64,000 nt of DNA, taken from Verrucomicrobiia bacterium (GTDB lineage Bacteria; Verrucomicrobiota; Verrucomicrobiia; Limisphaerales; DASXHY01). Shown one piece after another: positions 1 through 64,000 of the stretch. The notes under the pieces were generated by a model. That model searched no databases. It saw only the letters and a list, made by a program, of their open reading frames with translations, and was not told where the DNA came from. The stretch is taken from assembly GCA_035629175.1 (NCBI GenBank), contig DASPIL010000037.1, positions 1 through 64,000 on the forward strand, in the 5' to 3' direction. How positions within the stretch are numbered: the stretch's first letter is position 1; each line of letters begins with the position of its first letter. The position numbers and the translations under genes were made by a program.

Positions 1-168
1 GAGCCGCGAACGAGCGTTCGAGGTCCGGCTCCGATCGGCGCTACCCCACTCGCCGACCACCCCGTCGAGCCGCTTCGCGGACAAGATAATCAGGTCACTT
101 CCGCTCCGCGCGAAGTGACAAATTTAGATCAGGACTTGACCAGGTTTAAACGCTCCTCCTCTCCCCAG

Positions 169-199
169 CCCTCTCCTCCGCTCCGAGCGGAAGAGAGGG
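169..199. repeat. Dispersed hairpin repeat, copy A
   Basis: Bases 169-182 pair with 186-199 around a CCG loop, with one C-A mismatch at 176/192. The outer arm is CCCTCTC and the inner arm TCCGCT. The same layout recurs at 32552-32582 with base changes that keep the pairing, and more loosely at 60295-60324. Many GC-rich genomes hold such REP-like intergenic hairpins; the role of this one is unknown. Confidence 0.65.
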
Positions 200-284
200 A
201 GTCCGAATGGGACTGCACAGCTGTGCATCAGGGCGTCATTCGAAGGGGCGCGTTTCCTTACAGCATCTCTTTGCTGGCGCGAGC

Positions 285-324
285 TTCGTGTGATTCGAAT
301 GTTTCGAGTGTTTCGTGGTAGATC
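285..324. repeat. TTCGTG-word intergenic repeat, short copy
   Basis: This stretch is built from short variants of TTCGTG and ends in TTCGTGGTAGATC at 312-324. That 13-mer recurs exactly at 41259-41271, and the same word style makes up the tandem repeat at 42.7-43.7 kb. It appears to be a fragment of a repeat family that sits between genes. No function can be read from it. Confidence 0.6.
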
Positions 325-395
325 TTCTTATCCGCGTTTGCAGTTCCTGATGTGCCTGAGCCACTCAAACATGGAAGCGTCACCTGCGGGAAATT

Positions 396-1394
396 TTACT
401 GTGAATCAAGCCCCACCTGCTTCAGCGGATTCCATCCGTCCGCGCCACCCAGCACGGAATGCGGAGTAATCGCTTTCGCCTCGGCGTCCGACAACTGGCG
501 AATCCACGGAACACGCTTCTCCACTACTGCGCCTGGCCCCGTGTTTCCGTGCTCTGCGTAACGCGTGGTTTGCTCGGCGTCCTTCTTGTTCCAGTTGTGC
601 CAGCCTTCGGGACGAACCACCTCGGACATGCTTGTGTTCAGGAAAACCGTGCTGGCGAAGTTCCGCCAGGGGCGGCCGAGGTAGGTCTTCACATCGTTCG
701 TTCCCGTGATCCGGCCATTCGCAAAAACGAAACCGAACTTCTGTGTGTCCGGCGTGGATGCCGCGGTGATGTAGCCGTTGCGCAGGCAATGAATGTGACA
801 TTTTTCGAAGTACGCCGTGGCTCCGCCAAAGATGAAATCCACGTGCCCTTCAATGTAGCAGTTCTCAAAATACTGCCTCCCGCGATTCAACAGGATGGTG
901 TCCTGCCAGCCCAGGAAGCGGCAGTTGCGAAAGGCCGCGCGATCGCCATCCACACGAATCGCCAGAGCCTGTCCCACCGGCCCTGCCGAGTTTTCGAACG
1001 TGACGTTCTCCGCCGTGAAATCCTCTGCGTCGATCAAGACTGTCGGGGTGCGAAACGTGCCAATGGGTTTTCCGTCGGCCCCCCTGATGTTCGCGTTGAG
1101 GTCAAACGTGAGGATGGTTTTCTCCGCGCTCTCGCCGATAAAATGAAAGAACCTTTTTTCGCGCTGAACGTAGATGACTTCGCGATACGTGCCGGGCTTG
1201 ATGTGAATGAAAACGCGATTGCTGCTGCTGCCTGCTGGCACAGCCATCACCGCCGCCTGAACGGTTGTGAACTGCGCGGAACCATCGGCTGAAACGTAAA
1301 GGTTTGTGTGCGCGTGCAGCGAACCTGTCACAAACAACAGCGACGCCATCGCAAGGACCGAAGCCACGCCGTGGAACGGTTGGGAATTATTCAT
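396..1394 (-). CDS. Secreted pectinesterase (carbohydrate esterase family 8)
   Basis: Predicted to remove methyl esters from homogalacturonan pectin outside the cytoplasm. The start at 1394 gives a 332-residue protein with a signal peptide ending near residue 28 (LHA); an upstream in-frame ATG at 1466 would put 24 basic residues ahead of it. Family CE8 catalytic motifs are visible: a Gln in GQALAIRV (Q142), GWQDT with catalytic D165, VDFIFG with D186, and GRPW with R241. The length and the parallel beta-helix repeat pattern fit a bacterial pectinesterase. It lies 7 bp downstream of the SpoIIE-type phosphatase gene on the same strand, so the two may be co-transcribed. With the GH115 and GH1 genes elsewhere in the window it points to use of plant cell-wall polymers. 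Confidence 0.93.
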   Translation of the reverse strand: MNNSQPFHGVASVLAMASLLFVTGSLHAHTNLYVSADGSAQFTTVQAAVMAVPAGSSSNRVFIHIKPGTYREVIYVQREKRFFHFIGESAEKTILTFDLNANIRGADGKPIGTFRTPTVLIDAEDFTAENVTFENSAGPVGQALAIRVDGDRAAFRNCRFLGWQDTILLNRGRQYFENCYIEGHVDFIFGGATAYFEKCHIHCLRNGYITAASTPDTQKFGFVFANGRITGTNDVKTYLGRPWRNFASTVFLNTSMSEVVRPEGWHNWNKKDAEQTTRYAEHGNTGPGAVVEKRVPWIRQLSDAEAKAITPHSVLGGADGWNPLKQVGLDSQ

Positions 1395-1401
1395 AGGTGA
1401 T

Positions 1402-3039
1402 TCAAACGTTTTGCGCCAAGTCCGGCGCGCCGATCGGACAGGAACTTTCCGGCGCGGGGCCGACACGCCTTACGCCAACACCCACAACCGAAACATCATC
1501 CGTAAACTCTGCGCACCCGCAGAATTGTTGAATGTCGGCCATTACCTTTGCGAACAGTTCAGCTGTTGGCAGATGCGACCGCGCCTTCACCGCCGCCATC
1601 AGGCGCTCGACGCTGAAGCATTCATGGTTGTGCCCCTCCGCTTCAATGAGACCGTCAGTGAAGAGCAACAACAGATCGCCGACTGCGATGTCCTGCCGGG
1701 CGGTTGGGAAAATGGCGTCTTCAAACAGTCCAAGAGCCGGACCCTTCGACTTCGCCGCTCCACCCAGGGGTTCCACCTCGGCTGCAGCGCGCCGGACGTG
1801 AATGGCATCAGGGTGAGCGGCGCTGGCGTAGCGCAGCTCGCCTTTGTCGACATCCGCAATCAGATACAATGCCGTGGCGAACATGGTGGTGCCACTCAGC
1901 TTGAACACGCCGGCGAGAGCGTGATTGATCTGCCCCAACAGCTTTCCCGGATCCGCCGAGGCATGGCCCAAATCCTGGACCAGGGAACGCATCATCGCGG
2001 TGATCAACGCGGCTCGAACATCGTGTCCCATCACATCGCAGATGAACACGCCGACCGTTGTGTCGGACAGTTCGACCACATCGTAGAAGTCACCGCTCAC
2101 CGCGCCGTTCGGCAGGAACAAGCTGAAGAACTCCAGGGCGCTTTCGGGATAGGGCAGATGCGGCGGCAGGCACGGAAATCTTTGGGGAAGCATCGCCAGT
2201 TGAAGTTCGCGGGCCATCTTGAGCTCGTCCGCGATCTGCTGGTTCTTCTGCTGCAGCTGGCGGGTCCGCTCCTCCAAGGCGAGTTCAGCCTTTTTCCGTG
2301 CCGTGATGTCCCGGGAAATTCCGAAGGTGCCGATGATGCGTCCCGACGGATCCCGCAGCGGCATCTTCGTCGTGGATACCCAGGAAATGCTGCCGTCGGG
2401 CCACGTTTCCATTTCCTCGATTCCCACGAGCGGTTTCCCCGTGCGAATGGCTTCCTGCTCGTCCTCCCGCGCCTGTTGGGCGTGCTCGGCGCTGAAGAAG
2501 TCCGCATCGGTTTTCCCAAGCGCGTGAAGCGGATTCTCGAGACCGAAACGCCGCGCGTGTGCCTGATTGATCCTGATGAACCGGCTCTCGCAATCTTTGA
2601 AGTAAATCGCGTCAGGGATGTTGTTCATCAAAATTTCCAGCAGGTGCCGGTCACGGCGCGAAGCGGCCTGGGCAGCGTGGCGGGCCAGCGCCTTGCGAAC
2701 GGCGCTGGCGACCGCCGCGGTTGAAGTGCTGGAGCGGACAAGAAAATCCTGCGCACCGGCGTGAAGCACGGCTTCACCAGATTGTTCGCCGCCTTCCCCG
2801 ATCAAAACCACGAACGCGGAATGAGGCGCGGCGCGGTGCACTTGGCCGAACAATTCCAATGCAGTTGCGGACGATTGCGACACGTCGAGCAACACGAGGT
2901 CGAAGGACTCCGAACGCAGCAGCGACAAGGCGGTATCGGAATCTGCCGCGGAGACGACTTCGAAGCCGTGGCGCCGCAACTCTGGACCGAATCCGGGCGG
3001 GGCTTCGATCGCCAGGAGATGGTGCGAAACCGTGGGCAT
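1402..3039 (-). CDS. Receiver-PAS-SpoIIE (PP2C-type) serine phosphatase
   Basis: A signalling phosphatase of the RsbU/SpoIIE type, probably controlling an anti-sigma-antagonist partner switch. Domain order is a receiver (about residues 1-120, phosphoacceptor Asp in LVLLDV near residue 52), a PAS domain (about 125-245, with IYFKD and GKTDADFF), a coiled coil (about 245-280), and a SpoIIE/PP2C domain (about 300-540) with the metal-binding motifs SGDFYD, CDVMGHD and LLLFTDG. The receiver has Arg instead of the usual Lys in its last strand (FLVRSS instead of a KP motif), so its phosphorylation response may be altered. The start at 3039 was chosen because the receiver fold begins directly after it; an ATG at 3084 is an alternative and neither has a good ribosome binding site. 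No partner anti-sigma genes are adjacent. Confidence 0.88.
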   Translation of the reverse strand: MPTVSHHLLAIEAPPGFGPELRRHGFEVVSAADSDTALSLLRSESFDLVLLDVSQSSATALELFGQVHRAAPHSAFVVLIGEGGEQSGEAVLHAGAQDFLVRSSTSTAAVASAVRKALARHAAQAASRRDRHLLEILMNNIPDAIYFKDCESRFIRINQAHARRFGLENPLHALGKTDADFFSAEHAQQAREDEQEAIRTGKPLVGIEEMETWPDGSISWVSTTKMPLRDPSGRIIGTFGISRDITARKKAELALEERTRQLQQKNQQIADELKMARELQLAMLPQRFPCLPPHLPYPESALEFFSLFLPNGAVSGDFYDVVELSDTTVGVFICDVMGHDVRAALITAMMRSLVQDLGHASADPGKLLGQINHALAGVFKLSGTTMFATALYLIADVDKGELRYASAAHPDAIHVRRAAAEVEPLGGAAKSKGPALGLFEDAIFPTARQDIAVGDLLLLFTDGLIEAEGHNHECFSVERLMAAVKARSHLPTAELFAKVMADIQQFCGCAEFTDDVSVVGVGVRRVGPAPESSCPIGAPDLAQNV

Positions 3040-3439
3040 TGGGCGAAAGATAGGCAAAGGATTCGTGATGTCCAGCAGCCGCATGCGTGAGACGACGGCA
3101 GGGCCGCCCGGCAGCCACGCGGAATTCACAACCAGGGCCGATTCAAGATTCCTCTTCGATTGGCTGAATTTTATTTCACGATTGTGCAAATTCGCGCAGA
3201 GCGGTCGAACATCGACAGGCTTGAGCGATGGCCTTCTCGCAGTTTGTTGCAGTCGTGAAAATGGTCCAACGGTGATAAAACCTGCTGTTGACAGGGCTGG
3301 GATGCACGTGACGAAGCGGGCACTGCAAAGTTCTTGCTTGCTGGCATTTTCCCTGCTGAACTCCGCAACCATAGTTCAAGACCGAACCCGTGGCGCAGTT
3401 GGATTGAACAACCAATTCAGTCACACACAAACACTCAAA
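3040..3439. other. Divergent promoter region between phosphatase and glutamine synthetase genes
   Basis: About 400 bp separate the phosphatase start (minus) from the glutamine synthetase start (plus). Apart from the sigma-54-like site at 3342-3357 and a lone TTGACA at 3288-3293 without a convincing -10 partner, I see no gene or structured RNA here. Confidence 0.6.
3342..3357 (+). promoter_or_regulatory. Candidate sigma-54 promoter of glutamine synthetase gene
   Basis: The sequence TGGCATTTTCCCTGCT has GG and GC exactly 10 bases apart, as in the -24/-12 sigma-54 consensus TGGCAC-N5-TTGCW, with two mismatches. Transcription would begin near 3368, about 70 bases before the ATG. Sigma-54 with NtrC-type activators often drives glutamine synthetase genes. 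A single 16-base match in a 400-bp region could arise by chance. Confidence 0.4.
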
Positions 3440-4465
3440 ATGGCGAAATACAAATTAGAATATATCTGGCTGGACGGGTATGAGCCCGTTCCCAATCTTC
3501 GTGGCAAGACTCAGGTGAAGGAATTTGCGGCGTTCCCGAAACTGGAAGAGCTGCCGATGTGGGGATTCGACGGCAGTTCCACCCGCCAGGCCGAAGGCCG
3601 CAGCTCCGACTGCATGCTGAAACCTGTGGCCGTTTACCCCGACAGCACCCGCAAGAATGGGGCGCTGGTCATGTGCGAAGTCATGATGCCGGATGGCAAG
3701 ACGCCGCATCCGAGCAATTCCCGCGCAAACATTCTTGACGACCCCGGCGCGTGGTTCGGTTTCGAACAGGAATATTTCCTCTACCAGGATGGTGTGCCGC
3801 TGGGATTCCCGAGCGGCGGCGGTTTTCCTCCACCTCAAGGCGAGTATTACACCGGCGTGGGTTACAAGAACGTGGGCGACCTCGCCCGCCAGATTGTTGA
3901 CGAACACCTCGACCTCTGTCTGGACGCTGGCATCAACCACGAAGGCATCAACGCGGAAGTCGCAAAGGGCCAATGGGAATTCCAGATTTTTGGCAAGGGT
4001 TCGAAAACCGCCGCTGACCAGGTCTGGATGGCCCGCTATCTCCTGCTGCGCCTGTGCGAAAAATACGGCGTCGATGTCAACTGGCATTGCAAGCCGCTCG
4101 GCAAGGATGTGGATTGGAACGGCTCAGGCATGCACACGAACTTCTCAACGGACCACATGCGCGAAGTGGGCGGCAAGGATTACTTCGAACGCTTGATGGC
4201 AGCTTTCGACAAGTTCAAGAACGAGCACATCGCCGTTTACGGGCCGGACAATCATCTGCGCCTCACGGGATTGCACGAGACGCAATCGATCGACAAGTTT
4301 AACTATGGTGTGGCGAATCGTGGCGCATCGATCCGCGTTCCCCACAGCTTCATCAACAACAACTATCGTGGTTACCTGGAAGATCGCCGTCCGAACTCGC
4401 AGGGCGATCCTTACAAGATCGCGGGCCGGGTGCTGCAGACGATCGCCACGGTGCCCCTGAAGTAA
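3440..4465 (+). CDS. glnII: Glutamine synthetase, GSII (eukaryote-like) type
   Basis: ATP-dependent amidation of glutamate with ammonium to glutamine in the cytoplasm, the main entry of ammonium into metabolism. The 341-residue length, the N-terminal YIWLDGYEPVPNLRGKTQV segment, the WGFDGSSTRQAEG motif, FGFEQEYFL, the WNGSGMHTNFST motif and NRGASIRVP are typical of the short GSII class rather than the roughly 470-residue GlnA. GSII enzymes are not adenylylated in the way of GlnA. The ATG at 3440 has no clear Shine-Dalgarno sequence and follows an A/C-rich stretch; upstream in-frame codons do not encode a conserved sequence. A strong terminator follows at 4524, and a sigma-54-like site lies upstream, so it is probably monocistronic and nitrogen-regulated. 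Confidence 0.95.
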   Translation: MAKYKLEYIWLDGYEPVPNLRGKTQVKEFAAFPKLEELPMWGFDGSSTRQAEGRSSDCMLKPVAVYPDSTRKNGALVMCEVMMPDGKTPHPSNSRANILDDPGAWFGFEQEYFLYQDGVPLGFPSGGGFPPPQGEYYTGVGYKNVGDLARQIVDEHLDLCLDAGINHEGINAEVAKGQWEFQIFGKGSKTAADQVWMARYLLLRLCEKYGVDVNWHCKPLGKDVDWNGSGMHTNFSTDHMREVGGKDYFERLMAAFDKFKNEHIAVYGPDNHLRLTGLHETQSIDKFNYGVANRGASIRVPHSFINNNYRGYLEDRRPNSQGDPYKIAGRVLQTIATVPLK

Positions 4466-4523
4466 TGGCGGGATTTTCCCTGGCGGCAAATGCAGCCGGG
4501 GGCGCTCAGGGGGTATCGGAGTA

Positions 4524-4558
4524 CGGCGCGGACGTCATGTTCGCGCCGTTTTTGTTTT
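4524..4558 (+). terminator. Rho-independent terminator after glnII
   Basis: A 7-bp GC-only stem (CGGCGCG at 4524-4530 with CGCGCCG at 4542-4548) is followed directly by TTTTTGTTTTG. It lies about 60 bases past the glnII stop codon. Confidence 0.85.
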
Positions 4559-4673
4559 GCAGGAGGATTGGGGTCTTTGCCCCATACAGGGAAAAAGACG
4601 GCGCGGCTTAACTCTCGCTGCCAACAGATTCTCGAACCGTCGGCAGGGAGGGGCGGTTGTTTGTTAGACGTAA

Positions 4674-4707
4674 CGGACCGGCTCGGGTGAAAACCCATGC
4701 CGGTCCG
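4674..4707 (+). promoter_or_regulatory. GAAA-capped hairpin upstream of rpsO
   Basis: CGGACCGGC at 4674-4682 pairs with GCCGGTCCG at 4699-4707. A 2x2 internal loop separates this from a GGGT/ACCC stem closed by a GAAA tetraloop (4685-4696). Only a weak T-rich stretch follows. It could be an S15-binding leader element, since S15 is known to repress its own mRNA through varied structures, or a second terminator. If the promoter at 4729 is the main one, the hairpin would lie outside the rpsO message. Confidence 0.5.
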
Positions 4708-4728
4708 ACTTTCTCCGGGGAAAAGAGC

Positions 4729-4757
4729 TTTACACCAAGCCACGACGAATCTAGATT
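4729..4757 (+). promoter_or_regulatory. Candidate sigma-70-type promoter of rpsO
   Basis: TTTACA at 4729-4734 and TAGATT at 4752-4757 are separated by 17 bases. They match the -35 box with one mismatch and the -10 box with two. Transcription would begin near 4764, giving a leader of about 23 bases. Confidence 0.45.
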
Positions 4758-4786
4758 CCGCTGCTAATATTTTCGGAATAATTGAT

Positions 4787-5044
4787 ATGGAAGCAAAAAC
4801 GAAGACGATTGAATCATTTAAGTTGCACGAGAAGGATACAGGTTCGGCGGATGTTCAGATCGCCTTGCTCACGCAACGGATCAATCACCTGACGGAGCAT
4901 CTGCAAACCAACAAGAAGGATCACAGCTCCCGCAGGGGCCTGCTAATGATGGTCGGCCAGCGCCGTCGTCTTCTCGATTATCTTCACAGCACGGATGTGA
5001 GCCGATATCAGGCGATCACCAAGAAGCTCAAGCTTCGTCATTGA
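4787..5044 (+). CDS. rpsO: 30S ribosomal protein S15
   Basis: Primary 16S rRNA-binding protein of the small-subunit platform. The 85-residue product shows the family pattern: the [23 protein letters not shown] helix region, [11 protein letters not shown] with the conserved His-Ser/Arg contacts to 16S rRNA, and [10 protein letters not shown]. Bacterial S15 is usually about 89 residues. The ATG at 4787 gives the canonical N-terminus and has GGAA about 8 bases upstream. The downstream neighbour is pnp, an order conserved in many bacteria, where the two are often co-transcribed and processed. Here a terminator-like hairpin at 5050 lies between them. Confidence 0.98.
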
Positions 5045-5049
5045 TTTCA

Positions 5050-5075
5050 AAAAGCCAGCCCTTCGGCTGGCTTTT
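5050..5075 (+). terminator. Terminator after rpsO
   Basis: GCCAGCC at 5054-5060 pairs with GGCTGGC at 5065-5071 around a CTTC loop, with A-rich and TTTT flanks that extend the stem. It starts 6 bases past the rpsO stop and probably limits read-through into pnp. Confidence 0.75.
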
Positions 5076-5082
5076 CCACTTC

Positions 5083-5114
5083 GAACCTGGACCGCGGGCG
5101 CGTCGGTCCAGTTC
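5083..5114 (+). promoter_or_regulatory. Hairpin 1 in rpsO-pnp intergenic region
   Basis: TGGACCG at 5088-5094 pairs with CGGTCCA at 5104-5110, and GAAC (5083-5086) with GTTC (5111-5114) beyond a bulged C, giving an 11-bp stem with a 9-base loop. No T-run follows, so it is not a simple terminator. In enterobacteria a long pnp leader hairpin is cut by RNase III and mediates PNPase autoregulation; a similar role here is inference. Confidence 0.45.
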
Positions 5115-5165
5115 GTGTTTAAACCCACGCGTCGCAAAGGTTCTGAAGGCTCCTGGGTAATTTCA

Positions 5166-5197
5166 TTCAGTCCCGAGTTTCATCGGGATTCACTGAA
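5166..5197 (+). promoter_or_regulatory. Hairpin 2 just upstream of pnp
   Basis: TCCCGA at 5171-5176 pairs with TCGGGA at 5183-5188 around a 6-base loop. TTCAG (5166-5170) can also pair with CTGAA (5193-5197) across a 4-base bulge. It sits 32 bases before the pnp start codon, where a structured leader could affect translation or mRNA decay. Confidence 0.4.
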
Positions 5198-5229
5198 GTT
5201 TCTCGGCGGCCACAGACAAAAAAGGAAAA

Positions 5230-7527
5230 ATGCCAGAAAGAGTCGTCGCCCAAATCGGGGACAAGCAAGTCATCATAGAAACCGGCAAGCTTGCCAAGCA
5301 GGCTGACGGTGCCGTGACAGTTCAACTCGGCGAAACGATTGTGATCGTCGCCGCAGTCGCCGCCACCAAGGCCAAGGAAGGACAGGACTTCTTTCCGTTG
5401 ACGGTCGACTACCGCGAAAAAGCAGCTGCAGCCGGAAAGTTTCCCGGCGGCTACTTCAAGCGCGAAGGCCGTCCCACCGAGAAGGAAATTCTCACCTCCC
5501 GCATCATCGACCGTCCCATTCGCCCGCTCTTTCCCAAGGGCTGGTACAATGAAGTCCAGGTGCAAACAATGCCGTTGAGCGCCGACGGCGAAAACGATCC
5601 CGACATGCTCGCCGTTCTTGGCGCGTCAGCAGCGCTCATGGTCAGCGACATTCCATGGGCTGGTCCGCTCGGTGCCACTCGCGTTGGACGGGTCGGTGGC
5701 CAGTTCATTGCCAACCCCACCCACGTGCAGATGGCGGAAAGCGACCTCGATCTCGTTTACGTCGGAAATGAGTCCGACATGGTGATGTTCGAAGGTTCGG
5801 CCAAGGAAATTTCGGAAGCTGATTTCAATGCCGCGCTGAAGTTCGCGCAGGAAGCGATTCAGCCGATGATCCAGGCACAGAAGGAATTGGTCGCGAAAGT
5901 CGGCAAGAAGAAGCGCGACATCACGCTCAACATCGTTCCTGATGAAATCCTGAACGAAGCCAAGTCGCTCGCTGGCGATCGCATCGTTCCCGCATTGTTG
6001 AACCCCGGCAAGATGGCCCGCGAAGCTGCGGTCAATGCAATCAAGGATGAAGTCGCCAAGAAGCTCCTCGAAAAGCACGGCGCCGAGAAGATCACAAATT
6101 TCGTCGTAAACGACGCGTTCTACTATATCCAGAAGGAAGCCGTGCGCAGCCTCATCATGAAAGAGGAGAAGCGCCTGGACGGACGCAACCTGGATACTGT
6201 TCGCCCGATCATTTGCGAAGCCGGCATCCTGCCGCGCGCGCATGGTTCGTCGCTCTTCAGCCGCGGTGAAACGCAGGCAGTTGCACTCGCAACGCTCGGC
6301 ACGGGAGAAGACGCGCAGGAATTCGATTCCTACACAGGCGGAGCGAGCGAGAAAAAGTTCATCCTGCATTATAACTTCCCGAACTATTCGGTCGGCGAAA
6401 CCGGACGCATCAGCGGGCCCGGCCGCCGCGAAATCGGCCACGGCGCGCTTGCCGAACGCTCGATCGAACCCATGATTCCGCTCACCACGTATCCTTATGC
6501 GGTGCGAGTGACCTGCGAAATCATGGAGTCCAATGGCTCCACATCCATGGCATCGGTTTGTTCCGGATCGCTGGCATTGATGGACGCAGGCGTTCCCATG
6601 ATTCGTCCGGTCGCTGGTATCAGCATCGGCATCTGCACCACCTACGCAAACGACAAGAAGATTGCCGACTACAAGTTGCTGACCGACATCATCGGCTGGG
6701 AAGACGCCTTCTGCGACATGGATTGCAAGATTGCGGGAACGGAGAAGGGCATCACGGGATTCCAGCTGGACCTCAAGCTCAAGGGCATCCCGCACGAGAT
6801 CATGACGGAAGCGGTGGAGAAGGCCCGGGTCGCGCGCCTGTTCATCCTCGGTGAGATGGCCAAGACGCTCGCCACGCCGCGCGCTGAGATCAGCAAGTAC
6901 GCACCGCGGATCGAAACCGTGAAGATCAACCCGGAGAAGATCGGCGCGCTGATCGGACCCGGCGGCAAGAACATCAAAAAACTGGTCGAGGAATCAGGTT
7001 GCGAGATCAACATCGAAGACGATGGAACGGTGAACATCTTCTCCGTGTCGTCAGAAGGCATGAAGATTGCCAAGGATGCGATCGTCGGAATGACCGCTGA
7101 GGCCGAGATTGGGAAGATCTACCGCGGCAAAGTCGTGACGATCAAGGAATTCGGCGCCTTCGTGGAATTCCTTCCTGGCAAGGACGGATTGGTTCACATC
7201 AGTGAGCTGGCAAACTTCCGCGTCAAGCAGACCGAGGACATCGTCAAGATTGGCGATGACATCTGGGTGAAATGCCTTGGCGTGGACGAAAAAGGCCGCG
7301 TGCGACTCTCCCGCAAAGCTGCAATGGCAGATCGCGACAAGGAAATGGGCACCACTCCTGAACAGCCGCCCGCCGGTTATGAAACACAGGGCGAAGGCGG
7401 ACAGGGATCCGAACAAGGCGGTGACAGGCCGCCCCGCAGTGATCGCGGTGACCGAGGCGGCGACCGCGGTGGCGATCGCCGGCGCGGAGGTGGCGATCGT
7501 CGTGGACCTCGCGACGGCAATCGCTGA
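5230..7527 (+). CDS. pnp: Polyribonucleotide nucleotidyltransferase (PNPase)
   Basis: Phosphorolytic 3'-5' exoribonuclease of the RNA degradosome, also able to add tails to RNA. The 765-residue protein has two RNase PH-like core domains (the second with the RRDGRGHGxL-like region [16 protein letters not shown]), a KH domain (about 555-615, [15 protein letters not shown]) and an S1 domain (about 625-695, [15 protein letters not shown]). After the S1 domain lies a roughly 50-residue tail rich in Gly, Arg and Asp with repeated RGGD-like units, probably a disordered RNA- or protein-binding extension. The ATG at 5230 is preceded by AAGGA at the right distance. It follows rpsO and ends in a strong terminator at 7545. 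Confidence 0.98.
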
Positions 7528-7544
7528 GCCGTAGTTTTAATCTC

Positions 7545-7576
7545 AAGGCGGACCGGAAACGGTCCGCCTTTTTTGT
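7545..7576 (+). terminator. Strong terminator after pnp
   Basis: AAGGCGGACCG at 7545-7555 pairs perfectly with CGGTCCGCCTT at 7560-7570 around a GAAA tetraloop, followed by TTTTGTTTTG. It lies 18 bases past the pnp stop. Confidence 0.92.
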
Positions 7577-7643
7577 TTTGTCGAAAGTGCCTTGGCGGGA
7601 TTCACAGCCTTGACCCGCGCTGTCGGGCCACTAACTTTCGGCC

Positions 7644-8027
7644 ATGGATCATTCACCAGGATTTCTCAAGCTCACGAGCGAAGCGAAAACCCGCATCAAC
7701 GAAATCAACGTCGAAGATGCCCGCGCCCGGCTCGCGGCAAATCCCAACGCCATATTGATCGATGTGCGTGAGGATCACGAATGGAAGGAAGGTCACGCGG
7801 CTGAAGCGGTTCACCTGGGTAAGGGGATTCTGGAGCGCGATCTTGAGAAGCTCTTTCCCGACAAACACACCGAGATCATCATGTATTGCGGCGGCGGATT
7901 TCGCTCGGCGCTGACCGCTGATGCCGCGCAGCAGATGGGATACAAAAAGGTGTTTTCGCTGATCGGCGGTTACAAAGGGCTGGTGGCGTCAGGCTGGAAG
8001 TGCACTGGCAGCGGTTCTCAAGCCTGA
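7644..8027 (+). CDS. Single-domain rhodanese-like sulfurtransferase
   Basis: A 127-residue single rhodanese domain, predicted to carry a persulfide on its active-site cysteine in the cytoplasm. The visible marks are the LIDVRE strand, the HLGKGILERDLE segment and the active-site loop YCGGGFRS, where Cys begins the six-residue CxGGxR loop. The length fits GlpE/PspE-like proteins, and no signal peptide is seen. The gene stands alone between the pnp terminator and a convergent gene; its last 10 bases overlap the end of the acyltransferase-aminotransferase gene on the other strand. The physiological sulfur acceptor cannot be told from context. Confidence 0.9.
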   Translation: MDHSPGFLKLTSEAKTRINEINVEDARARLAANPNAILIDVREDHEWKEGHAAEAVHLGKGILERDLEKLFPDKHTEIIMYCGGGFRSALTADAAQQMGYKKVFSLIGGYKGLVASGWKCTGSGSQA

Positions 8028-9658
8028 GTTTTGGCGTTGGACAAATTGGAGTTGCGGTTGCAAATCCGCTGCAGCGCGTTCGCAACTGACACGACTTTCT
8101 CCCGCGCGCATTCGCCCATCAGGCAGATCTGGATCCAATTCTTCGCCCGCAGATATTCGCTGTTGTAGCTGACAAGGTACCCCGATTCCTGCAGCAACTC
8201 AGATGTCTTCACAGAATTAAGTTCCGGCGGGAGCGCAATCGTGATGACGGCGGGCGACGTGGTCGTGCTTGACCCAACTGTTGCAAATCCCATTTCAACC
8301 AGCCGCGCGCGCAGCCAATCGGAAATCCCCTTGATCGTATTGAAGCGGTGTTCCCAATCGACCGGCTTGATCGCCGCGTGCAAGGCATGCAGGAGGTTCG
8401 ACGAAAAAGTGAATGGAACCCCGCCTTGCTGCGCGTAGTAGGCAAGGTCCAGGTAACGGGGCAGTGGACGCGCCGCGGGTTTCAATTCGTGATTGTAGAA
8501 CACCATCGAAATGCCCGGATAGGAACGCAAACCCTTGCCGCTGGAAGAGGAGGCGAGGTAAACGCCTGACAAATCAACAGGAACGGTCCCGACGCTGCTG
8601 ATGCAATCCAGGCAAAGCCGGATATCGAACTCGGCGCAGAGCGTCTTCAGCCTTGCCAGGTCGTTCAGCACGCTCGTCGAAGTTTCACAATGCACGCACC
8701 ACAGCCAGCCTGGCTTCTCTGCTGATTCAAGCGACTGCCTGATGCGGGACCAATCGAATGGCGCCCCCCACGCAAATGCGACCGCCTGGAAATTCAGTTC
8801 GAAGCGGCGCGCGTGATCGACCAGGCGCTGTCCGAATTCGCCGTTGGAGAGCACAATGCCAGGACGCTCCTCGAGGGACAGCTGCGCGGCAATGACGTCG
8901 TTGGCCAGAGTGCCTGAACCTTGAAGCAGTTCCACCCGCCCGGCCCCCACAAGCTGGGTCAGAAGCTGTTTCGCAGCCTTGAAATCTCTCATGAACGCAT
9001 CCGAGCGATGCGATTCAGGAGCCTGTTCAAAGGCGCGGCGAACCTGCCGCCGAACAGCAACAGGGCCGGGGAGAAAATTGACGGAGCTTGGCTGGAACGC
9101 GCGCGAAACCGAGGAGCGCAGGAATTCCCGCGCACTGGTTTCAAATGTTTCCATCGCCACAAACATTGGCTGAAACTGCGCCTCGCCATTGCCCACCACG
9201 GGGCCGAAGGGAACAAATCCAAGATGCTGGTACAGCCGAAACTGCCGCGTCGTGCCAGAGATCACAGCCGAGTCGTAACCCTTTTCGATGCTGTATTGCC
9301 ACAGGAGAGCGAGCAATCCCTGCAGCACCTGCGCGCCCCGGAATTTCTTCTCGATGGCCAGAAGACGGACTTCACAGACCGTTCGGCCTGCAGGCAAATA
9401 CGAATCCAGATTGGGGAGTTTTTGGTCAAGGGAGAAGGGGCGGTTGCCGCGTGCGGCAAGCATGCCGACCACCTTGTTTCCGCAGAGGCAGATCAGGTAT
9501 GTGTTCTCGGCGTGGAATTTGTCGACCAGCCGATGCGTCGGCGAGCTTTGGTGCTGGGGGATTTCTTCGACAAACGTTTTGTAGTTCAAGCGGTGAATCT
9601 GCTCAAACTCCCAGTCTTCGGAGGCAAACTTGAAAACCAGCGGCTCGCGTGAAGTCAT
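8018..9658 (-). CDS. GNAT-type acyltransferase fused to class V aminotransferase
   Basis: A 546-residue two-domain protein. Residues about 5-185 look like a GNAT/N-acyl-amino-acid-synthase fold (FEQIHRLNYKTFVEEI, then VCEVRLLAIEKKFRGAQVL as the acyl-CoA/ACP-binding segment, then RLYQHLGF). Residues about 195-535 are a fold-type I, class V PLP aminotransferase (NFLPGPVAV, SHRS, LQGSGTLAN, LCLDCISSVG with PLP-binding Asp351, SSSGKG with Schiff-base Lys375), closest in style to PhnW/AGXT enzymes. The ATG at 9658 overlaps the plsY stop by 4 bases, so translation is probably coupled. The inferred role is making an amine or amino acid by transamination and N-acylating it, but the substrates are unknown. 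An upstream start at 9802 would lie entirely inside plsY and is unlikely. Confidence 0.85.
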   Translation of the reverse strand: MTSREPLVFKFASEDWEFEQIHRLNYKTFVEEIPQHQSSPTHRLVDKFHAENTYLICLCGNKVVGMLAARGNRPFSLDQKLPNLDSYLPAGRTVCEVRLLAIEKKFRGAQVLQGLLALLWQYSIEKGYDSAVISGTTRQFRLYQHLGFVPFGPVVGNGEAQFQPMFVAMETFETSAREFLRSSVSRAFQPSSVNFLPGPVAVRRQVRRAFEQAPESHRSDAFMRDFKAAKQLLTQLVGAGRVELLQGSGTLANDVIAAQLSLEERPGIVLSNGEFGQRLVDHARRFELNFQAVAFAWGAPFDWSRIRQSLESAEKPGWLWCVHCETSTSVLNDLARLKTLCAEFDIRLCLDCISSVGTVPVDLSGVYLASSSSGKGLRSYPGISMVFYNHELKPAARPLPRYLDLAYYAQQGGVPFTFSSNLLHALHAAIKPVDWEHRFNTIKGISDWLRARLVEMGFATVGSSTTTSPAVITIALPPELNSVKTSELLQESGYLVSYNSEYLRAKNWIQICLMGECAREKVVSVANALQRICNRNSNLSNAKTQA

Positions 9659-10299
9659 GGTTGCGATTGCTCGGGTTGCGGTTGGTTGCGGCGCGCGGCC
9701 AATAATGAAAATTCCTCGACGAAATTGCGGCGATGCGCGAGCAGCACGATGGCGGCCCATGCGGAAAGAAGCGTCACGTGGGCGGGTTGCGGATGCAGCC
9801 ACACGTCCGCCAGTGGGAGGCAGGCCATGGCAATCAATCCCGGAAGGACGGTTCGGCGAAACACCGGCAGAAGAGCGATGAACAGCACGGCGAACACCGC
9901 GGCCAGCTGGGGATCGAACGCGAGCAGCGTGCCGATCGAAGTCGCCATTCCTTTGCCGCCGTGAAACCTTAATTGCAACGGCCAGACGTGCCCCGCCACC
10001 ACGGCAATCATGCTCAGGAGAATAATCCGGGGATCATTTGTGAAATGATGCGCCACCCAAACCGCCAGGACTCCCTTGAAGACGTCACAGACGACAGTCA
10101 GAAAAAAGCCCTTTTTCCCGAGCAATCTGCCCACATTTCGGGCGCCAACGTTGCCGCTGCCAATCAGGCGGATGTCCTGGTCAGTGAACCAGCGCACGAA
10201 ATAATAGCCAGACGTGAAGCAGCCGAGGACATAGGAAAAAAGAAAAAGACCGACAGCGAGGTTCCCATTCGCGGAATACCAATAGTCAATCCAGGACAT
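9655..10299 (-). CDS. plsY: Acyl-phosphate:glycerol-3-phosphate acyltransferase PlsY
   Basis: Integral membrane enzyme that transfers an acyl chain from acyl-phosphate to sn-glycerol-3-phosphate, the first step of phosphatidic acid synthesis. The 214-residue hydrophobic protein shows the three PlsY motifs: GSGNVGARNVGR (usually GSGNPGATNVLR), GHVWPLQLRFHGGKGMAT, and AHRRNF near the C-terminus. It has about five membrane segments, as expected. PlsX is not in the window; PlsC, the next enzyme of the pathway, is encoded at 31.4 kb. Its stop overlaps the start of the acyltransferase-aminotransferase fusion by 4 bases (ATGA), implying a shared transcript. Confidence 0.93.
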   Translation of the reverse strand: MSWIDYWYSANGNLAVGLFLFSYVLGCFTSGYYFVRWFTDQDIRLIGSGNVGARNVGRLLGKKGFFLTVVCDVFKGVLAVWVAHHFTNDPRIILLSMIAVVAGHVWPLQLRFHGGKGMATSIGTLLAFDPQLAAVFAVLFIALLPVFRRTVLPGLIAMACLPLADVWLHPQPAHVTLLSAWAAIVLLAHRRNFVEEFSLLAARRNQPQPEQSQP

Positions 10300-10460
10300 A
10301 TTCAGGTCTGTAGCTCCAACAGTTGCTCGTTCGAGAACGTGCGCGAGAATAACGCGTCGACCGCCTGCGAGGGAATCAAAATCTCTGTCGATAACGAGCG
10401 TGGGACGCGGGTTTCAAACGGTCTTGCCCGTCGCTGTCGGGCCGGGGAGAAATCCAATTA

Positions 10461-11363
10461 TTATTGACGCGCCGTCTTCAATCCCTCCCACGCCTCGATC
10501 TGCGCTTCCGATCGCGCGCTGATTTCCTTGATCTTTTGCATTTGGGATTGCTGGACCTGCTGGAGTTCGCGCAGCGCGGCCTGCTGTTCTGAGTCGGTTC
10601 CACTCGCCTGTGCACGCGCAAGTTTCTCCTGCGCGTCCCGCATCATCATGGCGGTTTCCTCGGAGACCTTTTTCAATTCCTGCACTGCAGCCTGCCGGAG
10701 CTGTTGCTTTCCATCCTCCAGTGAAACGGAATCCCCGGACGGAATCACGCGCTGCACCTGCTCGATCGACGCGGCGCGCAGAGTGGGATCGGCAACACTC
10801 GGGCGAGATGATTCGGCGGGGGCGGCGACGCGCGCAATTGCGCGGCTCAGGTCGGCCTCGACGGCCGGCTCCCATTCAGGGGAGAGCAGGGGAAGTGTTT
10901 CACGGCGATCCCCCCCCGACACCGTGATGCCAAGAAAACATGCCTCGCCGGCATGCACATTAAATGCCTGCAGCCCATCGTGAGCCGCCGCTGTTGCAGC
11001 ATCAGGATCCGAAACTGCATTGATGCGTTGCACGCGGAGCTGTCCCTCGGCTTCCACTTCGTAGGCGGACACCAGTTGCGCGACGCGTTCGGCAAAAGCC
11101 TGCGTCTCAGCCGTGGTCGTCGCAGGATCCAGAAGCGAGTAGAAGCGGATTTCAATGGGGCGATCCAGCTTCTGGAGCATGGCGCGCGTGCTTTCGCTGA
11201 GGGGGCTGCGGACCAGTGGACGGTGCGCCGTTGTGGAATTCCGCGTCAGGAGAATGGCCACTCCACCTCCGACAATTGCGGAAAGCAGGGCAATGCCGAG
11301 CAGGGACATGCGCGCGGCGGCGAGCAGGTTGCGGCGGCGGGAAGAGAGGGAGAACAGTTTCAT
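10461..11363 (-). CDS. GldG-like ABC-transport auxiliary membrane protein
   Basis: A 300-residue protein with an N-terminal membrane anchor (about residues 15-40) and a periplasmic domain resembling the GldG/ABC auxiliary domain: RPIEIRFYSLLDPATT, then AERVAQLVSAYE, the GLQAFNV region and EADLSRAIARV. The last third is a charged, Gln/Glu/Ala-rich predicted coiled coil. In other bacteria such proteins accompany an ABC ATPase and a GldF-like permease, and often lie in long operons. Here no ABC partner is adjacent: plsY follows after 161 bp and the next gene upstream is divergent. The function is unknown beyond the family likeness. Confidence 0.7.
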   Translation of the reverse strand: MKLFSLSSRRRNLLAAARMSLLGIALLSAIVGGGVAILLTRNSTTAHRPLVRSPLSESTRAMLQKLDRPIEIRFYSLLDPATTTAETQAFAERVAQLVSAYEVEAEGQLRVQRINAVSDPDAATAAAHDGLQAFNVHAGEACFLGITVSGGDRRETLPLLSPEWEPAVEADLSRAIARVAAPAESSRPSVADPTLRAASIEQVQRVIPSGDSVSLEDGKQQLRQAAVQELKKVSEETAMMMRDAQEKLARAQASGTDSEQQAALRELQQVQQSQMQKIKEISARSEAQIEAWEGLKTARQ

Positions 11364-11674
11364 AAACAGCGGCTTTGCAGGCGCGGAATCAGCGTGGCAA
11401 GTTCGGTTCGGAGGCGCGAGGAAAACCTGAGGCGACCAGGCAGCGAATGCATTCGCCTTCGCTTGCTTCGCAAACCGCAGTGCCCGCGCGCTTTACGATT
11501 GTTAGCGCTCGGCGTTCCCGCCCTTCGGTTGTCAAGGCGCGGTAAGCATCCGCCAATTTCGGGAAAGAGTGTGCATCAGAGCGCGAATAGTCTCGTGCTC
11601 ACCCTATGGGCAATTGGCATCCAATCATAGCACCAGCGGCCCCTGACGAGCGCCGGTCCAACCCACGAGATTTC
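11364..11674. other. Divergent intergenic region before cytochrome cluster
   Basis: About 310 bp separate the GldG-like gene (minus) from the 9-heme cytochrome gene (plus). Promoters for both must lie here, but I found no convincing -35/-10 pair, operator or structured RNA. Confidence 0.5.
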
Positions 11675-13264
11675 ATGATCTTCCTGCGAACCGCTTTTCA
11701 CATACCGCTCATTTGCTGTCTCGCCCTCATCATTGCCACCCGGGCGGCTGATGCATCGGCCGCCGAGCCCGTGCCGCACCTTACAATGACGCAGCCAGGT
11801 GGAATGCCGGGCTGGCCGGTGATCACGAGCGTCGATCGCGCAACGAACGGGATGACTGTTCATTGGGAAGGTCCGCCAGGTTATTATCGATTGTTCCAGA
11901 AGAAAGGGGTTCAAGACAAAAACTGGACGCAGGTCGGCACACCGATGCTCGGACGCCAGGCCACGATCACCACTCTCTCCAGCAATGCGTTCTTCCGGAT
12001 TTCCGGACCCTCTCCACGCTATGCCGGCTCACAGGTTTGCGGCCAATGCCATACAGACGTTCACAACAATGCAATGCACACCCGGCACGCTGAGGCGTTA
12101 CAAACCCTGAAGCAGATCGGGCAGGACAAGAACGCCTCCTGTTTGCCCTGTCACACGGTCGGACACGGACTGCCGACAGGCTTCACTTCGGAACTCGCGA
12201 CGCCGAACCTGGCTGGCGTGCAATGTGAAAACTGTCATGGCCCGTCAGCGAATCACGCCGCAAACGAGGAGGACATCACGCTGCGTCCGCGCAAGGACAT
12301 CGCTGCGCAGGTGTGCGGCGGCTGTCATACGGATTCCCATCACCCGACGTATGACGAGTTCAGCGGCACGGGTCACGCCAATGTCACGGAAGACATGAGC
12401 CTTGTGAGCCGCGTCGACAGTTGCGGGCGCTGCCATTCGGGTTCGGCCCGGCTGACGATGCTGAAAGGCAACAGTGCGCTGAGCGTTACGAACGACGCGA
12501 ACATGGGAATCACTTGCGTCGTGTGCCACGATCCTCACAGCAATACGGTGAACCCGTCGCAGTTGCGAAATCCTCTTGCTTCCACCAACGACTTCTTTCT
12601 TTCCACATCGGGAAGCTTTGCCTCTGCCTATCGAGAGGACGTCAACGTCTGCGCGCAATGCCACAATCATCGTGGCGCGTCGTTCACGAGCAGCGGCCGC
12701 CCGCCGCATCATTCTCCGCAATATAATATGCTCATCGGCACGGTCGGGGAGCTCTCGGGCGGCACCAAGCCAAACCAGGCGGGAGCACATGCGCGATTGA
12801 TTGAAAAGCAGTGCGTGGGATGTCACATGGCTACTGAGGAATACGTCAGCGAGGCACAACCGGCCATGACGGGCCACAGTTTTCGTGTGGAAACATTCAA
12901 CAGTTGCGCTGAATGCCATCCGTTCCCCGAGCTCCTCACGGTGTTCACGACGTTCTCCGTATCGAACCAGGTGCAGCAGCTCAAGCAGGCGCTGGATCTT
13001 TGGGCAACCACGAAGGCGTCCGCGGCGTTGCGTACAAAATACGGCGCGAGAGCCTGGGAATACACGACGCCTGGCAGCCTTTCGAGTGGCGGGCCGGGAC
13101 CGAGCGCGGCGGAGCAGGCTCAGATTCCAATCAACATCCAGAAGGCTCGATTCAATTTGTACATTGTCCAATATGACGGCAGCTTCGGTGTGCATAATGG
13201 TCCCTACGCGATCACGCTTCTGGATGCAGCGCGCGCCTGGATCCAGGCGGAACTGAACAACTGA
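11675..13264 (+). CDS. Secreted nine-heme c-type cytochrome with N-terminal beta domain
   Basis: A 529-residue exported protein with nine CXXCH heme sites (CGQCH, CLPCH, CENCH, CGGCH, CGRCH, CVVCH, CAQCH, CVGCH, CAECH), so probably nine covalent hemes. A signal peptide (to about residue 28, ADASA) is followed by a roughly 90-residue beta-sandwich-like domain (TVHWEGPPGYYRL to FFRISGP) that matches the C-terminal domain of other large secreted proteins in this window; the heme region follows. The start at 11675 places the signal peptide at the N-terminus. It is followed 14 bp later by an 8-heme lipoprotein and then an MtrB/PioB-like barrel. Inferred role: electron carrier in a trans-outer-membrane conduit, perhaps the external terminal partner. 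It could also be periplasmic. Confidence 0.88.
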   Translation: MIFLRTAFHIPLICCLALIIATRAADASAAEPVPHLTMTQPGGMPGWPVITSVDRATNGMTVHWEGPPGYYRLFQKKGVQDKNWTQVGTPMLGRQATITTLSSNAFFRISGPSPRYAGSQVCGQCHTDVHNNAMHTRHAEALQTLKQIGQDKNASCLPCHTVGHGLPTGFTSELATPNLAGVQCENCHGPSANHAANEEDITLRPRKDIAAQVCGGCHTDSHHPTYDEFSGTGHANVTEDMSLVSRVDSCGRCHSGSARLTMLKGNSALSVTNDANMGITCVVCHDPHSNTVNPSQLRNPLASTNDFFLSTSGSFASAYREDVNVCAQCHNHRGASFTSSGRPPHHSPQYNMLIGTVGELSGGTKPNQAGAHARLIEKQCVGCHMATEEYVSEAQPAMTGHSFRVETFNSCAECHPFPELLTVFTTFSVSNQVQQLKQALDLWATTKASAALRTKYGARAWEYTTPGSLSSGGPGPSAAEQAQIPINIQKARFNLYIVQYDGSFGVHNGPYAITLLDAARAWIQAELNN

Positions 13265-13278
13265 GGGGCGCAATTACC

Positions 13279-14133
13279 ATGAGACTTCCAAACAGGATCA
13301 AGAATATTCCAGCAGCCGCGGTTCGTTGGATTGCGCTCGCGGCGGTGGCTGCCGTCGTGGGCACAGTAATGCTTGCGTGCCGCACCACGAATCGGGCTGT
13401 CGTCGTGCTGCCCGATTACCCAGGCGCAAAATACATTGGCTCCAAGGAATGCGAGCAATGTCATGACACCATTTACAGAGATTTCCAAACGGCTGATCAT
13501 GCACGCCTGATCACTGGAGGCGCCAACGCCCTGAATGCCGGTTGCGAATCGTGCCATGGCCCGGGCAGTGTGCATTCCGATTCCGGCGGCGAGATCAAGC
13601 CGCCGTTCAGCTTCTCGTCAGGCCGGCCACAACCCACCAGTGCTCTCGGACGGCAGGGGGTCGACCCCGCCCGCGCCACGGAAGACGTTTGTTATCAGTG
13701 CCACCAAGATGTTCGCGGCGAGTTCAACCTGCCGCATCATCATCCCGTTCCCGAAGGCAAGATGAGTTGCACTCAATGCCATCCACCGCACAAGGGGATC
13801 GCGCATGTGGGCGGCAGCACGCGGCTCACATCGAAGGAAGAGAACTGCATCCAGTGCCACCCGTCGCAGCGCGGCCCGCATGTCTTCGAGCATGAGGCAA
13901 TGCGTGAAGGCTGCTCGGCATGTCACTCGGCCCACGGCAGTGTGAATCCGAAAATGCTGACGGAGCGCGATTCGAACCTGTGCCTCAAGTGCCACTTCCA
14001 GGAGGTGCGCGGCGACAGCCTGCTCATCGGCGGCATTGAACACCGCGACCGTGTTCAGCAGGGAACGTGCTGGACGGCGGGCTGTCACGAAGCCGTTCAC
14101 GGGTCACGCGTGAATTCCTCGCTGCGCTATTAA
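13279..14133 (+). CDS. Eight-heme c-type cytochrome, MtrA/DmsE-like, likely membrane-anchored
   Basis: A 284-residue exported cytochrome with seven CXXCH sites (CEQCH, CESCH, CYQCH, CTQCH, CIQCH, CSACH, CLKCH) and one CX4CH site (CWTAGCH), giving eight likely hemes. The dense, evenly spaced motifs and distal His residues (for example HHHPVPEG and CHSAHGSVNP) resemble the MtrA/PioA/DmsE family, whose members usually have ten hemes. The N-terminus has a hydrophobic segment ending in VMLAC, a weak lipobox, so it may be a lipoprotein. It lies 14 bp after the 9-heme gene and just ahead of the barrel gene. In MtrAB-type conduits the MtrA-like cytochrome sits inside the barrel; the same is inferred here. 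Confidence 0.88.
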   Translation: MRLPNRIKNIPAAAVRWIALAAVAAVVGTVMLACRTTNRAVVVLPDYPGAKYIGSKECEQCHDTIYRDFQTADHARLITGGANALNAGCESCHGPGSVHSDSGGEIKPPFSFSSGRPQPTSALGRQGVDPARATEDVCYQCHQDVRGEFNLPHHHPVPEGKMSCTQCHPPHKGIAHVGGSTRLTSKEENCIQCHPSQRGPHVFEHEAMREGCSACHSAHGSVNPKMLTERDSNLCLKCHFQEVRGDSLLIGGIEHRDRVQQGTCWTAGCHEAVHGSRVNSSLRY

Positions 14134-14191
14134 CCATCAACTCTGAACGCTGATGAAACACCAAGAAACGAATCGCAAAGCGGGAAGGGGA

Positions 14192-16339
14192 ATGGCCACA
14201 CGAAAGCTTCGCCTGTGGGCGCGGCTTTTTGTCGGGGCCTCCATTGCGGCTTGCGGCGCACACCTGCACGGCGCTGAATCAGAAGCTCCCGCTGCTGAAG
14301 CGGCCGATGACGCAAAAGAGGAGACGAAAGAAGAACTGACGCCCGAACAAATGTTCGAAGGCGGCGAGGAAATCCCAGGCAATTGGGTCGAGATCTCCTA
14401 CGGCGGCATGCTCACGTCGGGCAGCAAGGGTACTGCGCAGCAGCGAATGCATCTCGGAGAAGGCATGTTCGGCGGCATTGAAGATCTGCATTATCAAAAA
14501 CAGGTCAACAAGGAGACTGTGTTTTCAACGGATCTTCGGGCTCTGCCAGGCGAGGAAGATTACCGCCTTAGCCTGAGCCTCGTTCGTGAAAAGCTGGGAT
14601 TCGTCCGGTTTCATTTTGAACAGTTCAGAACGTGGTACAACAATCCGGCAGGACATTTCGAACCCTCGCCTTTCCGCCTTCCTGCCCATGACGAAAGCCT
14701 GTTCATTGACCGCGGCGAGATCGGATTTACGGCTGGACTGACCAGGGCGAAGCTGCCGCAGATCACATTCGAATACCTGCACCAGTTTCGGGACGGTGAA
14801 AAAGGGTCCACGGCGTGGGGACCCGTGAACCTCGGTTTTCATCCGCCAAACCTCAGCATTCAGCGAAACCTCGCGCCATCGTTCTGGGACATTGACGAAA
14901 CGCGCGACATCTTCGCGCTCGACCTGCGGCATCCAATCAAAAAAACCGAAGCCGGCGTGGGTGTTCGCTATGAAGTCGGGAACATCAATAACGCAAGGAA
15001 GATGAATTTTCGCCCGAGCGAACCGAACGAACGAAAGGTGACGCATCGGGAAGGTTCGAGCCACGACCTCTTCAGCGCGCATGCATGGACCGAAACGTGG
15101 CTCAAGAACAACCTGATGTTCTCGTCAGGGTTCCTGTTTGCGAACTTGCACGACAGCCTTTCAGGGCGCCGTGTTTACGGCGATGACTTCGACGTTAACT
15201 ATTCTCCCGCCGCGGCGAATGGTGCGGGATTTGTGAATCTTGACGGCGTGATGAATCGCAAGGAGTACGTCATGAACCTGAATCTCATGACGATTCCCTT
15301 GCAAAACCTCACGATCATTCCATCGATGCGAGTGCAGAAGGAGGATTGGGATGCGGAGTCATTTGCAAATCCAACCACGGGGAATAATCCCCCTGCGCCG
15401 ATGTTGGCCCTGCGATCCAATGGCGATGCGCTCGACGTCCAGGAGCGGCTGGACGTGCGGTATACGGGCGTGACCAACTGGGTGCTCTACGCGCGAGGCG
15501 AATGGACGCAGGGTGAAGGACAATTGGATGAACGCGGCGGCATTCCTGCAAACGCCCGCATTCGTCGCGATACAGAAACGGAACGCCTGTTCCAGAAATA
15601 CACCATCGGGGCGCGTTGGTATCCAATGCGCGCATTGACCTTCGACGCGGGCGCTTACTACAAGCGGAACAGTTACGACTACGATCACGAGTTAGACACC
15701 ACCGTGAATGATTCGGCGAATCGCTATCCCGCTTACCTGGTGATGCAGGCGTTCGAAACGTTTGATGGCAATTTACGCGCGACCTGGCGTCCGCTGACAA
15801 AGCTCACTGTGTCCGGGCGATACGAATATCAGTTATCCACGATCAACACGCGGCCCGCGAGTGCCTCGGGACTCGCGGAACGGCAAAGCTCGGAAATGAC
15901 CAGCCAAATCGTTGGAGGCAATGCGAGCTGGGTGCCATGGTCAAGAATGTCGCTGCAGCTCGGTGCAAACTACGTTCAAAGCCAGACGGAAACACCCGTC
16001 GCGGACCTCGATTTCACGCGGGCCGCCCTGGCGTCGCAGAACAATTACTGGACCTTCAACATGAACACGACGTTCGTCGTTGATAACAAGACCGATCTGA
16101 GCCTTGGCTATTTCCGCTACGAAGCGGACAACTTCAGGACGGGGCTCGGTACGGAGGGTTTCTCATTGGGGGCCGAGACCGCCGAACACGGCGTGAGCGC
16201 GATGCTGACCCGCCGCTTGACACCCAATTTGCGGTGGAAGATGCGTTACAGCTGGTACACGTCGGAAGATGACACTTACGGCGCGCAAAACGACTTCGAC
16301 GCCCACATGCTCTTCACGAGCATGCAGTATCGCTTCTGA
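14192..16339 (+). CDS. MtrB/PioB-like outer-membrane beta-barrel protein
   Basis: A 715-residue exported protein predicted to form a large outer-membrane barrel: alternating hydrophobic/polar strands rich in aromatic residues run from about residue 75 to the end, and the last residue is Phe (MQYRF), the classical barrel C-terminal signal. The start at 14192 has a strong GGAAGGGGA ribosome binding site and is followed by a signal peptide; the ATG at 14153 lacks one. An acidic linker of about 35 residues follows the signal peptide. Directly after two multiheme cytochrome genes, the best reading is the porin sheath of a porin-cytochrome conduit. No N-terminal CXXC motif, found in some MtrB proteins, is seen. 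Family assignment rests on size, strand pattern and context. Confidence 0.75.
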   Translation: MATRKLRLWARLFVGASIAACGAHLHGAESEAPAAEAADDAKEETKEELTPEQMFEGGEEIPGNWVEISYGGMLTSGSKGTAQQRMHLGEGMFGGIEDLHYQKQVNKETVFSTDLRALPGEEDYRLSLSLVREKLGFVRFHFEQFRTWYNNPAGHFEPSPFRLPAHDESLFIDRGEIGFTAGLTRAKLPQITFEYLHQFRDGEKGSTAWGPVNLGFHPPNLSIQRNLAPSFWDIDETRDIFALDLRHPIKKTEAGVGVRYEVGNINNARKMNFRPSEPNERKVTHREGSSHDLFSAHAWTETWLKNNLMFSSGFLFANLHDSLSGRRVYGDDFDVNYSPAAANGAGFVNLDGVMNRKEYVMNLNLMTIPLQNLTIIPSMRVQKEDWDAESFANPTTGNNPPAPMLALRSNGDALDVQERLDVRYTGVTNWVLYARGEWTQGEGQLDERGGIPANARIRRDTETERLFQKYTIGARWYPMRALTFDAGAYYKRNSYDYDHELDTTVNDSANRYPAYLVMQAFETFDGNLRATWRPLTKLTVSGRYEYQLSTINTRPASASGLAERQSSEMTSQIVGGNASWVPWSRMSLQLGANYVQSQTETPVADLDFTRAALASQNNYWTFNMNTTFVVDNKTDLSLGYFRYEADNFRTGLGTEGFSLGAETAEHGVSAMLTRRLTPNLRWKMRYSWYTSEDDTYGAQNDFDAHMLFTSMQYRF

Positions 16340-16370
16340 TCGCGTCAAAACTTCGGCGGCTCGGCGCAGA

Positions 16371-19300
16371 TCACGGTTCGGCCTGGATCCGGAAGAACAC
16401 TGGGTTAGGCTGTGGCGGCGGGGTCCAGATCACGGAATGCGCGGAGGCCCGAATCCAGTCGCTTAGCGCGATCCACTCCGTTAAGTTCGTGCTGCTCCAA
16501 ACGCGGTAACCATGGCCCGGTGCGGCTGGCCAATTAAGTCTGACGTCCCGCTGCGCTGATATCGATGTTGTCACTTTGAAGATCGGGGCTCGCGCACTGG
16601 TTCCTGCGCCAACCTCGACCCGCAGATACTGGGCTGAACGGCTGTTCATGGTGTTCGTAAAAGCCGCCCGGGTGGTGTCGGCCAGCGTCCAGGAATTCAG
16701 CGGAACCCATGCCACGAGGTTGCTGCTGCCCCACACACGATATTGATTTCCGGGAATGGAATTCCACGTCATGCGTATTCCATTTCCCTGCAGCTTCTCG
16801 ACATCCAAGCGGAGGTGTGGCACCGCGTTGTTTGGATCTGTACCCGCCACAAACTCGGCCCAATCGCTTGCGCCGTCGCCGTCGCTATCCGTGCTCATGG
16901 TCCGCTCGGGATCCGCAACCCCGAATGTTTCCATTTCGTAGCCGTCGGGGATCTGGTTCGTATTCGCGTCGAGGAAAGTGTAATTGCCCGCGAACGTGAT
17001 CGTCCCGCCCGCCGCCAGCGCGTTCGTTTGAGGGGCAGGGGTGACATGATACGGTGCGTCCCCAAACTGGATGACATACTGCCCTGGTGCGGCGTTCGTG
17101 ATGACCGTGGAGCGGCCGCTGCCCGTTCTACCGCTTGGGCCGGAAAGCGCAAATACCGATTGCCATAGGTTGTTCGTCACCTCGATTCGCCCCGGCACAA
17201 TGGTGTTCATTTCAATCGAAACGTCATCAATCAGCCAGCCGAGGCGCGGCGGTCCATCGATTGAAAACACGAAGTGATACCAGACGATGTAAACGACCTG
17301 CCCCACGTAAGGCGTGAGGTCGAACTGAAACTCCTCCCACTCGAGGGAAAAATCCTCCGCGAACTGATGCAGCAGAATGGGCGGCGTGGATATGTTGGTA
17401 ATGATCTGGATCGCAGCCAGCTGGAAATCGACTTCGCCCTTGGGCGTGAAATCGTATTGATGTGAGAAACGCAATGTTGCCTGGTTGCCGCCTGTCAGCA
17501 GAATGCCCGGGCTGATCAGGTAGGATTCCATATGCCCAAGCGGTCCGCCACCCAGGTTGCTTCCCCACGCATTGGTCCCGGAACTCGGAACGAGACCGCC
17601 CCCAGGAGTTCCACGTTCCCACTGGGATTCTGACTCGTCCGCCGAAATGACCGACCAATCCAGGCTGCTGACTTCGAGGTTGTCGTTCCACGGGGGCACT
17701 TGCGGATCGAGGGTTGTGAAACTGTAGAGTTGCCCGTTGTTGTCGTCGGTTGTGGCATTTCCGGCGCGATCGCGGCTCGTCACGCGAAAGTAGTAGGTGG
17801 TGTTGGGTTTCAAGCCCGTTAGAAACAGCTCGTGTTCAGTCGTGGGCAGCGCGTCGTACGCAGTGAAGTTGATGGGCAGCTGGTCGGGCGATTCGCCATA
17901 TTGCACCAGCGAATCCGCCGCCTTCGACGTGTTCCAGAAAACCAGCGCTTCCAGGTAACCCGGCTCGATCAGCACGTCCGCAATCACAGGCGCGTTGGTA
18001 TCGAAGGTTGCTGTGACAGAATTGGTTCGGCTGGCCGATGCATCGAAGTAATCAACGCTGACCATGCCGGTTGGCGTTGCAGTGAAGATCCCGGGCGCGC
18101 CGCTGTTGGTTGGAGAAAAAATGATGTCGCCGCGAAACAATCCCGCTCGTGTGGTTTCCGCCAGGATCAGATGCAATTCATTCGTGCCATTGGAGTCACG
18201 AACCGCGATTTCGATTGTGCCCGCGCCGCGCCGATCCGCATCCTCCACTTCCACGAGAGCCCGGCCAGGCAGGGAATAAACGTCGCTGTCGAGGGTAACG
18301 ATGCTTGTGTTGGGTTCCGGAGTAAGGAAAGCGAGAATATTTCGCAGGAGACCGGCCCGATTATTTCCAACTCCGATTCCAAGTGGAATGGCGTCGAGCG
18401 GAAATGACAGATAGACCACCTTTCCGGCAAGATCCAATCCGGTCCGAGGCGAACGCACGCCGACAATCTGATCATCTGCGAGCGCGACCGGAGCTCCATT
18501 CGTGGTGGGTGAAATCCAGTCGGAGGGATCCGTAACGCCGCCAAATTCCAGCAGCGCGAGAAGCTCCGCGTAGGGAGAATAATCCAGCGCAACATCAATG
18601 CCCGCGCCAACCGGATCGCCGCCAAATCCAATGACGTGATTCACGGGCATGTCCTCCACGTTGGCCTGGACCTGCAGGATGTCCCGCGCGAAGTCGGCTG
18701 CCCCCGCCTCGCCCAGGCGTGTCACTGCTTCCATGGAGGCAACGAACAGCGATCCGCCGTTCGTCACGTAACTTGCGAGTCGTTGAACGAGCGCGACGTC
18801 AGGCGCCAGCAGTTCGTCCATCCGCCAGATGACACAACGATAAGATTGCAGTTGCAACAGCGTGGGCGGATCTGTGTCGCGGGCATCGAAGACTTCGTAG
18901 GGCGTGCCCAGACGATCGAGGGCTTCGGTGTAACCCGAAAGCGGCGGCGCGGCGATAAGGCCGCCATAATCGGTGTAAGAATCGAGCAGCAGCACTGCAG
19001 AGGATTGGATGTTCGTGACAGTAAAGAAGGCACCGCTGTTGTCGTTCGTGGCGCGATTTCCCGCCTCATCGATGGCAACGACAAAATAGCGGATCGCGGT
19101 GTTTGGCGGCAGGTTGGCGAGCGAGAACTCGGTCTCGGTTGCAAACACCCGGTTGCTCAATCCGCTGGCCGGGCTTCCCTCACCGAAATAAATTTCCCCG
19201 CGGGCAGGCTCGTCTGTTTCCCACGAAACCGAGACCTCGCCGAAAATCTGCGATACGCCAAGGTTTTGAATGACAGGAGAATTCAAGTCGATCGTCGCAG

Positions 19301-21680
19301 TAAATGTTCGCGATGCCGGGGGAGACGCATCGGTATACGCCACCTCGATTTCATCCCCGTTCGCAACCTGCACCTGTGAGTTACCATTTGGTGCGCCTGT
19401 CACTGTCGCGACGAAGCCCGTAAACACTCCATGGTTCTGGCTGGGAAAAAGCGGGACGGATTTTCCGGCTGGCTCGCTTGTGCTGCGTACGAGCACTGCC
19501 GCGCTGGCCTGGCCTGCAAGGTCATAGTCGACCAAAGTCAGCCGCATTTGGTCAGGCGCACGATAGCTCTCGCGATCAGCAGTGATGATCCCGGTTCCGG
19601 CTGGCGCGAATCCGCCAGAAGTCACAAGCGCAAAATCCTGGTCCAAGCCTGGCGAGTCAATCCGCGCGTCCTCCACGACACGTGTTCCGCGAACGCGAAC
19701 GAGATATTCGCCCGCGACGGGCTCGCTGAGATGAACGGCTTCGACATTGTTGATGGAATCAGCTGGCAGCGTGTCGGGGAGCGATTCGCCGTCGTTGAAG
19801 CGATTGCCGCGATAGATTTCTCCCGTCGGCGAAACCACTTCGAGATCCAGGTCATTGACGAGAGCGACGGCTGCCGCGGGAAGACCCGGGACATCTGTGT
19901 AAGCAAGGGTGACCTTCAAAGGTTCATCAGAAGCCCCAACGAGCACACGCGTTTCAAACACAGCGCCATTGGTCAGAAGACTCGTCTGATCCGTGAACTG
20001 GTAATTGCGTGTTGACCCAATCAAACCGGGCAGATTCACGCGTCCCCATCCTTCATCATTGTTGGGAACCGCGGCGGTCGTGATGCCGTCGTCCATGTCA
20101 CTCGCAGAGTTGATTAACGCCGCTTTGACGAGTGCCGGTGACGGTGTAACTCCCCCCTGCGTAGCGCGCCAGTATTGAACGAAAACGGCTGCTGCGCCCG
20201 CCACCTGAGGTCCAGCCTGGCTCGTCCCGCCCTGATAGAGATAGCTTTCGGATATCGGCCACCACGCGAAGCCGTCGTTCGCGAAGACCGACCGCAACGA
20301 TGCAATCCAACTGCCCGGCGCGACGAGGTCGGGCTTGATGCGTCCGTCGGCGCAGGGTCCGCGACTTGAGAAATCAGCCATCGCATCGCTGCCGTCCGCA
20401 TAAATCGCAAACTCCTCGATTGGCAGGTTGAACCGATCATTTTGTGACGCGCCGGTGGCGATCACGTTCTTTCCCACGGCCGGGCTGCCGATGGTCTGGT
20501 AACCAGGCCCTGCGTTCCCCGCGGAAAATTCCAAAATGTAAGGCTGGTCGCCAAAGGCCAGCAGATCCGCATCGCGAACCAGGGCATCGAATTCCATCGC
20601 GCTGATGTCGTAATGCCCCTGCGTGTCGTCGCCCCAACTGTTTGAGCCGATGTCTGCACCTGCGCGTTTCGCATCACGCGTCACCGTTTCAAAACTCGGG
20701 GGAGGCGCGTACCCGCCTGCCGCATCAAACAGGCGTTGCCCGATCAGGCTCGCCCCGGGCGCCACGCCCAGTCCGTAAAGAAATCCAAGTTCGTCGGTTT
20801 CGCCGATCGCGCCGTTGCCTGCAATGATTCCTGCGCAATGGGTGCCGTGGCTGTGCTCATCCGCGGCGTCCTCCAACTGCCCGGGATTGCCATAATAAAA
20901 AAGCGCCTTCACGCGTCCCTGAATGTCGGGATGCATGAAATTGGTATCGCCACTGTCGAGGCCGCTGTCGGCAACCGCGACGGTGACGCCCGCGCCATTG
21001 TAGCCGAGCGACTGCATGCGGGTCTGGTTGCCTGGCCCATCACCTGCGACGATGCGCGACGAAACTTCATCGTAAAGGCGCATTTGAGGCGCGGGTTCAA
21101 TCCAGAGCACGGCTCCTGATTCCGCCAGCGAATTCAATTGTTCGGGCGAAACCGACCCGCGCAGAACGCGGCTTGGACCCATTACCGTTTCCCGGCTCAC
21201 GGCTGCAAAACGGCTTCGAGCCTGAAGGCGCTCGTTCTCGCTCAGGTCCGGGGCCAGGAGAACGGCGACTTCCATCGCTTGCCCTGGCGATGGCGCGAAA
21301 TCCTTGAGGCGCGATTCTATTTTGTGCTCGGAGCGAAATTCGCCGGCATACCGGACAAACTCCAGCGCCCGGACGCTGGAAGGGGTGGCATTTTCGAATC
21401 GAGCAATAAATGCATCGTCCGGGACGTAGCGCAGCAGTGTCACGCCCTGGCCGGCAAGCTGGGCCCGCCATGCGGGTTGCAGGGCGTCGCGAAACTGGAC
21501 GATGAAGAGTCCTGTGACAGGGCCGGGCAGGGGGCGCGCGGCGGCCGCCCCTGATACCGCTGAAACTTGATTTCTGAGTCGAATTGGCTTTTCCGCAGCA
21601 CCAGCTGGGAAGGCGGAGAGGAAAGTGAGACTGCAAACCAGCAATAGGCTGCAAACGCAACGGGAGACAACCGGGAACAT
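16371..21680 (-). CDS. Giant secreted subtilisin-like (S8) serine protease
   Basis: A 1769-residue exported protease. A signal peptide (to about residue 28) and a propeptide-like region precede the S8 domain with Asp238 (VAVADSGLD), His278 (HSHGTH) and Ser487 (GGTSQAG), plus Asn in EFSAGNAG. A beta domain follows, then fibronectin-like modules (for example SVSWETDEPARGEIYFGE and LVFWNTSKAADS), a MAM/lectin-like region, a calcium-binding DSDGDGASDWAEF motif, and two copies of a C-terminal domain (YRVWGSSNLVAW, YRVWSSTNLTEW) ending in FFRIQAEP. The start at 21680 (ATG) is preferred to a GTG one codon earlier. It is divergent from a large sensor kinase, which might control it. It probably degrades extracellular protein; cell-surface retention is possible. 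Confidence 0.92.
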   Translation of the reverse strand: MFPVVSRCVCSLLLVCSLTFLSAFPAGAAEKPIRLRNQVSAVSGAAAARPLPGPVTGLFIVQFRDALQPAWRAQLAGQGVTLLRYVPDDAFIARFENATPSSVRALEFVRYAGEFRSEHKIESRLKDFAPSPGQAMEVAVLLAPDLSENERLQARSRFAAVSRETVMGPSRVLRGSVSPEQLNSLAESGAVLWIEPAPQMRLYDEVSSRIVAGDGPGNQTRMQSLGYNGAGVTVAVADSGLDSGDTNFMHPDIQGRVKALFYYGNPGQLEDAADEHSHGTHCAGIIAGNGAIGETDELGFLYGLGVAPGASLIGQRLFDAAGGYAPPPSFETVTRDAKRAGADIGSNSWGDDTQGHYDISAMEFDALVRDADLLAFGDQPYILEFSAGNAGPGYQTIGSPAVGKNVIATGASQNDRFNLPIEEFAIYADGSDAMADFSSRGPCADGRIKPDLVAPGSWIASLRSVFANDGFAWWPISESYLYQGGTSQAGPQVAGAAAVFVQYWRATQGGVTPSPALVKAALINSASDMDDGITTAAVPNNDEGWGRVNLPGLIGSTRNYQFTDQTSLLTNGAVFETRVLVGASDEPLKVTLAYTDVPGLPAAAVALVNDLDLEVVSPTGEIYRGNRFNDGESLPDTLPADSINNVEAVHLSEPVAGEYLVRVRGTRVVEDARIDSPGLDQDFALVTSGGFAPAGTGIITADRESYRAPDQMRLTLVDYDLAGQASAAVLVRSTSEPAGKSVPLFPSQNHGVFTGFVATVTGAPNGNSQVQVANGDEIEVAYTDASPPASRTFTATIDLNSPVIQNLGVSQIFGEVSVSWETDEPARGEIYFGEGSPASGLSNRVFATETEFSLANLPPNTAIRYFVVAIDEAGNRATNDNSGAFFTVTNIQSSAVLLLDSYTDYGGLIAAPPLSGYTEALDRLGTPYEVFDARDTDPPTLLQLQSYRCVIWRMDELLAPDVALVQRLASYVTNGGSLFVASMEAVTRLGEAGAADFARDILQVQANVEDMPVNHVIGFGGDPVGAGIDVALDYSPYAELLALLEFGGVTDPSDWISPTTNGAPVALADDQIVGVRSPRTGLDLAGKVVYLSFPLDAIPLGIGVGNNRAGLLRNILAFLTPEPNTSIVTLDSDVYSLPGRALVEVEDADRRGAGTIEIAVRDSNGTNELHLILAETTRAGLFRGDIIFSPTNSGAPGIFTATPTGMVSVDYFDASASRTNSVTATFDTNAPVIADVLIEPGYLEALVFWNTSKAADSLVQYGESPDQLPINFTAYDALPTTEHELFLTGLKPNTTYYFRVTSRDRAGNATTDDNNGQLYSFTTLDPQVPPWNDNLEVSSLDWSVISADESESQWERGTPGGGLVPSSGTNAWGSNLGGGPLGHMESYLISPGILLTGGNQATLRFSHQYDFTPKGEVDFQLAAIQIITNISTPPILLHQFAEDFSLEWEEFQFDLTPYVGQVVYIVWYHFVFSIDGPPRLGWLIDDVSIEMNTIVPGRIEVTNNLWQSVFALSGPSGRTGSGRSTVITNAAPGQYVIQFGDAPYHVTPAPQTNALAAGGTITFAGNYTFLDANTNQIPDGYEMETFGVADPERTMSTDSDGDGASDWAEFVAGTDPNNAVPHLRLDVEKLQGNGIRMTWNSIPGNQYRVWGSSNLVAWVPLNSWTLADTTRAAFTNTMNSRSAQYLRVEVGAGTSARAPIFKVTTSISAQRDVRLNWPAAPGHGYRVWSSTNLTEWIALSDWIRASAHSVIWTPPPQPNPVFFRIQAEP

Positions 21681-21950
21681 CACCAGGGACCCTAGTCGAC
21701 GGCTCGGCGCTTTTCAAGAAACCGTCGATGGCTGGGCGCCAGGCTGCGCCCGGGGGCAAAGAAATGTGTCTATCCGTGCGGATCATCGTCATTCCCGATC
21801 CATCTTACGGCTCAATCCGCACAGGCGGGAGCCGATGAACATCTGTGGCGAACCGGGTTGGTTAAGATTTGCTCGTGCGCGACTGCCCGGCAGGTCAGCG
21901 CCGCGACGGTCCTCCGCGCTCGATGAGCATCATGAATCAACAGCGAATGC

Positions 21951-24900
21951 ATGAATAGTTCCCGCACATTGCGGGTTAATTTTCCGCGGGCACACGGATT
22001 CCAGGCGGCGCTCATTGCGTGCCTGATCTTGCTGCCCATGCTCGCTTGCGCGCTCGATCCGGCGAAATCCATTCTTCAATTCAACTGCTTCAGCTGGACC
22101 CGCGCGAACGGCTTGCCCGCGGATAATATCACGGCGGTCGTGCAGGGTGATGACGGTTACGTCTGGCTGGGAACACGGAATGGCGTCCTTCGATTCGACG
22201 GATTGGGTTTCAAGCGAGTCGACTTCACCTTGCCCGCAGGAAGCGATTACGATATTCGCGCCATTTACCCTGCCGAGGCGGGCGGGCTGTGGCTTGCGAT
22301 CAATTCCGGCACTTGCATCCGCCTGCAAAACGGCCGGGTAGTGTCGGTTCTGCCGAATTCCCTCGGCGACGGCCTGGGTCTCGCCTGTTTTGAAACACGA
22401 AGCGGCGACTTGTGGACGAGCAGCGAAGTGGGAGTCCAGTGGACGGATCGAAGCGGAATGAGCCATGTCGCTGATGCAAAGATAATGAATGTGATGGCGT
22501 TCACCGAGGATCCGCGAGGAAACGTCTGGCTGGCGACTGCCGAGAACGGCCTCTGGCGGTGGAATGGGCGGGAATTTACGCAAATCAAAGATGACCGCCT
22601 GGCCGGCCGGGTTCTGCGCGTCATTACATCAGGGGCGGAGTGCCTTTGGCTGGGAACTGGAACGGGCCTCCTGTGTTATGACTTTGACGGCAACCCGTTG
22701 CCGGGCCCGAAGATCGACAACGAGATCAAAACCGTTCTAGTCGACAGGCATGGAACCTTGTGGCTCGGGACGGCCGGAGAGGGATTGCTGCGTTACCGGG
22801 GCGGCGATGTTACGTCTCTTCGACGCTCTGAAGGTCTTGCTGATGATCGCGTGACATCGCTGTGGGAGGATCAGGAAGGGAGCCTCTGGGTCGGCACACA
22901 CGCAGGGCTGAGCCAGCTTACCGACATTCGATTTCCCATTTTTTCTGTTGCGGGCGGAACGGCGCGCGCGGTGACGCCCACCGCTGATGGCGGTGTTTGG
23001 GTCGGCAGCTCATCTGGTCTCTCGTGGTTAAATGGAGAACGGATCCACAAGCCCGAAGACCTCCCGCAAATGCGGAACCGTTACGTGAAGCTTCTGATGC
23101 AAAGCCGGACTGGCCATCTCTATTTTGTCGACGGCGAAAAGAACCTTCATCTTCTCTCGTGGGACCGCGTGCTTCATTCCTATTCCAATAGAGACTGGCC
23201 AGGAGCCATTGGCGAAGACAGCGAGAGTGTGATTGTCGCGTACGGCGTGCCCCCGGCACTGGCGCGTGAGAAGAATGGCGTCCTCGAGCCCTTCGTTTTC
23301 AACGGCCCCGTCCCGGAATTCTACTGGCCGCACAACATGTGCACGGCCAAAGACGGCTCGCTGTGGGTGGCATCCAACAATGGATTGTTCCGCATCCAAA
23401 ACGGACAGTTTCAACAATGGACCACCCCGCGACTGCCCACGTCGCGCGTTTATTGGGTCTCAGAAGACACGCAGGGGGCCATTTGGGCCGGCATGGCAAA
23501 CGGCATCGCGCGCATCCGCAATGGCGAGGCAACCTTCGTCACTGCGCAACACGGACTTCCGGATGAAAGAGTGTATGCGATGATGGCTGACGACCTCGGT
23601 TCGTGGTGGGTGGCTACTGGATCGGGGATCGTGCGGATCGATGCCAAGAGCTTGAACGATTGCCTCGATGGCAAGCAAACACAGCTGCAAGCGGAGCTGT
23701 TCAACGACTTGGATTCGATCAAATCGAACGATCGCACAGACCAGGAACCATCGATTTGCAAAGATACGATGGGAAGGATATGGGTTCCCACGACGCAAGG
23801 GGTGGCGATGATCAACCCTGGAAATTTCTTCACGAATGCACTTCCGCCGCGCATTCGGATCGAAGACATCACTGTTGACGGCAAAGCCATCGACCGTGCG
23901 ATGTCGGCCGAAGTGTTCGGGTCGTCGCGGCTGGAGATCGCCTTTGCGGTGTTGAGCTTCATTTCTCCCGCGAAAATGCAAGTGCAGTATCAGCTCGTGG
24001 GGTTTGATACCGAATGGCAGGACGCCGGAACGCGCCGGTCGGCAAAATACAATCGTCTGCCGCCTGGCAATTACCGATTCCACCTCCGGGCAGCGAACGC
24101 GGACGGCATTTGGAATCGCGACGGAGCGACGTTTTCATTCCGCGTGCCGCCGCCATTCCACATGACATGGTGGTTCCGCACCTGTTGCGGACTGGGGATG
24201 GGATTGTTGCTGCTCGCCGCCTATCGATGGAAAGTGCACCAAATGGCCGTGCGGCAGCGGCGCTTGCAGAAAGCGAACGAGAGCCTGGAGAACCGGGTGC
24301 GGAGTCGCACGCAAGAACTCGCATACGAACGCGAACTGCTGCGGACGCTCCTCGATTTTTCGCCTGACTCAATATTCTTCAAGGATCTGGAAGGGCGGCT
24401 CGTCAGACTGAGCCGCTCAGAAGCCCAGAACCTGTTTGCCATTGCGATGAGCCGATACCGCCGTGAAAATCCGCAGGGGGAATTGCCGGAACATTTGAAG
24501 AGTATTGAAGCGTTCCACGAATACGCCATTGGGAAATCGGACGCTGACTTTTACGAACCAGAAATCGCGTTGCGCTTCCGGCAGGATGAGGAACAGGTTT
24601 TGCAGAGCGGCAAACCTCTCGTTGGCCGCGTCGATAAGACGATTCTACAGGACGGCCGAACTGTATGGCACATGACCACCAAGGTTCCCTGGCGGGATCC
24701 GGACGGCAGACTCGTGGGGTCGTTCGGAACTTCGCGGGACATTACAGATCTCAAGGAAGCGGAGGAACACGCTGCGGCAGCCAATCAACGGCTGGTGGAT
24801 TTGTCCCGGGAAGCGGGCATGGCAGAGGTTGCAACAGGCGTCCTGCACAACGTTGGGAACGTGCTGAACAGCATCAACGTTTCCACATCCATCCTGAGCG

Positions 24901-25643
24901 ATCGTGTGCGCCAGTCCAAGATATCCTCTGTGGCCCGCGTAGCCGAGCTTTGCGACGAACAGGGCGACCGGCTGGGTGAATTTGTGCAGAAGGATCCCCG
25001 CGGCCGCCATCTGCCAAAATTTCTGAACCAACTGGCGGGCCAGCTTGCTCGCGAACGTGATGAGGCGCTGGAGGAACTGGCGAACCTTCAGAAGAACGTG
25101 GAGCACGTGAAGGAAATCGTCAGCATGCAGCAGAGCTACGCCCGGGTGATGGGCGTCACGCAGCGCATCTCGATCGTCGAGCTGGTGGAGGATGCGCTGC
25201 ACCTGAATGAAGCGGGGCTCTCCCGCCGGCAAATCCAGGTGGTCAGGGATTATCGGGAACCGCTGCCGGAGATTGCCGTGGACAAGCACAAGCTGATGCA
25301 GATCGTCATCAACCTCATTCGAAACGCATTGCAGGCCTGTGAAGATACTGATCGCGCTGACAAAAAAATCGTGGTTGGCATTTTCTGCGAAGGTGCAGAG
25401 ATCCGGATTTCAGTCTCGGACAATGGCGTTGGCATCCCGCGGGAAAACCTGGTGCGAATCTTCAGCCACGGGTTTACAACGCGGAAGGATGGGCACGGCT
25501 TCGGCCTGCATAGCGGCTCTCTCGCCGCAAGGCAAATGGGCGGCAGCATCCTCGTCGAGAGCGACGGCCCGGGTTGCGGCGCTGTGTTTACGCTCGCGCT
25601 GCCCCTAATCGAGGAACTTCAGGAAACCGAACCGGTGTCATAA
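21951..25643 (+). CDS. Beta-propeller sensor histidine kinase with PAS domain
   Basis: A 1230-residue membrane sensor kinase. After a signal peptide (to about residue 33) come two-component-regulator propeller repeats (VWLGTRNGVLRFDG, LWLGTGTGLL, LWVGTHAGLSQL and others, to about residue 620), a Y_Y_Y domain (about 650-720), one membrane helix (CCGLGMGLLLLAAYRW), a coiled coil, a PAS domain (IFFKD, GKSDADFYEPE) and a kinase core. The phosphoacceptor His966 lies in VLHNVGNVLNSINV, and the ATPase has NLIRNALQA, DNGVGIP and GHGFGLH boxes. The periplasmic part resembles the sensors of Bacteroides hybrid systems that detect polysaccharide fragments, but there is no fused regulator and no response regulator gene nearby. 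Its last 25 bases overlap the convergent amidohydrolase gene. Confidence 0.92.
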   Translation: MNSSRTLRVNFPRAHGFQAALIACLILLPMLACALDPAKSILQFNCFSWTRANGLPADNITAVVQGDDGYVWLGTRNGVLRFDGLGFKRVDFTLPAGSDYDIRAIYPAEAGGLWLAINSGTCIRLQNGRVVSVLPNSLGDGLGLACFETRSGDLWTSSEVGVQWTDRSGMSHVADAKIMNVMAFTEDPRGNVWLATAENGLWRWNGREFTQIKDDRLAGRVLRVITSGAECLWLGTGTGLLCYDFDGNPLPGPKIDNEIKTVLVDRHGTLWLGTAGEGLLRYRGGDVTSLRRSEGLADDRVTSLWEDQEGSLWVGTHAGLSQLTDIRFPIFSVAGGTARAVTPTADGGVWVGSSSGLSWLNGERIHKPEDLPQMRNRYVKLLMQSRTGHLYFVDGEKNLHLLSWDRVLHSYSNRDWPGAIGEDSESVIVAYGVPPALAREKNGVLEPFVFNGPVPEFYWPHNMCTAKDGSLWVASNNGLFRIQNGQFQQWTTPRLPTSRVYWVSEDTQGAIWAGMANGIARIRNGEATFVTAQHGLPDERVYAMMADDLGSWWVATGSGIVRIDAKSLNDCLDGKQTQLQAELFNDLDSIKSNDRTDQEPSICKDTMGRIWVPTTQGVAMINPGNFFTNALPPRIRIEDITVDGKAIDRAMSAEVFGSSRLEIAFAVLSFISPAKMQVQYQLVGFDTEWQDAGTRRSAKYNRLPPGNYRFHLRAANADGIWNRDGATFSFRVPPPFHMTWWFRTCCGLGMGLLLLAAYRWKVHQMAVRQRRLQKANESLENRVRSRTQELAYERELLRTLLDFSPDSIFFKDLEGRLVRLSRSEAQNLFAIAMSRYRRENPQGELPEHLKSIEAFHEYAIGKSDADFYEPEIALRFRQDEEQVLQSGKPLVGRVDKTILQDGRTVWHMTTKVPWRDPDGRLVGSFGTSRDITDLKEAEEHAAAANQRLVDLSREAGMAEVATGVLHNVGNVLNSINVSTSILSDRVRQSKISSVARVAELCDEQGDRLGEFVQKDPRGRHLPKFLNQLAGQLARERDEALEELANLQKNVEHVKEIVSMQQSYARVMGVTQRISIVELVEDALHLNEAGLSRRQIQVVRDYREPLPEIAVDKHKLMQIVINLIRNALQACEDTDRADKKIVVGIFCEGAEIRISVSDNGVGIPRENLVRIFSHGFTTRKDGHGFGLHSGSLAARQMGGSILVESDGPGCGAVFTLALPLIEELQETEPVS

Positions 25644-26965
25644 GATGCGCGGGTGGGCGCGCCCTGAGGCGTGATCGCCCACTGGCCTTCAATCATCGAC
25701 GCCATCACTCCTCCGCGGTGATTCACCGCTGCTTCGCTTGCCTGTTGAATGGGACCGTCGTATGGGATGGCAATGACATCCGCCAGCGCACCCTCGATCA
25801 GTTCGCCCGCCTGGCCCTGCAATTGCAAAGCGCGGGCGCCGTTGACCGTTGCCATGCGCAGTATGTCCTTCGGGTTTACCCCAGAAAATTTTTCAGCGAA
25901 GCAGGACATTTCGTCGAACATGCTGAGCTCGACCGAATCGTGCCTGCGTTTGTAAACGGTCGCCAGGCTGTCCGTCCCGAGGCAGACGTTCACGCCCGCG
26001 TGTTGCAGATCGTGAATGGGAAAGTCGGCGTGTTGAAAGTAAAAGTGACTTCGCGGGCAATGCACGACGTGGGCACCATGCGTTGCGAGCAATGCCGGAT
26101 CAGCTGCGTCAATGTAATTCAAGTGAACCGCCAACAGGTTTGGTCCCAAAGCATCAAGGCTGGCCAGCTGCCGGATTGGGGATCCGTGCCCGCAGTCGCT
26201 CATGTCGCGTTCGTTTCTCTTGAGCCAATCGAACATTTCACCTCGCGCGTGCTGAAACATGTCGAATTCAAGCACCGATTCAGAGACGTGGATGGATAAC
26301 AACCAATGGCGTTCGCGCGCTGCCTCGGCTGCAATGCGAATCAGTTCGGGCGCCGTTGAATAGGGCGCGTGTGGCGCCAGGCCAGTGCAGGAGCGGCCGT
26401 CATGCAGATGGTCCGCGCGCTGCAGAGCTTCGTTGAGAATCGACTCAGGTGAGCGCCGACTCCTGACGCCCGTCATCTCCAGCACCGAATGCACTCTTAG
26501 CGGGGTTGCGCTCCATACGTCTGGCAGGAGTTCCGGAACGGCTTCGAAATCCACGACAGTGGTGGTGCCTGTCCGCACCAGCATCTGCGCCCCCTGCAAC
26601 CATGATTCCGCGAACTCCGTGTAATTCCACTCCGCCTTCGCCGCCAGCATCAGCTTGATCCAGTCCGTGAACCGCTTCTGCGGCGGCAGCAAGCCGGCCA
26701 TCCCGGTGTAATCGAGGTGGCAATGCGCGTTGATCAAACCCGGCAGGAGGATGGAATCGCCGAGGTCCATGACATCGCCACGACTCTCGCGTGCGATCTC
26801 ATTCCACGTCCCAACTTTCCTGATGCGATTGCCCGAGATGAGGACGGCGCCGTTGTCGCAGGGCGGCCCCGAAATGGGGAGCAGGATTCGCGAGCGCAGG
26901 ACGATCGGAGCTTCAGAGCTGGAAGACGGGGCGTCCGCAGCTGGCGGCGCATTCTTCTCGTCCAT
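25619..26965 (-). CDS. Amidohydrolase / cytosine-deaminase-like metal-dependent hydrolase
   Basis: A 448-residue cytoplasmic amidohydrolase of the TRZ/ATZ-MtaD group. Metal-binding motifs are LINAHCHLDY (His81, His83), SIHVSES, VHLNY and GTDSL with the catalytic Asp. Members deaminate S-adenosylhomocysteine, 5'-methylthioadenosine, guanine or related compounds, and some act on halogenated triazines; the exact substrate cannot be told here. The start is the ATG at 26965, although two in-frame TTG codons precede it. It lies 29 bp downstream of hpf on the same strand and overlaps the 3' end of the convergent kinase gene by 25 bp. Confidence 0.88.
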   Translation of the reverse strand: MDEKNAPPAADAPSSSSEAPIVLRSRILLPISGPPCDNGAVLISGNRIRKVGTWNEIARESRGDVMDLGDSILLPGLINAHCHLDYTGMAGLLPPQKRFTDWIKLMLAAKAEWNYTEFAESWLQGAQMLVRTGTTTVVDFEAVPELLPDVWSATPLRVHSVLEMTGVRSRRSPESILNEALQRADHLHDGRSCTGLAPHAPYSTAPELIRIAAEAARERHWLLSIHVSESVLEFDMFQHARGEMFDWLKRNERDMSDCGHGSPIRQLASLDALGPNLLAVHLNYIDAADPALLATHGAHVVHCPRSHFYFQHADFPIHDLQHAGVNVCLGTDSLATVYKRRHDSVELSMFDEMSCFAEKFSGVNPKDILRMATVNGARALQLQGQAGELIEGALADVIAIPYDGPIQQASEAAVNHRGGVMASMIEGQWAITPQGAPTRASYDTGSVS

Positions 26966-26994
26966 CAACAATCAGCTTTCGCCGCTCAACAGGT

Positions 26995-27348
26995 TTACAG
27001 GGCCGCTTCCTGTCGTGTGCGCTTGGTCCGGGCAGCCACCTTGTGCTTGCGCGCCTTCTTCTTGCTCTGGCGTTTGCGAATCTGCTGTTCAATTTTTTTG
27101 GCGACGAGATCAATGGCGGCGTAGAGGTCACTCTCGCGATCTTCAGCGAACAGGTCGGGTCCCCGCACCCCAAGGCGGATTGAGCAGGAAAATTGTTTTT
27201 CGGGCGCGCGCGTGCGGTCGTGTTCCAGGGTCACGCGGGCGTCGACGGCCCAACGATCGAAATGTTCCAGCTTGTCGAGCTTCGCGAGCACATGATCTTC
27301 AATGGCCTTGGTCAGCGTCACGTTGTGCGTCGAAAGGATCAATTTCAT
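26995..27348 (-). CDS. hpf: Ribosome hibernation-promoting factor, short form
   Basis: Binds the 30S decoding region and helps inactivate or dimerise ribosomes in stationary phase. The 117-residue product has the family pattern MKLILSTHNVTLTKAIEDHV, the LEHDRT strand, and DLYAAIDLVAKKIEQQI, followed by a strongly basic tail (KKKARKHKVAARTKRTRQ). It lacks the extra C-terminal domain of long HPF, so it is of the short HPF/YfiA kind, with a longer basic tail. The ATG at 27348 was chosen because homology begins there; the open frame upstream of it has no conserved content and overlaps the divergent parA start. Confidence 0.9.
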   Translation of the reverse strand: MKLILSTHNVTLTKAIEDHVLAKLDKLEHFDRWAVDARVTLEHDRTRAPEKQFSCSIRLGVRGPDLFAEDRESDLYAAIDLVAKKIEQQIRKRQSKKKARKHKVAARTKRTRQEAAL

Positions 27349-27484
27349 ATCCAGAGGATGCAGCCCGTCCGGGTCAAAATCCAGTGAAAGGTTTTCAAGG
27401 CACCACGGGAATTGCGCCCGGTTGACAAGACGCAAACTTTCATCGCTGCTTGAATCAAACCGCTCGTTCCATAACATCTGGTGC

Positions 27485-28264
27485 GTGCCTACCAAAGTCG
27501 TTGCGGTTGCGAATCAGAAGGGCGGAGTGGGGAAAACCACGACCGCCGTGAATCTTTCCGCATGCCTCGCGGCCATGGGCAATCGCATTCTGCTCTTCGA
27601 TCTGGATCCCCAGGCGAATGCCACAAGCGGCTTGGGCCTTGAGAAAACCGAAGGGGCCAGCGCCTATCGCGTGCTGCTCGGGGAAGGCACCCTCGCGGAA
27701 AAAATCCGGCCAACGGCCTTTGAACGGCTCAGTGTAATCCCCAGTGAAGTCGACCTGTGCGGCGCGGATCTGGAACTCGCGCGGGCGGAAAACTATCTCA
27801 ACCGCGTATCACAGTCTCTCCAGCCCATCCTGGACCAGAAACAATTCGACCTCGTGATGATTGATTGCCCGCCGTCGCTCGGCATTCTGACGATGAACGC
27901 GTTCGCCGCTGCCGACGGATTGCTCGTGCCGCTGCAGTGCGAATATTACGCGCTCGAAGGCATTTCAATGATCAACCGCCTGCTGGGCCAGTTGCGCGAT
28001 AACGGCATCAACCCGCGGCTGGAATTGCTCGGTGTGGTAATGACTATGTTCGACAGCCGCACAAAGCTGTCCAACCAGGTTGTCAGCGAGGTGCGGGAGC
28101 ATTTCGGGGAACGCGTGTTTGAAACGGTGATTCCGCGAAGCACGCGGCTGGCGGAAGCGCCAAGCTTCGGAAAGCCCATCATCCACTACGACAAATACAG
28201 CAGCGGTTCCGCCGCTTACGAGGTGCTGGCGCAGGAGTTCGTGAAACGCGCCGGCCTGGCTTAG
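27485..28264 (+). CDS. parA: ParA/Soj-family ATPase
   Basis: Deviant-Walker-A ATPase used in chromosome segregation or polar positioning. The 259-residue protein starts at a GTG and reads directly into the P-loop ANQKGGVGKTTTAVNL with the signature Lys, then LLFDLDPQANAT, VMIDCPPSLG and the C-terminal Soj region GKPIIHYDKYSSG. It is very close in layout to chromosomal Soj. No parB lies next to it, which is the usual arrangement; the next gene is tyrA. The upstream intergenic region of 136 bp is shared with hpf. A repeat element follows at 28283. Confidence 0.93.
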   Translation: MPTKVVAVANQKGGVGKTTTAVNLSACLAAMGNRILLFDLDPQANATSGLGLEKTEGASAYRVLLGEGTLAEKIRPTAFERLSVIPSEVDLCGADLELARAENYLNRVSQSLQPILDQKQFDLVMIDCPPSLGILTMNAFAAADGLLVPLQCEYYALEGISMINRLLGQLRDNGINPRLELLGVVMTMFDSRTKLSNQVVSEVREHFGERVFETVIPRSTRLAEAPSFGKPIIHYDKYSSGSAAYEVLAQEFVKRAGLA

Positions 28265-28282
28265 CGCAGGTTTCCCAACACG

Positions 28283-28406
28283 CTGTATCGCCGTGCTTCC
28301 AAGCCGGCTGAGTGTCATCTGCCCAAACAGGTTGGAAACCTGTCCGCCCTCCGCAATGGCTGCTACGGAGGACGGGCGACGCAGCAGATTCGAAGGTCTG
28401 CGCTAG
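28283..28406. repeat. Dispersed 124-bp repeat, copy 1
   Basis: This element between parA and tyrA aligns over its full length with 63720-63843 (by eye about 80 % identical, few small gaps). The shared core is GCTGCTACGGAGGACGGGCG followed by CAGCAGA. Inside are two possible hairpins: ACAGGTT with AACCTGT at about 28327-28343, and CTGCT with AGCAG around the core. No terminal repeats or coding capacity are evident. It may be a mobile or REP-like intergenic element of this lineage. Confidence 0.75.
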
Positions 28407-28473
28407 ATCGCTCGCCACAAACTTCGCCACGATCGATTTGCGCTTTGCGGTTTTCATCCTCTATTCTCCCGCT

Positions 28474-29364
28474 GTGCGTTTTCGCAAAGTAACTATCGTG
28501 GGCGTTGGATTGCTTGGCGGCTCGATCGGGCTCGCGATCAAACAGCGCCACCTCGCGGATGAAGTCGCGGGTTACGTGCGTCGTGCCGCTAGCATCGTGG
28601 AATGCGAAAAGGCGGGCGCGCTGGATTACGCCACGAGCGATCTCCTTGCCGCGGTTTCTGGCGCTGACCTCGTGATTCTTTGCACGCCACTTTCCCACAT
28701 GCGGGACCTCACGCGCCAACTGCTCCCGGCCTTGAAACGAGGCTCCGTTGTCACCGACGTCGGCAGTGTCAAAGCCAGCGTGGTCCGGGAGATCGAGCCG
28801 ATTCTCCTGAAGGCCGGCGCGCAATTCATCGCAAGCCATCCCATGGCGGGTGGCGAGAAGAATGGGGTATCGGCCGCGCGGCCCGATCTTTTTGCGAACA
28901 CCGTTTGTGTGGTGACTCCCACGTCCAGGAGCAGTTCCGCTGCACTCCGAAAGGTGGAGCAATTCTGGAAGGCGCTGGGCAGCCGGGTGCTCCGCATGGA
29001 TCCGCGCCTTCACGATGAACTTGTAGCGCGTTCGAGTCATCTGCCACACATCAATGCGGCCGCCCTGGCGAATCTCGTATTGGATCCCAAGCATCCCAAG
29101 GAACAGCCGAAGCTCTGCGCAAACGGTTTTCGCGACAGCACCCGCATAGCGTCGGGTTCGCCAGAAATGTGGCGGGACATTGCGCTTTGCAATCGATCGG
29201 AATTAAGCCGCGCGATTGGCGGCTTCGTAAAGGAACTGGGAAAGGTGCAGCGCGCGTTGAAGAATTCCGATGCCGCCGCGCTGCAGGCGTTTTTTACGCA
29301 GGCCAAACAGCGGCGGGACGGTTGGTGTGCGGCCTGTCCGGCTTCGACGCCGGATTCGCGTTAA
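28474..29364 (+). CDS. tyrA: Prephenate dehydrogenase
   Basis: NAD-dependent oxidative decarboxylation of prephenate to 4-hydroxyphenylpyruvate in tyrosine synthesis. The 296-residue protein has a Rossmann GVGLLGGSIG motif at its N-terminus, then LVILCTPLSHM, VVTDVGSVK and IASHPMAGGEKNGV, whose His belongs to the active site, and SSHLPHINAAALAN. The GTG start at 28474 puts the first strand four residues in; no ATG fits. It begins an operon-like run with aroA, cmk and plsC with gaps of 44 bp, 40 bp and a 4-bp overlap. Confidence 0.94.
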   Translation: MRFRKVTIVGVGLLGGSIGLAIKQRHLADEVAGYVRRAASIVECEKAGALDYATSDLLAAVSGADLVILCTPLSHMRDLTRQLLPALKRGSVVTDVGSVKASVVREIEPILLKAGAQFIASHPMAGGEKNGVSAARPDLFANTVCVVTPTSRSSSAALRKVEQFWKALGSRVLRMDPRLHDELVARSSHLPHINAAALANLVLDPKHPKEQPKLCANGFRDSTRIASGSPEMWRDIALCNRSELSRAIGGFVKELGKVQRALKNSDAAALQAFFTQAKQRRDGWCAACPASTPDSR

Positions 29365-29408
29365 GTCTTCTTCGTGTCGATATCACTCACCGCTTACAAT
29401 CGCATCCA

Positions 29409-30704
29409 GTGCTTCCGAACCTGATTGAAATTGTTCCGCTCGAAAAGTCCGTGCAGGCCGAGATCACTGTTCCCGGTTCCAAAAGCATTACGAACCGTGC
29501 CTTGATCCTCGCTGCGCTCGCGGAAGGCGAGGTGAAACTCGAGGGCGCTCTTTGGAGTGAGGACACGCAGATCATGGTGGAATGCCTGCAGGAACTGGGC
29601 TTCATGGTCGACGTGCGGCCCGACGCGAATGAATCCTGCAACCGCACGATCACCGTTTATGGCCAGAGTGGCGAAGTTCCGCCGGGCGGAACGGAATCGC
29701 AGCCTCTGGAACTGTTTGTGGGCAACGCCGGAACGGCAGCGCGATTTCTCGCTGCGTTCGTCTGCCTCGGCCGCGGCGTATATCGCCTGCATGGAATCGA
29801 ACGCATGCACGAGCGGCCGCAGGCAGCGTTGTTCAGCGCGCTGCGTGAACTCGGGTATCGCATCGAAGCCGAGAAGGGGAACGAGCGCCTGCCCGTAAGG
29901 ATCTGGGGCGACTTTGCAACGGGACAGCAGGGTGATGATGGAACCCGCAACGCCCTCCGACGCGCATGCCGGGTAAGCATTGAACAAAGCTCCCAGTTCG
30001 CGTCGGCACTTTTGCTGTGCGCGAGCGAAGGACAGTGGAAGGTGGAAATTGTGGGGGAGAACGCGGAGGAATCTCCCTATGTGGCGATGACATCAAAGCT
30101 CATCGAAGCCTTCCCGCGACAGGGTGGACGTTTTGTGATCGAGCCTGATGCGTCGAGTGGGAGTTATTTCTGGGACCTGGAGCCGAATCGCGTTTCAGTA
30201 GCCCGCTGGCCGAAATCTGGTTGGCAGATTGATCAACGTTTTCCGTTGTTTACCGGGATCAAAACGGCGATCTCGCGAATCAATGACCTGGGCGACAGCA
30301 TCATGACGGCGATTGTCATTGCGCCCCTCCGATCCGAGCCTGTGCAGTTCACGGACCTCGGCCGCCTGCGCGTCCAGGAATGTGAACGCGTGGTTGCCCT
30401 TCGAACCGAACTGACAAAGTGCGGCGCGAAGGTCATCGAGGAAGGTGATACACTGACGGTGTATCCATCGACGCTTCACGGCGCGGAAATCGAGACGTAC
30501 AACGACCATCGCATGGCCATGTGTTTCGCGATTCTGGGATTGAAAGTTGCGGGGATTAAAATTAAAAACCCGGCCTGCGTGAAGAAGACGTTTCCCAATT
30601 TTTTCCAGAAACTCGCCGCCGCTCCGCCGCACGGGCTCGGTGCAACCGTTCTGAACGCAGCGACAGGTGAAGGCCTCACTCATGAACAATTATTTGCGCA
30701 TTGA
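29409..30704 (+). CDS. aroA: 3-phosphoshikimate 1-carboxyvinyltransferase (EPSP synthase)
   Basis: Transfers enolpyruvate from PEP to shikimate-3-phosphate in the shikimate pathway. The 431-residue protein has VPGSKSITNRALILAALAEG, the LFVGNAGTAARFLAA motif, HGIERMHERP, SSQFASALLL and the C-terminal TYNDHRMAMCFAILGL. The GTG start at 29409 gives the canonical beginning close to the PGSKS motif. The gene sits with tyrA in an aromatic amino acid operon. The NAGTA and ERMHERP motifs are those of an ordinary AroA; whether it belongs to the glyphosate-sensitive class cannot be judged by eye. Confidence 0.96.
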   Translation: MLPNLIEIVPLEKSVQAEITVPGSKSITNRALILAALAEGEVKLEGALWSEDTQIMVECLQELGFMVDVRPDANESCNRTITVYGQSGEVPPGGTESQPLELFVGNAGTAARFLAAFVCLGRGVYRLHGIERMHERPQAALFSALRELGYRIEAEKGNERLPVRIWGDFATGQQGDDGTRNALRRACRVSIEQSSQFASALLLCASEGQWKVEIVGENAEESPYVAMTSKLIEAFPRQGGRFVIEPDASSGSYFWDLEPNRVSVARWPKSGWQIDQRFPLFTGIKTAISRINDLGDSIMTAIVIAPLRSEPVQFTDLGRLRVQECERVVALRTELTKCGAKVIEEGDTLTVYPSTLHGAEIETYNDHRMAMCFAILGLKVAGIKIKNPACVKKTFPNFFQKLAAAPPHGLGATVLNAATGEGLTHEQLFAH

Positions 30705-30744
30705 TGATTTCGTCGCGCCGACGATTCAATGAGCCTGCTCTGAA

Positions 30745-31410
30745 TTGAAGAACAACATTGTCATTGCAATCGATGGCACAAGCGCCAGCGGAAAGAGCAC
30801 CAATGCGAAGCTCATCGCAAGGTCGCTCGGATTCGTGTACGTCGATACAGGCGCGATGTATCGCACGCTGGCCTGGTACTGCCTTCAGCAGCGCGTGGAT
30901 GTCCACGACGAGAAGGCTGTCGCTGCCGCGTGTCGCAAGTGGAAGACGCGTTTGGAATGCGCCGAGGTTGCGGGGTGCGCAGCAGTGCGACTGTTGGTGG
31001 ACGGTTACTTCCCAGAAAAAGAAATCCGCACCCGGGAGACTGCCGCCGCGGTACCCCATGTGGCCGCCGTTCCAAAAGTGCGTGACTGGATGAAGAAGAC
31101 GCAGCGGGACTGTATTCAATTTGGCAGTCTTGTGATGGAAGGTCGCGACATCGGAACCAACGTGTTTCCTGAGACCGATTTCAAATATTACCTGGATGCC
31201 GGACTGGCAGAGCGGTTGCGTCGGCGCGAAGCGGATGGCGTTCAGGAAAACCTCGCCGCGCGGGATCAGCGCGACAGCCAGCGCGCGGCGGCGCCACTGA
31301 TGGTCGCGCTCGGTGCAAAGGTGATCGACAACTCCGGGCAGACGCCTGACGAAACGAGTGGCTTGATCATTGCCGATATCCGCCAGCGCATCGCGGATAG
31401 TGGACAATGA
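30745..31410 (+). CDS. cmk: Cytidylate kinase
   Basis: Phosphorylates CMP and dCMP with ATP in the cytoplasm. The 221-residue protein has IAIDGTSASGKST as the P-loop, YVDTGAMYRTLAWY, an MEGRDIGTNVFP motif and RLRRREADG. The start is a TTG at 30745: an in-frame TGA lies at 30730-30732 and no ATG or GTG occurs between, so the unusual start is forced. It follows aroA by 40 bp and its stop overlaps the plsC start by 4 bases. The aroA-cmk order is common in bacteria. Confidence 0.94.
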   Translation: MKNNIVIAIDGTSASGKSTNAKLIARSLGFVYVDTGAMYRTLAWYCLQQRVDVHDEKAVAAACRKWKTRLECAEVAGCAAVRLLVDGYFPEKEIRTRETAAAVPHVAAVPKVRDWMKKTQRDCIQFGSLVMEGRDIGTNVFPETDFKYYLDAGLAERLRRREADGVQENLAARDQRDSQRAAAPLMVALGAKVIDNSGQTPDETSGLIIADIRQRIADSGQ

Positions 31411-32060
31411 ATCCGGTTTACTACATTGGCTGGTCGTTGTTCCGTCTGATTTACGCCACCTATTTTCGCTGGCGCGTGTTTCATCCCGAGCGCGTTCCGT
31501 TGAAAGGCCCGGTGATCCTGGCGGCGAATCACGCCAGCTACATCGACCCGCCTCTCGTTGGCGCAGGCATTCATCGAGGCATCAATTACCTGGCACGCGA
31601 AAGCCTGTTTCGCTTTCCTGTCATGGGATGGGTGTTGCGCAAATGGAACGCGGTGCCCGTCGACCGCGATGGCGGCGGGGCAAGAGGCTTGAAGGCCATC
31701 CTGGATCGGTTGCTGGCAGGCGGCGCGATCATTCTGTTCCCGGAAGGAACCCGAACTCCCAATGGAAAGCTGCAACCCGCGCGATCGGGGATTGGATTGA
31801 CAGTGATCAAGTCGAAGGCGGTCGTTATCCCCGTGCGAGTGTTCGGAACGTATGAAGCCTACGGGCGCCATATGAAATTCCCGCTGCCGGGACCTATTGC
31901 AGTGAAGTACGGCCGGCCCATGAAGTTTGAATCGCTGCGCGCCGAAGCGAAGACATGCTCGAAGGAGCGCCTGAAGCAGATTTACCAGGAAGTGGCCGAC
32001 CAGTTGATGTCGGAGATCGGCAAGCTTCAGCCGAGCTGGGATCGCGACAAATTTCCGTGA
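31407..32060 (+). CDS. plsC: 1-acyl-sn-glycerol-3-phosphate acyltransferase
   Basis: Membrane-associated enzyme that acylates lysophosphatidic acid to phosphatidic acid. The 217-residue protein has the family boxes NHASYID (the NHX4D catalytic motif), FPEGTRTPNGK and a central AVPVDRDGG block. An N-terminal hydrophobic segment probably anchors it. Its ATG overlaps the cmk stop (ATGA), so translation is likely coupled. With plsY at 9.7 kb, two of the three PlsXYC steps of phospholipid synthesis are in this window. Confidence 0.94.
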   Translation: MNPVYYIGWSLFRLIYATYFRWRVFHPERVPLKGPVILAANHASYIDPPLVGAGIHRGINYLARESLFRFPVMGWVLRKWNAVPVDRDGGGARGLKAILDRLLAGGAIILFPEGTRTPNGKLQPARSGIGLTVIKSKAVVIPVRVFGTYEAYGRHMKFPLPGPIAVKYGRPMKFESLRAEAKTCSKERLKQIYQEVADQLMSEIGKLQPSWDRDKFP

Positions 32061-32117
32061 GGGGTTGCGCCTGATGAAGCCATGGCGCGTTCCGATTCCT
32101 CATTTTCTGATCAAGCC

Positions 32118-32450
32118 CTAGATGCCGAGGTTCGACAACGTCTGGCTGATGTTGTTGACGATCTGCACGAGTTGCGGGTGCGACTTTTCAAACCCTTCGA
32201 CAGAGCGCGACATGCCACGCAAGGAAAGGTCCAGCAATTCCGGATTTTGTTTGGTGCGGGTCGCTTCGTGGGCGGAGCGTTCAGCGAATCCGGCGATGCT
32301 TTCTGCCTGTTCTCGTTCGGTTTCAGGCACGCTCGCGATCTCCGCCTTCAAGGTGCCGAGCAACTGCAACAACTCGGCCTTGCGCTCGCTCGTGATCGAC
32401 TCTGCGCCTTTAATCTTTCCTTCAATCTTCTGGATGGTGTCATCGATCAT
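32118..32450 (-). CDS. DUF4404-like small helical protein
   Basis: A 110-residue, mostly helical, soluble protein with no signal peptide. Heptad-like segments (IDDTIQKIEGKIKGAESITSE and RKAELLQLLGTLKAEI) and a C-terminal stretch HPQLVQIVNNISQTLSNLGI give the look of the DUF4404 family, whose function is unknown. The start at 32450 gives MIDDTIQK; the open frame extending upstream to 32786 runs into the GH115 gene on the other strand and is not conserved in style. It is convergent with plsC. Confidence 0.7.
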   Translation of the reverse strand: MIDDTIQKIEGKIKGAESITSERKAELLQLLGTLKAEIASVPETEREQAESIAGFAERSAHEATRTKQNPELLDLSLRGMSRSVEGFEKSHPQLVQIVNNISQTLSNLGI

Positions 32451-32551
32451 GGTTGCTCCGTTCTGAGGAAAACATAGCGGTGTATTGCGACAGGGCAAGG
32501 TGCGTTTGAGCAATGAGCCGCGCGCGGGCGCAACTCGACCTATCTCGCCCG

Positions 32552-32582
32552 CCCGCTCCTCCACTCCAAGTGGAAGAGAGGG
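32552..32582. repeat. Dispersed hairpin repeat, copy B
   Basis: Bases 32552-32565 pair with 32569-32582 around a CCA loop. The layout is the same as copy A at 169-199, and the inner-stem G-C pair of copy A is an A-T pair here, a compensatory change. Two mismatches interrupt the stem. It lies between the DUF4404-like and GH115 genes. Confidence 0.65.
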
Positions 32583-32631
32583 AGACATTTCACGGGCTTG
32601 TCTTCGCAATGAGCTCCGCACAGGCTGGCTC

Positions 32632-35148
32632 ATGCAGAATAGCACTGGACCGTTTTCTCCTGCGTTGCGCCTGCTGACGCTTTTCAAAATCGCCGCTGCA
32701 GTTTCCTTCACCGCGCCCGCTGCCGATGCGCCGCGCGCGAGCAGCCAGCGAGTGCAACCGGCCGACTTTCCGCTGGTTGCGTCCAATCACGCCGCCGTGA
32801 TTGTGATCGACGAAGCCGACGCGAAGGTGGTGCGGATCGCTGCCGCGTTGCTGGCTGCGGACATTCAGAGCGTAACGGGTTTGCTGCCGCTCGTGACAAA
32901 TGACATCCCGGAATCAGCGAGCAGCCTGGTGGTCATTGGAACAATCGGGAGTTGCCGACACGTTGACGATTTGGTGAGTCGCCAGAAATTTGACATGGAG
33001 GGCATTCGCGGTGGCTGGGAAAGATTCAAGATCGGGACCGTCGAGCAGCCATTTCCTGGAGTTGCAAAAGCGTTGGTGATTGCCGGAAGCGATCGGCGTG
33101 GCGCTGCATACGGCGTCGTTTCGCTGTCGGAGTCCATGGGAGTTTCGCCCTGGCATTGGTGGTCAGATGTGACGCCTTCCCCCCGAACGAATGTGTTCGT
33201 CAGCGCAGATTCCTTCGTGTCCCGCGAACCCTCCGTCCGTTATCGCGGATTTTTCATCAACGACGAGGATTGGGGATTGCAACCATGGGCGGCGCGCACC
33301 TTTGAAGGCGGTTCCAATGAAGTGAAGGATATCGGCCCCAAAACGTATGCGAAGGTTTTTGAGCTCTTGCTGCGGCTCAAGGCCAACACACTGTGGCCTG
33401 CCATGCACGCCTGCACGAAACCGTTCAATTATTATCCCGCAAACCGGCAGCTCGCGGACGATTATGCAATCGTGATGGGTTCATCGCACGCCGAACCCAT
33501 GCTGCGAAACAATGTCGGCGAATGGACGGCCCCTCCTGCGGAGTACAATTACCAGACGCACAGCAACCAGGTGCGAGAATACTGGGAGACACGCGTCAGG
33601 GAAAATGGCAGGTTCGAGAACATCTACACGCTGGGCATGCGAGGCATCCACGATTCACGCATGCAGGGGCCGCGTGGCCGTGGTGAGCAGGTTCAGTTGC
33701 TGCAACAGATTTTCAGCGATCAGCGCGCGCTGCTTGCCAGACATGTGTCGTCCGACGTCGATTCCGTCCCCCAGGTGTTCTGCGCCTACAAGGAGGTGCT
33801 GGATGTGTATCGTGGCGGACTGAAGGTGCCCGATGACGTCACCATCATGTTTCCCGATGATAACTTCGGTTACATCAGGACCTTTGCGACCGCGCAGGAA
33901 CGGCAACGCCGCGGCGGCGCGGGCGTCTACTACCACATTTCCTACCTGGGCCGGCCATTGTCTTACCTCTGGCTGTGCACCACGCCACCGGCGTTGATCT
34001 GGGCCGAGATGACCAGGGCCTACGAACACGGTGCGCAACGCATGTGGATCGTAAACGTTGGCGATATCAAACCCGCGGAAATCGGAACGGAGTTTTTCCT
34101 GAAGCTGGCATGGGATGTACAGCAGTGGCGCGAAGACACTGTGAATCAATTCCTGGCGGGTTGGGCTGCGCGCGAATTCGGGCAGGATGCAGCGCCGGAA
34201 ACTGCCGCGATCATGGAGCAGTTCTATCGCTTGAATCACCAGCGCAAGCCAGAACACCTGCAATGGTGGCTGCCCAACGAGGAGCCGCGCCCGAGTCCCT
34301 GGAGCAATCGCGTCATCGCCGAGCGGCTTGCGGCATTCGACGATTTGGTTGAACGCGTCGAAGCGCTGGCGCGGCGTATTCCAAAGTCAAAGCACGACGC
34401 GTTCTTTCAACTGGTGCGTTACCCCGTCGCCGGTTCGGCCCTCGCCAATCGACGCTACTTTCTGGGTGAGCGCGGCCTGTCTGAAGCAGAGCGCGCGGAT
34501 GCCGAGTTGAGGGAGCTCACCCGCGTTTACAACGAGGAGATTGCGGGCGGCAAGTGGCACGGTTTCATGAGACTCGAACCCGCAGATAACGAATGGCGAG
34601 GGATGCGCATCAGCCGGTGGCAATCACGACAATGGCGCTCGCTGGATTTCACGAACGAACCAACTTCAGCCCCGATCGTCATTGAAGCCGAACAGTTTTC
34701 AACCCAGCGCAAAGGACCATCGGGTGAATGGAGAACGATCGGAGGTCTGGGCCCTTCAGGCGATTCGGTCAGCCTCTTCCCCGTGACGGCCCCGAGCGTC
34801 CCTTTGACAAATGTGTCCACGCACGCTCCGAGGCTGACATACGGCCTTGAGATGAAGTTCGCGGGCGAAGTCGACGTGACAGTCTGGTTGGTTCCAACCT
34901 TTCCCGTGAGCGGGAGCACGTTGCGAATCGCTATGGCTGCGGGAGATGAAACGCCACGCGTTCTGGAAGCGGCGCGGCGCGACGGAACAGCCGAATGGTC
35001 AGCAGGTGTCTTGAACGCAGCCGTACCCGTGAAGACCCGTCTGACGGTCCCGCAGCCAGGCCGAACCCCGCTGCACCTTTACGGAATCGATCCCGGCGTG
35101 GTCGTCGATCGCATCGAAGTTCAATTGCTTCAAGACAACCAGCCCTAA
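32632..35148 (+). CDS. Secreted GH115 alpha-glucuronidase
   Basis: Predicted to remove (4-O-methyl)-glucuronic acid side chains from xylan. The 838-residue protein has a signal peptide (to about residue 32) and the conserved GH115 blocks: YRGFFINDEDWGLQPWA, LLLRLKANTLWPAMHACTKP, GSSHAEPMLRNN, NIYTLGMRGIHDS, MFPDDNFGYIR and the YYHISYLGRP segment. A beta-rich C-terminal region (about 690-838) is the usual GH115 tail domain. The start at 32632 puts the signal peptide at the N-terminus; the frame is open further up but crosses a hairpin repeat. The gene is convergent with blaR1-like, leaving 13 bp between them. Confidence 0.92.
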   Translation: MQNSTGPFSPALRLLTLFKIAAAVSFTAPAADAPRASSQRVQPADFPLVASNHAAVIVIDEADAKVVRIAAALLAADIQSVTGLLPLVTNDIPESASSLVVIGTIGSCRHVDDLVSRQKFDMEGIRGGWERFKIGTVEQPFPGVAKALVIAGSDRRGAAYGVVSLSESMGVSPWHWWSDVTPSPRTNVFVSADSFVSREPSVRYRGFFINDEDWGLQPWAARTFEGGSNEVKDIGPKTYAKVFELLLRLKANTLWPAMHACTKPFNYYPANRQLADDYAIVMGSSHAEPMLRNNVGEWTAPPAEYNYQTHSNQVREYWETRVRENGRFENIYTLGMRGIHDSRMQGPRGRGEQVQLLQQIFSDQRALLARHVSSDVDSVPQVFCAYKEVLDVYRGGLKVPDDVTIMFPDDNFGYIRTFATAQERQRRGGAGVYYHISYLGRPLSYLWLCTTPPALIWAEMTRAYEHGAQRMWIVNVGDIKPAEIGTEFFLKLAWDVQQWREDTVNQFLAGWAAREFGQDAAPETAAIMEQFYRLNHQRKPEHLQWWLPNEEPRPSPWSNRVIAERLAAFDDLVERVEALARRIPKSKHDAFFQLVRYPVAGSALANRRYFLGERGLSEAERADAELRELTRVYNEEIAGGKWHGFMRLEPADNEWRGMRISRWQSRQWRSLDFTNEPTSAPIVIEAEQFSTQRKGPSGEWRTIGGLGPSGDSVSLFPVTAPSVPLTNVSTHAPRLTYGLEMKFAGEVDVTVWLVPTFPVSGSTLRIAMAAGDETPRVLEAARRDGTAEWSAGVLNAAVPVKTRLTVPQPGRTPLHLYGIDPGVVVDRIEVQLLQDNQP

Positions 35149-35161
35149 ACAATTTCCCCTT

Positions 35162-37165
35162 TTAATCGGCGTCTTTGTCACTGTTAAGCCGGCGCCCTGC
35201 AGCATCGATCAACGTCGCGGTGACGAGGACGATCAATCGTTCAGCCGGCGCGCCGGGCGCGGGTTGGGCGCTGGTGAGGACAACAGTTTGGCCGTCCCAA
35301 ATGACGGCTTTTCCGGTGAGTTGTCGAACCGCTATTTTCGGCTTGGAAATTGAAAGGCGTGCGCGACTCCCATCGATATATGCCGTGACCTCTTCCTGCT
35401 GGTTCTCGAGGATCTTCTTGCCCGTTGCACTGAGATTGAGTGAAACGGTATTGCTCACGGGTCCGAGGTCGGACGCGATATCCAGGAAGTATCCCAATTC
35501 GATGTCGGTGACCAACAGGGCGTCGTTCGTCCCGTTCCTGGTGGAAACCCCGGGGGCAATACGCGCCGCCGGATTAATGCCTGTACGCATTTTGTGAATG
35601 TCCAAGGACTGAATCGATGCCTGGCGCCCTGGCAGGGTGGTGACGGACAGTTCACTCATCGTCTCGGCAGTATTCGCGCGGAGCATCCGTCGTGCTTGAC
35701 CCAGGTCGCGGGCTGAAAGAATTCCAACCACGGCGCCCTCGAGGGAAGTGCCTGGCCCGAAGAACCCTCGAATAAAATCCCGCGCCACGGAATCAGCGAC
35801 ACTGGCAAACTGTGCTCGAAGGGTTAGCTGGGGCTGCGCGACAGCGGATTCTGACGAGATGTGCTCGTGGGAGGGCTCAGCAGATCCTTGGCCGTTTTCA
35901 AAGAGGGCCGGTTCCGCTGATTGAATAGTCGCTGTTCCGGAACTGACGGTAACATTGCCGTGAACATGGAGAACGCCAGTTTCAAGATTGAGCACAGCTT
36001 GATCCGAAATAACCTCGATCGGCTCGACGGAATGGCGGGCTGCAATGACAGGCGGCGACGCAGCAACGACTGTCTGCGGTGTCGCCTCGGAATGCCGCGA
36101 TGCATGGCCGGACCTGACCGATGCCACGCCTATCCGTGCGCCGCCCGCAGACAGGAGCAACATGACAACGCTCACGAGAACGCCTGCCAGGATTGCGCGC
36201 CATGTCAGGCGCAGGGCAGGACGGTAACCCGGAACAAGGAGACGCTGAATACGATCGGCTAGGCGTGATTGGCGCGATAGGCACGCAAAGGCGGGCGCCG
36301 CAGCGCCCGGGCGCAACGTTGATTCCGCGACATGAACAAGGGTTCGCACGTACTCGACTGGAGCACCACCCAGCTGAATGGCCATCGCATCACAACAGAC
36401 TTCGCGTTCACATCGAATTTGCTGGCTAATCCACCAAACTGCGGGATTGAAGAACAGCAACGCCTCGGTGAACAACTGGAACAGGTTCGCGAGATAATCG
36501 CCTCGGCGTATGTGCGTCAACTCATGAAGCAGAATGAACCGAAGCTGTTCGTGTGACAATGTCGTGACAAGCGACAGCGGCAGGATCAGCGTGGGCACGA
36601 AGATTCCCATCACCGCTGGCGACGCAAGGCCTTTGGTAATGCGAACCCGAACCTGGCAGGTGATGCCCAATGCGGAACGAGCCCGCTGCACCAGTTGGTC
36701 GAGCTCCGGCAGGGTGGCCATCGAGCTTGAGCGGCGCAATCGATCAGCTCCCGCCACTTGCAGACCCGCTCGAACAAGCATCAACAGGGCTCCACAAAGC
36801 CAGCCTGGAAGGAGCCAGGCGCTCCACGGAACCGATGCTGGCAACTGCACCGTGCCCGACGCGGCAATGCTGCTCGGGGAGTCGCCGAACGCGTTGAAAT
36901 CTGCGGCAACCGCGGATTTTGTTGCAAGCGAAACAGGCGAGGTGATTACTTCGGGTTGAACAGCGGCCCAAGTCATAATTGCCGAAGAGAGCACCAGGAC
37001 CAGGGCTGCCACGGATAATCGATAACGCACGGCCGGGGATGCACAATGGCGCAGCGCGAAAGCCATGGCCAGCGCGACTACACCCGCCTGCCATAATGTG
37101 TGCAGGAGCGTTTCGATCAACAACGCGCACGTCCCGGAGTTTAGGAACTGGATGAGAGGCTTCAT
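35162..37165 (-). CDS. BlaR1-like M56 peptidase with secretin-like C-terminus
   Basis: A 667-residue membrane protein. The N-terminal part has several membrane helices and the M56 zinc-peptidase motif HELTH (214-218) followed by REVCCDA (about 254-260), as in BlaR1/MecR1. Instead of a penicillin-binding sensor domain, the periplasmic part has an LptA/OstA-like stretch (VLNLETGVLHVHGNVTVSSG, about 395-415) and a C-terminal region resembling the secretin core (VIWDGQTVVLTSAQ then ERLIVLVTATLID). It is translated from an ATG overlapping the blaI stop (ATGA). By analogy it would cleave the BlaI repressor upon sensing a signal; what it senses is unknown. Confidence 0.85.
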   Translation of the reverse strand: MKPLIQFLNSGTCALLIETLLHTLWQAGVVALAMAFALRHCASPAVRYRLSVAALVLVLSSAIMTWAAVQPEVITSPVSLATKSAVAADFNAFGDSPSSIAASGTVQLPASVPWSAWLLPGWLCGALLMLVRAGLQVAGADRLRRSSSMATLPELDQLVQRARSALGITCQVRVRITKGLASPAVMGIFVPTLILPLSLVTTLSHEQLRFILLHELTHIRRGDYLANLFQLFTEALLFFNPAVWWISQQIRCEREVCCDAMAIQLGGAPVEYVRTLVHVAESTLRPGAAAPAFACLSRQSRLADRIQRLLVPGYRPALRLTWRAILAGVLVSVVMLLLSAGGARIGVASVRSGHASRHSEATPQTVVAASPPVIAARHSVEPIEVISDQAVLNLETGVLHVHGNVTVSSGTATIQSAEPALFENGQGSAEPSHEHISSESAVAQPQLTLRAQFASVADSVARDFIRGFFGPGTSLEGAVVGILSARDLGQARRMLRANTAETMSELSVTTLPGRQASIQSLDIHKMRTGINPAARIAPGVSTRNGTNDALLVTDIELGYFLDIASDLGPVSNTVSLNLSATGKKILENQQEEVTAYIDGSRARLSISKPKIAVRQLTGKAVIWDGQTVVLTSAQPAPGAPAERLIVLVTATLIDAAGRRLNSDKDAD

Positions 37166-37563
37166 GTCTTTCCACCTTTGCGGCCGCGTTGTTCGTGTTG
37201 GGCTATGATGTCCTTGATCTTTTGAAGCTCATCGGAGGTGACGTCCTTTGTGTCGAGAAGGCACTGCACCATCGGACTAAGCGCGCCATTGAACGCGTGT
37301 TTGAGAGCGTAAAGCAATTCCCCCTTCTGAGCCTGTTCACGGGAAACTGCAGAACGAAATACAGTCACGTTTCGCTGTTTATCCGCCTTGAGCAATCCTT
37401 TGGTGACCATCCTGTCCATCAACGTTCGAACCGTGCTGTACGTCCAGGAGGTCTGCTTCTGCACCTTCTGTTGAATGTCAGGAGCCGTGCATGGTTCCAG
37501 TTCCCACACGGCTTTGATGACAGTCCACTCAGCTTCGGTCAGTTCGATAGGTGATCGCGGCAT
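37162..37563 (-). CDS. blaI: BlaI/MecI-family transcriptional repressor
   Basis: A 133-residue winged-helix repressor: LTEAEWTVIKAVWELEPCTAPDI, then WTYSTVRTLMDRMVTKGLL as the recognition helix and wing region, then a C-terminal dimerisation helix set. BlaI-type repressors bind TACA-nn-TGTA dyads and are inactivated by proteolysis through an M56 partner. The start at 37563 gives MPRSPIELTEAEW. Two matching operators lie at 37593-37602 and 37621-37636 around its own promoter, so the pair is probably autoregulated. No beta-lactamase gene is nearby. Confidence 0.93.
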   Translation of the reverse strand: MPRSPIELTEAEWTVIKAVWELEPCTAPDIQQKVQKQTSWTYSTVRTLMDRMVTKGLLKADKQRNVTVFRSAVSREQAQKGELLYALKHAFNGALSPMVQCLLDTKDVTSDELQKIKDIIAQHEQRGRKGGKT

Positions 37564-37584
37564 AAATATATCGTATGCCGGCGC

Positions 37585-37613
37585 ACTATCTTTACAGGTG
37601 TAGAGATTGTCAA
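37585..37613 (-). promoter_or_regulatory. blaI promoter
   Basis: On the minus strand a perfect TTGACA (complement at 37608-37613) and GATAGT (complement at 37585-37590) are 17 bases apart. Transcription would begin near 37578, about 15 bases before the ATG. One BlaI operator lies within the spacer. Confidence 0.7.
37593..37602. promoter_or_regulatory. BlaI operator 1 (in promoter spacer)
   Basis: TACAGGTGTA is an exact TACA-nn-TGTA dyad located between the -35 and -10 boxes of blaI, where a bound repressor would block RNA polymerase. Its centre is 31 bp, about three helical turns, from operator 2. Confidence 0.75.
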
Positions 37614-37620
37614 GCCATAA

Positions 37621-37636
37621 ATCTACATCTGTAGAT
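37621..37636. promoter_or_regulatory. BlaI operator 2 (upstream of -35)
   Basis: ATCTACATCTGTAGAT is a 16-bp dyad with a TACA-nn-TGTA core. Its flanks are perfectly symmetrical, so it is probably the stronger site. It sits 8 bp upstream of the -35 box. Confidence 0.8.
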
Positions 37637-37911
37637 ATCGGGTTGAACGCTCGTCCGGTTCGCGGGTATTCAGATCCTGGCCTCCCGATAGGATCCCTCA
37701 CTTTGAACCAGTCCTGGCACAGAGAAGAGGCGAGAATCGCGAAGACAAGCTACGGCACCTGGACGTCCGTGTTTCGTGTAATTGGTGTGATTCGCGGTTG
37801 TCCCTCTTCAATCGTGCCCCGCGACACACGAGGAGATTATGAGATGAACAAGAAACACACGATCCCCCCGAAATTCGCACAATCCACGCCGCTGGTTTGC
37901 GGCGTCGTGAC

Positions 37912-38952
37912 TCAGTTCTGCCTGGCGGATTTCAGGGTGCGCAGGTGGCGATAGCCGACCAGGCGCTGGCGTTGTTCGTCCCAGAGACGGAAGGTGAACG
38001 ATTTGAAGCTGGCCAGCAGGGTGACGGGTGGGACGGTCTGAAACAACGGCTCCGAATTGTGGCACTTCTCGAGGTGATAGTTCGGAATGCGCGGGCTCAG
38101 ATGATGAATGTGGTGGAAGCCGATGTTGCCCGAGAACCATTGCAGGATCTTCGGCAGCTTGTAGAACGAACTTCCCTGCAGCGCCGCCGTGGCATAATCC
38201 CAATTGTCAGTCCGCTGCCAGTACACCCCTTCAAACTGGTGCTGCACATAGAACAACCACACACCGACAGAACCCGCAACCGCCATGACAATCAATTGAA
38301 TCAGCACATACGCCTTCACGCCCATTGCCATGCTTAGAAGGGCCGCAACCAGAAGCAGACCCAGGTTCGTGCCGTAGACGGAGAGCGTCTCCTTGTGGCC
38401 GGCTTTCGGCGCCGCGAAACGTTCCATCACCAGAAAGAGAAACAGCGGGGCTATCAGGAAGAGAATGATCGGATTGCGAGCCAATCGATACGAAAAGCGT
38501 TTCCAGCGGGAGGCCTCAAGATATTCCTGCACGGTGAGAGTCCAGACGTCGCCCGTCCCCCGGCGATCCAGGTCGCCCGAGGTTGAATGATGAATGGCAT
38601 GCTCCCAGCGCCAGTGGAAATATGCGGTAAATGTCATGAGACCCGTAATGGTGCCCAGGATGTGATTCGCGAGCGGCGATTTGAAGAACGACCCGTGTCC
38701 GCAGTCGTGGAAAATAATGAAAATTCGGACCATGAATCCGCCTGCAAGAATCGCCAGGGGAACCGTCAGCCACCACGAAATCTTGTGAGTGTAATACATC
38801 AGCACCCAGAGGCCGATATAAGGCACCACGGTATTGATGACTTGCCAAAGCGCTGCGCGATTTGAGGGTTTCTGATAGCGGGCAACGATTTTCTTCCAAT
38901 TCGGATCAACTGTCGCCGCAGATGGCACCGAAGAATTCTCTGAGTTTGTCAT
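37912..38952 (-). CDS. Membrane fatty acid desaturase (delta-12-like)
   Basis: A 346-residue di-iron membrane desaturase, introducing a double bond into acyl chains. The three histidine boxes are present: HDCGHGS (with four hydrophobic segments around), HWRWEHAIHH and GFHHIHHLSPRIPNYHL. These fit the FADS-like/DesA (acyl-lipid desaturase) group; the exact position of desaturation cannot be told. The start is the ATG at 38952, with a TTG two codons upstream as an alternative. It probably adjusts membrane fluidity. The gene stands alone; lnt follows upstream on the same strand after about 330 bp. Confidence 0.92.
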   Translation of the reverse strand: MTNSENSSVPSAATVDPNWKKIVARYQKPSNRAALWQVINTVVPYIGLWVLMYYTHKISWWLTVPLAILAGGFMVRIFIIFHDCGHGSFFKSPLANHILGTITGLMTFTAYFHWRWEHAIHHSTSGDLDRRGTGDVWTLTVQEYLEASRWKRFSYRLARNPIILFLIAPLFLFLVMERFAAPKAGHKETLSVYGTNLGLLLVAALLSMAMGVKAYVLIQLIVMAVAGSVGVWLFYVQHQFEGVYWQRTDNWDYATAALQGSSFYKLPKILQWFSGNIGFHHIHHLSPRIPNYHLEKCHNSEPLFQTVPPVTLLASFKSFTFRLWDEQRQRLVGYRHLRTLKSARQN

Positions 38953-39278
38953 GATCAATACGGCGGTTCCCGCTGCACACTACATGGGATTTCCGCGCGG
39001 CTCACAGTAGTTCAACAGTGCACCAAGGGCAACCGTCAATCTCTGGAGGAGGGGCCGTGGCGGCAGGCATCGTTGCCAGCCCGTGAAACCGAGCTGCCAG
39101 CCCGCTGGAAGAAACATCAAATGAAGCGAGCGCGCGGAGAGTCCCTGAGTGTCTCTGGTGCTTATCGGCTTTTCCGGACGGCAAGGATGCAAGCCCGCTA
39201 CGTCAGGCGAGATGCCTGAAGCTGCTTCCCCCGCGCAAACGCGCTTGAACAACTTTCAGCCAGTCATCGTCATCGATT
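38953..39278. other. Intergenic region between desaturase and lnt
   Basis: About 325 bp without a convincing gene. A 90-codon open frame on the minus strand has no recognisable family and atypical composition. A short hairpin (TCAGGC at 39203-39208 with GCCTGA at 39214-39219) lies 60 bases past the lnt stop but lacks a T-run. The desaturase promoter must lie here; I could not place it. Confidence 0.45.
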
Positions 39279-40967
39279 TCAAAACCGCTTCCGCTTCAAT
39301 GAGGCCGCCAGAATTCCGCCCACGGATGCCACCACGCAGCCCCATCCAAACCAGTCGCCGTTTCGTCGATAAAAAGTGTCACCGCTCGTCTGGCCTTCGT
39401 TTAATAGCGGCACTTCGATCGTCAGGAATCCCTCCCCGTATATCGTTTCCTGCGCATCCCTGAAGATCTCCCGCAGTCGCCCGTGACGGTCCACCCAGCA
39501 GGTCAATCCATTGTTCGAGCAGCGAATGAGTGGGATGCCATTTTCAATCGCACGGAAGATCGCGTTGGCCGCGTGCTGCCATTGTGCCGCGCTTTCCCCA
39601 AACCAGCCGTTATTCGTGATGTTCACCAGGAAGTCTGTGTCTGCATCAACATAGGTGCGGACCAGATGCGGAAAATTGTCCTCAAAACAGATCAGCACAG
39701 ACGTCTTCACCAGGGACACGTCGTTCGTGTCGGCGTCTAGGCCGCGTGGTTGAATGGCCATCCTGAACGGAACAGCTTCGTCCCCAGGCGTGAAGCTGCT
39801 GGTCACCGGCGTGAAGTTTTTCAAAAAGGGCATCCACTGCTCGAGTGGAATGTACTCGCCGAAAATGACCAGGCTGCGCTTGCGGTACCTGTCCGCGAGC
39901 CGGCCGTTGGGATTCAGCAGGAAACTGCTGTTGTAATATTCCGCGCGCCCCGGTGCCTTGCGCGAGGGTTCGGCGTCGTCAGCGCCAACAATCATCCATA
40001 TGCGGTGTTCCTGCGCGAGCGCGGAAAGCGGATCAAAGATTTCTTTCTCGTAGCGGAGCAGCTTTGGAATCGCCGCCTCGGGCCAGATGACAAGGGCGGC
40101 GTCGTTCGTGAGCGACTGTTCTGTCAATTTCAGGAGCGCGGTGAACCTTTCCATGTCGTCGTCGCGATTCCAAATCATCGTCTGCGGAATGCTCGGCTGG
40201 ATCAATGTTACGCGAAGTGTCCGTTCCGGGACTGCCGGATTTCTTAAATGGGCGAAGCCAAATGCCATTGCGATGCTGACACCCAGTGCCGGCAGCGCCA
40301 TTTCCCGCACGCCGGGGGAGCGGGCCCGTGGATCCTTCACAATCATCGACAGCGCGCAGAGAAGAGCCATCGAACCCCACACCATCAGAAACGACACTCC
40401 GTAAACGCCTGTGATAGCACTGATTTGGATCAACGGCAGGAGTTCATATTGGGAGGCGCCGAGGAGGTTCCAGGGAAATCCGCCAAAGATGCGCGCGATC
40501 ACCATTTCAATTGCAACCCACAGAGCCGCGGCACCAAGAGCCCAGCGGGTTCGATGGTTCCACGTCGCCTTCGCCAGCAAGATCAATCCAGCCGGAAGGC
40601 GGATGCCTCCGCTCGAGGCGGGTGACCCAGCCGGCGGAGACCATCGGCAAATCAGCCACGTCCAGGTAGCGGGGAACAGGGAGAGAAACGCGCTGAGCGC
40701 TATCCAACCAAGGATTGGGTATCCTTGAACAGGAATGCAGAGCAGCCAATACAATGACGCCAGGTAGTGCGCCATGCCTGCAACGTAACCGAGGCCGAAC
40801 GATCGGCGGCCTCGAGTGCCGAGCGCCGTGGCGGCGAGAAGTCCTGGTGCGATCCAGCCCGCGCCCGCAATTCCGATATTGGGAAACGCGCTCGCGAGCA
40901 CGAGCCCGGCGAAGGCCGCAAGTGCATAGCGAACAGGTGCCAAGGCAATGATTAATCTGAGTTGCAA
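39279..40967 (-). CDS. lnt: Apolipoprotein N-acyltransferase
   Basis: Inner-membrane enzyme that adds the third acyl chain to the N-terminal cysteine of lipoproteins. The 562-residue protein has about six to seven N-terminal membrane segments and a nitrilase-type domain with WPEAAIPK (catalytic Glu), YRKRSLVIFGEYIPLE (catalytic Lys) and LICFEDNFP (catalytic Cys), then NITNNGWFGES. A C-terminal membrane segment closes the protein. The start is a TTG at 40967; no ATG or GTG in frame gives a complete first helix. Length is slightly above the usual 500-540. Its presence fits a diderm with lipoproteins such as the cytochrome at 13.3 kb. Confidence 0.94.
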   Translation of the reverse strand: MQLRLIIALAPVRYALAAFAGLVLASAFPNIGIAGAGWIAPGLLAATALGTRGRRSFGLGYVAGMAHYLASLYWLLCIPVQGYPILGWIALSAFLSLFPATWTWLICRWSPPAGSPASSGGIRLPAGLILLAKATWNHRTRWALGAAALWVAIEMVIARIFGGFPWNLLGASQYELLPLIQISAITGVYGVSFLMVWGSMALLCALSMIVKDPRARSPGVREMALPALGVSIAMAFGFAHLRNPAVPERTLRVTLIQPSIPQTMIWNRDDDMERFTALLKLTEQSLTNDAALVIWPEAAIPKLLRYEKEIFDPLSALAQEHRIWMIVGADDAEPSRKAPGRAEYYNSSFLLNPNGRLADRYRKRSLVIFGEYIPLEQWMPFLKNFTPVTSSFTPGDEAVPFRMAIQPRGLDADTNDVSLVKTSVLICFEDNFPHLVRTYVDADTDFLVNITNNGWFGESAAQWQHAANAIFRAIENGIPLIRCSNNGLTCWVDRHGRLREIFRDAQETIYGEGFLTIEVPLLNEGQTSGDTFYRRNGDWFGWGCVVASVGGILAASLKRKRF

Positions 40968-41058
40968 CGCGTCGCAGCTTGCACGAAAGGGAAGACAACT
41001 TGCCAGTGGATTTCCACGAGGTGTCGCGCTTCCAACTCCAAACGCCTGCGGGCCAGGT

Positions 41059-41089
41059 TAACGACGAATCACACGAATCACACGAAAAG
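41059..41089 (-). repeat. TTCGTG-word repeat fragment, inverted
   Basis: Read on the minus strand this stretch gives TTTTCGTGTGATTCGTGTG followed by ATTCGTCGTTAA, the same words found in the tandem array at 42.7-43.7 kb (which contains both GTGATTCGTG and CGTCGTTAAC). It looks like a fragment of the same family in the opposite orientation. Confidence 0.6.
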
Positions 41090-41160
41090 GGGCCGGGACA
41101 AAAAAACAAGTTTTCAGCTGCCGGCAGCGCGGCGGCGGTGAGCTCGATCTCGTGTATTTG

Positions 41161-41207
41161 GTAGCCCTACAAGCGGAAGTCTTTCAAGGTTTGGCAACCT
41201 GGGCTAC
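41161..41207. repeat. Nested hairpin upstream/downstream element
   Basis: GTAGCCC (41161-41167) pairs with GGGCTAC (41201-41207), and within it AGGTT (41187-41191) pairs with AACCT (41196-41200). It has no T-run. It lies 136 bp past the halogenase-like stop codon and may be a repeat element rather than a terminator. Confidence 0.45.
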
Positions 41208-41258
41208 GAACCATCCGAGATAAGGATATTTTGGTACCGGCTCTGCCGCTCCGGGTGC

Positions 41259-41271
41259 TTCGTGGTAGATC
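41259..41271. repeat. TTCGTGGTAGATC repeat word
   Basis: An exact 13-base match to 312-324. In both places it closes a TTCGTG-rich stretch, supporting a shared origin. Confidence 0.5.
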
Positions 41272-41342
41272 CCGTTTCGTCTGCCATGTTTAACGTATCG
41301 GATCTGCTGATGCGGGTTAAGTACGCGGACTTCGGTCGCGAC

Positions 41343-42647
41343 TCACGTTCTCTCGCAAACTTCCCCTGAACGGTTGCGAGCACGGGCCGTGGGCGAAAAG
41401 GAAATCCGTGGAACGATCGGCCATTTGGCCTGCGCCTTGACCAACAGGAAGAACAGCTTGCGCCGCCAGTCGAGCTTCCATCCACCCTCCAGCTCGCCAG
41501 CGAGAATGGCAACGATCGCGTCGGGAATCTGCAGGCGATTGCGAGGCTCCATGAACAGCTCCATGAACGGCGTTGTGTAGAATTGCTCAACCAGTTCCCA
41601 ATAATATTGCATTGCACGAAACACCCGTTTCTCGTACGCCGCCATCCGCTTCTGGCCGTCGCTGCCGTCCGCCAGCGAATCCACAATCAAATGTGCCGCC
41701 ATGCGCCCCGAATACATCGCCAGGTAAACCCCCGCGGAAAAAATCGGATCCATGAAACCGGCCGCGTCGCCAATCCGCACAAGGCGTGGCCCGAAGAGGC
41801 GGCGGTTGTAGTAGGAGAAGTCGCTTGTCGTCTGGATCGAATTTATCAGGGTGGCGCCCCCCATTCGGTCCCGCATCTCGGCGCTGGATTTCCAGACTCG
41901 CTCGAAGGCCTCCGCCGGGGAGAGCTTCATCGTTGCAAATTCATGCTGATCGATGACGCAGCCGATGCTCACCTTCTCGGGCGAGATCGGGATCAGCCAG
42001 AACCATTTGCTCTCAAGGCGCACGATGATGATGTCGCCGGCTTTCGAGCCTTCATCCATTTTTACCCCTGCGAAGTGGCCGAAGATGGCGATCTTTTTGA
42101 GGTGCGGATGAATCACCCGCAAGTTCTCCTGGTTGCCGGTAAAATTCGCCCGGCCGCTTGCATCGATGAGGAACGAGCCGTGGAAGGTTTCCTTGATGCC
42201 CGAATCCGAGCTGCTTTCGACTGAGACGCGGCCGGCGTCCTGGGAATAACGTGAAACGGTCCAACCCTCGCGCACTTCGGCGCCTGATTCGCGGGCGTGA
42301 TCGAGTAGAATCTCGTCAAACCGTGCGCGATCGACCTGGAAAGCCATGGGCTCGCGCGTGAAGCAGCCGTTTTTGAAGGTGAGCTTGAGCGCTTTGCTGG
42401 AGTTGCCCAGGTGGAACTGCGCTCCGTATTTGCGTGTGAACCCCGCCGCCTCGAGCTTTGGCAAAACGCCGATCTCTCGAAAAATCATTTCGTTGTACGG
42501 CAGAAGGGATTCCCCAATATGAAACCGCGGAAAATGTTCCTTTTCGAGGACGAGCACGCGCTTTCCGGCCTGCGCCAGGTAGGTGGCAGCCGCGCTTCCG
42601 CCTGGGCCGCCGCCAATAATCAACGCGTCATAGAACGTTTCGGACAT
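41343..42647 (-). CDS. FAD-dependent halogenase-like oxidoreductase
   Basis: A 434-residue flavoprotein. The N-terminal GGGPGGSAAATYLAQAG Rossmann motif is followed by FPRFHIGESLLPYNE, a block typical of phenol/pyrrole-type FADH2-dependent halogenases, and by the KWFWLIP sequence, which matches the WxWxIP halogenase motif. RIGDAAGFMDP is the second FAD motif. Related geranylgeranyl reductases and monooxygenases share the fold, so halogenation is a possibility and not established. The ATG at 42647 puts the FAD motif ten residues in. There is no flavin reductase or biosynthetic cluster nearby; repeats flank the gene on both sides. Confidence 0.82.
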   Translation of the reverse strand: MSETFYDALIIGGGPGGSAAATYLAQAGKRVLVLEKEHFPRFHIGESLLPYNEMIFREIGVLPKLEAAGFTRKYGAQFHLGNSSKALKLTFKNGCFTREPMAFQVDRARFDEILLDHARESGAEVREGWTVSRYSQDAGRVSVESSSDSGIKETFHGSFLIDASGRANFTGNQENLRVIHPHLKKIAIFGHFAGVKMDEGSKAGDIIIVRLESKWFWLIPISPEKVSIGCVIDQHEFATMKLSPAEAFERVWKSSAEMRDRMGGATLINSIQTTSDFSYYNRRLFGPRLVRIGDAAGFMDPIFSAGVYLAMYSGRMAAHLIVDSLADGSDGQKRMAAYEKRVFRAMQYYWELVEQFYTTPFMELFMEPRNRLQIPDAIVAILAGELEGGWKLDWRRKLFFLLVKAQAKWPIVPRISFSPTARARNRSGEVCERT

Positions 42648-42720
42648 GCCGATATCAAAGGCCAAAAGGATGGTTGCTGCAAGTCCGGGCAGCCTCGTTG
42701 ACACGAATTGAGAGGTAGCC

Positions 42721-43096
42721 CACCGGAGGTTGAATTCGTCTTTGGCCTGCTTGGAAGAATTGGCTTTTTGTTTCGTGTGATTCGTGTTTTTCGTGGTTGC
42801 AACTCTTTCGCCGTTGATTCGTGTTCATCAGTTTTCATTCGTGGTTCAAACCCCAGGAGCCTCACGCAAAGCCCCCTGTTTTTTAACCTGCTCACATGAG
42901 CCCGAGCAAGGTTCATGGAAAGGCCGCAAAGGTCGGGAGGGGAAAAACGGCATTGAACACGAGCAAGCAGAGGTAGCAGAGAGAGGAGCGGGATTTTGTT
43001 CTTCTAATCCGTGTTGATCCGTCGTTAACAACTCTCCCGTTGATTCGCGACAATTCGTGAAATTCGCGTAAACCGTTTGCCTTCCGTATCCGTCGC
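42721..43096. repeat. Tandem repeat unit 1 (376 bp)
   Basis: The first of three direct copies. It begins CACCGGAGGTTGAATTCGTC, passes through a TTCGTG-word block (about 42770-42850), a GAGCCTCACGCAA segment, a purine-rich GGTAGCAGAGAGAGGAGCGG segment, and ends with CCTTCCGTATCCGTCG. Open frames on the minus strand encode 'NTDEHEST'-like strings, a known sign of such repeats and not real proteins. Confidence 0.9.
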
Positions 43097-43469
43097 CACC
43101 GGAGGTTGAATTCGTCTTTGGCCTGCTTGGAAGAATTGAATTTTTGTTTCGTGTGATTCGTGTTTTTCGTGGTCATGCAACTCTTTCGCCGTTGATTCGT
43201 GTTCATCGGTGTTCAAACCCGAAGAGCCTCACGCAAGGCCCCCTGTTTCTTTTAACCTGCTCACGACCCTTGCACCCGCGCGGGTTCATGGGAAGGGCGC
43301 GAAGGTCGGGAGCGGAAAACGGCATTGAACAGGAGCAAGCAGAGGTAGCAGAGAGAGGAGCGGGATTTTGTTCTTCTAATCCGTGTTGATCCGTCGTTAA
43401 CAACTCTCCCGTTGATTCGCGACAGTTTCGTGAAGTTCGCGTAAACCGTTTGCCTTCCGTATCCGTCGC
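43097..43469. repeat. Tandem repeat unit 2 (373 bp)
   Basis: The second direct copy, highly similar to unit 1 along its length. The main differences are near 43260-43320, where a CGCGCGGG-containing segment replaces the unit 1 sequence, and single-base changes elsewhere. Confidence 0.9.
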
Positions 43470-43655
43470 CACCTGCGGTCGAATTCGGCTTTGGCCTGCT
43501 TGGAAGAATTGGCTTTTTGTTTCGTGTGATTCGTGTTTTTCGTGGTCATGCAACTCTTCGCCGTTGATTCGTGTTCATCGGTTTTCATTCGTGGTTCAAA
43601 CTCGAGGAGCCTCACGCAAAGCCCCCTGTTTCTTTTAACCGGGTCACGACCCTTG
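43470..43655. repeat. Tandem repeat unit 3 (partial)
   Basis: The third direct copy is cut short after about 186 bp, just past the GAGCCTCACGCAA and CCCCCTGTTTCTTTTAACC segments. The ABC transporter gene follows within 60 bp, so its promoter may lie in or just after this unit. Confidence 0.85.
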
Positions 43656-43713
43656 GCGTCGCGTGGTGCTTTTGATTTGACCCGCAGAGGGACTCGTGGA
43701 AAGTCAGGGGCGC

Positions 43714-44430
43714 ATGACCCCGATACTCACAGTGCGCGGACTGACGAAGACGTACCCGACCGAGGCAGGACCCCTCACCGTGTTGAAGGATGTCACACTT
43801 GATGTTCCGGCGGGCTCCACGTGCTCAATCGTCGGCCCATCGGGCAGCGGCAAGACGACCCTCCTCGGCCTTTGCGCCGGTCTCGATGAACCGAGCGCAG
43901 GATCGGTGTGCATCGGGGGACGCGAATTGCACACCGAAAACGAGGATGGCCGCGCGCGAATCCGGAATGAACTGGTCGGATTTGTGTTTCAGAACTTCCA
44001 ATTGATTCCCACTCTGACAGCGCTCGAGAACGTAATGGTGCCCCTGGAGCTTCAAGGCAAACGGAAGCTTCAGGATCGGGGACGCGAACTCCTCGCGAAA
44101 GTCGGGTTGGCCGACCGCCCAGACCATTATCCCGCACAATTGTCGGGCGGCGAACAGCAGCGCGTCGCGCTCGCACGCGCGTTCATGAACCAGCCCAAAA
44201 TCCTGTTCGCTGATGAGCCCACGGGGAATCTCGACGTGGAGACCGCCGAAAGGATTGTCGAATCGTTGTTCGAACTGAATGCCTCCTTCAATACTGCGCT
44301 TGTGCTCGTGACCCACAATCTTGAACTCGCACAACGAACGGATCGCATCTTCAAACTCCATCGCGGCGTCCTCGTCGCCGTGGAAGCCGGGCAGGGGAGA
44401 CACGCCCAGGCAACAGCCTCCACACGATGA
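43714..44430 (+). CDS. LolD/YbbA-like ABC transporter ATPase
   Basis: A 238-residue ATPase of the MacB/LolD/YbbA class, which powers mechanotransmission or lipoprotein release instead of ordinary import. It has Walker A GPSGSGKTTLLGL, the Q-loop VFQNFQLIPTLTALENV, the signature LSGGEQQRVALARA, Walker B ILFADEPTGNLD and the switch His in LVTHN. The ATG at 43714 has AGGGG just upstream and is preferred over a GTG at 43696. Its stop overlaps the permease start by 4 bases (ATGA). The pairing with a YbbP-like permease suggests a YbbAP-type complex. Confidence 0.94.
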   Translation: MTPILTVRGLTKTYPTEAGPLTVLKDVTLDVPAGSTCSIVGPSGSGKTTLLGLCAGLDEPSAGSVCIGGRELHTENEDGRARIRNELVGFVFQNFQLIPTLTALENVMVPLELQGKRKLQDRGRELLAKVGLADRPDHYPAQLSGGEQQRVALARAFMNQPKILFADEPTGNLDVETAERIVESLFELNASFNTALVLVTHNLELAQRTDRIFKLHRGVLVAVEAGQGRHAQATASTR

Positions 44431-46991
44431 AGTCCCTGCTCAGCGGCATCGCACACCTTCTTCGTTCCTGGACGTGGCTCATGGCCTGGCGCGACAGCCG
44501 TCGCAGCCGGCGGCGGCTGCTCCTGTATGCGGGATCAATCGTTCTCGGCATCGCCGCGCTGACTGCGATTTCCTCCTCGGGCCGCCAGATGCAGCAGGCG
44601 ATTGAAGAACAATCCAAGGCGCTGCTCGGCGCGGACCTGATGGTCAACACGCGGGATTCGGCTTTGAACGCGGAACAGGAGGAATTCCTCAAATCGCTCG
44701 GCGGCGAACAAGCGCGGGAAATTAATTTTGCCTCCATGGTTTACTTCGTGAAATCGGAAGGCACCCGCCTTGTCCAGGTGCGTGCCCTTGCAGGGAACTT
44801 CCCTTTCTATGGCGAATTGGAGACAAACCCTCGCGGCGCCATTGCTTCGTTGCGCAATGGCACGGGCGCACTGGTGGAGCAGAATCTCATGGATGTTTTT
44901 GGCGCGAAGATCGGCGATCCCATCAAAGTCGGCGAGATCACACTGCCCATCGCGGGCGTGCTGACGCGAGTGCCTGGGGAGACAATGGGATTCGGAACCA
45001 TCGCACCACGCGTTTACATCCCGCTCGCCAGCCTCGAGAACAGCGGCTTGATCGGCGAAGGGAGCCTCGCCCGGCAGAAGATCTATTTCAAATTGGCCGC
45101 GGAAGTGAACGTCGAGGCGTTCGCGGACAGCCGCCGCGATGAATTTCGCCGGCTCGGGTTGCGCTACGACACCGTGGAGGAACGCCAGCGCGATCTCGGC
45201 CGCGCGCTCGAGAACATGATGCGGTTCCTGAATCTCATCGGGTTCGTTGCGCTCCTGCTGGGAGGGGTCGGCGTGGCCAGCGGCATTCATGTCCACATGA
45301 AGCAGAAGCTTGGGACGATCGCGACGCTGCGTTGCGTCGGCTGTTCTACGGGGCAGTCGTTTGCGATTTACCTGGCGCAAGCAATGGCACTCGGTGCGGT
45401 GGGCGCCGTGCTGGGCGCTGGAATTGGCGTGTTGATTCAATACTTTGTTCCTTCGCTGCTCGGTGAATTCATCCCGTTCGAAGTTCGGCCCGCGATTTCA
45501 TGGAGCGGCCTTTGGACTGGAATCTGGATCGGTTTCCTCATTTGCATGCTGTTCGCATTGCTCCCGCTGATTCCCGTGCGACGTGTGCCGCCACTGGCTG
45601 CGTTGCGCTCGGCCTTCAGCGAACGCTCAAGTGACAGACGGGATCCGATGCTCTGGCTGGCCTGCCTGCTCATTCTTGCGGGACTCGTTGCATTCGGCGT
45701 GCTGCAAAGCCGCGAATGGCAGCATGGCGTGGGATACGCCGTCGGGATCATCGTGGCGTTCGGGTGCCTTGGGGGCCTCGCTTCGTTGGTCGCATGGATT
45801 TCCCGCAAGGTCACATCCGCGTCGTGGCCCTTCATCTGGCGGCACGGCATGTCGAACCTGTATCGTCCGAACAACCGGACCGTGTTGCTCATGGTTTCGT
45901 TGGGAATGGGAACCTTCCTTGTCCTGACGCTATATCTGGTCCAGATGAATCTGCTCGGCGAGTTGCTGCGGCCCAAAAGCGAGCAGGACGGCAATGCCGT
46001 GTTGTTTGATATTCAAAATGACCAGCGTCAAGACGTCCGAAACGTCCTGCAGTCACAAGGCCTGCCCGTTCTCGAGGATGTGCCGATGATTTCCATGCGC
46101 CTGCGAGCAATCAAGGGTCGGACGGTGGAGGAAATCCGCAATGATCCCCGCAGCAACATTCGCGGATGGGCGCTCGGACGGGAATACAGATCAACCTACC
46201 GCGGCAGCCTGGTTGCCACGGAGAAACTGCTGGAAGGGACATGGCACTCGCGGGTGGAAAACGTAAACGATCCGATTCCCGTTTCGCTGGAGGAGGGGAT
46301 TGCGCGAAACCTGCATGTCGGGATCGGCGACGAGATTGAATTCGATGTGCAAGGGGTTCCCGTTCGAACGCGTGTTGCCAGTTTGCGTGAAGTCGATTGG
46401 CGGCGGCTCTCGCCAAACTTTTTTGTGGTGTTTCCCGAGGGTGCGATCGAGGAAGCGCCCGCGATGCACATGATGGTGACCCGGGTTCAATCGAGCGAAC
46501 AATCGGCGCGATTGCAGCGCGAGGTGGTGCGGCAATTTCCAAACGTTTCCGCGGCTGACCTGACGCTCATTCTCCAAACGGTCGGATCCGTTCTCGACAA
46601 GATCAGCTTTGTAGTGAGATTCATGGCGCTGTTCACCGTGGGAACGGGGTTGATCGTGCTGGGCGGCACGATCGTCAGCGGAAGATATCAGCGTCTGCGC
46701 GAGAGCATCCTGCTTCGAACCCTTGGCGCGAGCCGGCGCCAGGTGCTGCAGATTCTGACGGTGGAGTATTTCCTATTGGGCGCACTTGCCGCGCTGACAG
46801 GAATTTTATTCGCGGTTGCCGCCAGCTGGATGCTCGCGTCGCATGTCTTCGACCTGAAGCCGCGCTTTTACCCAATGCCGCTATTCATCGCGGTAGGCAC
46901 CGTGTCGCTGCTGACAGTGATCTTTGGGTTGCTCGGAAACCGCACCGTGTTAAATCGCCCGCCGCTTGAGGTTTTGCGGGAAGAGGGATAG
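44427..46991 (+). CDS. YbbP/FtsX-like ABC transporter permease
   Basis: An 854-residue inner-membrane permease with one N-terminal helix, a large periplasmic MacB-core-like domain (about 60-260), three helices forming an FtsX domain (about 270-400), two further hydrophobic segments (about 410-470), a second periplasmic region (about 510-710) and a last FtsX domain (about 720-850) with the LGASRRQVLQI motif. This duplicated FtsX layout is that of E. coli YbbP. The E. coli YbbAP substrate is poorly defined. The ATG overlaps the ATPase stop, implying coupled translation. The end of the gene is 36 bp from the convergent adk. Confidence 0.9.
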   Translation: MKSLLSGIAHLLRSWTWLMAWRDSRRSRRRLLLYAGSIVLGIAALTAISSSGRQMQQAIEEQSKALLGADLMVNTRDSALNAEQEEFLKSLGGEQAREINFASMVYFVKSEGTRLVQVRALAGNFPFYGELETNPRGAIASLRNGTGALVEQNLMDVFGAKIGDPIKVGEITLPIAGVLTRVPGETMGFGTIAPRVYIPLASLENSGLIGEGSLARQKIYFKLAAEVNVEAFADSRRDEFRRLGLRYDTVEERQRDLGRALENMMRFLNLIGFVALLLGGVGVASGIHVHMKQKLGTIATLRCVGCSTGQSFAIYLAQAMALGAVGAVLGAGIGVLIQYFVPSLLGEFIPFEVRPAISWSGLWTGIWIGFLICMLFALLPLIPVRRVPPLAALRSAFSERSSDRRDPMLWLACLLILAGLVAFGVLQSREWQHGVGYAVGIIVAFGCLGGLASLVAWISRKVTSASWPFIWRHGMSNLYRPNNRTVLLMVSLGMGTFLVLTLYLVQMNLLGELLRPKSEQDGNAVLFDIQNDQRQDVRNVLQSQGLPVLEDVPMISMRLRAIKGRTVEEIRNDPRSNIRGWALGREYRSTYRGSLVATEKLLEGTWHSRVENVNDPIPVSLEEGIARNLHVGIGDEIEFDVQGVPVRTRVASLREVDWRRLSPNFFVVFPEGAIEEAPAMHMMVTRVQSSEQSARLQREVVRQFPNVSAADLTLILQTVGSVLDKISFVVRFMALFTVGTGLIVLGGTIVSGRYQRLRESILLRTLGASRRQVLQILTVEYFLLGALAALTGILFAVAASWMLASHVFDLKPRFYPMPLFIAVGTVSLLTVIFGLLGNRTVLNRPPLEVLREEG

Positions 46992-47027
46992 CAGCGTTTT
47001 GAAGTCGATTACACTGAAAATGCGAAC

Positions 47028-47609
47028 TTACGTCCGGATCACCTTGCCAAGAATATCCACGAGCACCTTGGCGGGTGGTTGATCAGCGTCGATGCGATGC
47101 ACCAGTTCGCCGCCGTAATAATCCAGCAAGGGCATGGTCTCCGTTTCGTAGGTTTTCAGGCGTTCACGGATCACCTCGAGGCTTGCGTCATCCAGGCGAT
47201 TTTCGCGCAGCGCGCGGCGCTGAAGCCGGCGGACGAGGTTTTCAAAATTGGTGCAGCTCAGGTAAAAAATTCCAAGCACGTCCAACGTGTCTTTGAGCAT
47301 TTCTGCCTGGTTCACGTTTCGCGGAATGCCATCCAGCACCAGCGTGTCCTGCTCCGGGTGAAACTGTCCCGCGCGTGTGCTGCCGTCGATGAACTGCCGC
47401 CACAGCGCCACGGTTTGCTCATCGGGCACCAGCTGGCCGCGGCTGGAATACTCAATGAAGATGCGGCCGATGGGACTGTCGATCCGCAGGTTGCGGAAGA
47501 CATCGCCGCAGGCGCAGTGAAAGAAACCTGGGATGGTTCCAAAGATTTTCCCCTGCGTGCCCTTGCCCGCGCCCGGCGCGCCGAACAACAGAATCGTGCG
47601 GTATTTCAT
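47028..47609 (-). CDS. adk: Adenylate kinase, short-lid type
   Basis: Interconverts ATP, AMP and ADP. The 193-residue protein has the P-loop LFGAPGAGKGTQGKIF, the CGDVFRNLR AMP-binding segment, LDGIPRN, and RRLQRRALRENRLDD, which indicates a short lid without the zinc-like insertion. The C-terminal YETETMPLLDYY motif is typical. It is the last gene of a likely minus-strand operon: nnr, a hypothetical membrane protein, adk. Adenylate kinase is essential; a second, longer copy elsewhere cannot be excluded. Confidence 0.93.
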   Translation of the reverse strand: MKYRTILLFGAPGAGKGTQGKIFGTIPGFFHCACGDVFRNLRIDSPIGRIFIEYSSRGQLVPDEQTVALWRQFIDGSTRAGQFHPEQDTLVLDGIPRNVNQAEMLKDTLDVLGIFYLSCTNFENLVRRLQRRALRENRLDDASLEVIRERLKTYETETMPLLDYYGGELVHRIDADQPPAKVLVDILGKVIRT

Positions 47610-47655
47610 TCCTGTGGTGAAACGCTGCGCGCGCAGTCCGTGAACCTCCCGCGGC

Positions 47656-48618
47656 TCAGGCGTCCTTGTGCTTCAGTTGAATCTCCTGGATTTCTGAGAA
47701 CGGCACCATCACTTCCTCAGTGGCGTGGCCTTTCTGAATCTCCAGGTGAATGTCGTTGCCAGTGATCCGCGTAATGCGGCGGGCGACATAGTTTCCGCGG
47801 GCGGCCTTGATTCCCAGCACCATGTCCTTGTCGGCCTCGCGTTTCACAACGCCGAAAAAGTTCGGGAACTTGGTTTCGAAGAACCTGCGGTTGAACGTGA
47901 ATGCGCCACGCTGGAAGGTTTGCGTGGGAGGCAGGCCGGCGGCAGCTCCGCTTTCATGATGCGCCAGGTGAAGGCCGCTGCGCGCTTCCGCTGCCGCTGC
48001 AGCCTCGGCTTCTGGATTCGGGGGCATGCTGAAAACAGGCGCCGCACCCGCGGCCGCTTCAGTCAGGACGCCTTCTTCTTCGGGTGACGACATTCGCGTC
48101 GGCATGCTCAGGAAAATGATTGGCCCAATGATAGGCGCGACGGCGGCGACACCGCAGACCAGCACTTTGGGCCGCGCACGGAACACCGCGATTTCATACG
48201 CCGCATAGATATTGGCGCCGTAAACCACCAGGACCAGGAGGACGCCCACGCTCGACGAGAACAGGGCACCGAACAACGATTGCTCAGGCGGACGTTCCAA
48301 TCGCGGAACGGGTTTGATATCGATCGCGGTTCTCTGCAGCCGCTCCTCCTCCGAGATCTCGATGAACGGCTCGACGAACGGAGTGATTTTAGAATTTTCA
48401 GAAAGCCGTTTCAGGTCCGCCTGGCTGAAACGAGTCCATCCGATGCGATCCGAATAGGTATCATCCGGCAGCCGCACCACCAGCCCGCTTTCGTTGAAGG
48501 AGACAACTTCTCCCGTGACGGTTTGGCCGTCCGCCAGTTGGAACGTGTCTGCACGGGCGATCCCGATCAGCAACCCGCACAGCAGCAAACCAATGCAGAT
48601 GAAATTAAGTTTTCGCAC
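47656..48618 (-). CDS. Hypothetical exported membrane protein
   Basis: A 320-residue protein of unknown function. A signal peptide-like segment (residues about 5-23, ending in ARA) is followed by a small beta domain (FQLADGQTVTGEVVSF, reminiscent of Sm-like or SLA1-type folds), two hydrophobic segments (about 120-145 and 152-172), a Glu/Ala-rich linker (about 185-215), and a C-terminal basic/beta region with KFPNFFGVVKREADKDMVLGIKAA. The start is a GTG at 48618. It lies 15 bp after nnr and 46 bp before adk, in the same direction, so the three genes are probably co-transcribed. I recognise no family. Confidence 0.8.
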   Translation of the reverse strand: MRKLNFICIGLLLCGLLIGIARADTFQLADGQTVTGEVVSFNESGLVVRLPDDTYSDRIGWTRFSQADLKRLSENSKITPFVEPFIEISEEERLQRTAIDIKPVPRLERPPEQSLFGALFSSSVGVLLVLVVYGANIYAAYEIAVFRARPKVLVCGVAAVAPIIGPIIFLSMPTRMSSPEEEGVLTEAAAGAAPVFSMPPNPEAEAAAAAEARSGLHLAHHESGAAAGLPPTQTFQRGAFTFNRRFFETKFPNFFGVVKREADKDMVLGIKAARGNYVARRITRITGNDIHLEIQKGHATEEVMVPFSEIQEIQLKHKDA

Positions 48619-48633
48619 AGCTCGATTTCCTTA

Positions 48634-50064
48634 TCAGATGGATTTCGTGATAGGAAGGAAATTTCCGGTCAACGCAGCGACGAGCTCTTCGACCACCCAA
48701 TTGGGGCGCGATTCGTCCAACGCGTCGGCTGTCGCGCCGTGTCGCCAGACTGCAAATTGAATTGTTTTGGAAACGTCCGCCTGAAGCGCAGGTTGCGCCA
48801 GGAGTCCCGCCAGAAATCCAGCCAGCACGTCGCCGGATCCGCCTTGCCCAAGATTTGGCCCGCCGCTCGGATTGAGGAAGAGATTTCCGGAGGACGACCC
48901 CACGACAGTTTGGAATCCCTTCAAAGCCACATGGCAATTCGCAAACGTTGCGGACAGCTTTCGAACGGCATTCGCGCGATCCACCTGCACCTCGGAAACC
49001 GTGCTCTCCAGCAGGCGCGCTGCTTCTCCCGGATGCGGTGTGATTACTCGGGGCGCCGCTGATGTGATCCTGCCCTTCGGCAGCCAGGCGAGCGCGCTTG
49101 CATCCACAACCATGGGAACGTCAGCGCTGCGCCATAGAAGTTCCACCGTTGATTGCAACCCCGCCGGGATGTCAGCGCCGGCCAGGCCGGGACCTGCCAG
49201 CAACGCATCAAACTTTTCGAACGAGATATTTTCCGACCAGGGTCCTACCATGACGGCCTGCAAATGTGCAGCCGCGATGGGATAAACTGGCGCGCTCGTA
49301 ATCAGAGTAACCAGGCCGGGCCGCGCGCGCTGGGCGCCACGGGCAGCGAGCACCGCGGCGCCGTGGAAGCCGGTGCTTCCCGCTATGATCCCAACATGCC
49401 CAAAGCTGCCTTTGTGCATTGAAGGTTTTCTTCGCGGGGGAAAATTGCGGAAATCGGATTCATGGATCCACTGCAAATCTGAAGTCGCTGGGCAGGACAC
49501 GAGCCCGACGTCAGGAGTTATTTCCAGTCGACCTGTGTAACGATAGGCTGCGGGCCGCACCAATCCAACCTTTGGCGATCCGACCGTGAGGGTCACGACA
49601 GCTTCTACGGCGGCTCCGTGCGGTTCGCCCGTATCAGCGTCCAACCCCGACGGAACATCGATCGCGAGCACTGGCAACTGCGAGGCGTTAATGCGTTCGA
49701 TGAAACGAATCCACGCGGCGTTGAGCGGGCGGTTGATTCCTATCCCAAACAGGCCATCAATCACGAGCGCGGGCGGAATACCCAGCAGCGTTTCGAGTTC
49801 TGGAAGGTCCTCCTCAGGGTTGCGGACCTGCAGCATGTCGATGCGGCGATCCTCGAGTTGCTCAAGTGCGCTGCGGGCGTCGGCGCCGTTGTTTCCGGTG
49901 CCTGCGAGAACAATGATGAGGTCGCCCGGCGCGGTGAGTTCGACTGCACGTCGAGCAACCGAGCGGCCGACCCGGCGGATGACCTCCGCCTCGGACATGC
50001 CGGTTTTCCACGTGGCGTTTTCCCATTCCCGCATTTGGGCAACGCTGATGATCGGGACTGGCAT
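48634..50064 (-). CDS. nnr: Bifunctional NAD(P)HX epimerase/dehydratase
   Basis: Repairs hydrated NAD(P)H. The N-terminal half (about 1-215) is the YjeF-type epimerase with VLAGTGNNGADAR and IDVPSGLDADTG. The C-terminal half (about 220-476) is the ADP/ATP-dependent dehydratase with HKGSFGHVGIIAGS, VVDASALAWLP, VITPHPGEAARLL and the signature PNLGQGGSGDVLAGFLAGLLAQ region. The NNGAD segment replaces the usual NNGGDG, a mild change. The length (476) fits the fused bacterial form. It begins the operon with the hypothetical membrane protein and adk. Confidence 0.94.
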   Translation of the reverse strand: MPVPIISVAQMREWENATWKTGMSEAEVIRRVGRSVARRAVELTAPGDLIIVLAGTGNNGADARSALEQLEDRRIDMLQVRNPEEDLPELETLLGIPPALVIDGLFGIGINRPLNAAWIRFIERINASQLPVLAIDVPSGLDADTGEPHGAAVEAVVTLTVGSPKVGLVRPAAYRYTGRLEITPDVGLVSCPATSDLQWIHESDFRNFPPRRKPSMHKGSFGHVGIIAGSTGFHGAAVLAARGAQRARPGLVTLITSAPVYPIAAAHLQAVMVGPWSENISFEKFDALLAGPGLAGADIPAGLQSTVELLWRSADVPMVVDASALAWLPKGRITSAAPRVITPHPGEAARLLESTVSEVQVDRANAVRKLSATFANCHVALKGFQTVVGSSSGNLFLNPSGGPNLGQGGSGDVLAGFLAGLLAQPALQADVSKTIQFAVWRHGATADALDESRPNWVVEELVAALTGNFLPITKSI

Positions 50065-50377
50065 GCGCGGAGGCTATACAGAGGAGTTGCCGCGAGGAAA
50101 GAATCAAAGATCGAACGTTGGAATCCGAGACGCATCTCGAGGTCTGACAGCGGATGCTCCCGCGTTCACGCCGGAGTGGGTCGAACGCTTCGCGGTTCCG
50201 CTAAACCTCCAGTCAGGTGTGATCCATTATAGTCTCATGAACAATCTCCCCACGCTCGTGTGGTGTGCAGGCGTCGCCGCCCTCGACGGCGCGAGTAACA
50301 GCAACGATTTCGTTGTCGACGTCCGACACTGCCTGGTGCACGGTTTTGTCCATGAGGACGGCCATCAAACCGATTCC
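50065..50377. other. Divergent intergenic region
   Basis: About 313 bp between nnr (minus) and a small secreted-protein gene (plus). The plus frame of the small gene is open throughout, but the upstream part has no conserved content and would mask its signal peptide. No other signal was found. Confidence 0.5.
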
Positions 50378-50839
50378 ATGAAAACCTTCATTTCACTTCT
50401 TCTACCACTGTTCGCTTGGTGCTCCGCTCCTGCCGCTTCACTTGAGGAGCGGGTGGAGAATACCGACGGCATCGCAGTTGTTTCGGTATCCAACGTCATA
50501 ACGAGCGTCATGACAAACGCGGCAGGCGTCCGGGTCACGCTGTATAGCGCCGACGCGGCGATCGAGCGTACGTTGAGAGGAACCTTACCCGTTCGCTTCC
50601 GCCTGCAAGGCGAGACGAAGACGGTTCACTTTTCGACGGGACCGTATTCCGAAGAATTACTCAGCCGGAGGTTCCTTGTGTTCCTCAAGCGCTCGGGCGC
50701 GTTCTATACGCCTTCCGACGCGGATGGTCTTTGCATGATCATTGGACCAGGGCAGCCGAAGGATGACAGGGTGCTTTGGCCTGAGTGCACGAGTCTGGAG
50801 GAAGCAGAAACGGCAATCCGCAGATCGGCTAGACCATGA
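50378..50839 (+). CDS. Small secreted hypothetical protein
   Basis: A 153-residue protein with a clear signal peptide (MKTFISLLLPLFAWCSAPAA, cleavage near residue 20). The mature part contains VENTDGIAVVSVSNVITSVM, a predicted beta-rich core (VRVTLYSADAAIERTLRG) and two cysteines (CMIIGPGQ, WPEC). I recognise no family. The start at 50378 was chosen for the signal peptide; there is no good ribosome binding site. It stands alone. Confidence 0.6.
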   Translation: MKTFISLLLPLFAWCSAPAASLEERVENTDGIAVVSVSNVITSVMTNAAGVRVTLYSADAAIERTLRGTLPVRFRLQGETKTVHFSTGPYSEELLSRRFLVFLKRSGAFYTPSDADGLCMIIGPGQPKDDRVLWPECTSLEEAETAIRRSARP

Positions 50840-50973
50840 CTACGGTGGCTCATGATAAGTGATCCGGCTGGATGGCTGCGGAACTGAGCCGAGCCACCTC
50901 ACATCCAACGGCAATTGTCTTTGCGCCGTTGGCCGCAGACGAACCATTTGTATCCGGCCGATCAACTATTTTT

Positions 50974-51258
50974 ATGAGTTCAATTGCGCCAGCAGTCACG
51001 AATAGTCCACATCGGTCAGCGAAATGGCTTAAATTCCTCCTGCAATTCTTCCTCGCGTTCTGCGTCATGTTCTTTATTTCGTCCCTTGCTGGCGAGCTGC
51101 AGAACGCGTTGGGCTCTCCCACGTCCCGTTCGACGCTGGCCACATTCATGACCCGGGTTTGGTTCAGCTTTGCATTCACCGGAATGATGTTCCTTCTGAT
51201 TTTTGTCGTTCTTGCAGTGGCAGTGGATCAGGAAAACATTTCCCCCGAAAAAACGTAG
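50974..51258 (+). CDS. Small two-helix membrane protein
   Basis: A 94-residue hypothetical protein with two hydrophobic segments (about 19-35 and 62-85) and charged ends (SAKWLK, DQENISPEKT). No family is recognised. An open frame on the other strand overlaps it, but its translation lacks membrane or domain features. The codon bias and two credible helices favour this strand; still, its reality is uncertain. Confidence 0.5.
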   Translation: MSSIAPAVTNSPHRSAKWLKFLLQFFLAFCVMFFISSLAGELQNALGSPTSRSTLATFMTRVWFSFAFTGMMFLLIFVVLAVAVDQENISPEKT

Positions 51259-51339
51259 TTTGGTTCGTTTGAATCGAATGAAGGCGGGCTGTATTGGGTG
51301 GGAGTCACCCGCTCGAAACCGCGGACGAATGGCGACGGC

Positions 51340-52749
51340 TCAACTTTCCTCGAACAATAGACGCGTGTCGTAGGGTCGCAGGGGCGGTCCGGCGAAAGAT
51401 TGTTCGGCTCTAACGATGACCAGGTCTGCCGAGTTGACCTTGATCGTGCGTGTTGCCGGATTGATGTCGTACCAATCAATCCCGAATTCCCGCCCTTCGC
51501 CGACGCTGACCCGCAGTCTGCAGGAGTCCACCATCCGAACCGTTAACGCGGCGCCGTAAGAGAAGCCGTGTTCCCCAACGACGTTGTAGCCACTGAATTC
51601 CGGGAGCACGGGCCGAATCTCGGGTTTCGCAACGCGCCGATTCACCTGGCGTTGCGCCCGAATCAGTTCGTCGTACATCGGCTGGCAAAGACGCCGTTCG
51701 AGTTTCGCATTGGACGAATGCAGTTCCCAAAGCCCCATCTGCGCCCAGCGACTCTGGTCATGCCATTCGGGCATGCCCAGGATGGGATAGAGACACACTC
51801 CCCGCAGGGGCACGCCCTCAGCGAGCAGGGAGTCAACTTCGCGAACCAATGCGTTCAGCCAGCGCGGTCGCATGTCGCCGACATGTGACGTTTCGGTGAT
51901 GAGCAGGTCGCCGCCGTAACGCGCGTGCACTTTCTTGATGAGCGTGCGGAGCGGAACCCGTTTCGGATGATCCTCCGGCAGAGGCTCCTCATCGCGGCCA
52001 AGAATCCATTGATTGGTCCAATAATAATTAACGCCGACGATATCGAGATGTTCGCGGCTGCCGCCGAGTTCCGGCATGAGGCGTCCCGCGAGCATGTCCC
52101 ACGATTCGAAGACTGCGTTGTCGTTGAAATGTTCCGCTGCTTCGCGCGCATCGGAACTGTCTGCCTCGGGAAGCACATGACAGAGCGGATCCACATTGAC
52201 GATCCTCGCATCCGGGACGACCTCACGGATTGCGTTAATTCCCGCAATGGCAGCCCGGATGAGCGCCTGCTTCAGTTCCGGGCCGCGGCCAGTGCAATGC
52301 GGCGCAAAGCGTCCGACGGTGCCGCCAGCCCATGAAAAAAACGAGGGCTCGTTGACAGGGGTGAAATAGCAGGTTCGCGGCCGGCTGGCGCAGATGTGGC
52401 GGGCTGCGGCCTGGCAATAGTCAGCAAAACGTTCCGTGAACTCTTTCGAGAACGGATCCAGCTCGGAAGGATAACCGTAATGAAACAAATCCCAGATCAC
52501 CTCGATGTCATACTTCCGGCTGGCGTGCAGGAACGGATCGACGGAGCTGAAGTCATAATGTCCGCGCTGGTCGACGATCGGCCAGCGGATGGCTTCACGG
52601 GCAGCATAAATCCCCGCTTCGTGCAGCAGCCGGTAATCGCTTTCCGCATGCTGGTCGTGGTGCGTGGCGGCCACCTGATCGATCCATTCGCCCTGTGCGT
52701 TGTATCCCGTAGCGCATTCGAACCCCGCCAGAAAAAAACTACGAAACAT
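51340..52749 (-). CDS. GH1-like (clan GH-A) glycosidase, second of a pair
   Basis: A 469-residue intracellular glycoside hydrolase of clan GH-A, GH1-like. The acid/base Glu lies in YFTPVNEPSFFSWA and the nucleophile Glu in LLITETSHVG. The N-terminus (FLAGFECATG) follows the GH1 beginning, and residues about 390-469 form a beta-rich tail not usual for GH1. No signal peptide is seen. Its start lies 11 bp inside the preceding GH1-like gene, so the two are translationally coupled. The substrate is probably a beta-linked oligosaccharide. Confidence 0.85.
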   Translation of the reverse strand: MFRSFFLAGFECATGYNAQGEWIDQVAATHHDQHAESDYRLLHEAGIYAAREAIRWPIVDQRGHYDFSSVDPFLHASRKYDIEVIWDLFHYGYPSELDPFSKEFTERFADYCQAAARHICASRPRTCYFTPVNEPSFFSWAGGTVGRFAPHCTGRGPELKQALIRAAIAGINAIREVVPDARIVNVDPLCHVLPEADSSDAREAAEHFNDNAVFESWDMLAGRLMPELGGSREHLDIVGVNYYWTNQWILGRDEEPLPEDHPKRVPLRTLIKKVHARYGGDLLITETSHVGDMRPRWLNALVREVDSLLAEGVPLRGVCLYPILGMPEWHDQSRWAQMGLWELHSSNAKLERRLCQPMYDELIRAQRQVNRRVAKPEIRPVLPEFSGYNVVGEHGFSYGAALTVRMVDSCRLRVSVGEGREFGIDWYDINPATRTIKVNSADLVIVRAEQSFAGPPLRPYDTRLLFEES

Positions 52750-54067
52750 GCGCCACCCTCCTCGTGTTTGCCGGTGCGGCGACTTCGCCGACGGCCTGGG
52801 ATCCCGATGCGCACAGTTCCTGATACTGCTGCACCAGCGGCGTGGCGACCCTTTCCAATTCTGAACGATCGTTCGCGTGCAGATCCCACAGGCCCATTTG
52901 CTTGAGGTAATACGCTGGTGGATTTTTCCCCTGCCGATACGCCCACGTCACCAGCGCGAACAACGGCCACCAGGTGTAGCCGATAAGTGGAATGCCGCGC
53001 GCGCGAGCGCGCCGAGTTGCGGCCACGGAATCATCGAGCCAGGCGGCCCGCCGTTTCACCGAACCGAGTGAAGCGGTTTCCGAAATGAACAGCGGCACGT
53101 CGTAGCGGCCGTGATACATATCGGCCAGCCTGTCGATGATGTCCGCATCAGCGTAAGGCATCTTCAAGCGCACATGCGGCGCGCGCACCACAAGCTTGCG
53201 CGAGAACAGGGGATAGAGATTGATTCCGACGATGTCGAGCTTCACCGCATTTCTTTGAAACCAATCCATGGTGGCATCCGGTACGCCCTGGGCGCGCAGC
53301 CAGCCGTATAACGAATGCTTCGGATCAACCCTCCCGCTGATGAAGTCGAGGGCGAGGAAGACGATTTCCTGGCGTCGAAACACCTCGTCTTGCAGCGCAG
53401 CATCTGGCGATTCGTAGAGATCCGTTGCGTCGACATGCACCGCCACGTTTTCGGGATCCACCTGTTGAATCGCCCGCGCCGATTCCACGATGCCACGGCA
53501 GACCCCGAGCATCACCTGCATAAAGCCCTTCCAGCCGCGCTTGAACGGAGGCCACCACCCAAGCTTTCCGCAATACCATGCCGTGACGCGCGGTTCGTTC
53601 AAGGGAGTCCACAGATGAATGCGGCCTTTGAAGCGCTCGGCTGCGCGGCTGGCGTATTCCGCCATGTATTTCGAAAAGTCCGGCGAGAGGTAGGCGTGCT
53701 CGATCCACCGCGGAAGGCCGTAGTGAACCAGATCAACGATGGGCTCGATCCCCAGCTCGAGAAGGTGCGAAAGGGTATCGTCAGCAAATCCCCAGTCCCA
53801 GGCCTTTGGCTGCGGGTTGATCCGATGCCAGGGAATGCCGTAGCGCACGTGCCTGACGCCGAGATCTGCAACGAGCTGCAGGTCTTCGCGCCATCGCGCA
53901 TAGTGCTGCGTCAACTCATACTCGTCGAGAATCCGCCCCGTCGCGGGCCACGGCTCGGTTATAAACGTGTCTTCAATCCCGGTGGCCCAGAAGAAAAAAT
54001 CGGACTGCCGCAGTTGCGACAGCGTGGATCGTTTCAGGACTGCGCCGTGATGTTTGTCCATTGACAT
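52739..54067 (-). CDS. GH1-like (clan GH-A) beta-glycosidase, first of a pair
   Basis: A 442-residue cytoplasmic GH1-type beta-glycosidase. The marks are FFFWATGIEDTFI at the N-terminus, LHYGLPRW-like VDLVHYGLPRWI, the acid/base Glu in WTPLNEPRVTAWY, and the nucleophile Glu in LFISETASLG. The start at 54067 or 54061 (two ATG codons six bases apart) fits the family; no ribosome binding site is obvious. The downstream glycosidase overlaps by 11 bp. The divergent mgtE gene starts 191 bp away. Together the two enzymes suggest stepwise hydrolysis of an imported disaccharide or glycoside. Confidence 0.87.
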   Translation of the reverse strand: MSMDKHHGAVLKRSTLSQLRQSDFFFWATGIEDTFITEPWPATGRILDEYELTQHYARWREDLQLVADLGVRHVRYGIPWHRINPQPKAWDWGFADDTLSHLLELGIEPIVDLVHYGLPRWIEHAYLSPDFSKYMAEYASRAAERFKGRIHLWTPLNEPRVTAWYCGKLGWWPPFKRGWKGFMQVMLGVCRGIVESARAIQQVDPENVAVHVDATDLYESPDAALQDEVFRRQEIVFLALDFISGRVDPKHSLYGWLRAQGVPDATMDWFQRNAVKLDIVGINLYPLFSRKLVVRAPHVRLKMPYADADIIDRLADMYHGRYDVPLFISETASLGSVKRRAAWLDDSVAATRRARARGIPLIGYTWWPLFALVTWAYRQGKNPPAYYLKQMGLWDLHANDRSELERVATPLVQQYQELCASGSQAVGEVAAPANTRRVAHVS

Positions 54068-54207
54068 GCTTTTTGCAGAGACCCCTTCAATGTCGAACTG
54101 GCTTCCATGGTGCCTGCCGACGCCCCGAACAACGGTTACCCTCGATGCCTCCACAAACAATCGGTGTTTTACCCCATGCGGCCAACGGATGCGAAATATT
54201 CTGCCGC

Positions 54208-54234
54208 AAGGTTTCGTTGCGAGGTGGAAACCTT
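54208..54234 (+). promoter_or_regulatory. Hairpin in the mgtE leader
   Basis: AAGGTTTC at 54208-54215 pairs perfectly with GAAACCTT at 54227-54234 around an 11-base loop, with TT following. It ends 24 bases before the mgtE start codon. It resembles a weak terminator or attenuator. No M-box riboswitch sequence was recognised, although that class often controls mgtE. Confidence 0.4.
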
Positions 54235-54258
54235 TTGATGGGACGATATAGTTGCGGC

Positions 54259-55572
54259 ATGCCAAACACCCAGGTGGTCAGCCTCGATGAGCTTCGGAAG
54301 TTTCACCCGGCTGACCTGGCCGACCATTTGCAGCGGCTGCCGGCGGAGGAAGCGCGTGCCGTGTTTGAGCAGCTGGAACCTGAGCGCGCTGCTGCGGCAT
54401 TGAGTGAGATTGAGGAAGAGCGACTGCTTGAACTGCTGGGCGAATTCACGCCGCCCCAGCTCGCCGCGTATTTGCAGCTGATGGCTCCTGCCGATGCGGC
54501 GGACCTCCTGCAAGTGCTCACGCCAGCCGTTCGCCGCGACACCATGGCCGCGATTCCACCCGACACTGCCGAACGTTTGCGCAGCCTCTTGCGGTATCCC
54601 GAAGACACGGCTGGCGGGATCATGTCGAACCGGTTCATCGCATTGCGGGATGAGATGACCGTGGAGCAAGTGCGGGAATTGTTGCGCGAACGCGCGCAGG
54701 AGGAGCGCACGGAAGACATCGCATACCTTTACGTGACCGATGCAGAGCGAAAGCTTGTTGGAATCGTCAGCTTGCGCGACCTGGTATTTCGCCGGGCTGA
54801 ACGGCGCATCGGAGACATCATGAATCCCGACGTGAAATTTGTTCGCGCAGATGCCGACCAGGAGGAGTTGGCGCGGCAGTTCGATCATTATCATTACATC
54901 GGCCTGCCAGTGCTGGACGGCGACGGAAAATTAGCGGGGGTCGTGAAGGCGAGTGACGCCCTGGGAATCGCGGCGCGCGAGGCGACGGAGGACATGCAAT
55001 TGATGGTGGGACTTTCGGGCGAGGAGCGCGCGCTCACGCCCTGGAAGGTGTCCGTGCGGCGGCGGCTGCCGTGGTTGTACGTGAACCTGGTGACAGCCAT
55101 GGGCGCGGCCGCGGTTGTGAACTATTTCGAAAGCACTATCGCAAAGTGGACCGCTCTCGCCGTTTTCCTGCCGATCGTGGCGGGGCAGGGCGGCAATGCC
55201 GGCATGCAAACGCTCACTGTCATCATTCGGGATCTCGCGCTTGGTGAACTCGCACCCGGTGATGGACGCAAAGCCCTTGTGAAGGAAGTGACGCTCGGAA
55301 TGATTAACGGTGTCGCCCTTGGCCTGGTGGTCGGGATGATTGGCTGGTTTTGGAAAGGGAGTGCAACATTGGGCGTGGTTGCCTTTGCCGCGATGGTTCT
55401 GAATCTCCTGGCTGCCGCGTTTTCCGGCGTGGTTATTCCGCTCGGTTTGAAGGCGTTGCGAATGGATCCCGCTCTGGCGTCCAGCATTCTCCTCACAACC
55501 GTGACGGATGTCGGCGGTTTCTTTTTCTTTCTCGGGCTCGCCGCCCTGGGAATGAAATGGCTCGGCATTTGA
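54259..55572 (+). CDS. mgtE: Magnesium transporter MgtE
   Basis: A 437-residue inner-membrane Mg2+ channel. The N-terminal superhelical domain (residues about 10-130, PADLADHLQRLPAEEA and similar repeats) is followed by a CBS pair (about 135-260, DIMNPDVKFVRADADQEELA), a plug helix and five membrane segments (about 275-437) with the GQGGNAGMQTLTVIIRDLALGE signature. The start at 54259 gives MPNTQVVSL; further upstream there is no conserved sequence. Mg2+ binding to the N and CBS domains closes the pore in the family. The glycosidase pair lies divergently 191 bp away. Confidence 0.95.
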   Translation: MPNTQVVSLDELRKFHPADLADHLQRLPAEEARAVFEQLEPERAAAALSEIEEERLLELLGEFTPPQLAAYLQLMAPADAADLLQVLTPAVRRDTMAAIPPDTAERLRSLLRYPEDTAGGIMSNRFIALRDEMTVEQVRELLRERAQEERTEDIAYLYVTDAERKLVGIVSLRDLVFRRAERRIGDIMNPDVKFVRADADQEELARQFDHYHYIGLPVLDGDGKLAGVVKASDALGIAAREATEDMQLMVGLSGEERALTPWKVSVRRRLPWLYVNLVTAMGAAAVVNYFESTIAKWTALAVFLPIVAGQGGNAGMQTLTVIIRDLALGELAPGDGRKALVKEVTLGMINGVALGLVVGMIGWFWKGSATLGVVAFAAMVLNLLAAAFSGVVIPLGLKALRMDPALASSILLTTVTDVGGFFFFLGLAALGMKWLGI

Positions 55573-55712
55573 ACGCGAAGTGATCAACGCGGTGCGGGAA
55601 ACTTTCGCGTGACAGCCAGGCGGCCCAATGCTACTGGAGATCGACCACCACTCAATGTTCGCCGGCGAAGACGTTTCACGCCGCCGGATTCAGCAACGCG
55701 ATGGAGATGTTT

Positions 55713-58514
55713 ATGTCGAACCGCTTCACTCGGGTGTTTGGCCGCAGCGCTTGCGGGGCTTTTTTGATGGTGTATGTGTGGGCGCACGCAGCGCCCGGGG
55801 ATCTGGATTTAAGTTTCGCAGGTACGGGAACCGCCCGCACCGGTTTTGGCGGAGGCAATGACCAGGCCCACGCGGCCGCCGTCCAGGCCGATGGCAAGCT
55901 TCTGATGGGAGGCTACTGTTCGAGCGTGGCTTTCACTTCCAGCGAGTTTTGTCTTGTCCGCTTTGACACCAACCATGTGCTCGACGCCTCGTTTGGCGAT
56001 GGTGGCCAGGTGTTGACGCCTGTGAATGCGTCATTGATCCCTTTCACAGATGCGCGGATTACTGCGCTCAAGGTTCAGGCTGATGGACGAATTGTTGCCG
56101 GCGGGTATTCCTACATCGGAACCAATTATCCGACATTCACGCTCGTTCGTTACCTCCACGATGGATCGCTCGATTCCAGTTTTGGAACCAACGGGAATGG
56201 GATCGTGCAGACGGATTTCGGCGAGCCGACCCGGCTTCGCGCGCTGGCGATCCAAGGCGACGGAAAGATTGTTGCGGTCGGATCGACGACATACCCTGCG
56301 AATGCAGGAGAAGGAGCGGTGGCGCTGGCCCGATACACGACGAATGGCCTGCCCGATCCATCGTTTGGAAATGCCGGAACGCAGATCACGACGGGCGTGA
56401 CAGGATACACAGGGGCTCACGCCGTCACCATCCGGCCGGACGGAAAAATTCTGGCCGCCGGAATCGGAATTGGCGCGGGACATAATGGGATCGACTTTGC
56501 GCTCTACTGCTACACGACGAACGGGGTGTTGGATCCGCAGTTTGGCGGAGGAACGGGGAAGGTTTTCACACAGATTTCCACGAACAACAATTTGTATTTT
56601 GATTCCGCGAATGCGGTGGCGATTCAATTCGGAAACAATTCCGTGCAGAATCCGGACCGCATTGTTGTGGCAGGCTCGTATCGGACTTCTGGTTCGCCCA
56701 GCGAAACCCAATTCGCACTGACTCGTTATCAAATGGATGGGGCGCTCGACACGACGTTCGGCAACAATGGGATTGTCACCAATCGGCTGGCGAGTGGAGG
56801 AATGGTGTTCAACCTCAGCAGCGCCATTGGACTGGTGGTTCAAGGGACGTTCACTCAGCCGCGGCGGATCCTTGTTGGGGGATACAGTCTCAATGGCAGC
56901 AACCGTTACTTCGTCATGGCGCGGTACAACAGCGCCGGGGGGCTCGATACGACATTCGGGAACGAGGGGACGGGAATCGCCGCGGTGCCCCTGGGGAATC
57001 GGGACGCAGCGGCAACGGCCCTGGCGGTGCAGCCGGGACGGTTTATCGTTGCAGGATATGCGGCGCAGAACGCGCAAAATTATAACTTTGCGGCGGTGGC
57101 ATTCGACTCTGCTGGGATCCTGGACACCACTTTCGGCGCAGAAGGATTTCTGGTGTCGGATATATCAGATGTGAGTTCGAGCGGCCGCGGCGTCGCAGTT
57201 CAGCCCGATGGGCGCGTGATCGTCGCGGGAAGCGCAAATGACGGGGAAAGGGACCAGGTTGCTGTTGCCCGTTTCAACGTGGACGGCTCATTGGATGCAA
57301 CGTTCGGCGCTGGCGGAAAGGTGCTCACACCTGTGGGTTCGGGCTCAGCCTCGGGAACGGCCGTTGCCCTGCAACCGAATGGCGGGATCGTGGTGGCGGG
57401 GACTGCGAACGATGATTTTCTCGTGGTGCGGTATCAAGGCAACGGCGCGCTCGACCCTTCATTTGGTACAAATGGAATCGTCACCACATCGATTGGCAGT
57501 GGATCCGACGTCGCGAACGCAATCGCCCTCCAGGCGGATGGCAGGCTGGTCGTTGCGGGAAATAGCGACAACGGGAGCAACACGGACTTTGCGGTTGTCA
57601 GATACACCACCAACGGTTTTCCCGATGTGTCATTTGATGGCGACGGAAAAACAACCACCGCGATTTCAACGAGCAGCGATTATGTGAATGCAGTGCAGGT
57701 GCAGGCGAACGGCAGGATCGTGGTCGCAGGATATGCTGAAATCAACGGAAACATCGACGCGGCTCTGGTGCGCTATCATACGAACGGCATGCTCGATAAT
57801 TCGTTTGGCTCTTTCGGACGGGTCGCCACGGATGTTGGAAACGGGACGACCGATGCAGGGTTTGCCTTGTTGATTCAACCCGACCAGCGGATCGTCGTCG
57901 CTGGGTATTCTGCGACGGGTGCGAACATTGATGTAATGTTGCTTCGCTACACGACCAACGGAATTCTCGATTCCAGCTTCGATGGCGACGGAAAGGTGAC
58001 CACCGCGATAGGTCTGGCGGCGGAGTACGCGGCGGCGGCGGCGCTGCAGTCCGACGGAAAGATCGTGGCTGCGGGTGTTGCAAGCATAGGATCGCATCTG
58101 GAGTTTGCGGCCGTTCGTTACCTTGCAGATGGGTCACTTGACGGTTCATTTGGACTCGGAGGGAAGGCGGTGGTCGATTTTGCCAACAACGCGGATAACA
58201 CAGGATACGCCATCGCCCTGGATGGTTCGGGACGGGTTGTGATTGCAGGGGAAGCGGGAGGATTGATGGGAGTGGCGCGTTTGCAGGGCGATCCGTTCCT
58301 GAGGATTCTCTCGATCGCTCGGCTGGCCAACGGGCAGGTGGCGCTGACAGGGAGCGGGTCCCCAGGCGCGACTCACAGCCTGCAGGCAATTGGAAGCCTG
58401 GGCGGCAACTTCAGCACGATCGCCCCGGTGATTGCGGATTCGGATGGGTCGTGGGAATTCCTGGATACGTCAACCCCCGCAACAAATCGCTTTTACCGGT
58501 TGTCGTTGCCGTAG
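55713..58514 (+). CDS. Secreted delta-60 repeat protein
   Basis: A 933-residue exported protein made of about 14 delta-60 repeats of 55-70 residues, each with a pattern VQADGKIVVAG...ALVRYTTNG.LD.SFG..G. After these comes the C-terminal beta domain (ILSIARLANGQVALTG to NRFYRLSLP) shared with other secreted proteins here. A signal peptide ends near residue 27 (AHA). The start at 55713 has GGAG seven bases upstream; the ATG at 55701 would lie inside that site. The repeats are expected to form a beta-propeller or superhelix. The role is unknown; surface adhesion or binding is plausible. Confidence 0.88.
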   Translation: MSNRFTRVFGRSACGAFLMVYVWAHAAPGDLDLSFAGTGTARTGFGGGNDQAHAAAVQADGKLLMGGYCSSVAFTSSEFCLVRFDTNHVLDASFGDGGQVLTPVNASLIPFTDARITALKVQADGRIVAGGYSYIGTNYPTFTLVRYLHDGSLDSSFGTNGNGIVQTDFGEPTRLRALAIQGDGKIVAVGSTTYPANAGEGAVALARYTTNGLPDPSFGNAGTQITTGVTGYTGAHAVTIRPDGKILAAGIGIGAGHNGIDFALYCYTTNGVLDPQFGGGTGKVFTQISTNNNLYFDSANAVAIQFGNNSVQNPDRIVVAGSYRTSGSPSETQFALTRYQMDGALDTTFGNNGIVTNRLASGGMVFNLSSAIGLVVQGTFTQPRRILVGGYSLNGSNRYFVMARYNSAGGLDTTFGNEGTGIAAVPLGNRDAAATALAVQPGRFIVAGYAAQNAQNYNFAAVAFDSAGILDTTFGAEGFLVSDISDVSSSGRGVAVQPDGRVIVAGSANDGERDQVAVARFNVDGSLDATFGAGGKVLTPVGSGSASGTAVALQPNGGIVVAGTANDDFLVVRYQGNGALDPSFGTNGIVTTSIGSGSDVANAIALQADGRLVVAGNSDNGSNTDFAVVRYTTNGFPDVSFDGDGKTTTAISTSSDYVNAVQVQANGRIVVAGYAEINGNIDAALVRYHTNGMLDNSFGSFGRVATDVGNGTTDAGFALLIQPDQRIVVAGYSATGANIDVMLLRYTTNGILDSSFDGDGKVTTAIGLAAEYAAAAALQSDGKIVAAGVASIGSHLEFAAVRYLADGSLDGSFGLGGKAVVDFANNADNTGYAIALDGSGRVVIAGEAGGLMGVARLQGDPFLRILSIARLANGQVALTGSGSPGATHSLQAIGSLGGNFSTIAPVIADSDGSWEFLDTSTPATNRFYRLSLP

Positions 58515-58520
58515 CGGGAA

Positions 58521-58549
58521 TGGTAGCGCGTACGGGAAGCGAACCGTCT
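58521..58549 (-). repeat. tRNA-Glu 3'-end remnant, att-like direct repeat
   Basis: TGGTAGCGCGTACGGGAA at 58521-58538 is identical to 59907-59924, the 3' end (acceptor and T-arm) of tRNA-Glu. The match continues for about 11 more bases with one substitution and one missing base. Both copies point the same way and enclose 1.39 kb. This is the geometry left by site-specific integration at a tRNA 3' end. Confidence 0.8.
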
Positions 58550-58560
58550 GTTCCAGTGTT

Positions 58561-59330
58561 TTAGGTTTTATCGAACGCCGCGCGCGCGCGTTGATTACTG
58601 TTGTCAGTTGGCGCGGCCTGCACTGAACCGCTTTCGCGCGGACATGGCTGTTCGCGCTCCTTCGGAATTCGTGGCGCTTCATCCGACCCGTAACGGCCAC
58701 GATACGGCGCGCTGCTCCAGGGCCATTCCGACGGTTCGCGCACCAGCCTCGCTTTGACCGGATTGTTTCGATATAACGCACCACGCGCCGGTAATGCTCC
58801 TCATCCCGGATGTAGCGGTCAAAATAATCGGCCTGCCAGAAGGTTCCGCCCGTCGCATTCAGAAGTTTGTTGGCCCGGCTGCTGGTATACGACTTCCAAC
58901 CATGCAACACCTCCGACAGCGGCTTCGCCATTTCGGCCAGGACATGAACATGATTCGGCATGAGGCACCAGCCCAGCAGCCGATACGCCTTTCCGTCGTG
59001 GAACCAAAGGTTCTCCTGAACCATCCGAGCAACGCGGGCATCGCGGAGGTGACACGCCCCAAGCCCGCGATCCAGCAGGACTTCCATTTGCCGGAACCGC
59101 TCGCGGTCGTCCTCCAGTTGCATTGCCGCGGCCCGCTCGTGGCGGAGTTCAGCAGGAATGGAGTCGGCCAGCCGGTAAGTAATGAACTGCCGGATGCCGG
59201 GGGCGTCGAAGTGGGGCAGGTAACCTCGCGAGTGCCAGCCTTTGAACCCAAGCGCCTTGTCCTCCTCCGTAGGCTGGTAATGCCATTGGCGCTTTTCAGC
59301 AACGACTTGATGGGCGGGCTTGCGTTTCAT
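58561..59330 (-). pseudogene. REP-associated tyrosine transposase (RAYT), frameshifted
   Basis: The gene encodes an IS200-like Y1/HUH transposase: WCLMPNHVHVLAE has the HUH pair His127/His129, and FWQADYFDRYIRDEEH has the catalytic Tyr (169 or 173). The frame is broken near 58766-58768: an A-run gives GAAAC where GAA-AAC would keep frame, so one base seems lost. After the break the family sequence resumes in another frame (NPVKARLVREPSEWPWSS and SAPYRGRYG) and ends at 58561. Translated without the repair, the frame instead runs on through the tRNA remnant to 58470. REP hairpins lie just upstream of the start at 59350-59688, as is usual for RAYTs. A sequencing error would mimic the break. Confidence 0.85.
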
Positions 59331-59349
59331 GCTGGTCGGTGAATCGGAG

Positions 59350-59369
59350 CGCGGACAGCCTTGTCCGCG
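59350..59369 (+). repeat. REP hairpin copy 1
   Basis: CGCGGACAGCCTTGTCCGCG is a perfect hairpin with an 8-bp stem and a GCCT loop. It lies 20 bp upstream of the RAYT start codon and is preceded by GGAG. Confidence 0.85.
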
Positions 59370-59383
59370 AGCTGAATCTCAGG

Positions 59384-59407
59384 AGCGCGGACAGCCTTGT
59401 CCGCGCT
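59384..59407 (+). repeat. REP hairpin copy 2
   Basis: The same hairpin as copy 1 with the stem extended to 10 bp by AG/CT. The spacing from copy 1 is 36 bp, in the same direction, and again preceded by GG. Confidence 0.85.
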
Positions 59408-59627
59408 GCCTGGCTTTGGCGGATATCGTGCCGGGTCTGGTGGAGGAGAGAACCGGGTGGAAAGGTCGTGAAACAATTCACTCCGCAAGTCCGGGTGAGT
59501 CGGTGGAGATTGTGCTTCATACGGGGCTGCCGGTTCCATACATAGCCATCAGCAAGGTGCCCTTCGGAAAAAGGCGAGCAACCGAATTGGCGAGGCAGTC
59601 GGCGTGATCCTCTCGGCCGAAGGGAGC

Positions 59628-59645
59628 GCGGACAGCCTTGTCCGC
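59628..59645 (+). repeat. REP hairpin copy 3
   Basis: GCGGACAGCCTTGTCCGC, a 7-bp stem with the same loop and the same GGGAGC 5' flank. It lies immediately beside the hsdM-like scrap. Confidence 0.8.
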
Positions 59646-59670
59646 ACGTGTTTTCGAGGCGTTGCTTCCG

Positions 59671-59688
59671 GCGGACAGGGCTGTCCGC
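59671..59688 (-). repeat. REP hairpin copy 4, inverted
   Basis: Read on the minus strand this is GCGGACAGCCCTGTCCGC with the GGAGC flank on its 5' side, so it is inverted relative to copies 1-3. Copies 3 and 4 form a convergent pair, as in BIME-type arrays. Confidence 0.8.
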
Positions 59689-59696
59689 GCTCCTGT

Positions 59697-59778
59697 CTTT
59701 TCCTCCATCGCGATCTCGCTCTTGTTGAGGAGGCCGCCGGAGCTGCAGCAGGGGTCGTAGATCTCCATGCCGGTGAAG
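59697..59778 (-). pseudogene. Fragment of a type I restriction-modification methylase (hsdM)
   Basis: One minus-strand frame reads FTGMEIYDPCCSSGGLL then NKSEIAMEEK, which matches the S-adenosylmethionine-binding motif I of HsdM (usually DPTCGSGGLL). Two changes (the C-C-S and S in place of T-C-G) and the lack of any flanking homologous sequence mark it as a short remnant. REP copy 4 begins directly after it. Only about 27 residues survive, so the assignment is tentative. Confidence 0.5.
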
Positions 59779-59906
59779 ATGAGCGGGAGGGGAGGCCGCC
59801 AAAAAGGTGCCCGTGAACATAAAATAACGCATTGCCATGCCAGACTCCGGCGGGGAGGGTATTCCAAGCAAAAAGCCGGGCAAGCCTTGATTCTATTGGG
59901 GATTAT

Positions 59907-59981
59907 TGGTAGCGCGTACGGGAATCGAACCCGTCTTTCAGCCTTGAGAGGGCCGTGTCCTAGCCGATAGACGAACGCGCC
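59907..59981 (-). tRNA. tRNA-Glu (anticodon CUC)
   Basis: A complete 75-base cloverleaf with encoded CCA: acceptor GGCGCGT with ACGCGCT (first pair G-U), D-arm GTCT...GGAC, anticodon stem CGGCC/GGCTG with loop CUCUCAA (anticodon CUC), and T-arm ACGGG-TTCGATT-CCCGT. It reads GAG glutamate codons. Its 3' end is repeated at 58521. Confidence 0.95.
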
Positions 59982-60294
59982 TGAAAGACGTCGCATCCTA
60001 ACCGCGCGACAGGGAAGTTCAAGTTCAACATTTGGCAATGCGGGACTGTGGTGGGATTAAAGTGGGTGAGATCACTGGGATCTGTAAACCGCTTGACCCT
60101 CGCCCCGTAAGGCGCCAGCGGGGCGAGAGGCGGAATGAAATCGTCTCTGAATCTGCACCTCTGCTTCCTCTGCGAGCTCCTGTTCAAAGTTTCGGGTGCA
60201 GTTCGGCTCCGCAAAGGCGTTTAACAGTAGGCCGCAGAGATAGCAGCGATGAAGAAATACCCCTGCTGTTTATGTGGGTGCCTCCTCCCGCGGT

Positions 60295-60324
60295 CCCCTC
60301 CACCGGCTTCGGTCGGAAGAGGGG
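60295..60324. repeat. Dispersed hairpin repeat, copy C (diverged)
   Basis: CCCCTC (60295-60300) pairs with GAGGGG (60319-60324), and ACCG (60302-60305) with CGGT (60310-60313). The 3' half CGGAAGAGGGGGAG resembles CGGAAGAGAGGGAG of copy A at 189-201. The pairing differs from copies A and B, so membership is less sure. Confidence 0.5.
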
Positions 60325-60384
60325 GAGTTTAAAATCAACCAGCTCGATCACCCACGTTAATCACACCCAGCAGGCTGGGGTGCT

Positions 60385-63300
60385 TCACTGCGGCTGTAAT
60401 CGATAGAAGCGCGTCGGTGTCTGCGTAGGTGGCAGGCGTCCATTTTGACCGTTGTCCGGCAGGCTGATCAACGGCGCGTTGTTGGGATTGCTCACGTAAT
60501 CCATCAATTGCCACGGGCCGCGGAGTGTGTCCGCGGATTCCACTTTCCAGTTCGTGTTCTGCGGGATGCGAATATGCAGGCCGATGCGATTGGGGTTCAT
60601 CAGACTCGCCGCAGCGCCGGGATCGGCAGGCAATTGCGTGACGCTCATGGCAACGGGTGTGTTGGTGGAATGAATCGTCGAAAGGCGGATATCGAACGCC
60701 ACGTTATCCCAGCTCTCCTGTGCGGCATTTTTCAAACTGACAGCGATCGTATTCGCGCCGGGCCGCAGCAACGGAATGAACGGCGCGAGGTCGAAATGCT
60801 GCACTGCATTCCCATGGGCCGTGGTGGCTTCGATTCCGCTCGTCGGAAGCTTTGTGCCGTTCAGGTAGACCTCAAGCGGCAATCCTTCGTCGGTGCACGT
60901 GGCAGAGAGAAGCAGCTCTTCGCATGACGCAGCCGGCATTTGGAACGTCTTGCGGAAGAAATAAGCGGGCCGTCCTGGCAGCAGCGGTGTGCGGATGTTC
61001 AACGTTCCGCCACCTGTGCCGAATTTTGCAAACCCGACCGGCCAGAGCGTGTCCACGAAATTATCCAGCATCCAGTTCAGGCCAGGCAGATCCTGCATGT
61101 AACGCCAGGCCGAACCGAAGGGAATCAGAGTCGTCCAGTTTGTCGACGCGAGGTCGGGCAGGGGACGAAAGAAGAGGTCGTCCATCATTATTGAACCCGT
61201 GGCGGGAGCTTCTGCCGTGTACCAATGCGTGAGCTCGGCGTTGTGAAATCCTTCAGGCATGACAAAGACGCGATTCGCGTAAGTCCACTCTGTCGCGGCA
61301 GTTCCGGGTTTGAAATGCGGTGTAAAATATCCGGGATAGGGACGCCACGGCCGGGGATTTGGATCCGCGGCGGTAGGCGTTGAACTCCACTCAAACCAAT
61401 GCGCTGTGTTCTGGGAAAGGCCGCTGCTGCGAAAGAATCCGCCGAAACTGTAGAGTGTCCCCGGCTTGACCTTGAACGAACTGTGCGGAACGCCGTACTG
61501 GCCGAACTGCGATATGCTGCCTCCCTGGATTGATTCGTTGAGGGTGACCTTCATCGATTTTCCGCCGCGGCAAGGTTCCTGCACGGCCAGCATGTTGCTC
61601 CAGTCAATGTCCCCGGTGAACCACTTGTCCCAATAGCTGTCGCCATCCTCTTCAAAACCGCTGTTGCGAATCAGATTGGCGTTGTACGAGGAGAGCACAG
61701 GAAACGGAGCGGAACGCACCATGCCGTTGTCGTAGACGGCAGCGACCTCATAAATGTATTGATGTCCGAGTTCCAATCCCGTGTCCGTATAGCTGCGCTG
61801 ATTTGCGGCGAGGGTAACGGTATGTGCCGCCGGGCCGTCAAGGGTGCTGCTGCGGTAAACACGCCAGCTCTTCACGTTGTTGGTGGCGGGCAGCGTCCAT
61901 CCAAACGTCGCAGTTCCATTGCCGCCCACGCGATTCGTGATCATCGGAGTTCCGGCCGGGAACAGCGGCCGATCGAACTGGCCATCGCGCCGGGCATTGC
62001 CGCGGTGAGTTGCCCACGACACGGGTCCCGATGTTGTTGAGCCAAAATTGTGAATGCGGACCCGGCCGGAAAGGGACCGCGACACAACGCACAGGCCCGT
62101 TCCGTAAACATTCGCGATGGCTGGGATGTGTTTGATGCCACCCGGAATGGGCACGGACGCTTTGATGACACCGTTCAATCCAAACACGTACAGCGCACCC
62201 GTGGCTCCTGGTGCATGAGGATCATACGTGCCGATCACAATTTCCTCGTGACCGTCTCCATCGACGTCCCCGACAACGGGCGGCGTGGGAAGCTGAGGAT
62301 AAAAATTCTTCGGCCAGCCGGCGTGGCTGATGAGTTCGATGCCGTTCCAATAGCGGAATTGAATCTCGAACGAGTGCGTGAAGCTGAGAACGTCGATGCG
62401 ATTATCCCGATCCGGGTTCAAAGGGATCATCGACGCATTGTTCTGCCATTGATTGAAGGGAAAATTCACCGCGGATTTCCAGATGCGGGAAAGTATCGCG
62501 CCGTTGTCATCCAGAATGGTTTCGTTGGGCTGCCACAATGGATTCAACTGCGTGGTTGGCACGAGCACTTCGCTTAATCCGTCGCCGTCAATATCTGCGG
62601 TGTAAACTTCGACTCCCTGCTGGTAGGCGCCGCTCATGAGGCGCTGGTTCTTGCCAAACTGGCCATGCAGATTCCCGCCGCCATACAAACCGTGGGAACG
62701 CGTCGCATCAAACGCCACCACGCTGTCGCTGTCATTCAGCACATAGGTTTTCAGGGGTGCGTTTGCTTCGCCGCGACCGAGCGCAAGTCCCGACTCGACC
62801 AGTTGATGCAGGTGATACGTGTAGTGGCGCTGCCCATTTAACGCATTGAAAAGGATGACTCCGCCAGACCAGCTCTCGCCCATCGTTCCCCATTCACCAG
62901 AACCCCAGATGTCGTTGATGTAGGGATTGAAATCCTGATCGTTCGAGTAGCCGTCTGGATCAATCTTCCAGCCAGTGACCACAACTTTTTGTCCGTTGCC
63001 AGCGAGATCGGCAACCATCGGGCTGGAGATTTCGGATGAGAACACAGCAGATCCCGGCAATCGCGGAGACTGAATTCCGCTCGCCAGGTGGAAGCAGTTC
63101 GTATCCACCATGAACCCGCTGTCGGGAACATAGTTGCCGGCGTTCACGGGCGCGGACCAGAGCACGGATCCATTGCTCCGCAACGCCACCACGTTCGCAC
63201 CGCTCGTGAAAAGGATTTCATCACGTGAATCGCCCTCGAGATTATAAAGCGTGGGGGAGACATTGATGGCATCGGGCCCCGCAAATGGAAAGCCAGCCAG

Positions 63301-63591
63301 GCGGGTTCCGTCTGGATTGAACGCATCCAGATACCACGCGCCATTGGAATTCCGATACGGAACAACCAATTCAAGCGCGACATCTGCATCGAGTTGTCCG
63401 ACCGCAAGCGTGCCCATGTGCCAGCCCGCATCGCCCGCCTGGAACGACGCGAGTTCCTGGACAGCACCCCGCAGCGGCGTGATGGAGAACAGGCTGACGA
63501 CACACATCACAGCCACATCAATGATTCCGCGCTGCTTCCGTCTGCTGTATAGATTGCGCCCTGCTTCGACCGATTGATTCCGTCTAAACAT
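60385..63591 (-). CDS. Secreted FG-GAP/FN3 multidomain protein
   Basis: A 1068-residue exported protein. A hydrophobic signal segment (about residues 25-40) leads into FG-GAP/VCBS-like repeats with DxDxDG calcium-type motifs (LDADVALELVV, LEGDSRDEILF, DIDGDGLSEVLV, DVDGDGHEEIVIGT) to about residue 500. A fibronectin-like module with WRVYRSSTLDGP follows (about 545-640), then carbohydrate-binding-like beta domains (about 640-960), and the C-terminal domain WKVESADTLRGPW to RFYRLQPQ. The start is at 63591 (ATG with GGGA upstream); an ATG at 63609 is an alternative. It could be a surface adhesin or polysaccharide-binding protein; no catalytic motif was seen. Confidence 0.85.
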   Translation of the reverse strand: MFRRNQSVEAGRNLYSRRKQRGIIDVAVMCVVSLFSITPLRGAVQELASFQAGDAGWHMGTLAVGQLDADVALELVVPYRNSNGAWYLDAFNPDGTRLAGFPFAGPDAINVSPTLYNLEGDSRDEILFTSGANVVALRSNGSVLWSAPVNAGNYVPDSGFMVDTNCFHLASGIQSPRLPGSAVFSSEISSPMVADLAGNGQKVVVTGWKIDPDGYSNDQDFNPYINDIWGSGEWGTMGESWSGGVILFNALNGQRHYTYHLHQLVESGLALGRGEANAPLKTYVLNDSDSVVAFDATRSHGLYGGGNLHGQFGKNQRLMSGAYQQGVEVYTADIDGDGLSEVLVPTTQLNPLWQPNETILDDNGAILSRIWKSAVNFPFNQWQNNASMIPLNPDRDNRIDVLSFTHSFEIQFRYWNGIELISHAGWPKNFYPQLPTPPVVGDVDGDGHEEIVIGTYDPHAPGATGALYVFGLNGVIKASVPIPGGIKHIPAIANVYGTGLCVVSRSLSGRVRIHNFGSTTSGPVSWATHRGNARRDGQFDRPLFPAGTPMITNRVGGNGTATFGWTLPATNNVKSWRVYRSSTLDGPAAHTVTLAANQRSYTDTGLELGHQYIYEVAAVYDNGMVRSAPFPVLSSYNANLIRNSGFEEDGDSYWDKWFTGDIDWSNMLAVQEPCRGGKSMKVTLNESIQGGSISQFGQYGVPHSSFKVKPGTLYSFGGFFRSSGLSQNTAHWFEWSSTPTAADPNPRPWRPYPGYFTPHFKPGTAATEWTYANRVFVMPEGFHNAELTHWYTAEAPATGSIMMDDLFFRPLPDLASTNWTTLIPFGSAWRYMQDLPGLNWMLDNFVDTLWPVGFAKFGTGGGTLNIRTPLLPGRPAYFFRKTFQMPAASCEELLLSATCTDEGLPLEVYLNGTKLPTSGIEATTAHGNAVQHFDLAPFIPLLRPGANTIAVSLKNAAQESWDNVAFDIRLSTIHSTNTPVAMSVTQLPADPGAAASLMNPNRIGLHIRIPQNTNWKVESADTLRGPWQLMDYVSNPNNAPLISLPDNGQNGRLPPTQTPTRFYRLQPQ

Positions 63592-63719
63592 GAATCCCGC
63601 AACTTGCATTCATGTGCAGAAGATGGGATGGGAATCAGTCTGACTCTGATGTCGGTGTTTGGACTACAGGGACCCCATTCCCTGCGATCACCCGCGAACG
63701 CGGCGCGGGTTTTCAGACC

Positions 63720-63843
63720 TGCCGTATGGCCGTGCTTTCAGGCCGGCAAAGCGTCACCGCAGGCAGGTAAGCAAACCTGTCCACCCTCGCAGTAGCTGCT
63801 ACGGAGGACGGGCGATACAGCAGACTCGGAGGTCCGCGCCACG
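63720..63843. repeat. Dispersed 124-bp repeat, copy 2
   Basis: Aligns with 28283-28406 over its whole length. It carries the same core GCTGCTACGGAGGACGGGCG, followed by ATACAGCAGACTCGGAGGTC. It lies upstream of the FG-GAP gene and just past the stop codon of the truncated right-edge gene. Confidence 0.75.
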
Positions 63844-63857
63844 GATTTGCAGCGCCC

Positions 63858-64000
63858 TTATTGCTGCCGCGCGCGGTAGAATCGGAGCGGAATGTCGATT
63901 GACTCGTCGTCAACGAGGTTCGTCGTGGTGCCGGAAAGCGTGTTCGTGCTGATGGCGTTCCAGCTCTCCAGAAGGTTCGTTGCCGCCTCGAGCACATAAG
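63858..64000 (-). CDS. C-terminal end of a secreted protein (cut by window edge)
   Basis: The last 47 codons of a minus-strand gene whose start lies beyond the window. They encode YVLEAATNLLESWNAIST, then a linker, then IPLRFYRARQQ and a TAA. This is the same C-terminal domain pattern (Y.L...TNL..W..I and RFYR) as in the protease, delta-60 and FG-GAP proteins, so the full protein is probably another large secreted one. Confidence 0.75.
   Translation of the reverse strand, partial: YVLEAATNLLESWNAISTNTLSGTTTNLVDDESIDIPLRFYRARQQ

Follow-up and report, generated by a model that had tools for sequence, protein, structure and literature searches.

A verrucomicrobial three-gene locus best explained as a trans-outer-membrane porin-cytochrome conduit with an MtrB-like barrel fold

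Three genes of an uncultured Verrucomicrobium, here called g1, g2 and g3, are best explained as a whole as a porin-cytochrome conduit across the outer membrane, a reading to which we assign a probability of roughly 0.87. It draws on the genes themselves, their homologies, the modelled fold of the barrel, the pattern of heme ligands, and the conserved pairing and neighbourhoods; from these we infer how the three proteins would assemble, the surface location of g1, the direction of electron flow and the acceptor. All three genes lie on the + strand and span positions 11675-16339 of the window, that is, the whole 64 kb stretch of DNA that was analysed. Their features are the following:

11675..13264, + strand: g1, exported nonaheme c-type cytochrome, OcwA-like (nine CXXCH; 6i5b match, E 4e-18; Foldseek; profile A4)
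11795..12016, + strand: N-terminal Fn3-like beta domain of g1, common to other large ORFs of this genome
12926..13258, + strand: C-terminal helical bundle of g1, OcwA/NrfA-type (pLDDT mostly 75-94; DGSxGVHN in common with OcwA)
13279..14133, + strand: g2, octaheme MtrA-like periplasmic cytochrome, probable lipoprotein (6r2q_A, E 4e-25; invariant His ligands)
13378..13380, + strand: predicted lipobox cysteine C34 of g2, conserved in 97% of the 37 homologues
14068..14088, + strand: eighth heme site of g2, CX4CH (CWTAGCH), with cysteines and histidine invariant in 37/37 homologues
14153..16339 (start may be 14192), + strand: g3, predicted 26-stranded outer-membrane barrel with MtrB fold (AlphaFold2; Foldseek 6r2q_B)

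The three adjacent same-strand genes outlined by a first-pass annotation are all present as open reading frames with the ends it had assigned. Only 14 bases separate g1 from g2, and 19 separate g2 from g3. Because the locus is flanked upstream by a DUF7088 gene on the minus strand and downstream by a subtilase gene that converges on it, the transcription unit probably consists of g1, g2 and g3 alone; scans for promoters and terminators returned chance-level results only. By motif count, the other open frames of the window hold at most one CXXCH each, so the sixteen CXXCH found in the adjacent g1 and g2 are not due to chance. Chance clustering of the three genes was likewise considered and rejected.

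The second gene had been described as encoding an eight-heme, likely lipoprotein, and this description holds. The protein carries seven CXXCH motifs and one CX4CH (C264-WTAG-CH), and all eight sites are invariant in 37 of 37 homologues; as the CXXCH number only seven, the eight-heme label is right only if the CX4CH is counted. It is probably lipidated at Cys34. Exactly eight candidate distal histidines (H74, H99, H155, H171, H205, H219, H255 and H274) were found, again invariant in the 37 homologues. Together with the eight proximal histidines, they lead us to expect eight bis-histidine hemes, and thus a wire without an open catalytic site. The best PDB match of g2 was 6r2q_A (E 4e-25), which we read as MtrA: the molecule name in the table is a deposition oddity, and the entry 6r2q bears the title 'Structure of the Mtr complex'. 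Within NCBIfam, g2 matched GSU2203 (E 1e-47) and DmsE (E 1e-45), both under their cut-offs, and the curated cut-off for the decaheme MtrA/DmsE family was not reached (156 bits vs 192). When aligned with the decaheme MtrA of a verrucomicrobial genome, g2 was found to lack one stretch, which holds hemes 3 and 4. Sequence comparison identifies g2 as an MtrA homologue without MtrA hemes 3-4. In MtrA, the C terminus points outward inside the barrel, while the N terminus lies in the periplasm (PMC7198977). With the same orientation, the loss of hemes 3 and 4 would leave g2 with a shorter periplasmic half and its six barrel-embedded hemes.

The third gene had been annotated as a 715-residue barrel ending in Phe. 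The C-terminal Phe is present and the length is right for an ATG at 14192, but translation from the ATG at 14153 gives 728 aa. The protein has one cysteine, no CXXCH and no CXXC. Its AlphaFold2 model, based on 44 homologues (pLDDT 83.7, pTM 0.80), contains 26 strands between residues 78 and 727. Foldseek ranked MtrB (6r2q_B) first, with an E value of 7e-18 and a runner-up at 6.5e-11. VIA-align also favoured 6r2q_B (Z 22.2, rmsd 3.6, 552 residues), followed by TonB receptors with Z about 15, larger rmsd and fewer residues. The early strands of the model are short, and a helix (92-99) separates strand 1 from strand 2; both traits have been reported for MtrB (PMC7198977). The structure prediction that the first-pass annotation had proposed as a check therefore points to MtrB and not to a TonB receptor; as modelled, the fold of g3 is MtrB-like.

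The MtrB/PioB profile search proposed alongside it was negative: g3 has no match to Pfam MtrB_PioB (PF11854), an observation that weighs against the conduit reading. Four of the 44 homologues matched this family (best E 0.0076), and a search of g3's own genome for MtrB_PioB found none. g3 was not recognised by NCBIfam, and its matches in the PDB by sequence were at chance level, both with the single query and with profile A1; profile A2 retrieved mainly small cytochromes, through its PSCyt1 part. A scan of genome contigs with a single-protein query gave no match. As no similarity was detected between profile A1 and one canonical MtrB of the same phylum (L083), a second negative that weighs against the conduit reading, the kinship between g3 and MtrB is one of fold alone. 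An N-terminal CXXC is a feature of gammaproteobacterial MtrB. The motif is absent from g3 and from its clade A relatives (see below), apart from one relative with a match in an N-terminal leader.

In line with the exported nine-heme cytochrome of the first description, g1 has nine CXXCH and, with its start at 11675, a normal signal peptide; the ORF alternatively opens at 11606. Its N-terminal beta domain, which had been said to occur in other proteins of this organism, is of the Fn3-like type, and four further large ORFs of the same genome carry it too. The best PDB sequence match (phmmer) was OcwA (6i5b, E 4e-18), with the nine hemes aligned in order, and the two proteins have a C-terminal helical bundle and a DGSxGVHN motif in common. 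g1 thus combines nine hemes in register with a C-terminal helical bundle, the two marks used here to recognise the OcwA type. Although its AlphaFold model is poor (pLDDT 57.5), the Fn3-like N-terminal domain is visible and Foldseek ranked OcwA first; as the model is too poor for ligand geometry, this structural match is quoted only beside the sequence match. Three hemes of g1 lie in a stretch that is matched by the Pfam MtrC/MtrF II-IV domain, but the best full-length match is OcwA, and NCBIfam OmcA/MtrC was not among the family matches listed. On these comparisons g1 is probably of the OcwA type rather than MtrC-like, and is a candidate outer or terminal subunit. As such, it would be located at the cell surface. 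It bears a plain signal peptide with no lipobox, and in the search for a secretion route across the outer membrane only GspD-like secretins, below their family cut-off, were found. The missing lipobox, the sub-threshold secretin matches and the poor model are points against the conduit reading.

OcwA is a terminal reductase in which two penta-coordinate hemes (2 and 5) lie under His-His pairs, and it reduces nitrite and hydroxylamine (PMC6703420). Counterparts of the pairs over these open hemes are present in g1 (H222/H223 and H345/H346). A possible reading is, then, that g1 is mainly a surface enzyme to which g2 and g3 feed electrons, comparable to DmsEF with DmsAB, and which would reduce a small soluble substrate such as nitrite or hydroxylamine at open heme sites. 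We consider this improbable, given that in neither pair is the second His invariant across the family (conserved at 0.53 and 0.73), that nitrite turnover by OcwA is very slow (PMC6703420) and that NrfHA is already encoded in the genome.

The conduit reading is also informed by the distribution of the genes. A barrel homologue was detected in 41 out of 58 genomes of the same order, forming two groups, clade A (which resembles the window) and clade B. The gene with seven plus one heme sites adjoins the barrel in 48 out of 50 loci of this order, the other two being at a contig edge, and the nonaheme gene was found only with clade A barrels (14 out of 21 clade A loci). A separate scan provided 80 named loci. 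With few exceptions their titles read Verrucomicrobia, Limisphaerales, Pedosphaera or Spartobacteria, and bogs, palsa, lakes and groundwater account for many of them. There, the g2 gene is directly upstream of the barrel in 77 loci, while the remaining three are cut by contig ends; in all 77 untruncated loci it lies upstream and on the same strand. Other linked genes encode the 9-heme protein (34 loci), an NrfH/NapC-like protein, n6 (25), a second nonaheme protein, p9 (16), and an 11-heme b-type protein (11). The co-occurrence check of the first-pass annotation is thereby borne out, since every homologue with an intact upstream flank adjoins an 8-heme cytochrome. Its conduit reading is supported by this fixed pairing and by the barrel fold, with the correction that g1 is probably of the OcwA type. 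The absence of g1 near many homologous g2-barrel pairs is a further observation against that reading. Across the phylum, the distribution is patchy (17 out of 289 genomes contain the barrel family). Canonical MtrB is rarer than the verrucomicrobial type, with one clear case in 195 genomes, and the genome in question (G218) carries the verrucomicrobial type too.

Candidate partners in the inner membrane are encoded in the organism's own genome, where cluster C84 combines n6 with 11-heme and 9-heme proteins that have b-type membrane parts. The genome also encodes a g1 paralogue whose beta domain is C-terminal (C23), NrfHA, an ACIII-type pentaheme and several heme-copper oxidases; the heme proteins were identified through a pattern of two motifs, and the list is a lower bound. 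Homologues of the C84 set adjoin the conduit in relatives (L040, L129, L162, L170, L189 and others). Among 39 genomes, n6 was associated with clade A barrels (12/14 vs 5/25; Fisher p 1e-4, a value that is only a guide because the genomes are related). The C84 set, the neighbourhoods in relatives and the link between n6 and clade A together support a path linking the quinol pool, the n6/b-type module, g2-g3 and g1, along which electrons would probably run outward.

According to the mechanism we propose, g3 would be seated in the outer membrane as an MtrB-fold barrel into which g2, held by an N-terminal lipid tether, would thread from the periplasm. The eight bis-histidine hemes of g2 would carry the electrons, its conserved C-terminal six lying inside the barrel. 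g1, on the outer side, would take or give electrons and pass them to a final partner, possibly humic quinones, Fe(III) or a similar extracellular acceptor. The electron source would most likely be the quinone pool, via membrane complexes of the NrfH/NapC-like and multiheme/b-type kinds whose genes lie elsewhere in the genome, and the most likely direction of flow would be outward. A conduit running inward like PioAB/MtoAB, with oxidases or quinone receiving electrons that g1 or g2 had gathered from an external donor (Fe(II), for instance), is unlikely: the linked NrfH/NapC-like and multiheme b-type modules are of kinds that usually oxidise quinol, and OcwA is a terminal reductase (PMC6703420). 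It gains some weight from the reversibility of conduits in principle, from the heme-copper oxidases and ACIII-type pentaheme of this genome, and from the sister clade, whose 8-heme and barrel genes without a nearby outer 9-heme gene are PioAB-like. The several oxidases also imply that external acceptors are not a necessity, which counts against the conduit reading as a whole. That g3 is an ordinary transporter (e.g. of the TonB-dependent class) beside unrelated periplasmic cytochromes is highly improbable, for although its strand architecture is common to large barrels and TonB receptors are the second-best structural matches, MtrB scores 7 Z units higher over nearly the whole barrel, the model contains no plug domain and an MtrA-like gene is constantly paired with the barrel. 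An ordinary porin was likewise considered and rejected.

Within the conduit reading, the sister clade adds a variant. In a quick tree, a branch with full support sets the clade B barrels (18-28% identity) apart. According to Pfam, an N-terminal PSCyt1 domain is present in 23 out of 23 rows, and CXXCH occurs in the barrels of 28 out of 29 loci, the remaining locus being truncated. These loci consist of an 8-heme gene and a barrel, with no outer 9-heme gene nearby. He et al. discuss PSCyt proteins without porin fusions. We see an even chance of a hybrid class, largely confined to Verrucomicrobiota, that would combine a lipid-tethered MtrA one heme pair short, an MtrB-fold barrel, an OcwA-type open-heme reductase cap and a dedicated inner-membrane module, and in whose sister clade the PSCyt1 barrel would join the electron path.

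Conduits of this kind had been proposed for the phylum by 2017. He et al. 2017 described porin genes clustered with genes for 8-heme periplasmic and sometimes extracellular multiheme cytochromes in six Trout Bog Verrucomicrobia as putative conduits, pointing to Opitutus terrae and Ca. Udaeobacter as further holders of homologues (PMC5615132); He et al. 2019 restated these clusters (PMC6344600). Compared by description, the window locus most likely belongs to this published set: a barrel of at least 20 strands (26 here) adjoins a cytochrome with eight heme sites, and the 80 named loci come nearly all from Verrucomicrobia-type MAGs, 34 of them with the 9-heme gene. A1-type barrels are also present in Spartobacteria, a group named by He et al. 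2017. External electron transfer in a polysaccharide-degrading verrucomicrobium, as envisaged in the first pass, is a supported reading that had already been proposed in print (PMC5615132, PMC6344600). The phylum goes unmentioned in the main text of both an mtrCAB survey from 2022 and a multiheme survey from 2024, and in the published literature searched we found no MtrB fold, missing heme pair, OcwA-type partner, n6/b11 linkage or PSCyt1 barrels for such clusters. What would be new here are the predicted MtrB fold, the lost heme pair, the OcwA-type partner, the inner-membrane linkage and the sister clade of PSCyt1 barrels.

The modelled fold supports the view that the porin-cytochrome clusters proposed for Verrucomicrobia really are wires in the outer membrane, distantly related to MtrAB, and a concrete three-gene set with inner-membrane partners can now be named. 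If true, abundant soil and lake bacteria from which external respiration is not known could pass electrons to, or take them from, extracellular solids or humic matter. It also suggests that MtrA can lose one heme pair and that the same core can dock different outer cytochromes.

The clusters of He et al. share with this locus the phylum, a porin with an 8-heme periplasmic cytochrome and sometimes an extracellular multiheme gene, in polysaccharide degraders of humic waters. They were described as not homologous to MtrCAB (PMC5615132, PMC6344600), whereas here the fold of g3 and the sequence of g2 point to remote MtrAB kin. Like MtrCAB of Shewanella (6r2q), the locus has a predicted 26-strand barrel, an MtrA homologue and the order outer cytochrome, inner cytochrome, barrel. 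The differences initially listed (nine and eight hemes, no barrel CXXC, the beta domain) are all real; g2 has eight hemes instead of ten, its last heme site is CX4CH and it is probably lipidated, g3 lacks the CXXC, and the candidate outer subunit g1 resembles OcwA more than MtrC. PioAB/MtoAB are also MtrAB-type pairs of barrel and multiheme cytochrome, but their cytochrome is decaheme and their systems have no outer cytochrome. By gene content, Geobacter Pcc (OmbB-OmaB-OmcB) is similar in its porin, 8-heme periplasmic and outer multiheme cytochromes; its outer cytochrome, however, is 12-heme, and g2 matches the MtrA/DmsE families. Finally, OcwA of Thermincola potens (6i5b) resembles g1 in its nine hemes in order, helical bundle, DGSxGVHN motif and HH pairs, but it is a Gram-positive surface protein, whereas g1 carries an Fn3-like domain at its N terminus and accompanies a putative outer-membrane conduit.

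Three 8-heme cytochrome/barrel pairs form a tandem array on a single contig (L205:1341-10899), and a super-cluster at L129:1-15370 encodes, in consecutive genes, a second nonaheme cytochrome, a 13-heme protein, g1 (9-heme cytochrome), g2 (8-heme MtrA-like cytochrome), g3 (MtrB-fold barrel), an NrfH/NapC-like protein and an 11-heme b-type protein. Immediately after the barrel in L180 (4257 onward) lies a 19-heme, 995-aa protein related to the 11-heme b-type protein. In one verrucomicrobial genome (G218; L083 and L109), a canonical decaheme MtrAB pair occurs alongside the octaheme, verrucomicrobial type.

In the window's own genome, a cluster of inner-membrane type (L124:6733-12426; C84:15.7-21.4 kb) combines 9-heme and 11-heme genes, each with a b-type part, with an NrfH/NapC-like 6+1-heme gene, and it likely provides electron entry to the conduit. 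The same genome encodes TPR repeats fused to an 8-heme cytochrome (L127:4885-7356). Two genes in the window fit a plant-polysaccharide degrader lifestyle:

21951-25643, Reg_prop/Y_Y_Y histidine kinase
32485-35148, GH115 glycosidase

In the sister-clade loci (L052-L080), an N-terminal PSCyt1 monoheme domain is fused to the MtrB-like barrel, for example:

L056:4989-7379, PSCyt1-barrel
L054:4491-7013, PSCyt1-barrel

These fusions adjoin the same 7+1-heme MtrA-like gene type, with no nonaheme gene within 5 kb. The fused protein is a porin that carries heme, and its layout parallels that of Cyc2.

What the first reader, a model, noticed from the sequence alone, without database searches (positions are those of the whole stretch)
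58521..59981. Miniature island between tRNA-Glu and a copy of its 3' end
An 18-base exact direct repeat of the tRNA-Glu 3' end, extending to about 29 bases with one mismatch and one gap, lies 1.39 kb from the intact tRNA on its downstream side. That is the arrangement left by integrases that use tRNA 3' ends. The segment holds a dead RAYT, REP hairpins and an hsdM scrap but no integrase, so it may be the shrunken remains of a larger island, or a hitchhiking element.
Basis: seen in the sequence. Interest (0 to 1): 0.66.

Follow-up and report, generated by a model that had tools for sequence, protein, structure and literature searches.

The report
Fossil mobile island at tRNA-Glu
A 1.4-kb stretch next to a tRNA-Glu gene is the worn-down remains of a mobile DNA island that once inserted at the gene's end carrying a phage-defence operon, an ordinary kind of genomic fossil whose intact relatives can still be seen at the same gene in related bacteria.

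Summary
tRNA-Glu(CUC) lies at 59907-59981 (-), and the only other copy of its 3' end in the genome is at 58521-58549: same strand, downstream side, 18 exact bases, 29 with one mismatch and one gap. The island interpretation is well supported, although no close relative was available to show an empty site. In the order (320 genomes searched) this tRNA-Glu is an integration hotspot: 14 other genomes carry an orphan 3' end without the rest of the tRNA. Beside six of these a tyrosine integrase starts 73-127 nt inside. One family of these elements ends, next to the tRNA, in a conserved ~70-bp sequence, and the window keeps 31 bp of it at the right place (59869-59899). The inside holds collinear scraps of a type I restriction operon (hsdM with an internal deletion, then hsdS) pointing away from the tRNA. 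An intact hsdM-hsdS operon lies in the same position beside the same element end at tRNA-Gly in a relative. A frameshifted RAYT and REP/REPIN repeats were added later or came along. No integrase relic remains. It is a shrunken, dead tRNA island: a new member of a known kind, of modest interest. The order-wide family of tRNA-targeting integrases is the more useful by-product.

The parts
59907..59981 (-). intact tRNA-Glu(CUC) with encoded CCA: integration target, regenerated
   Evidence: ARAGORN; Rfam tRNA 54.5 bits
58521..58549 (-). displaced copy of the tRNA-Glu 3' end (acceptor 3' strand, T-arm): 29 nt, one substitution in the T-loop and one deletion
59869..59899 (.). 31-bp relic of the tRNA-side end of the integrase element family (core CTTGATTCTATTGG)
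   Evidence: nhmmer model of 10 genomes, E 0.0014; the only hit to the window at E below 6; exact 13-mer at tRNA flanks
59772..59790 (-). hsdM scrap, N-terminal part (PLIFT)
   Evidence: 19/19 bases to L217 hsdM, 18/19 to L221
59694..59773 (-). hsdM scrap, methylase motif I region, joined to the N-terminal scrap by an internal deletion of about 490 bp
   Evidence: 84% DNA identity to G280; 79% of 24 aa to L221 HsdM
59535..59594 (-). hsdS scrap (LANSVARLFPKGTLLMAMYG)
   Evidence: tblastn against plasmids E 3e-3, the 20 listed of 31 records all annotated subunit S; collinear with L221
59615..59695 (.). REPIN (two REPs in inverted orientation) between the hsdM and hsdS scraps
   Evidence: 95% identical to G000:C37:77085-77165; many similar copies in the order
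59346..59405 (.). two REPs in direct orientation (59346-59369, 59382-59405)
58636..58661 (.). REP at the other end of the RAYT
58650..59330 (-). RAYT (REP-associated Y1 transposase) pseudogene, one frame change near 58770
   Evidence: PF01797 34.4 bits; NF047646 59.7 bits, cut-off 80; 75% DNA identity to an intact gene in G068
55701..58514 (+). 937-aa gene converging on the tRNA; its stop lies 6 bp before the displaced tRNA end, so the outer flank looks undisturbed

Best explanation
The 58521-59906 segment is the collapsed remains of an integrative element. Inferred history: the ancestral tRNA-Glu gene ended 6 bp from the stop of the gene at 55701-58514. A circular element carrying a copy of the tRNA-Glu 3' end recombined with it through a tyrosine integrase, acting within the ~30-bp T-arm/acceptor core. 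The element's copy restored the tRNA, and the original 3' end was displaced to 58521. The element's tRNA-side end (59869-59899) and, next to it, a type I restriction-modification operon reading away from the tRNA are still recognisable. Deletions then removed the integrase, its end of the element and nearly all of hsdM/hsdS. A RAYT with its REP/REPIN repeats inserted, or came with the element, and was itself inactivated by a frameshift. The displaced tRNA end, free of selection, has begun to mutate. Shown: the repeat, its orientation, the element-end relic, the scraps, and intact relatives at the same gene. Inferred: the integration event itself, and membership of the particular integrase family.
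For: (1) Only two copies of the tail in the genome, in the configuration integrases leave. (2) In 320 genomes of the order, 22 have two or more tail matches; 15 of them (window included) hold an orphan 3' end without the tRNA body, 5 have two full tRNA copies, and 2 were not examined. (3) Control with the tRNA 5' end: 6 of 320 genomes have two matches; in the 5 examined all are full tRNAs, 1 was not examined. (4) A tyrosine integrase (PF00589; three of them checked) starts 73-127 nt inside the orphan tail in 6 of 14 non-window loci (2 others are cut by contig ends). G077 and G225 share the integrase (76% DNA identity), another segment (71%) and the tRNA-side end (84%) across families. (5) The tRNA-side end model from 10 genomes hits the window only at the tRNA flank, E 0.0014. 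(6) hsdM and hsdS scraps in the order and strand of an intact operon, 255 bp in place of 2.66 kb. (7) In G105 an intact hsdM-hsdS(-hsdR) cluster lies beside the same end motif and a tRNA-Gly tail. (8) In G208 another relic: the same end beside tRNA-Glu and a broken integrase piece about 1.46 kb downstream.
Against: No empty site from a close relative. No integrase or integrase relic in the segment. The integrase-side end of the element family is not recognisable at 58546-58648. The end relic is short (31 of ~74 model positions, 18 bits) and sits 7 nt from the tRNA tail where intact ends leave 13. G+C of the segment (0.603) is close to the window's (0.584), so composition gives no support. 8 of 14 orphan loci show no integrase within reach, 2 of them because the contig ends.
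Confidence: 0.9

Rival explanations
1. The 58521 copy is a decayed second (tandem) tRNA-Glu gene, and the segment between is ordinary intergenic DNA with repeats.
For: Tandem full tRNA-Glu copies exist in the order: G122 (3.8 kb apart) and G109 (1.6 kb apart).
Against: The 46 nt of tRNA body beyond the tail are absent: local alignment score no better than shuffles (p 0.15-0.32) or random window stretches (p 0.32-0.41). The match stops where element att cores in other genomes stop. The element end relic beside the intact tRNA is unexplained by this view.
Confidence: 0.05
2. A small non-autonomous element that entered already without an integrase (a MITE-like hitchhiker mobilised in trans), not a shrunken larger island.
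For: No integrase relic; a distant relative of the family integrase exists elsewhere in the genome (C67, 31% identity, E 1.2e-47).
Against: hsdM/hsdS scraps show internal deletions of a once larger cargo; no second copy of the segment in the genome; the tail copies differ and the T-loop is mutated.
Confidence: 0.04
3. The RAYT/REP unit itself made the structure: RAYT-mediated insertion of DNA captured the tRNA end.
For: RAYT and 5 of the 7 REPs found in the genome (up to 3 mismatches) lie inside the segment.
Against: RAYT relatives in other genomes are not at this tRNA (e.g. G068:C217); 15 genomes carry orphan tails with other contents; RAYTs are not known to duplicate tRNA ends (recalled).
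Confidence: 0.02

Closest known systems
Genomic islands in tRNA genes as catalogued by Islander (PMC4383910, passages read)
   Same: Intact tRNA gene plus displaced 3' fragment in the same orientation on the downstream side; T-arm core; outer flank intact
   Different: No integrase inside and 1.39 kb long, so it fails Islander's integrase and 2-kb length filters; a relic, not a putatively active island
tRNA gene fragments left by integration (PMC9897764, passages read)
   Same: Partial tRNA copy beside a full copy, explained by integration of a mobile element
   Different: The element here is almost fully lost; the fragment is only 29 nt
Integrase elements at tRNA-Glu(CUC) in the same order (G225 10.8 kb, G077 4.2 kb)
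   Same: Same target gene, same core, same tRNA-side end sequence
   Different: They keep the integrase 127-128 nt from the tail, and G225 a DUF3987 gene; the window has neither
REP/RAYT (REPIN) systems (PMC3116915, abstract start seen in listing)
   Same: Y1 transposase gene flanked by REP palindromes, REPIN pair nearby
   Different: Broken by a frameshift; only 7 REPs found in the genome, all on one contig

Membership tests
tRNA-integrated genomic island (Islander criteria) | intact tRNA gene | tested here: met
tRNA-integrated genomic island (Islander criteria) | 3' fragment downstream, same orientation, terminal part of the tRNA | tested here: met
   fragment reaches CCA
tRNA-integrated genomic island (Islander criteria) | fragment not in a full tRNA and not over a conserved protein domain | tested here: met
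   one tRNA in the window; the Y1_Tnp domain of the ORF across it ends before the fragment
tRNA-integrated genomic island (Islander criteria) | integrase gene between tRNA and fragment | tested here: not met
tRNA-integrated genomic island (Islander criteria) | length 2-200 kb | tested here: not met
   1386 bp start to start
Integrase element family of G225/G077 | conserved ~70-bp tRNA-side end beside the tRNA CCA | tested here: met
   31 of the positions, E 0.0014, right place; short, so not fully secure
Integrase element family of G225/G077 | integrase starting 125-142 nt inside the tail | tested here: not met
   seen in 26 of 30 family loci
Integrase element family of G225/G077 | integrase-side end sequence with TTAGCA repeats | tested here: not met
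   no hit at 58546-58648
Type I restriction-modification system | complete hsdM, hsdS, hsdR | tested here: not met
   only scraps of hsdM and hsdS
REP-associated transposase (RAYT) | Y1 transposase domain flanked by REPs | tested here: met
   PF01797 34.4 bits over cut-off 23; REPs on both sides
REP-associated transposase (RAYT) | intact reading frame, full score for NF047646 | tested here: not met
   59.7 bits, cut-off 80; frame change near 58770

The most novel reading that the evidence does not exclude
The segment samples an undescribed, order-wide clade of integrative elements. Its integrases move between several tRNA genes (Glu, Gly and others) with a fixed layout: a tRNA 3'-end copy ~127 nt before the integrase, a conserved other end, and defence cargo such as type I restriction placed right at the tRNA side. 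Old copies collapse in place and become landing sites for RAYT/REPs, so this tRNA-Glu flank records layered invasions.
Probability: 0.45. Interest if true: 0.45.

Novelty: new member of a known kind. Interest (0 to 1): 0.3.

Why it matters
Tools such as Islander require an integrase and at least 2 kb, so relics like this are not counted, although they show where elements have been and how they die. Here the same tRNA-Glu gene can be seen with intact 4-11 kb elements, partly decayed ones and this 1.4-kb fossil across one bacterial order. That makes the decay series and the cargo placement (restriction operon at the tRNA side) testable.

Tried and rejected
An empty site was sought through 57 order-level relatives and 70 MgtE-anchored loci of the genome collection; none of the 70 keeps the flanking genes. 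Integrase relics: a weak tblastn match (E 0.036 in a 1.4-kb database) at 59761-59868 was followed with a family profile and rejected as chance. A decayed second tRNA was rejected. The integrase family was not found in IMG/VR, and four pattern hits there are unrelated sequences without a tRNA tail, so these are not catalogued as viruses in that collection at that sensitivity. The gap pattern misses the window itself (its gap is 7, not 10-18); this was seen and handled with the profile. That profile was built from ends picked by the CTATTGG pattern (or, for G056, by eye), so their own scores are not independent; the window and G078 were not used to build it. Base composition gives no signal. Papers: two searches on tRNA integrases in Verrucomicrobia and Planctomycetes listed nothing on these elements; I read only listings there. 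PMC9897764 and PMC4383910: passages seen. PMC3116915: listing and start of abstract only.

Full report
Observation. The window holds one tRNA, tRNA-Glu(CUC) at 59907-59981 on the minus strand, with CCA encoded. A copy of its 3' end lies at 58521-58549 on the same strand, 1386 bases away on the downstream side: 18 bases exact, 24 of 25 without gaps, 29 with one gap. A scan of the own genome (5.41 Mb, 108 contigs) at up to 3 mismatches found no other copy closer than 2 mismatches; chance would give 7e-7 matches of this quality. The stop codon of the 937-aa gene at 55701-58514 is 6 bases before the copy, so the outer flank looks undisturbed.

Not a second tRNA gene. The sequence beyond the 29-nt tail was aligned with the remaining tRNA body; the score is reached by 15-32% of shuffles and 32-41% of random window stretches. 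The substitution falls in the T-loop (position 58 by the usual tRNA numbering, recalled), as expected of a copy no longer under selection.

The target is a hotspot. A 25-nt tail pattern at up to 2 mismatches was run over 320 genomes of the order: 227 have a match, 22 have two. Of these 22, 15 (window included) have an orphan tail without the tRNA body, 5 have two full tRNA copies (G056, G122, G129, G145, G237; G145 and one G129 copy judged from the paired 5' and 3' coordinates), and 2 (G073, G074) were not examined at the second hit. In G077, G225, G277 and G078 the orphan lies on the tRNA's own contig, on its downstream side and in the same orientation, at 4.2, 10.8, 5.5 and 5.7 kb; in the other ten it is on another contig. 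As a control, the 5' end of the tRNA (up to 2 mismatches) has two matches in 6 of 320 genomes; the 5 examined are full tRNAs, G172 was not examined.

Integrases. Searching the ORFs of the fetched loci with the G225 integrase found an integrase starting 73-127 nt inside the orphan tail (128 in L037) in 6 of 14 non-window loci (L037, L046, L051, L057, L059, L061); two loci (L044, L049) are cut by the contig end soon after the tail, and six show none. Three were confirmed by Pfam PF00589. In 320 genomes, 111 have a relative at E <= 1e-20. In the 30 loci fetched from that search, 26 have a tRNA 3'-end-like sequence 125-142 nt before the integrase start, most of them from tRNAs other than Glu (one of the 26, L180, is degenerate); 4 have none (L183, L186, L198, L202). 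So the family targets several tRNA genes. The window's genome has five tyrosine recombinase matches, none on this contig; one (C67) is a distant member.

The element end. Next to the intact tRNA, elements of G077, G101, G225 and others share a ~70-bp sequence ending CTTGATTCTATTGG followed by 13 nt and the tRNA tail. A profile from ten genomes (window and G078 not used) was run over the window and all loci fetched by then. In the window it hits 59869-59899 with E 0.0014; the next window hit has E 6.3. The exact 13-mer TTGATTCTATTGG occurs in about 2.1 Mb of loci (overlapping ones included) only at tRNA tails, apart from three IMG/VR loci that were fetched with that pattern. One of the tails is of another tRNA: in G105 the motif stands beside a tRNA-Gly tail and an integrase, so it belongs to the element, not to the tRNA-Glu neighbourhood. 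In family f57, G056 has one tRNA-Glu contig with the end and one without, with the same bases upstream of the tRNA, which looks like an occupied and an unoccupied version in the same assembly (inference). The integrase-side end is not recognisable in the window, nor is any integrase piece.

Cargo relics. On the minus strand, reading away from the tRNA, 59790-59772 matches the N-terminal part of hsdM, 59773-59694 its motif I region (84% identical to G280), and 59594-59535 an hsdS stretch. In L221 these three pieces lie in the same order and strand over 2.66 kb; in the window they span 255 bp, with a REPIN (59615-59695) between the hsdM and hsdS pieces. The hsdS peptide (28 aa) found 31 plasmid records, best E 3e-3; all 20 listed are annotated subunit S. 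The hsdM peptide (31 aa) found 172 records, best E 4e-3; all 20 listed are annotated as class I DNA methyltransferases. In G105 a complete-looking HsdM (PF02384, HsdM_N), HsdS (PF01420, with a GIY-YIG domain) and HsdR N-terminus lie left of the same end motif, also pointing away from the tRNA side. That copy has no integrase of its own among the ORFs listed and no distal tail was found for it at up to 7 mismatches, so it too may be old. Its HsdM does not look like the window's HsdM type at the N-terminus (by eye).

RAYT and REPs. 59330 down to about 58650 encodes a Y1 transposase (PF01797 34.4 bits) that changes frame near 58770; the intact relative in G068 is 75% identical in DNA. REPs lie on both sides. 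In the whole genome only 7 REPs (up to 3 mismatches) were found, all on this contig: 5 in the segment and a REPIN at 77 kb; the reversed-pattern control gave 2. Similar REPINs are common in the order. The RAYT may have come with the element or later; this is not settled.

Decay elsewhere. G208 carries the element end beside tRNA-Glu, a broken integrase piece about 1.46 kb downstream of the tRNA, and no detectable tail: a second relic of this kind. In G042, G230, G232, G259 and G262 the end is also present next to the tRNA; the downstream ORFs of these loci were listed but their function was not tested.

Verdict. The segment is best read as the collapsed remains of a tRNA-Glu-integrated element that carried a type I restriction operon, later host to a RAYT/REP unit. 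What is missing for proof is an empty or full site in a close relative. Membership of the particular integrase family rests on a 31-bp end relic in the right place and is likely (about 0.75, my estimate), not certain. By Islander's criteria it would be rejected for lack of an integrase and for length, so it is filed as a relic, not as an active island.

Taxon. MgtE relatives with the highest identity are records titled Verrucomicrobia, Verrucomicrobiia or Verrucomicrobiaceae, so it is very likely a member of Verrucomicrobiota (inference).

Noticed in passing
L223 and L226 (G105:C354), oriented 8480-25784: Tandem layout at tRNA-Gly(TCC): a 7.0-kb integrase element between tRNA and tail copy, and beyond it a type I restriction cluster ending in the same element end; its HsdS has a GIY-YIG nuclease domain in the same chain.
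   Followed up: partly
L094:13085-13165 (G000:C37:77085-77165): A REPIN 95% identical to the one in the segment, the only other REP site found in the genome.
   Followed up: partly
L040 and L041 (G056): Two contigs of one assembly share tRNA-Glu and its upstream bases but differ downstream, one with and one without the element end: possible occupied and empty versions in one population.
   Followed up: partly
L043 (G005:C68): Phage structural-looking genes (by eye, not searched) beside an orphan tRNA-Glu tail: a possible prophage at the same target, integrase not identified.
   Followed up: no
L222 (G109:C315) and L039 (G122:C131): Two full tRNA-Glu(CUC) genes 1.6 kb and 3.8 kb apart; one in G109 carries a weak match to the element end (13 bits).
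   Followed up: no
L177-L206: Integrase family whose members sit about 127 nt from 3' ends of different tRNAs; the T-arm is followed by a shared TTCGTTTCC/TTCGATTCC-like stretch.
   Followed up: partly
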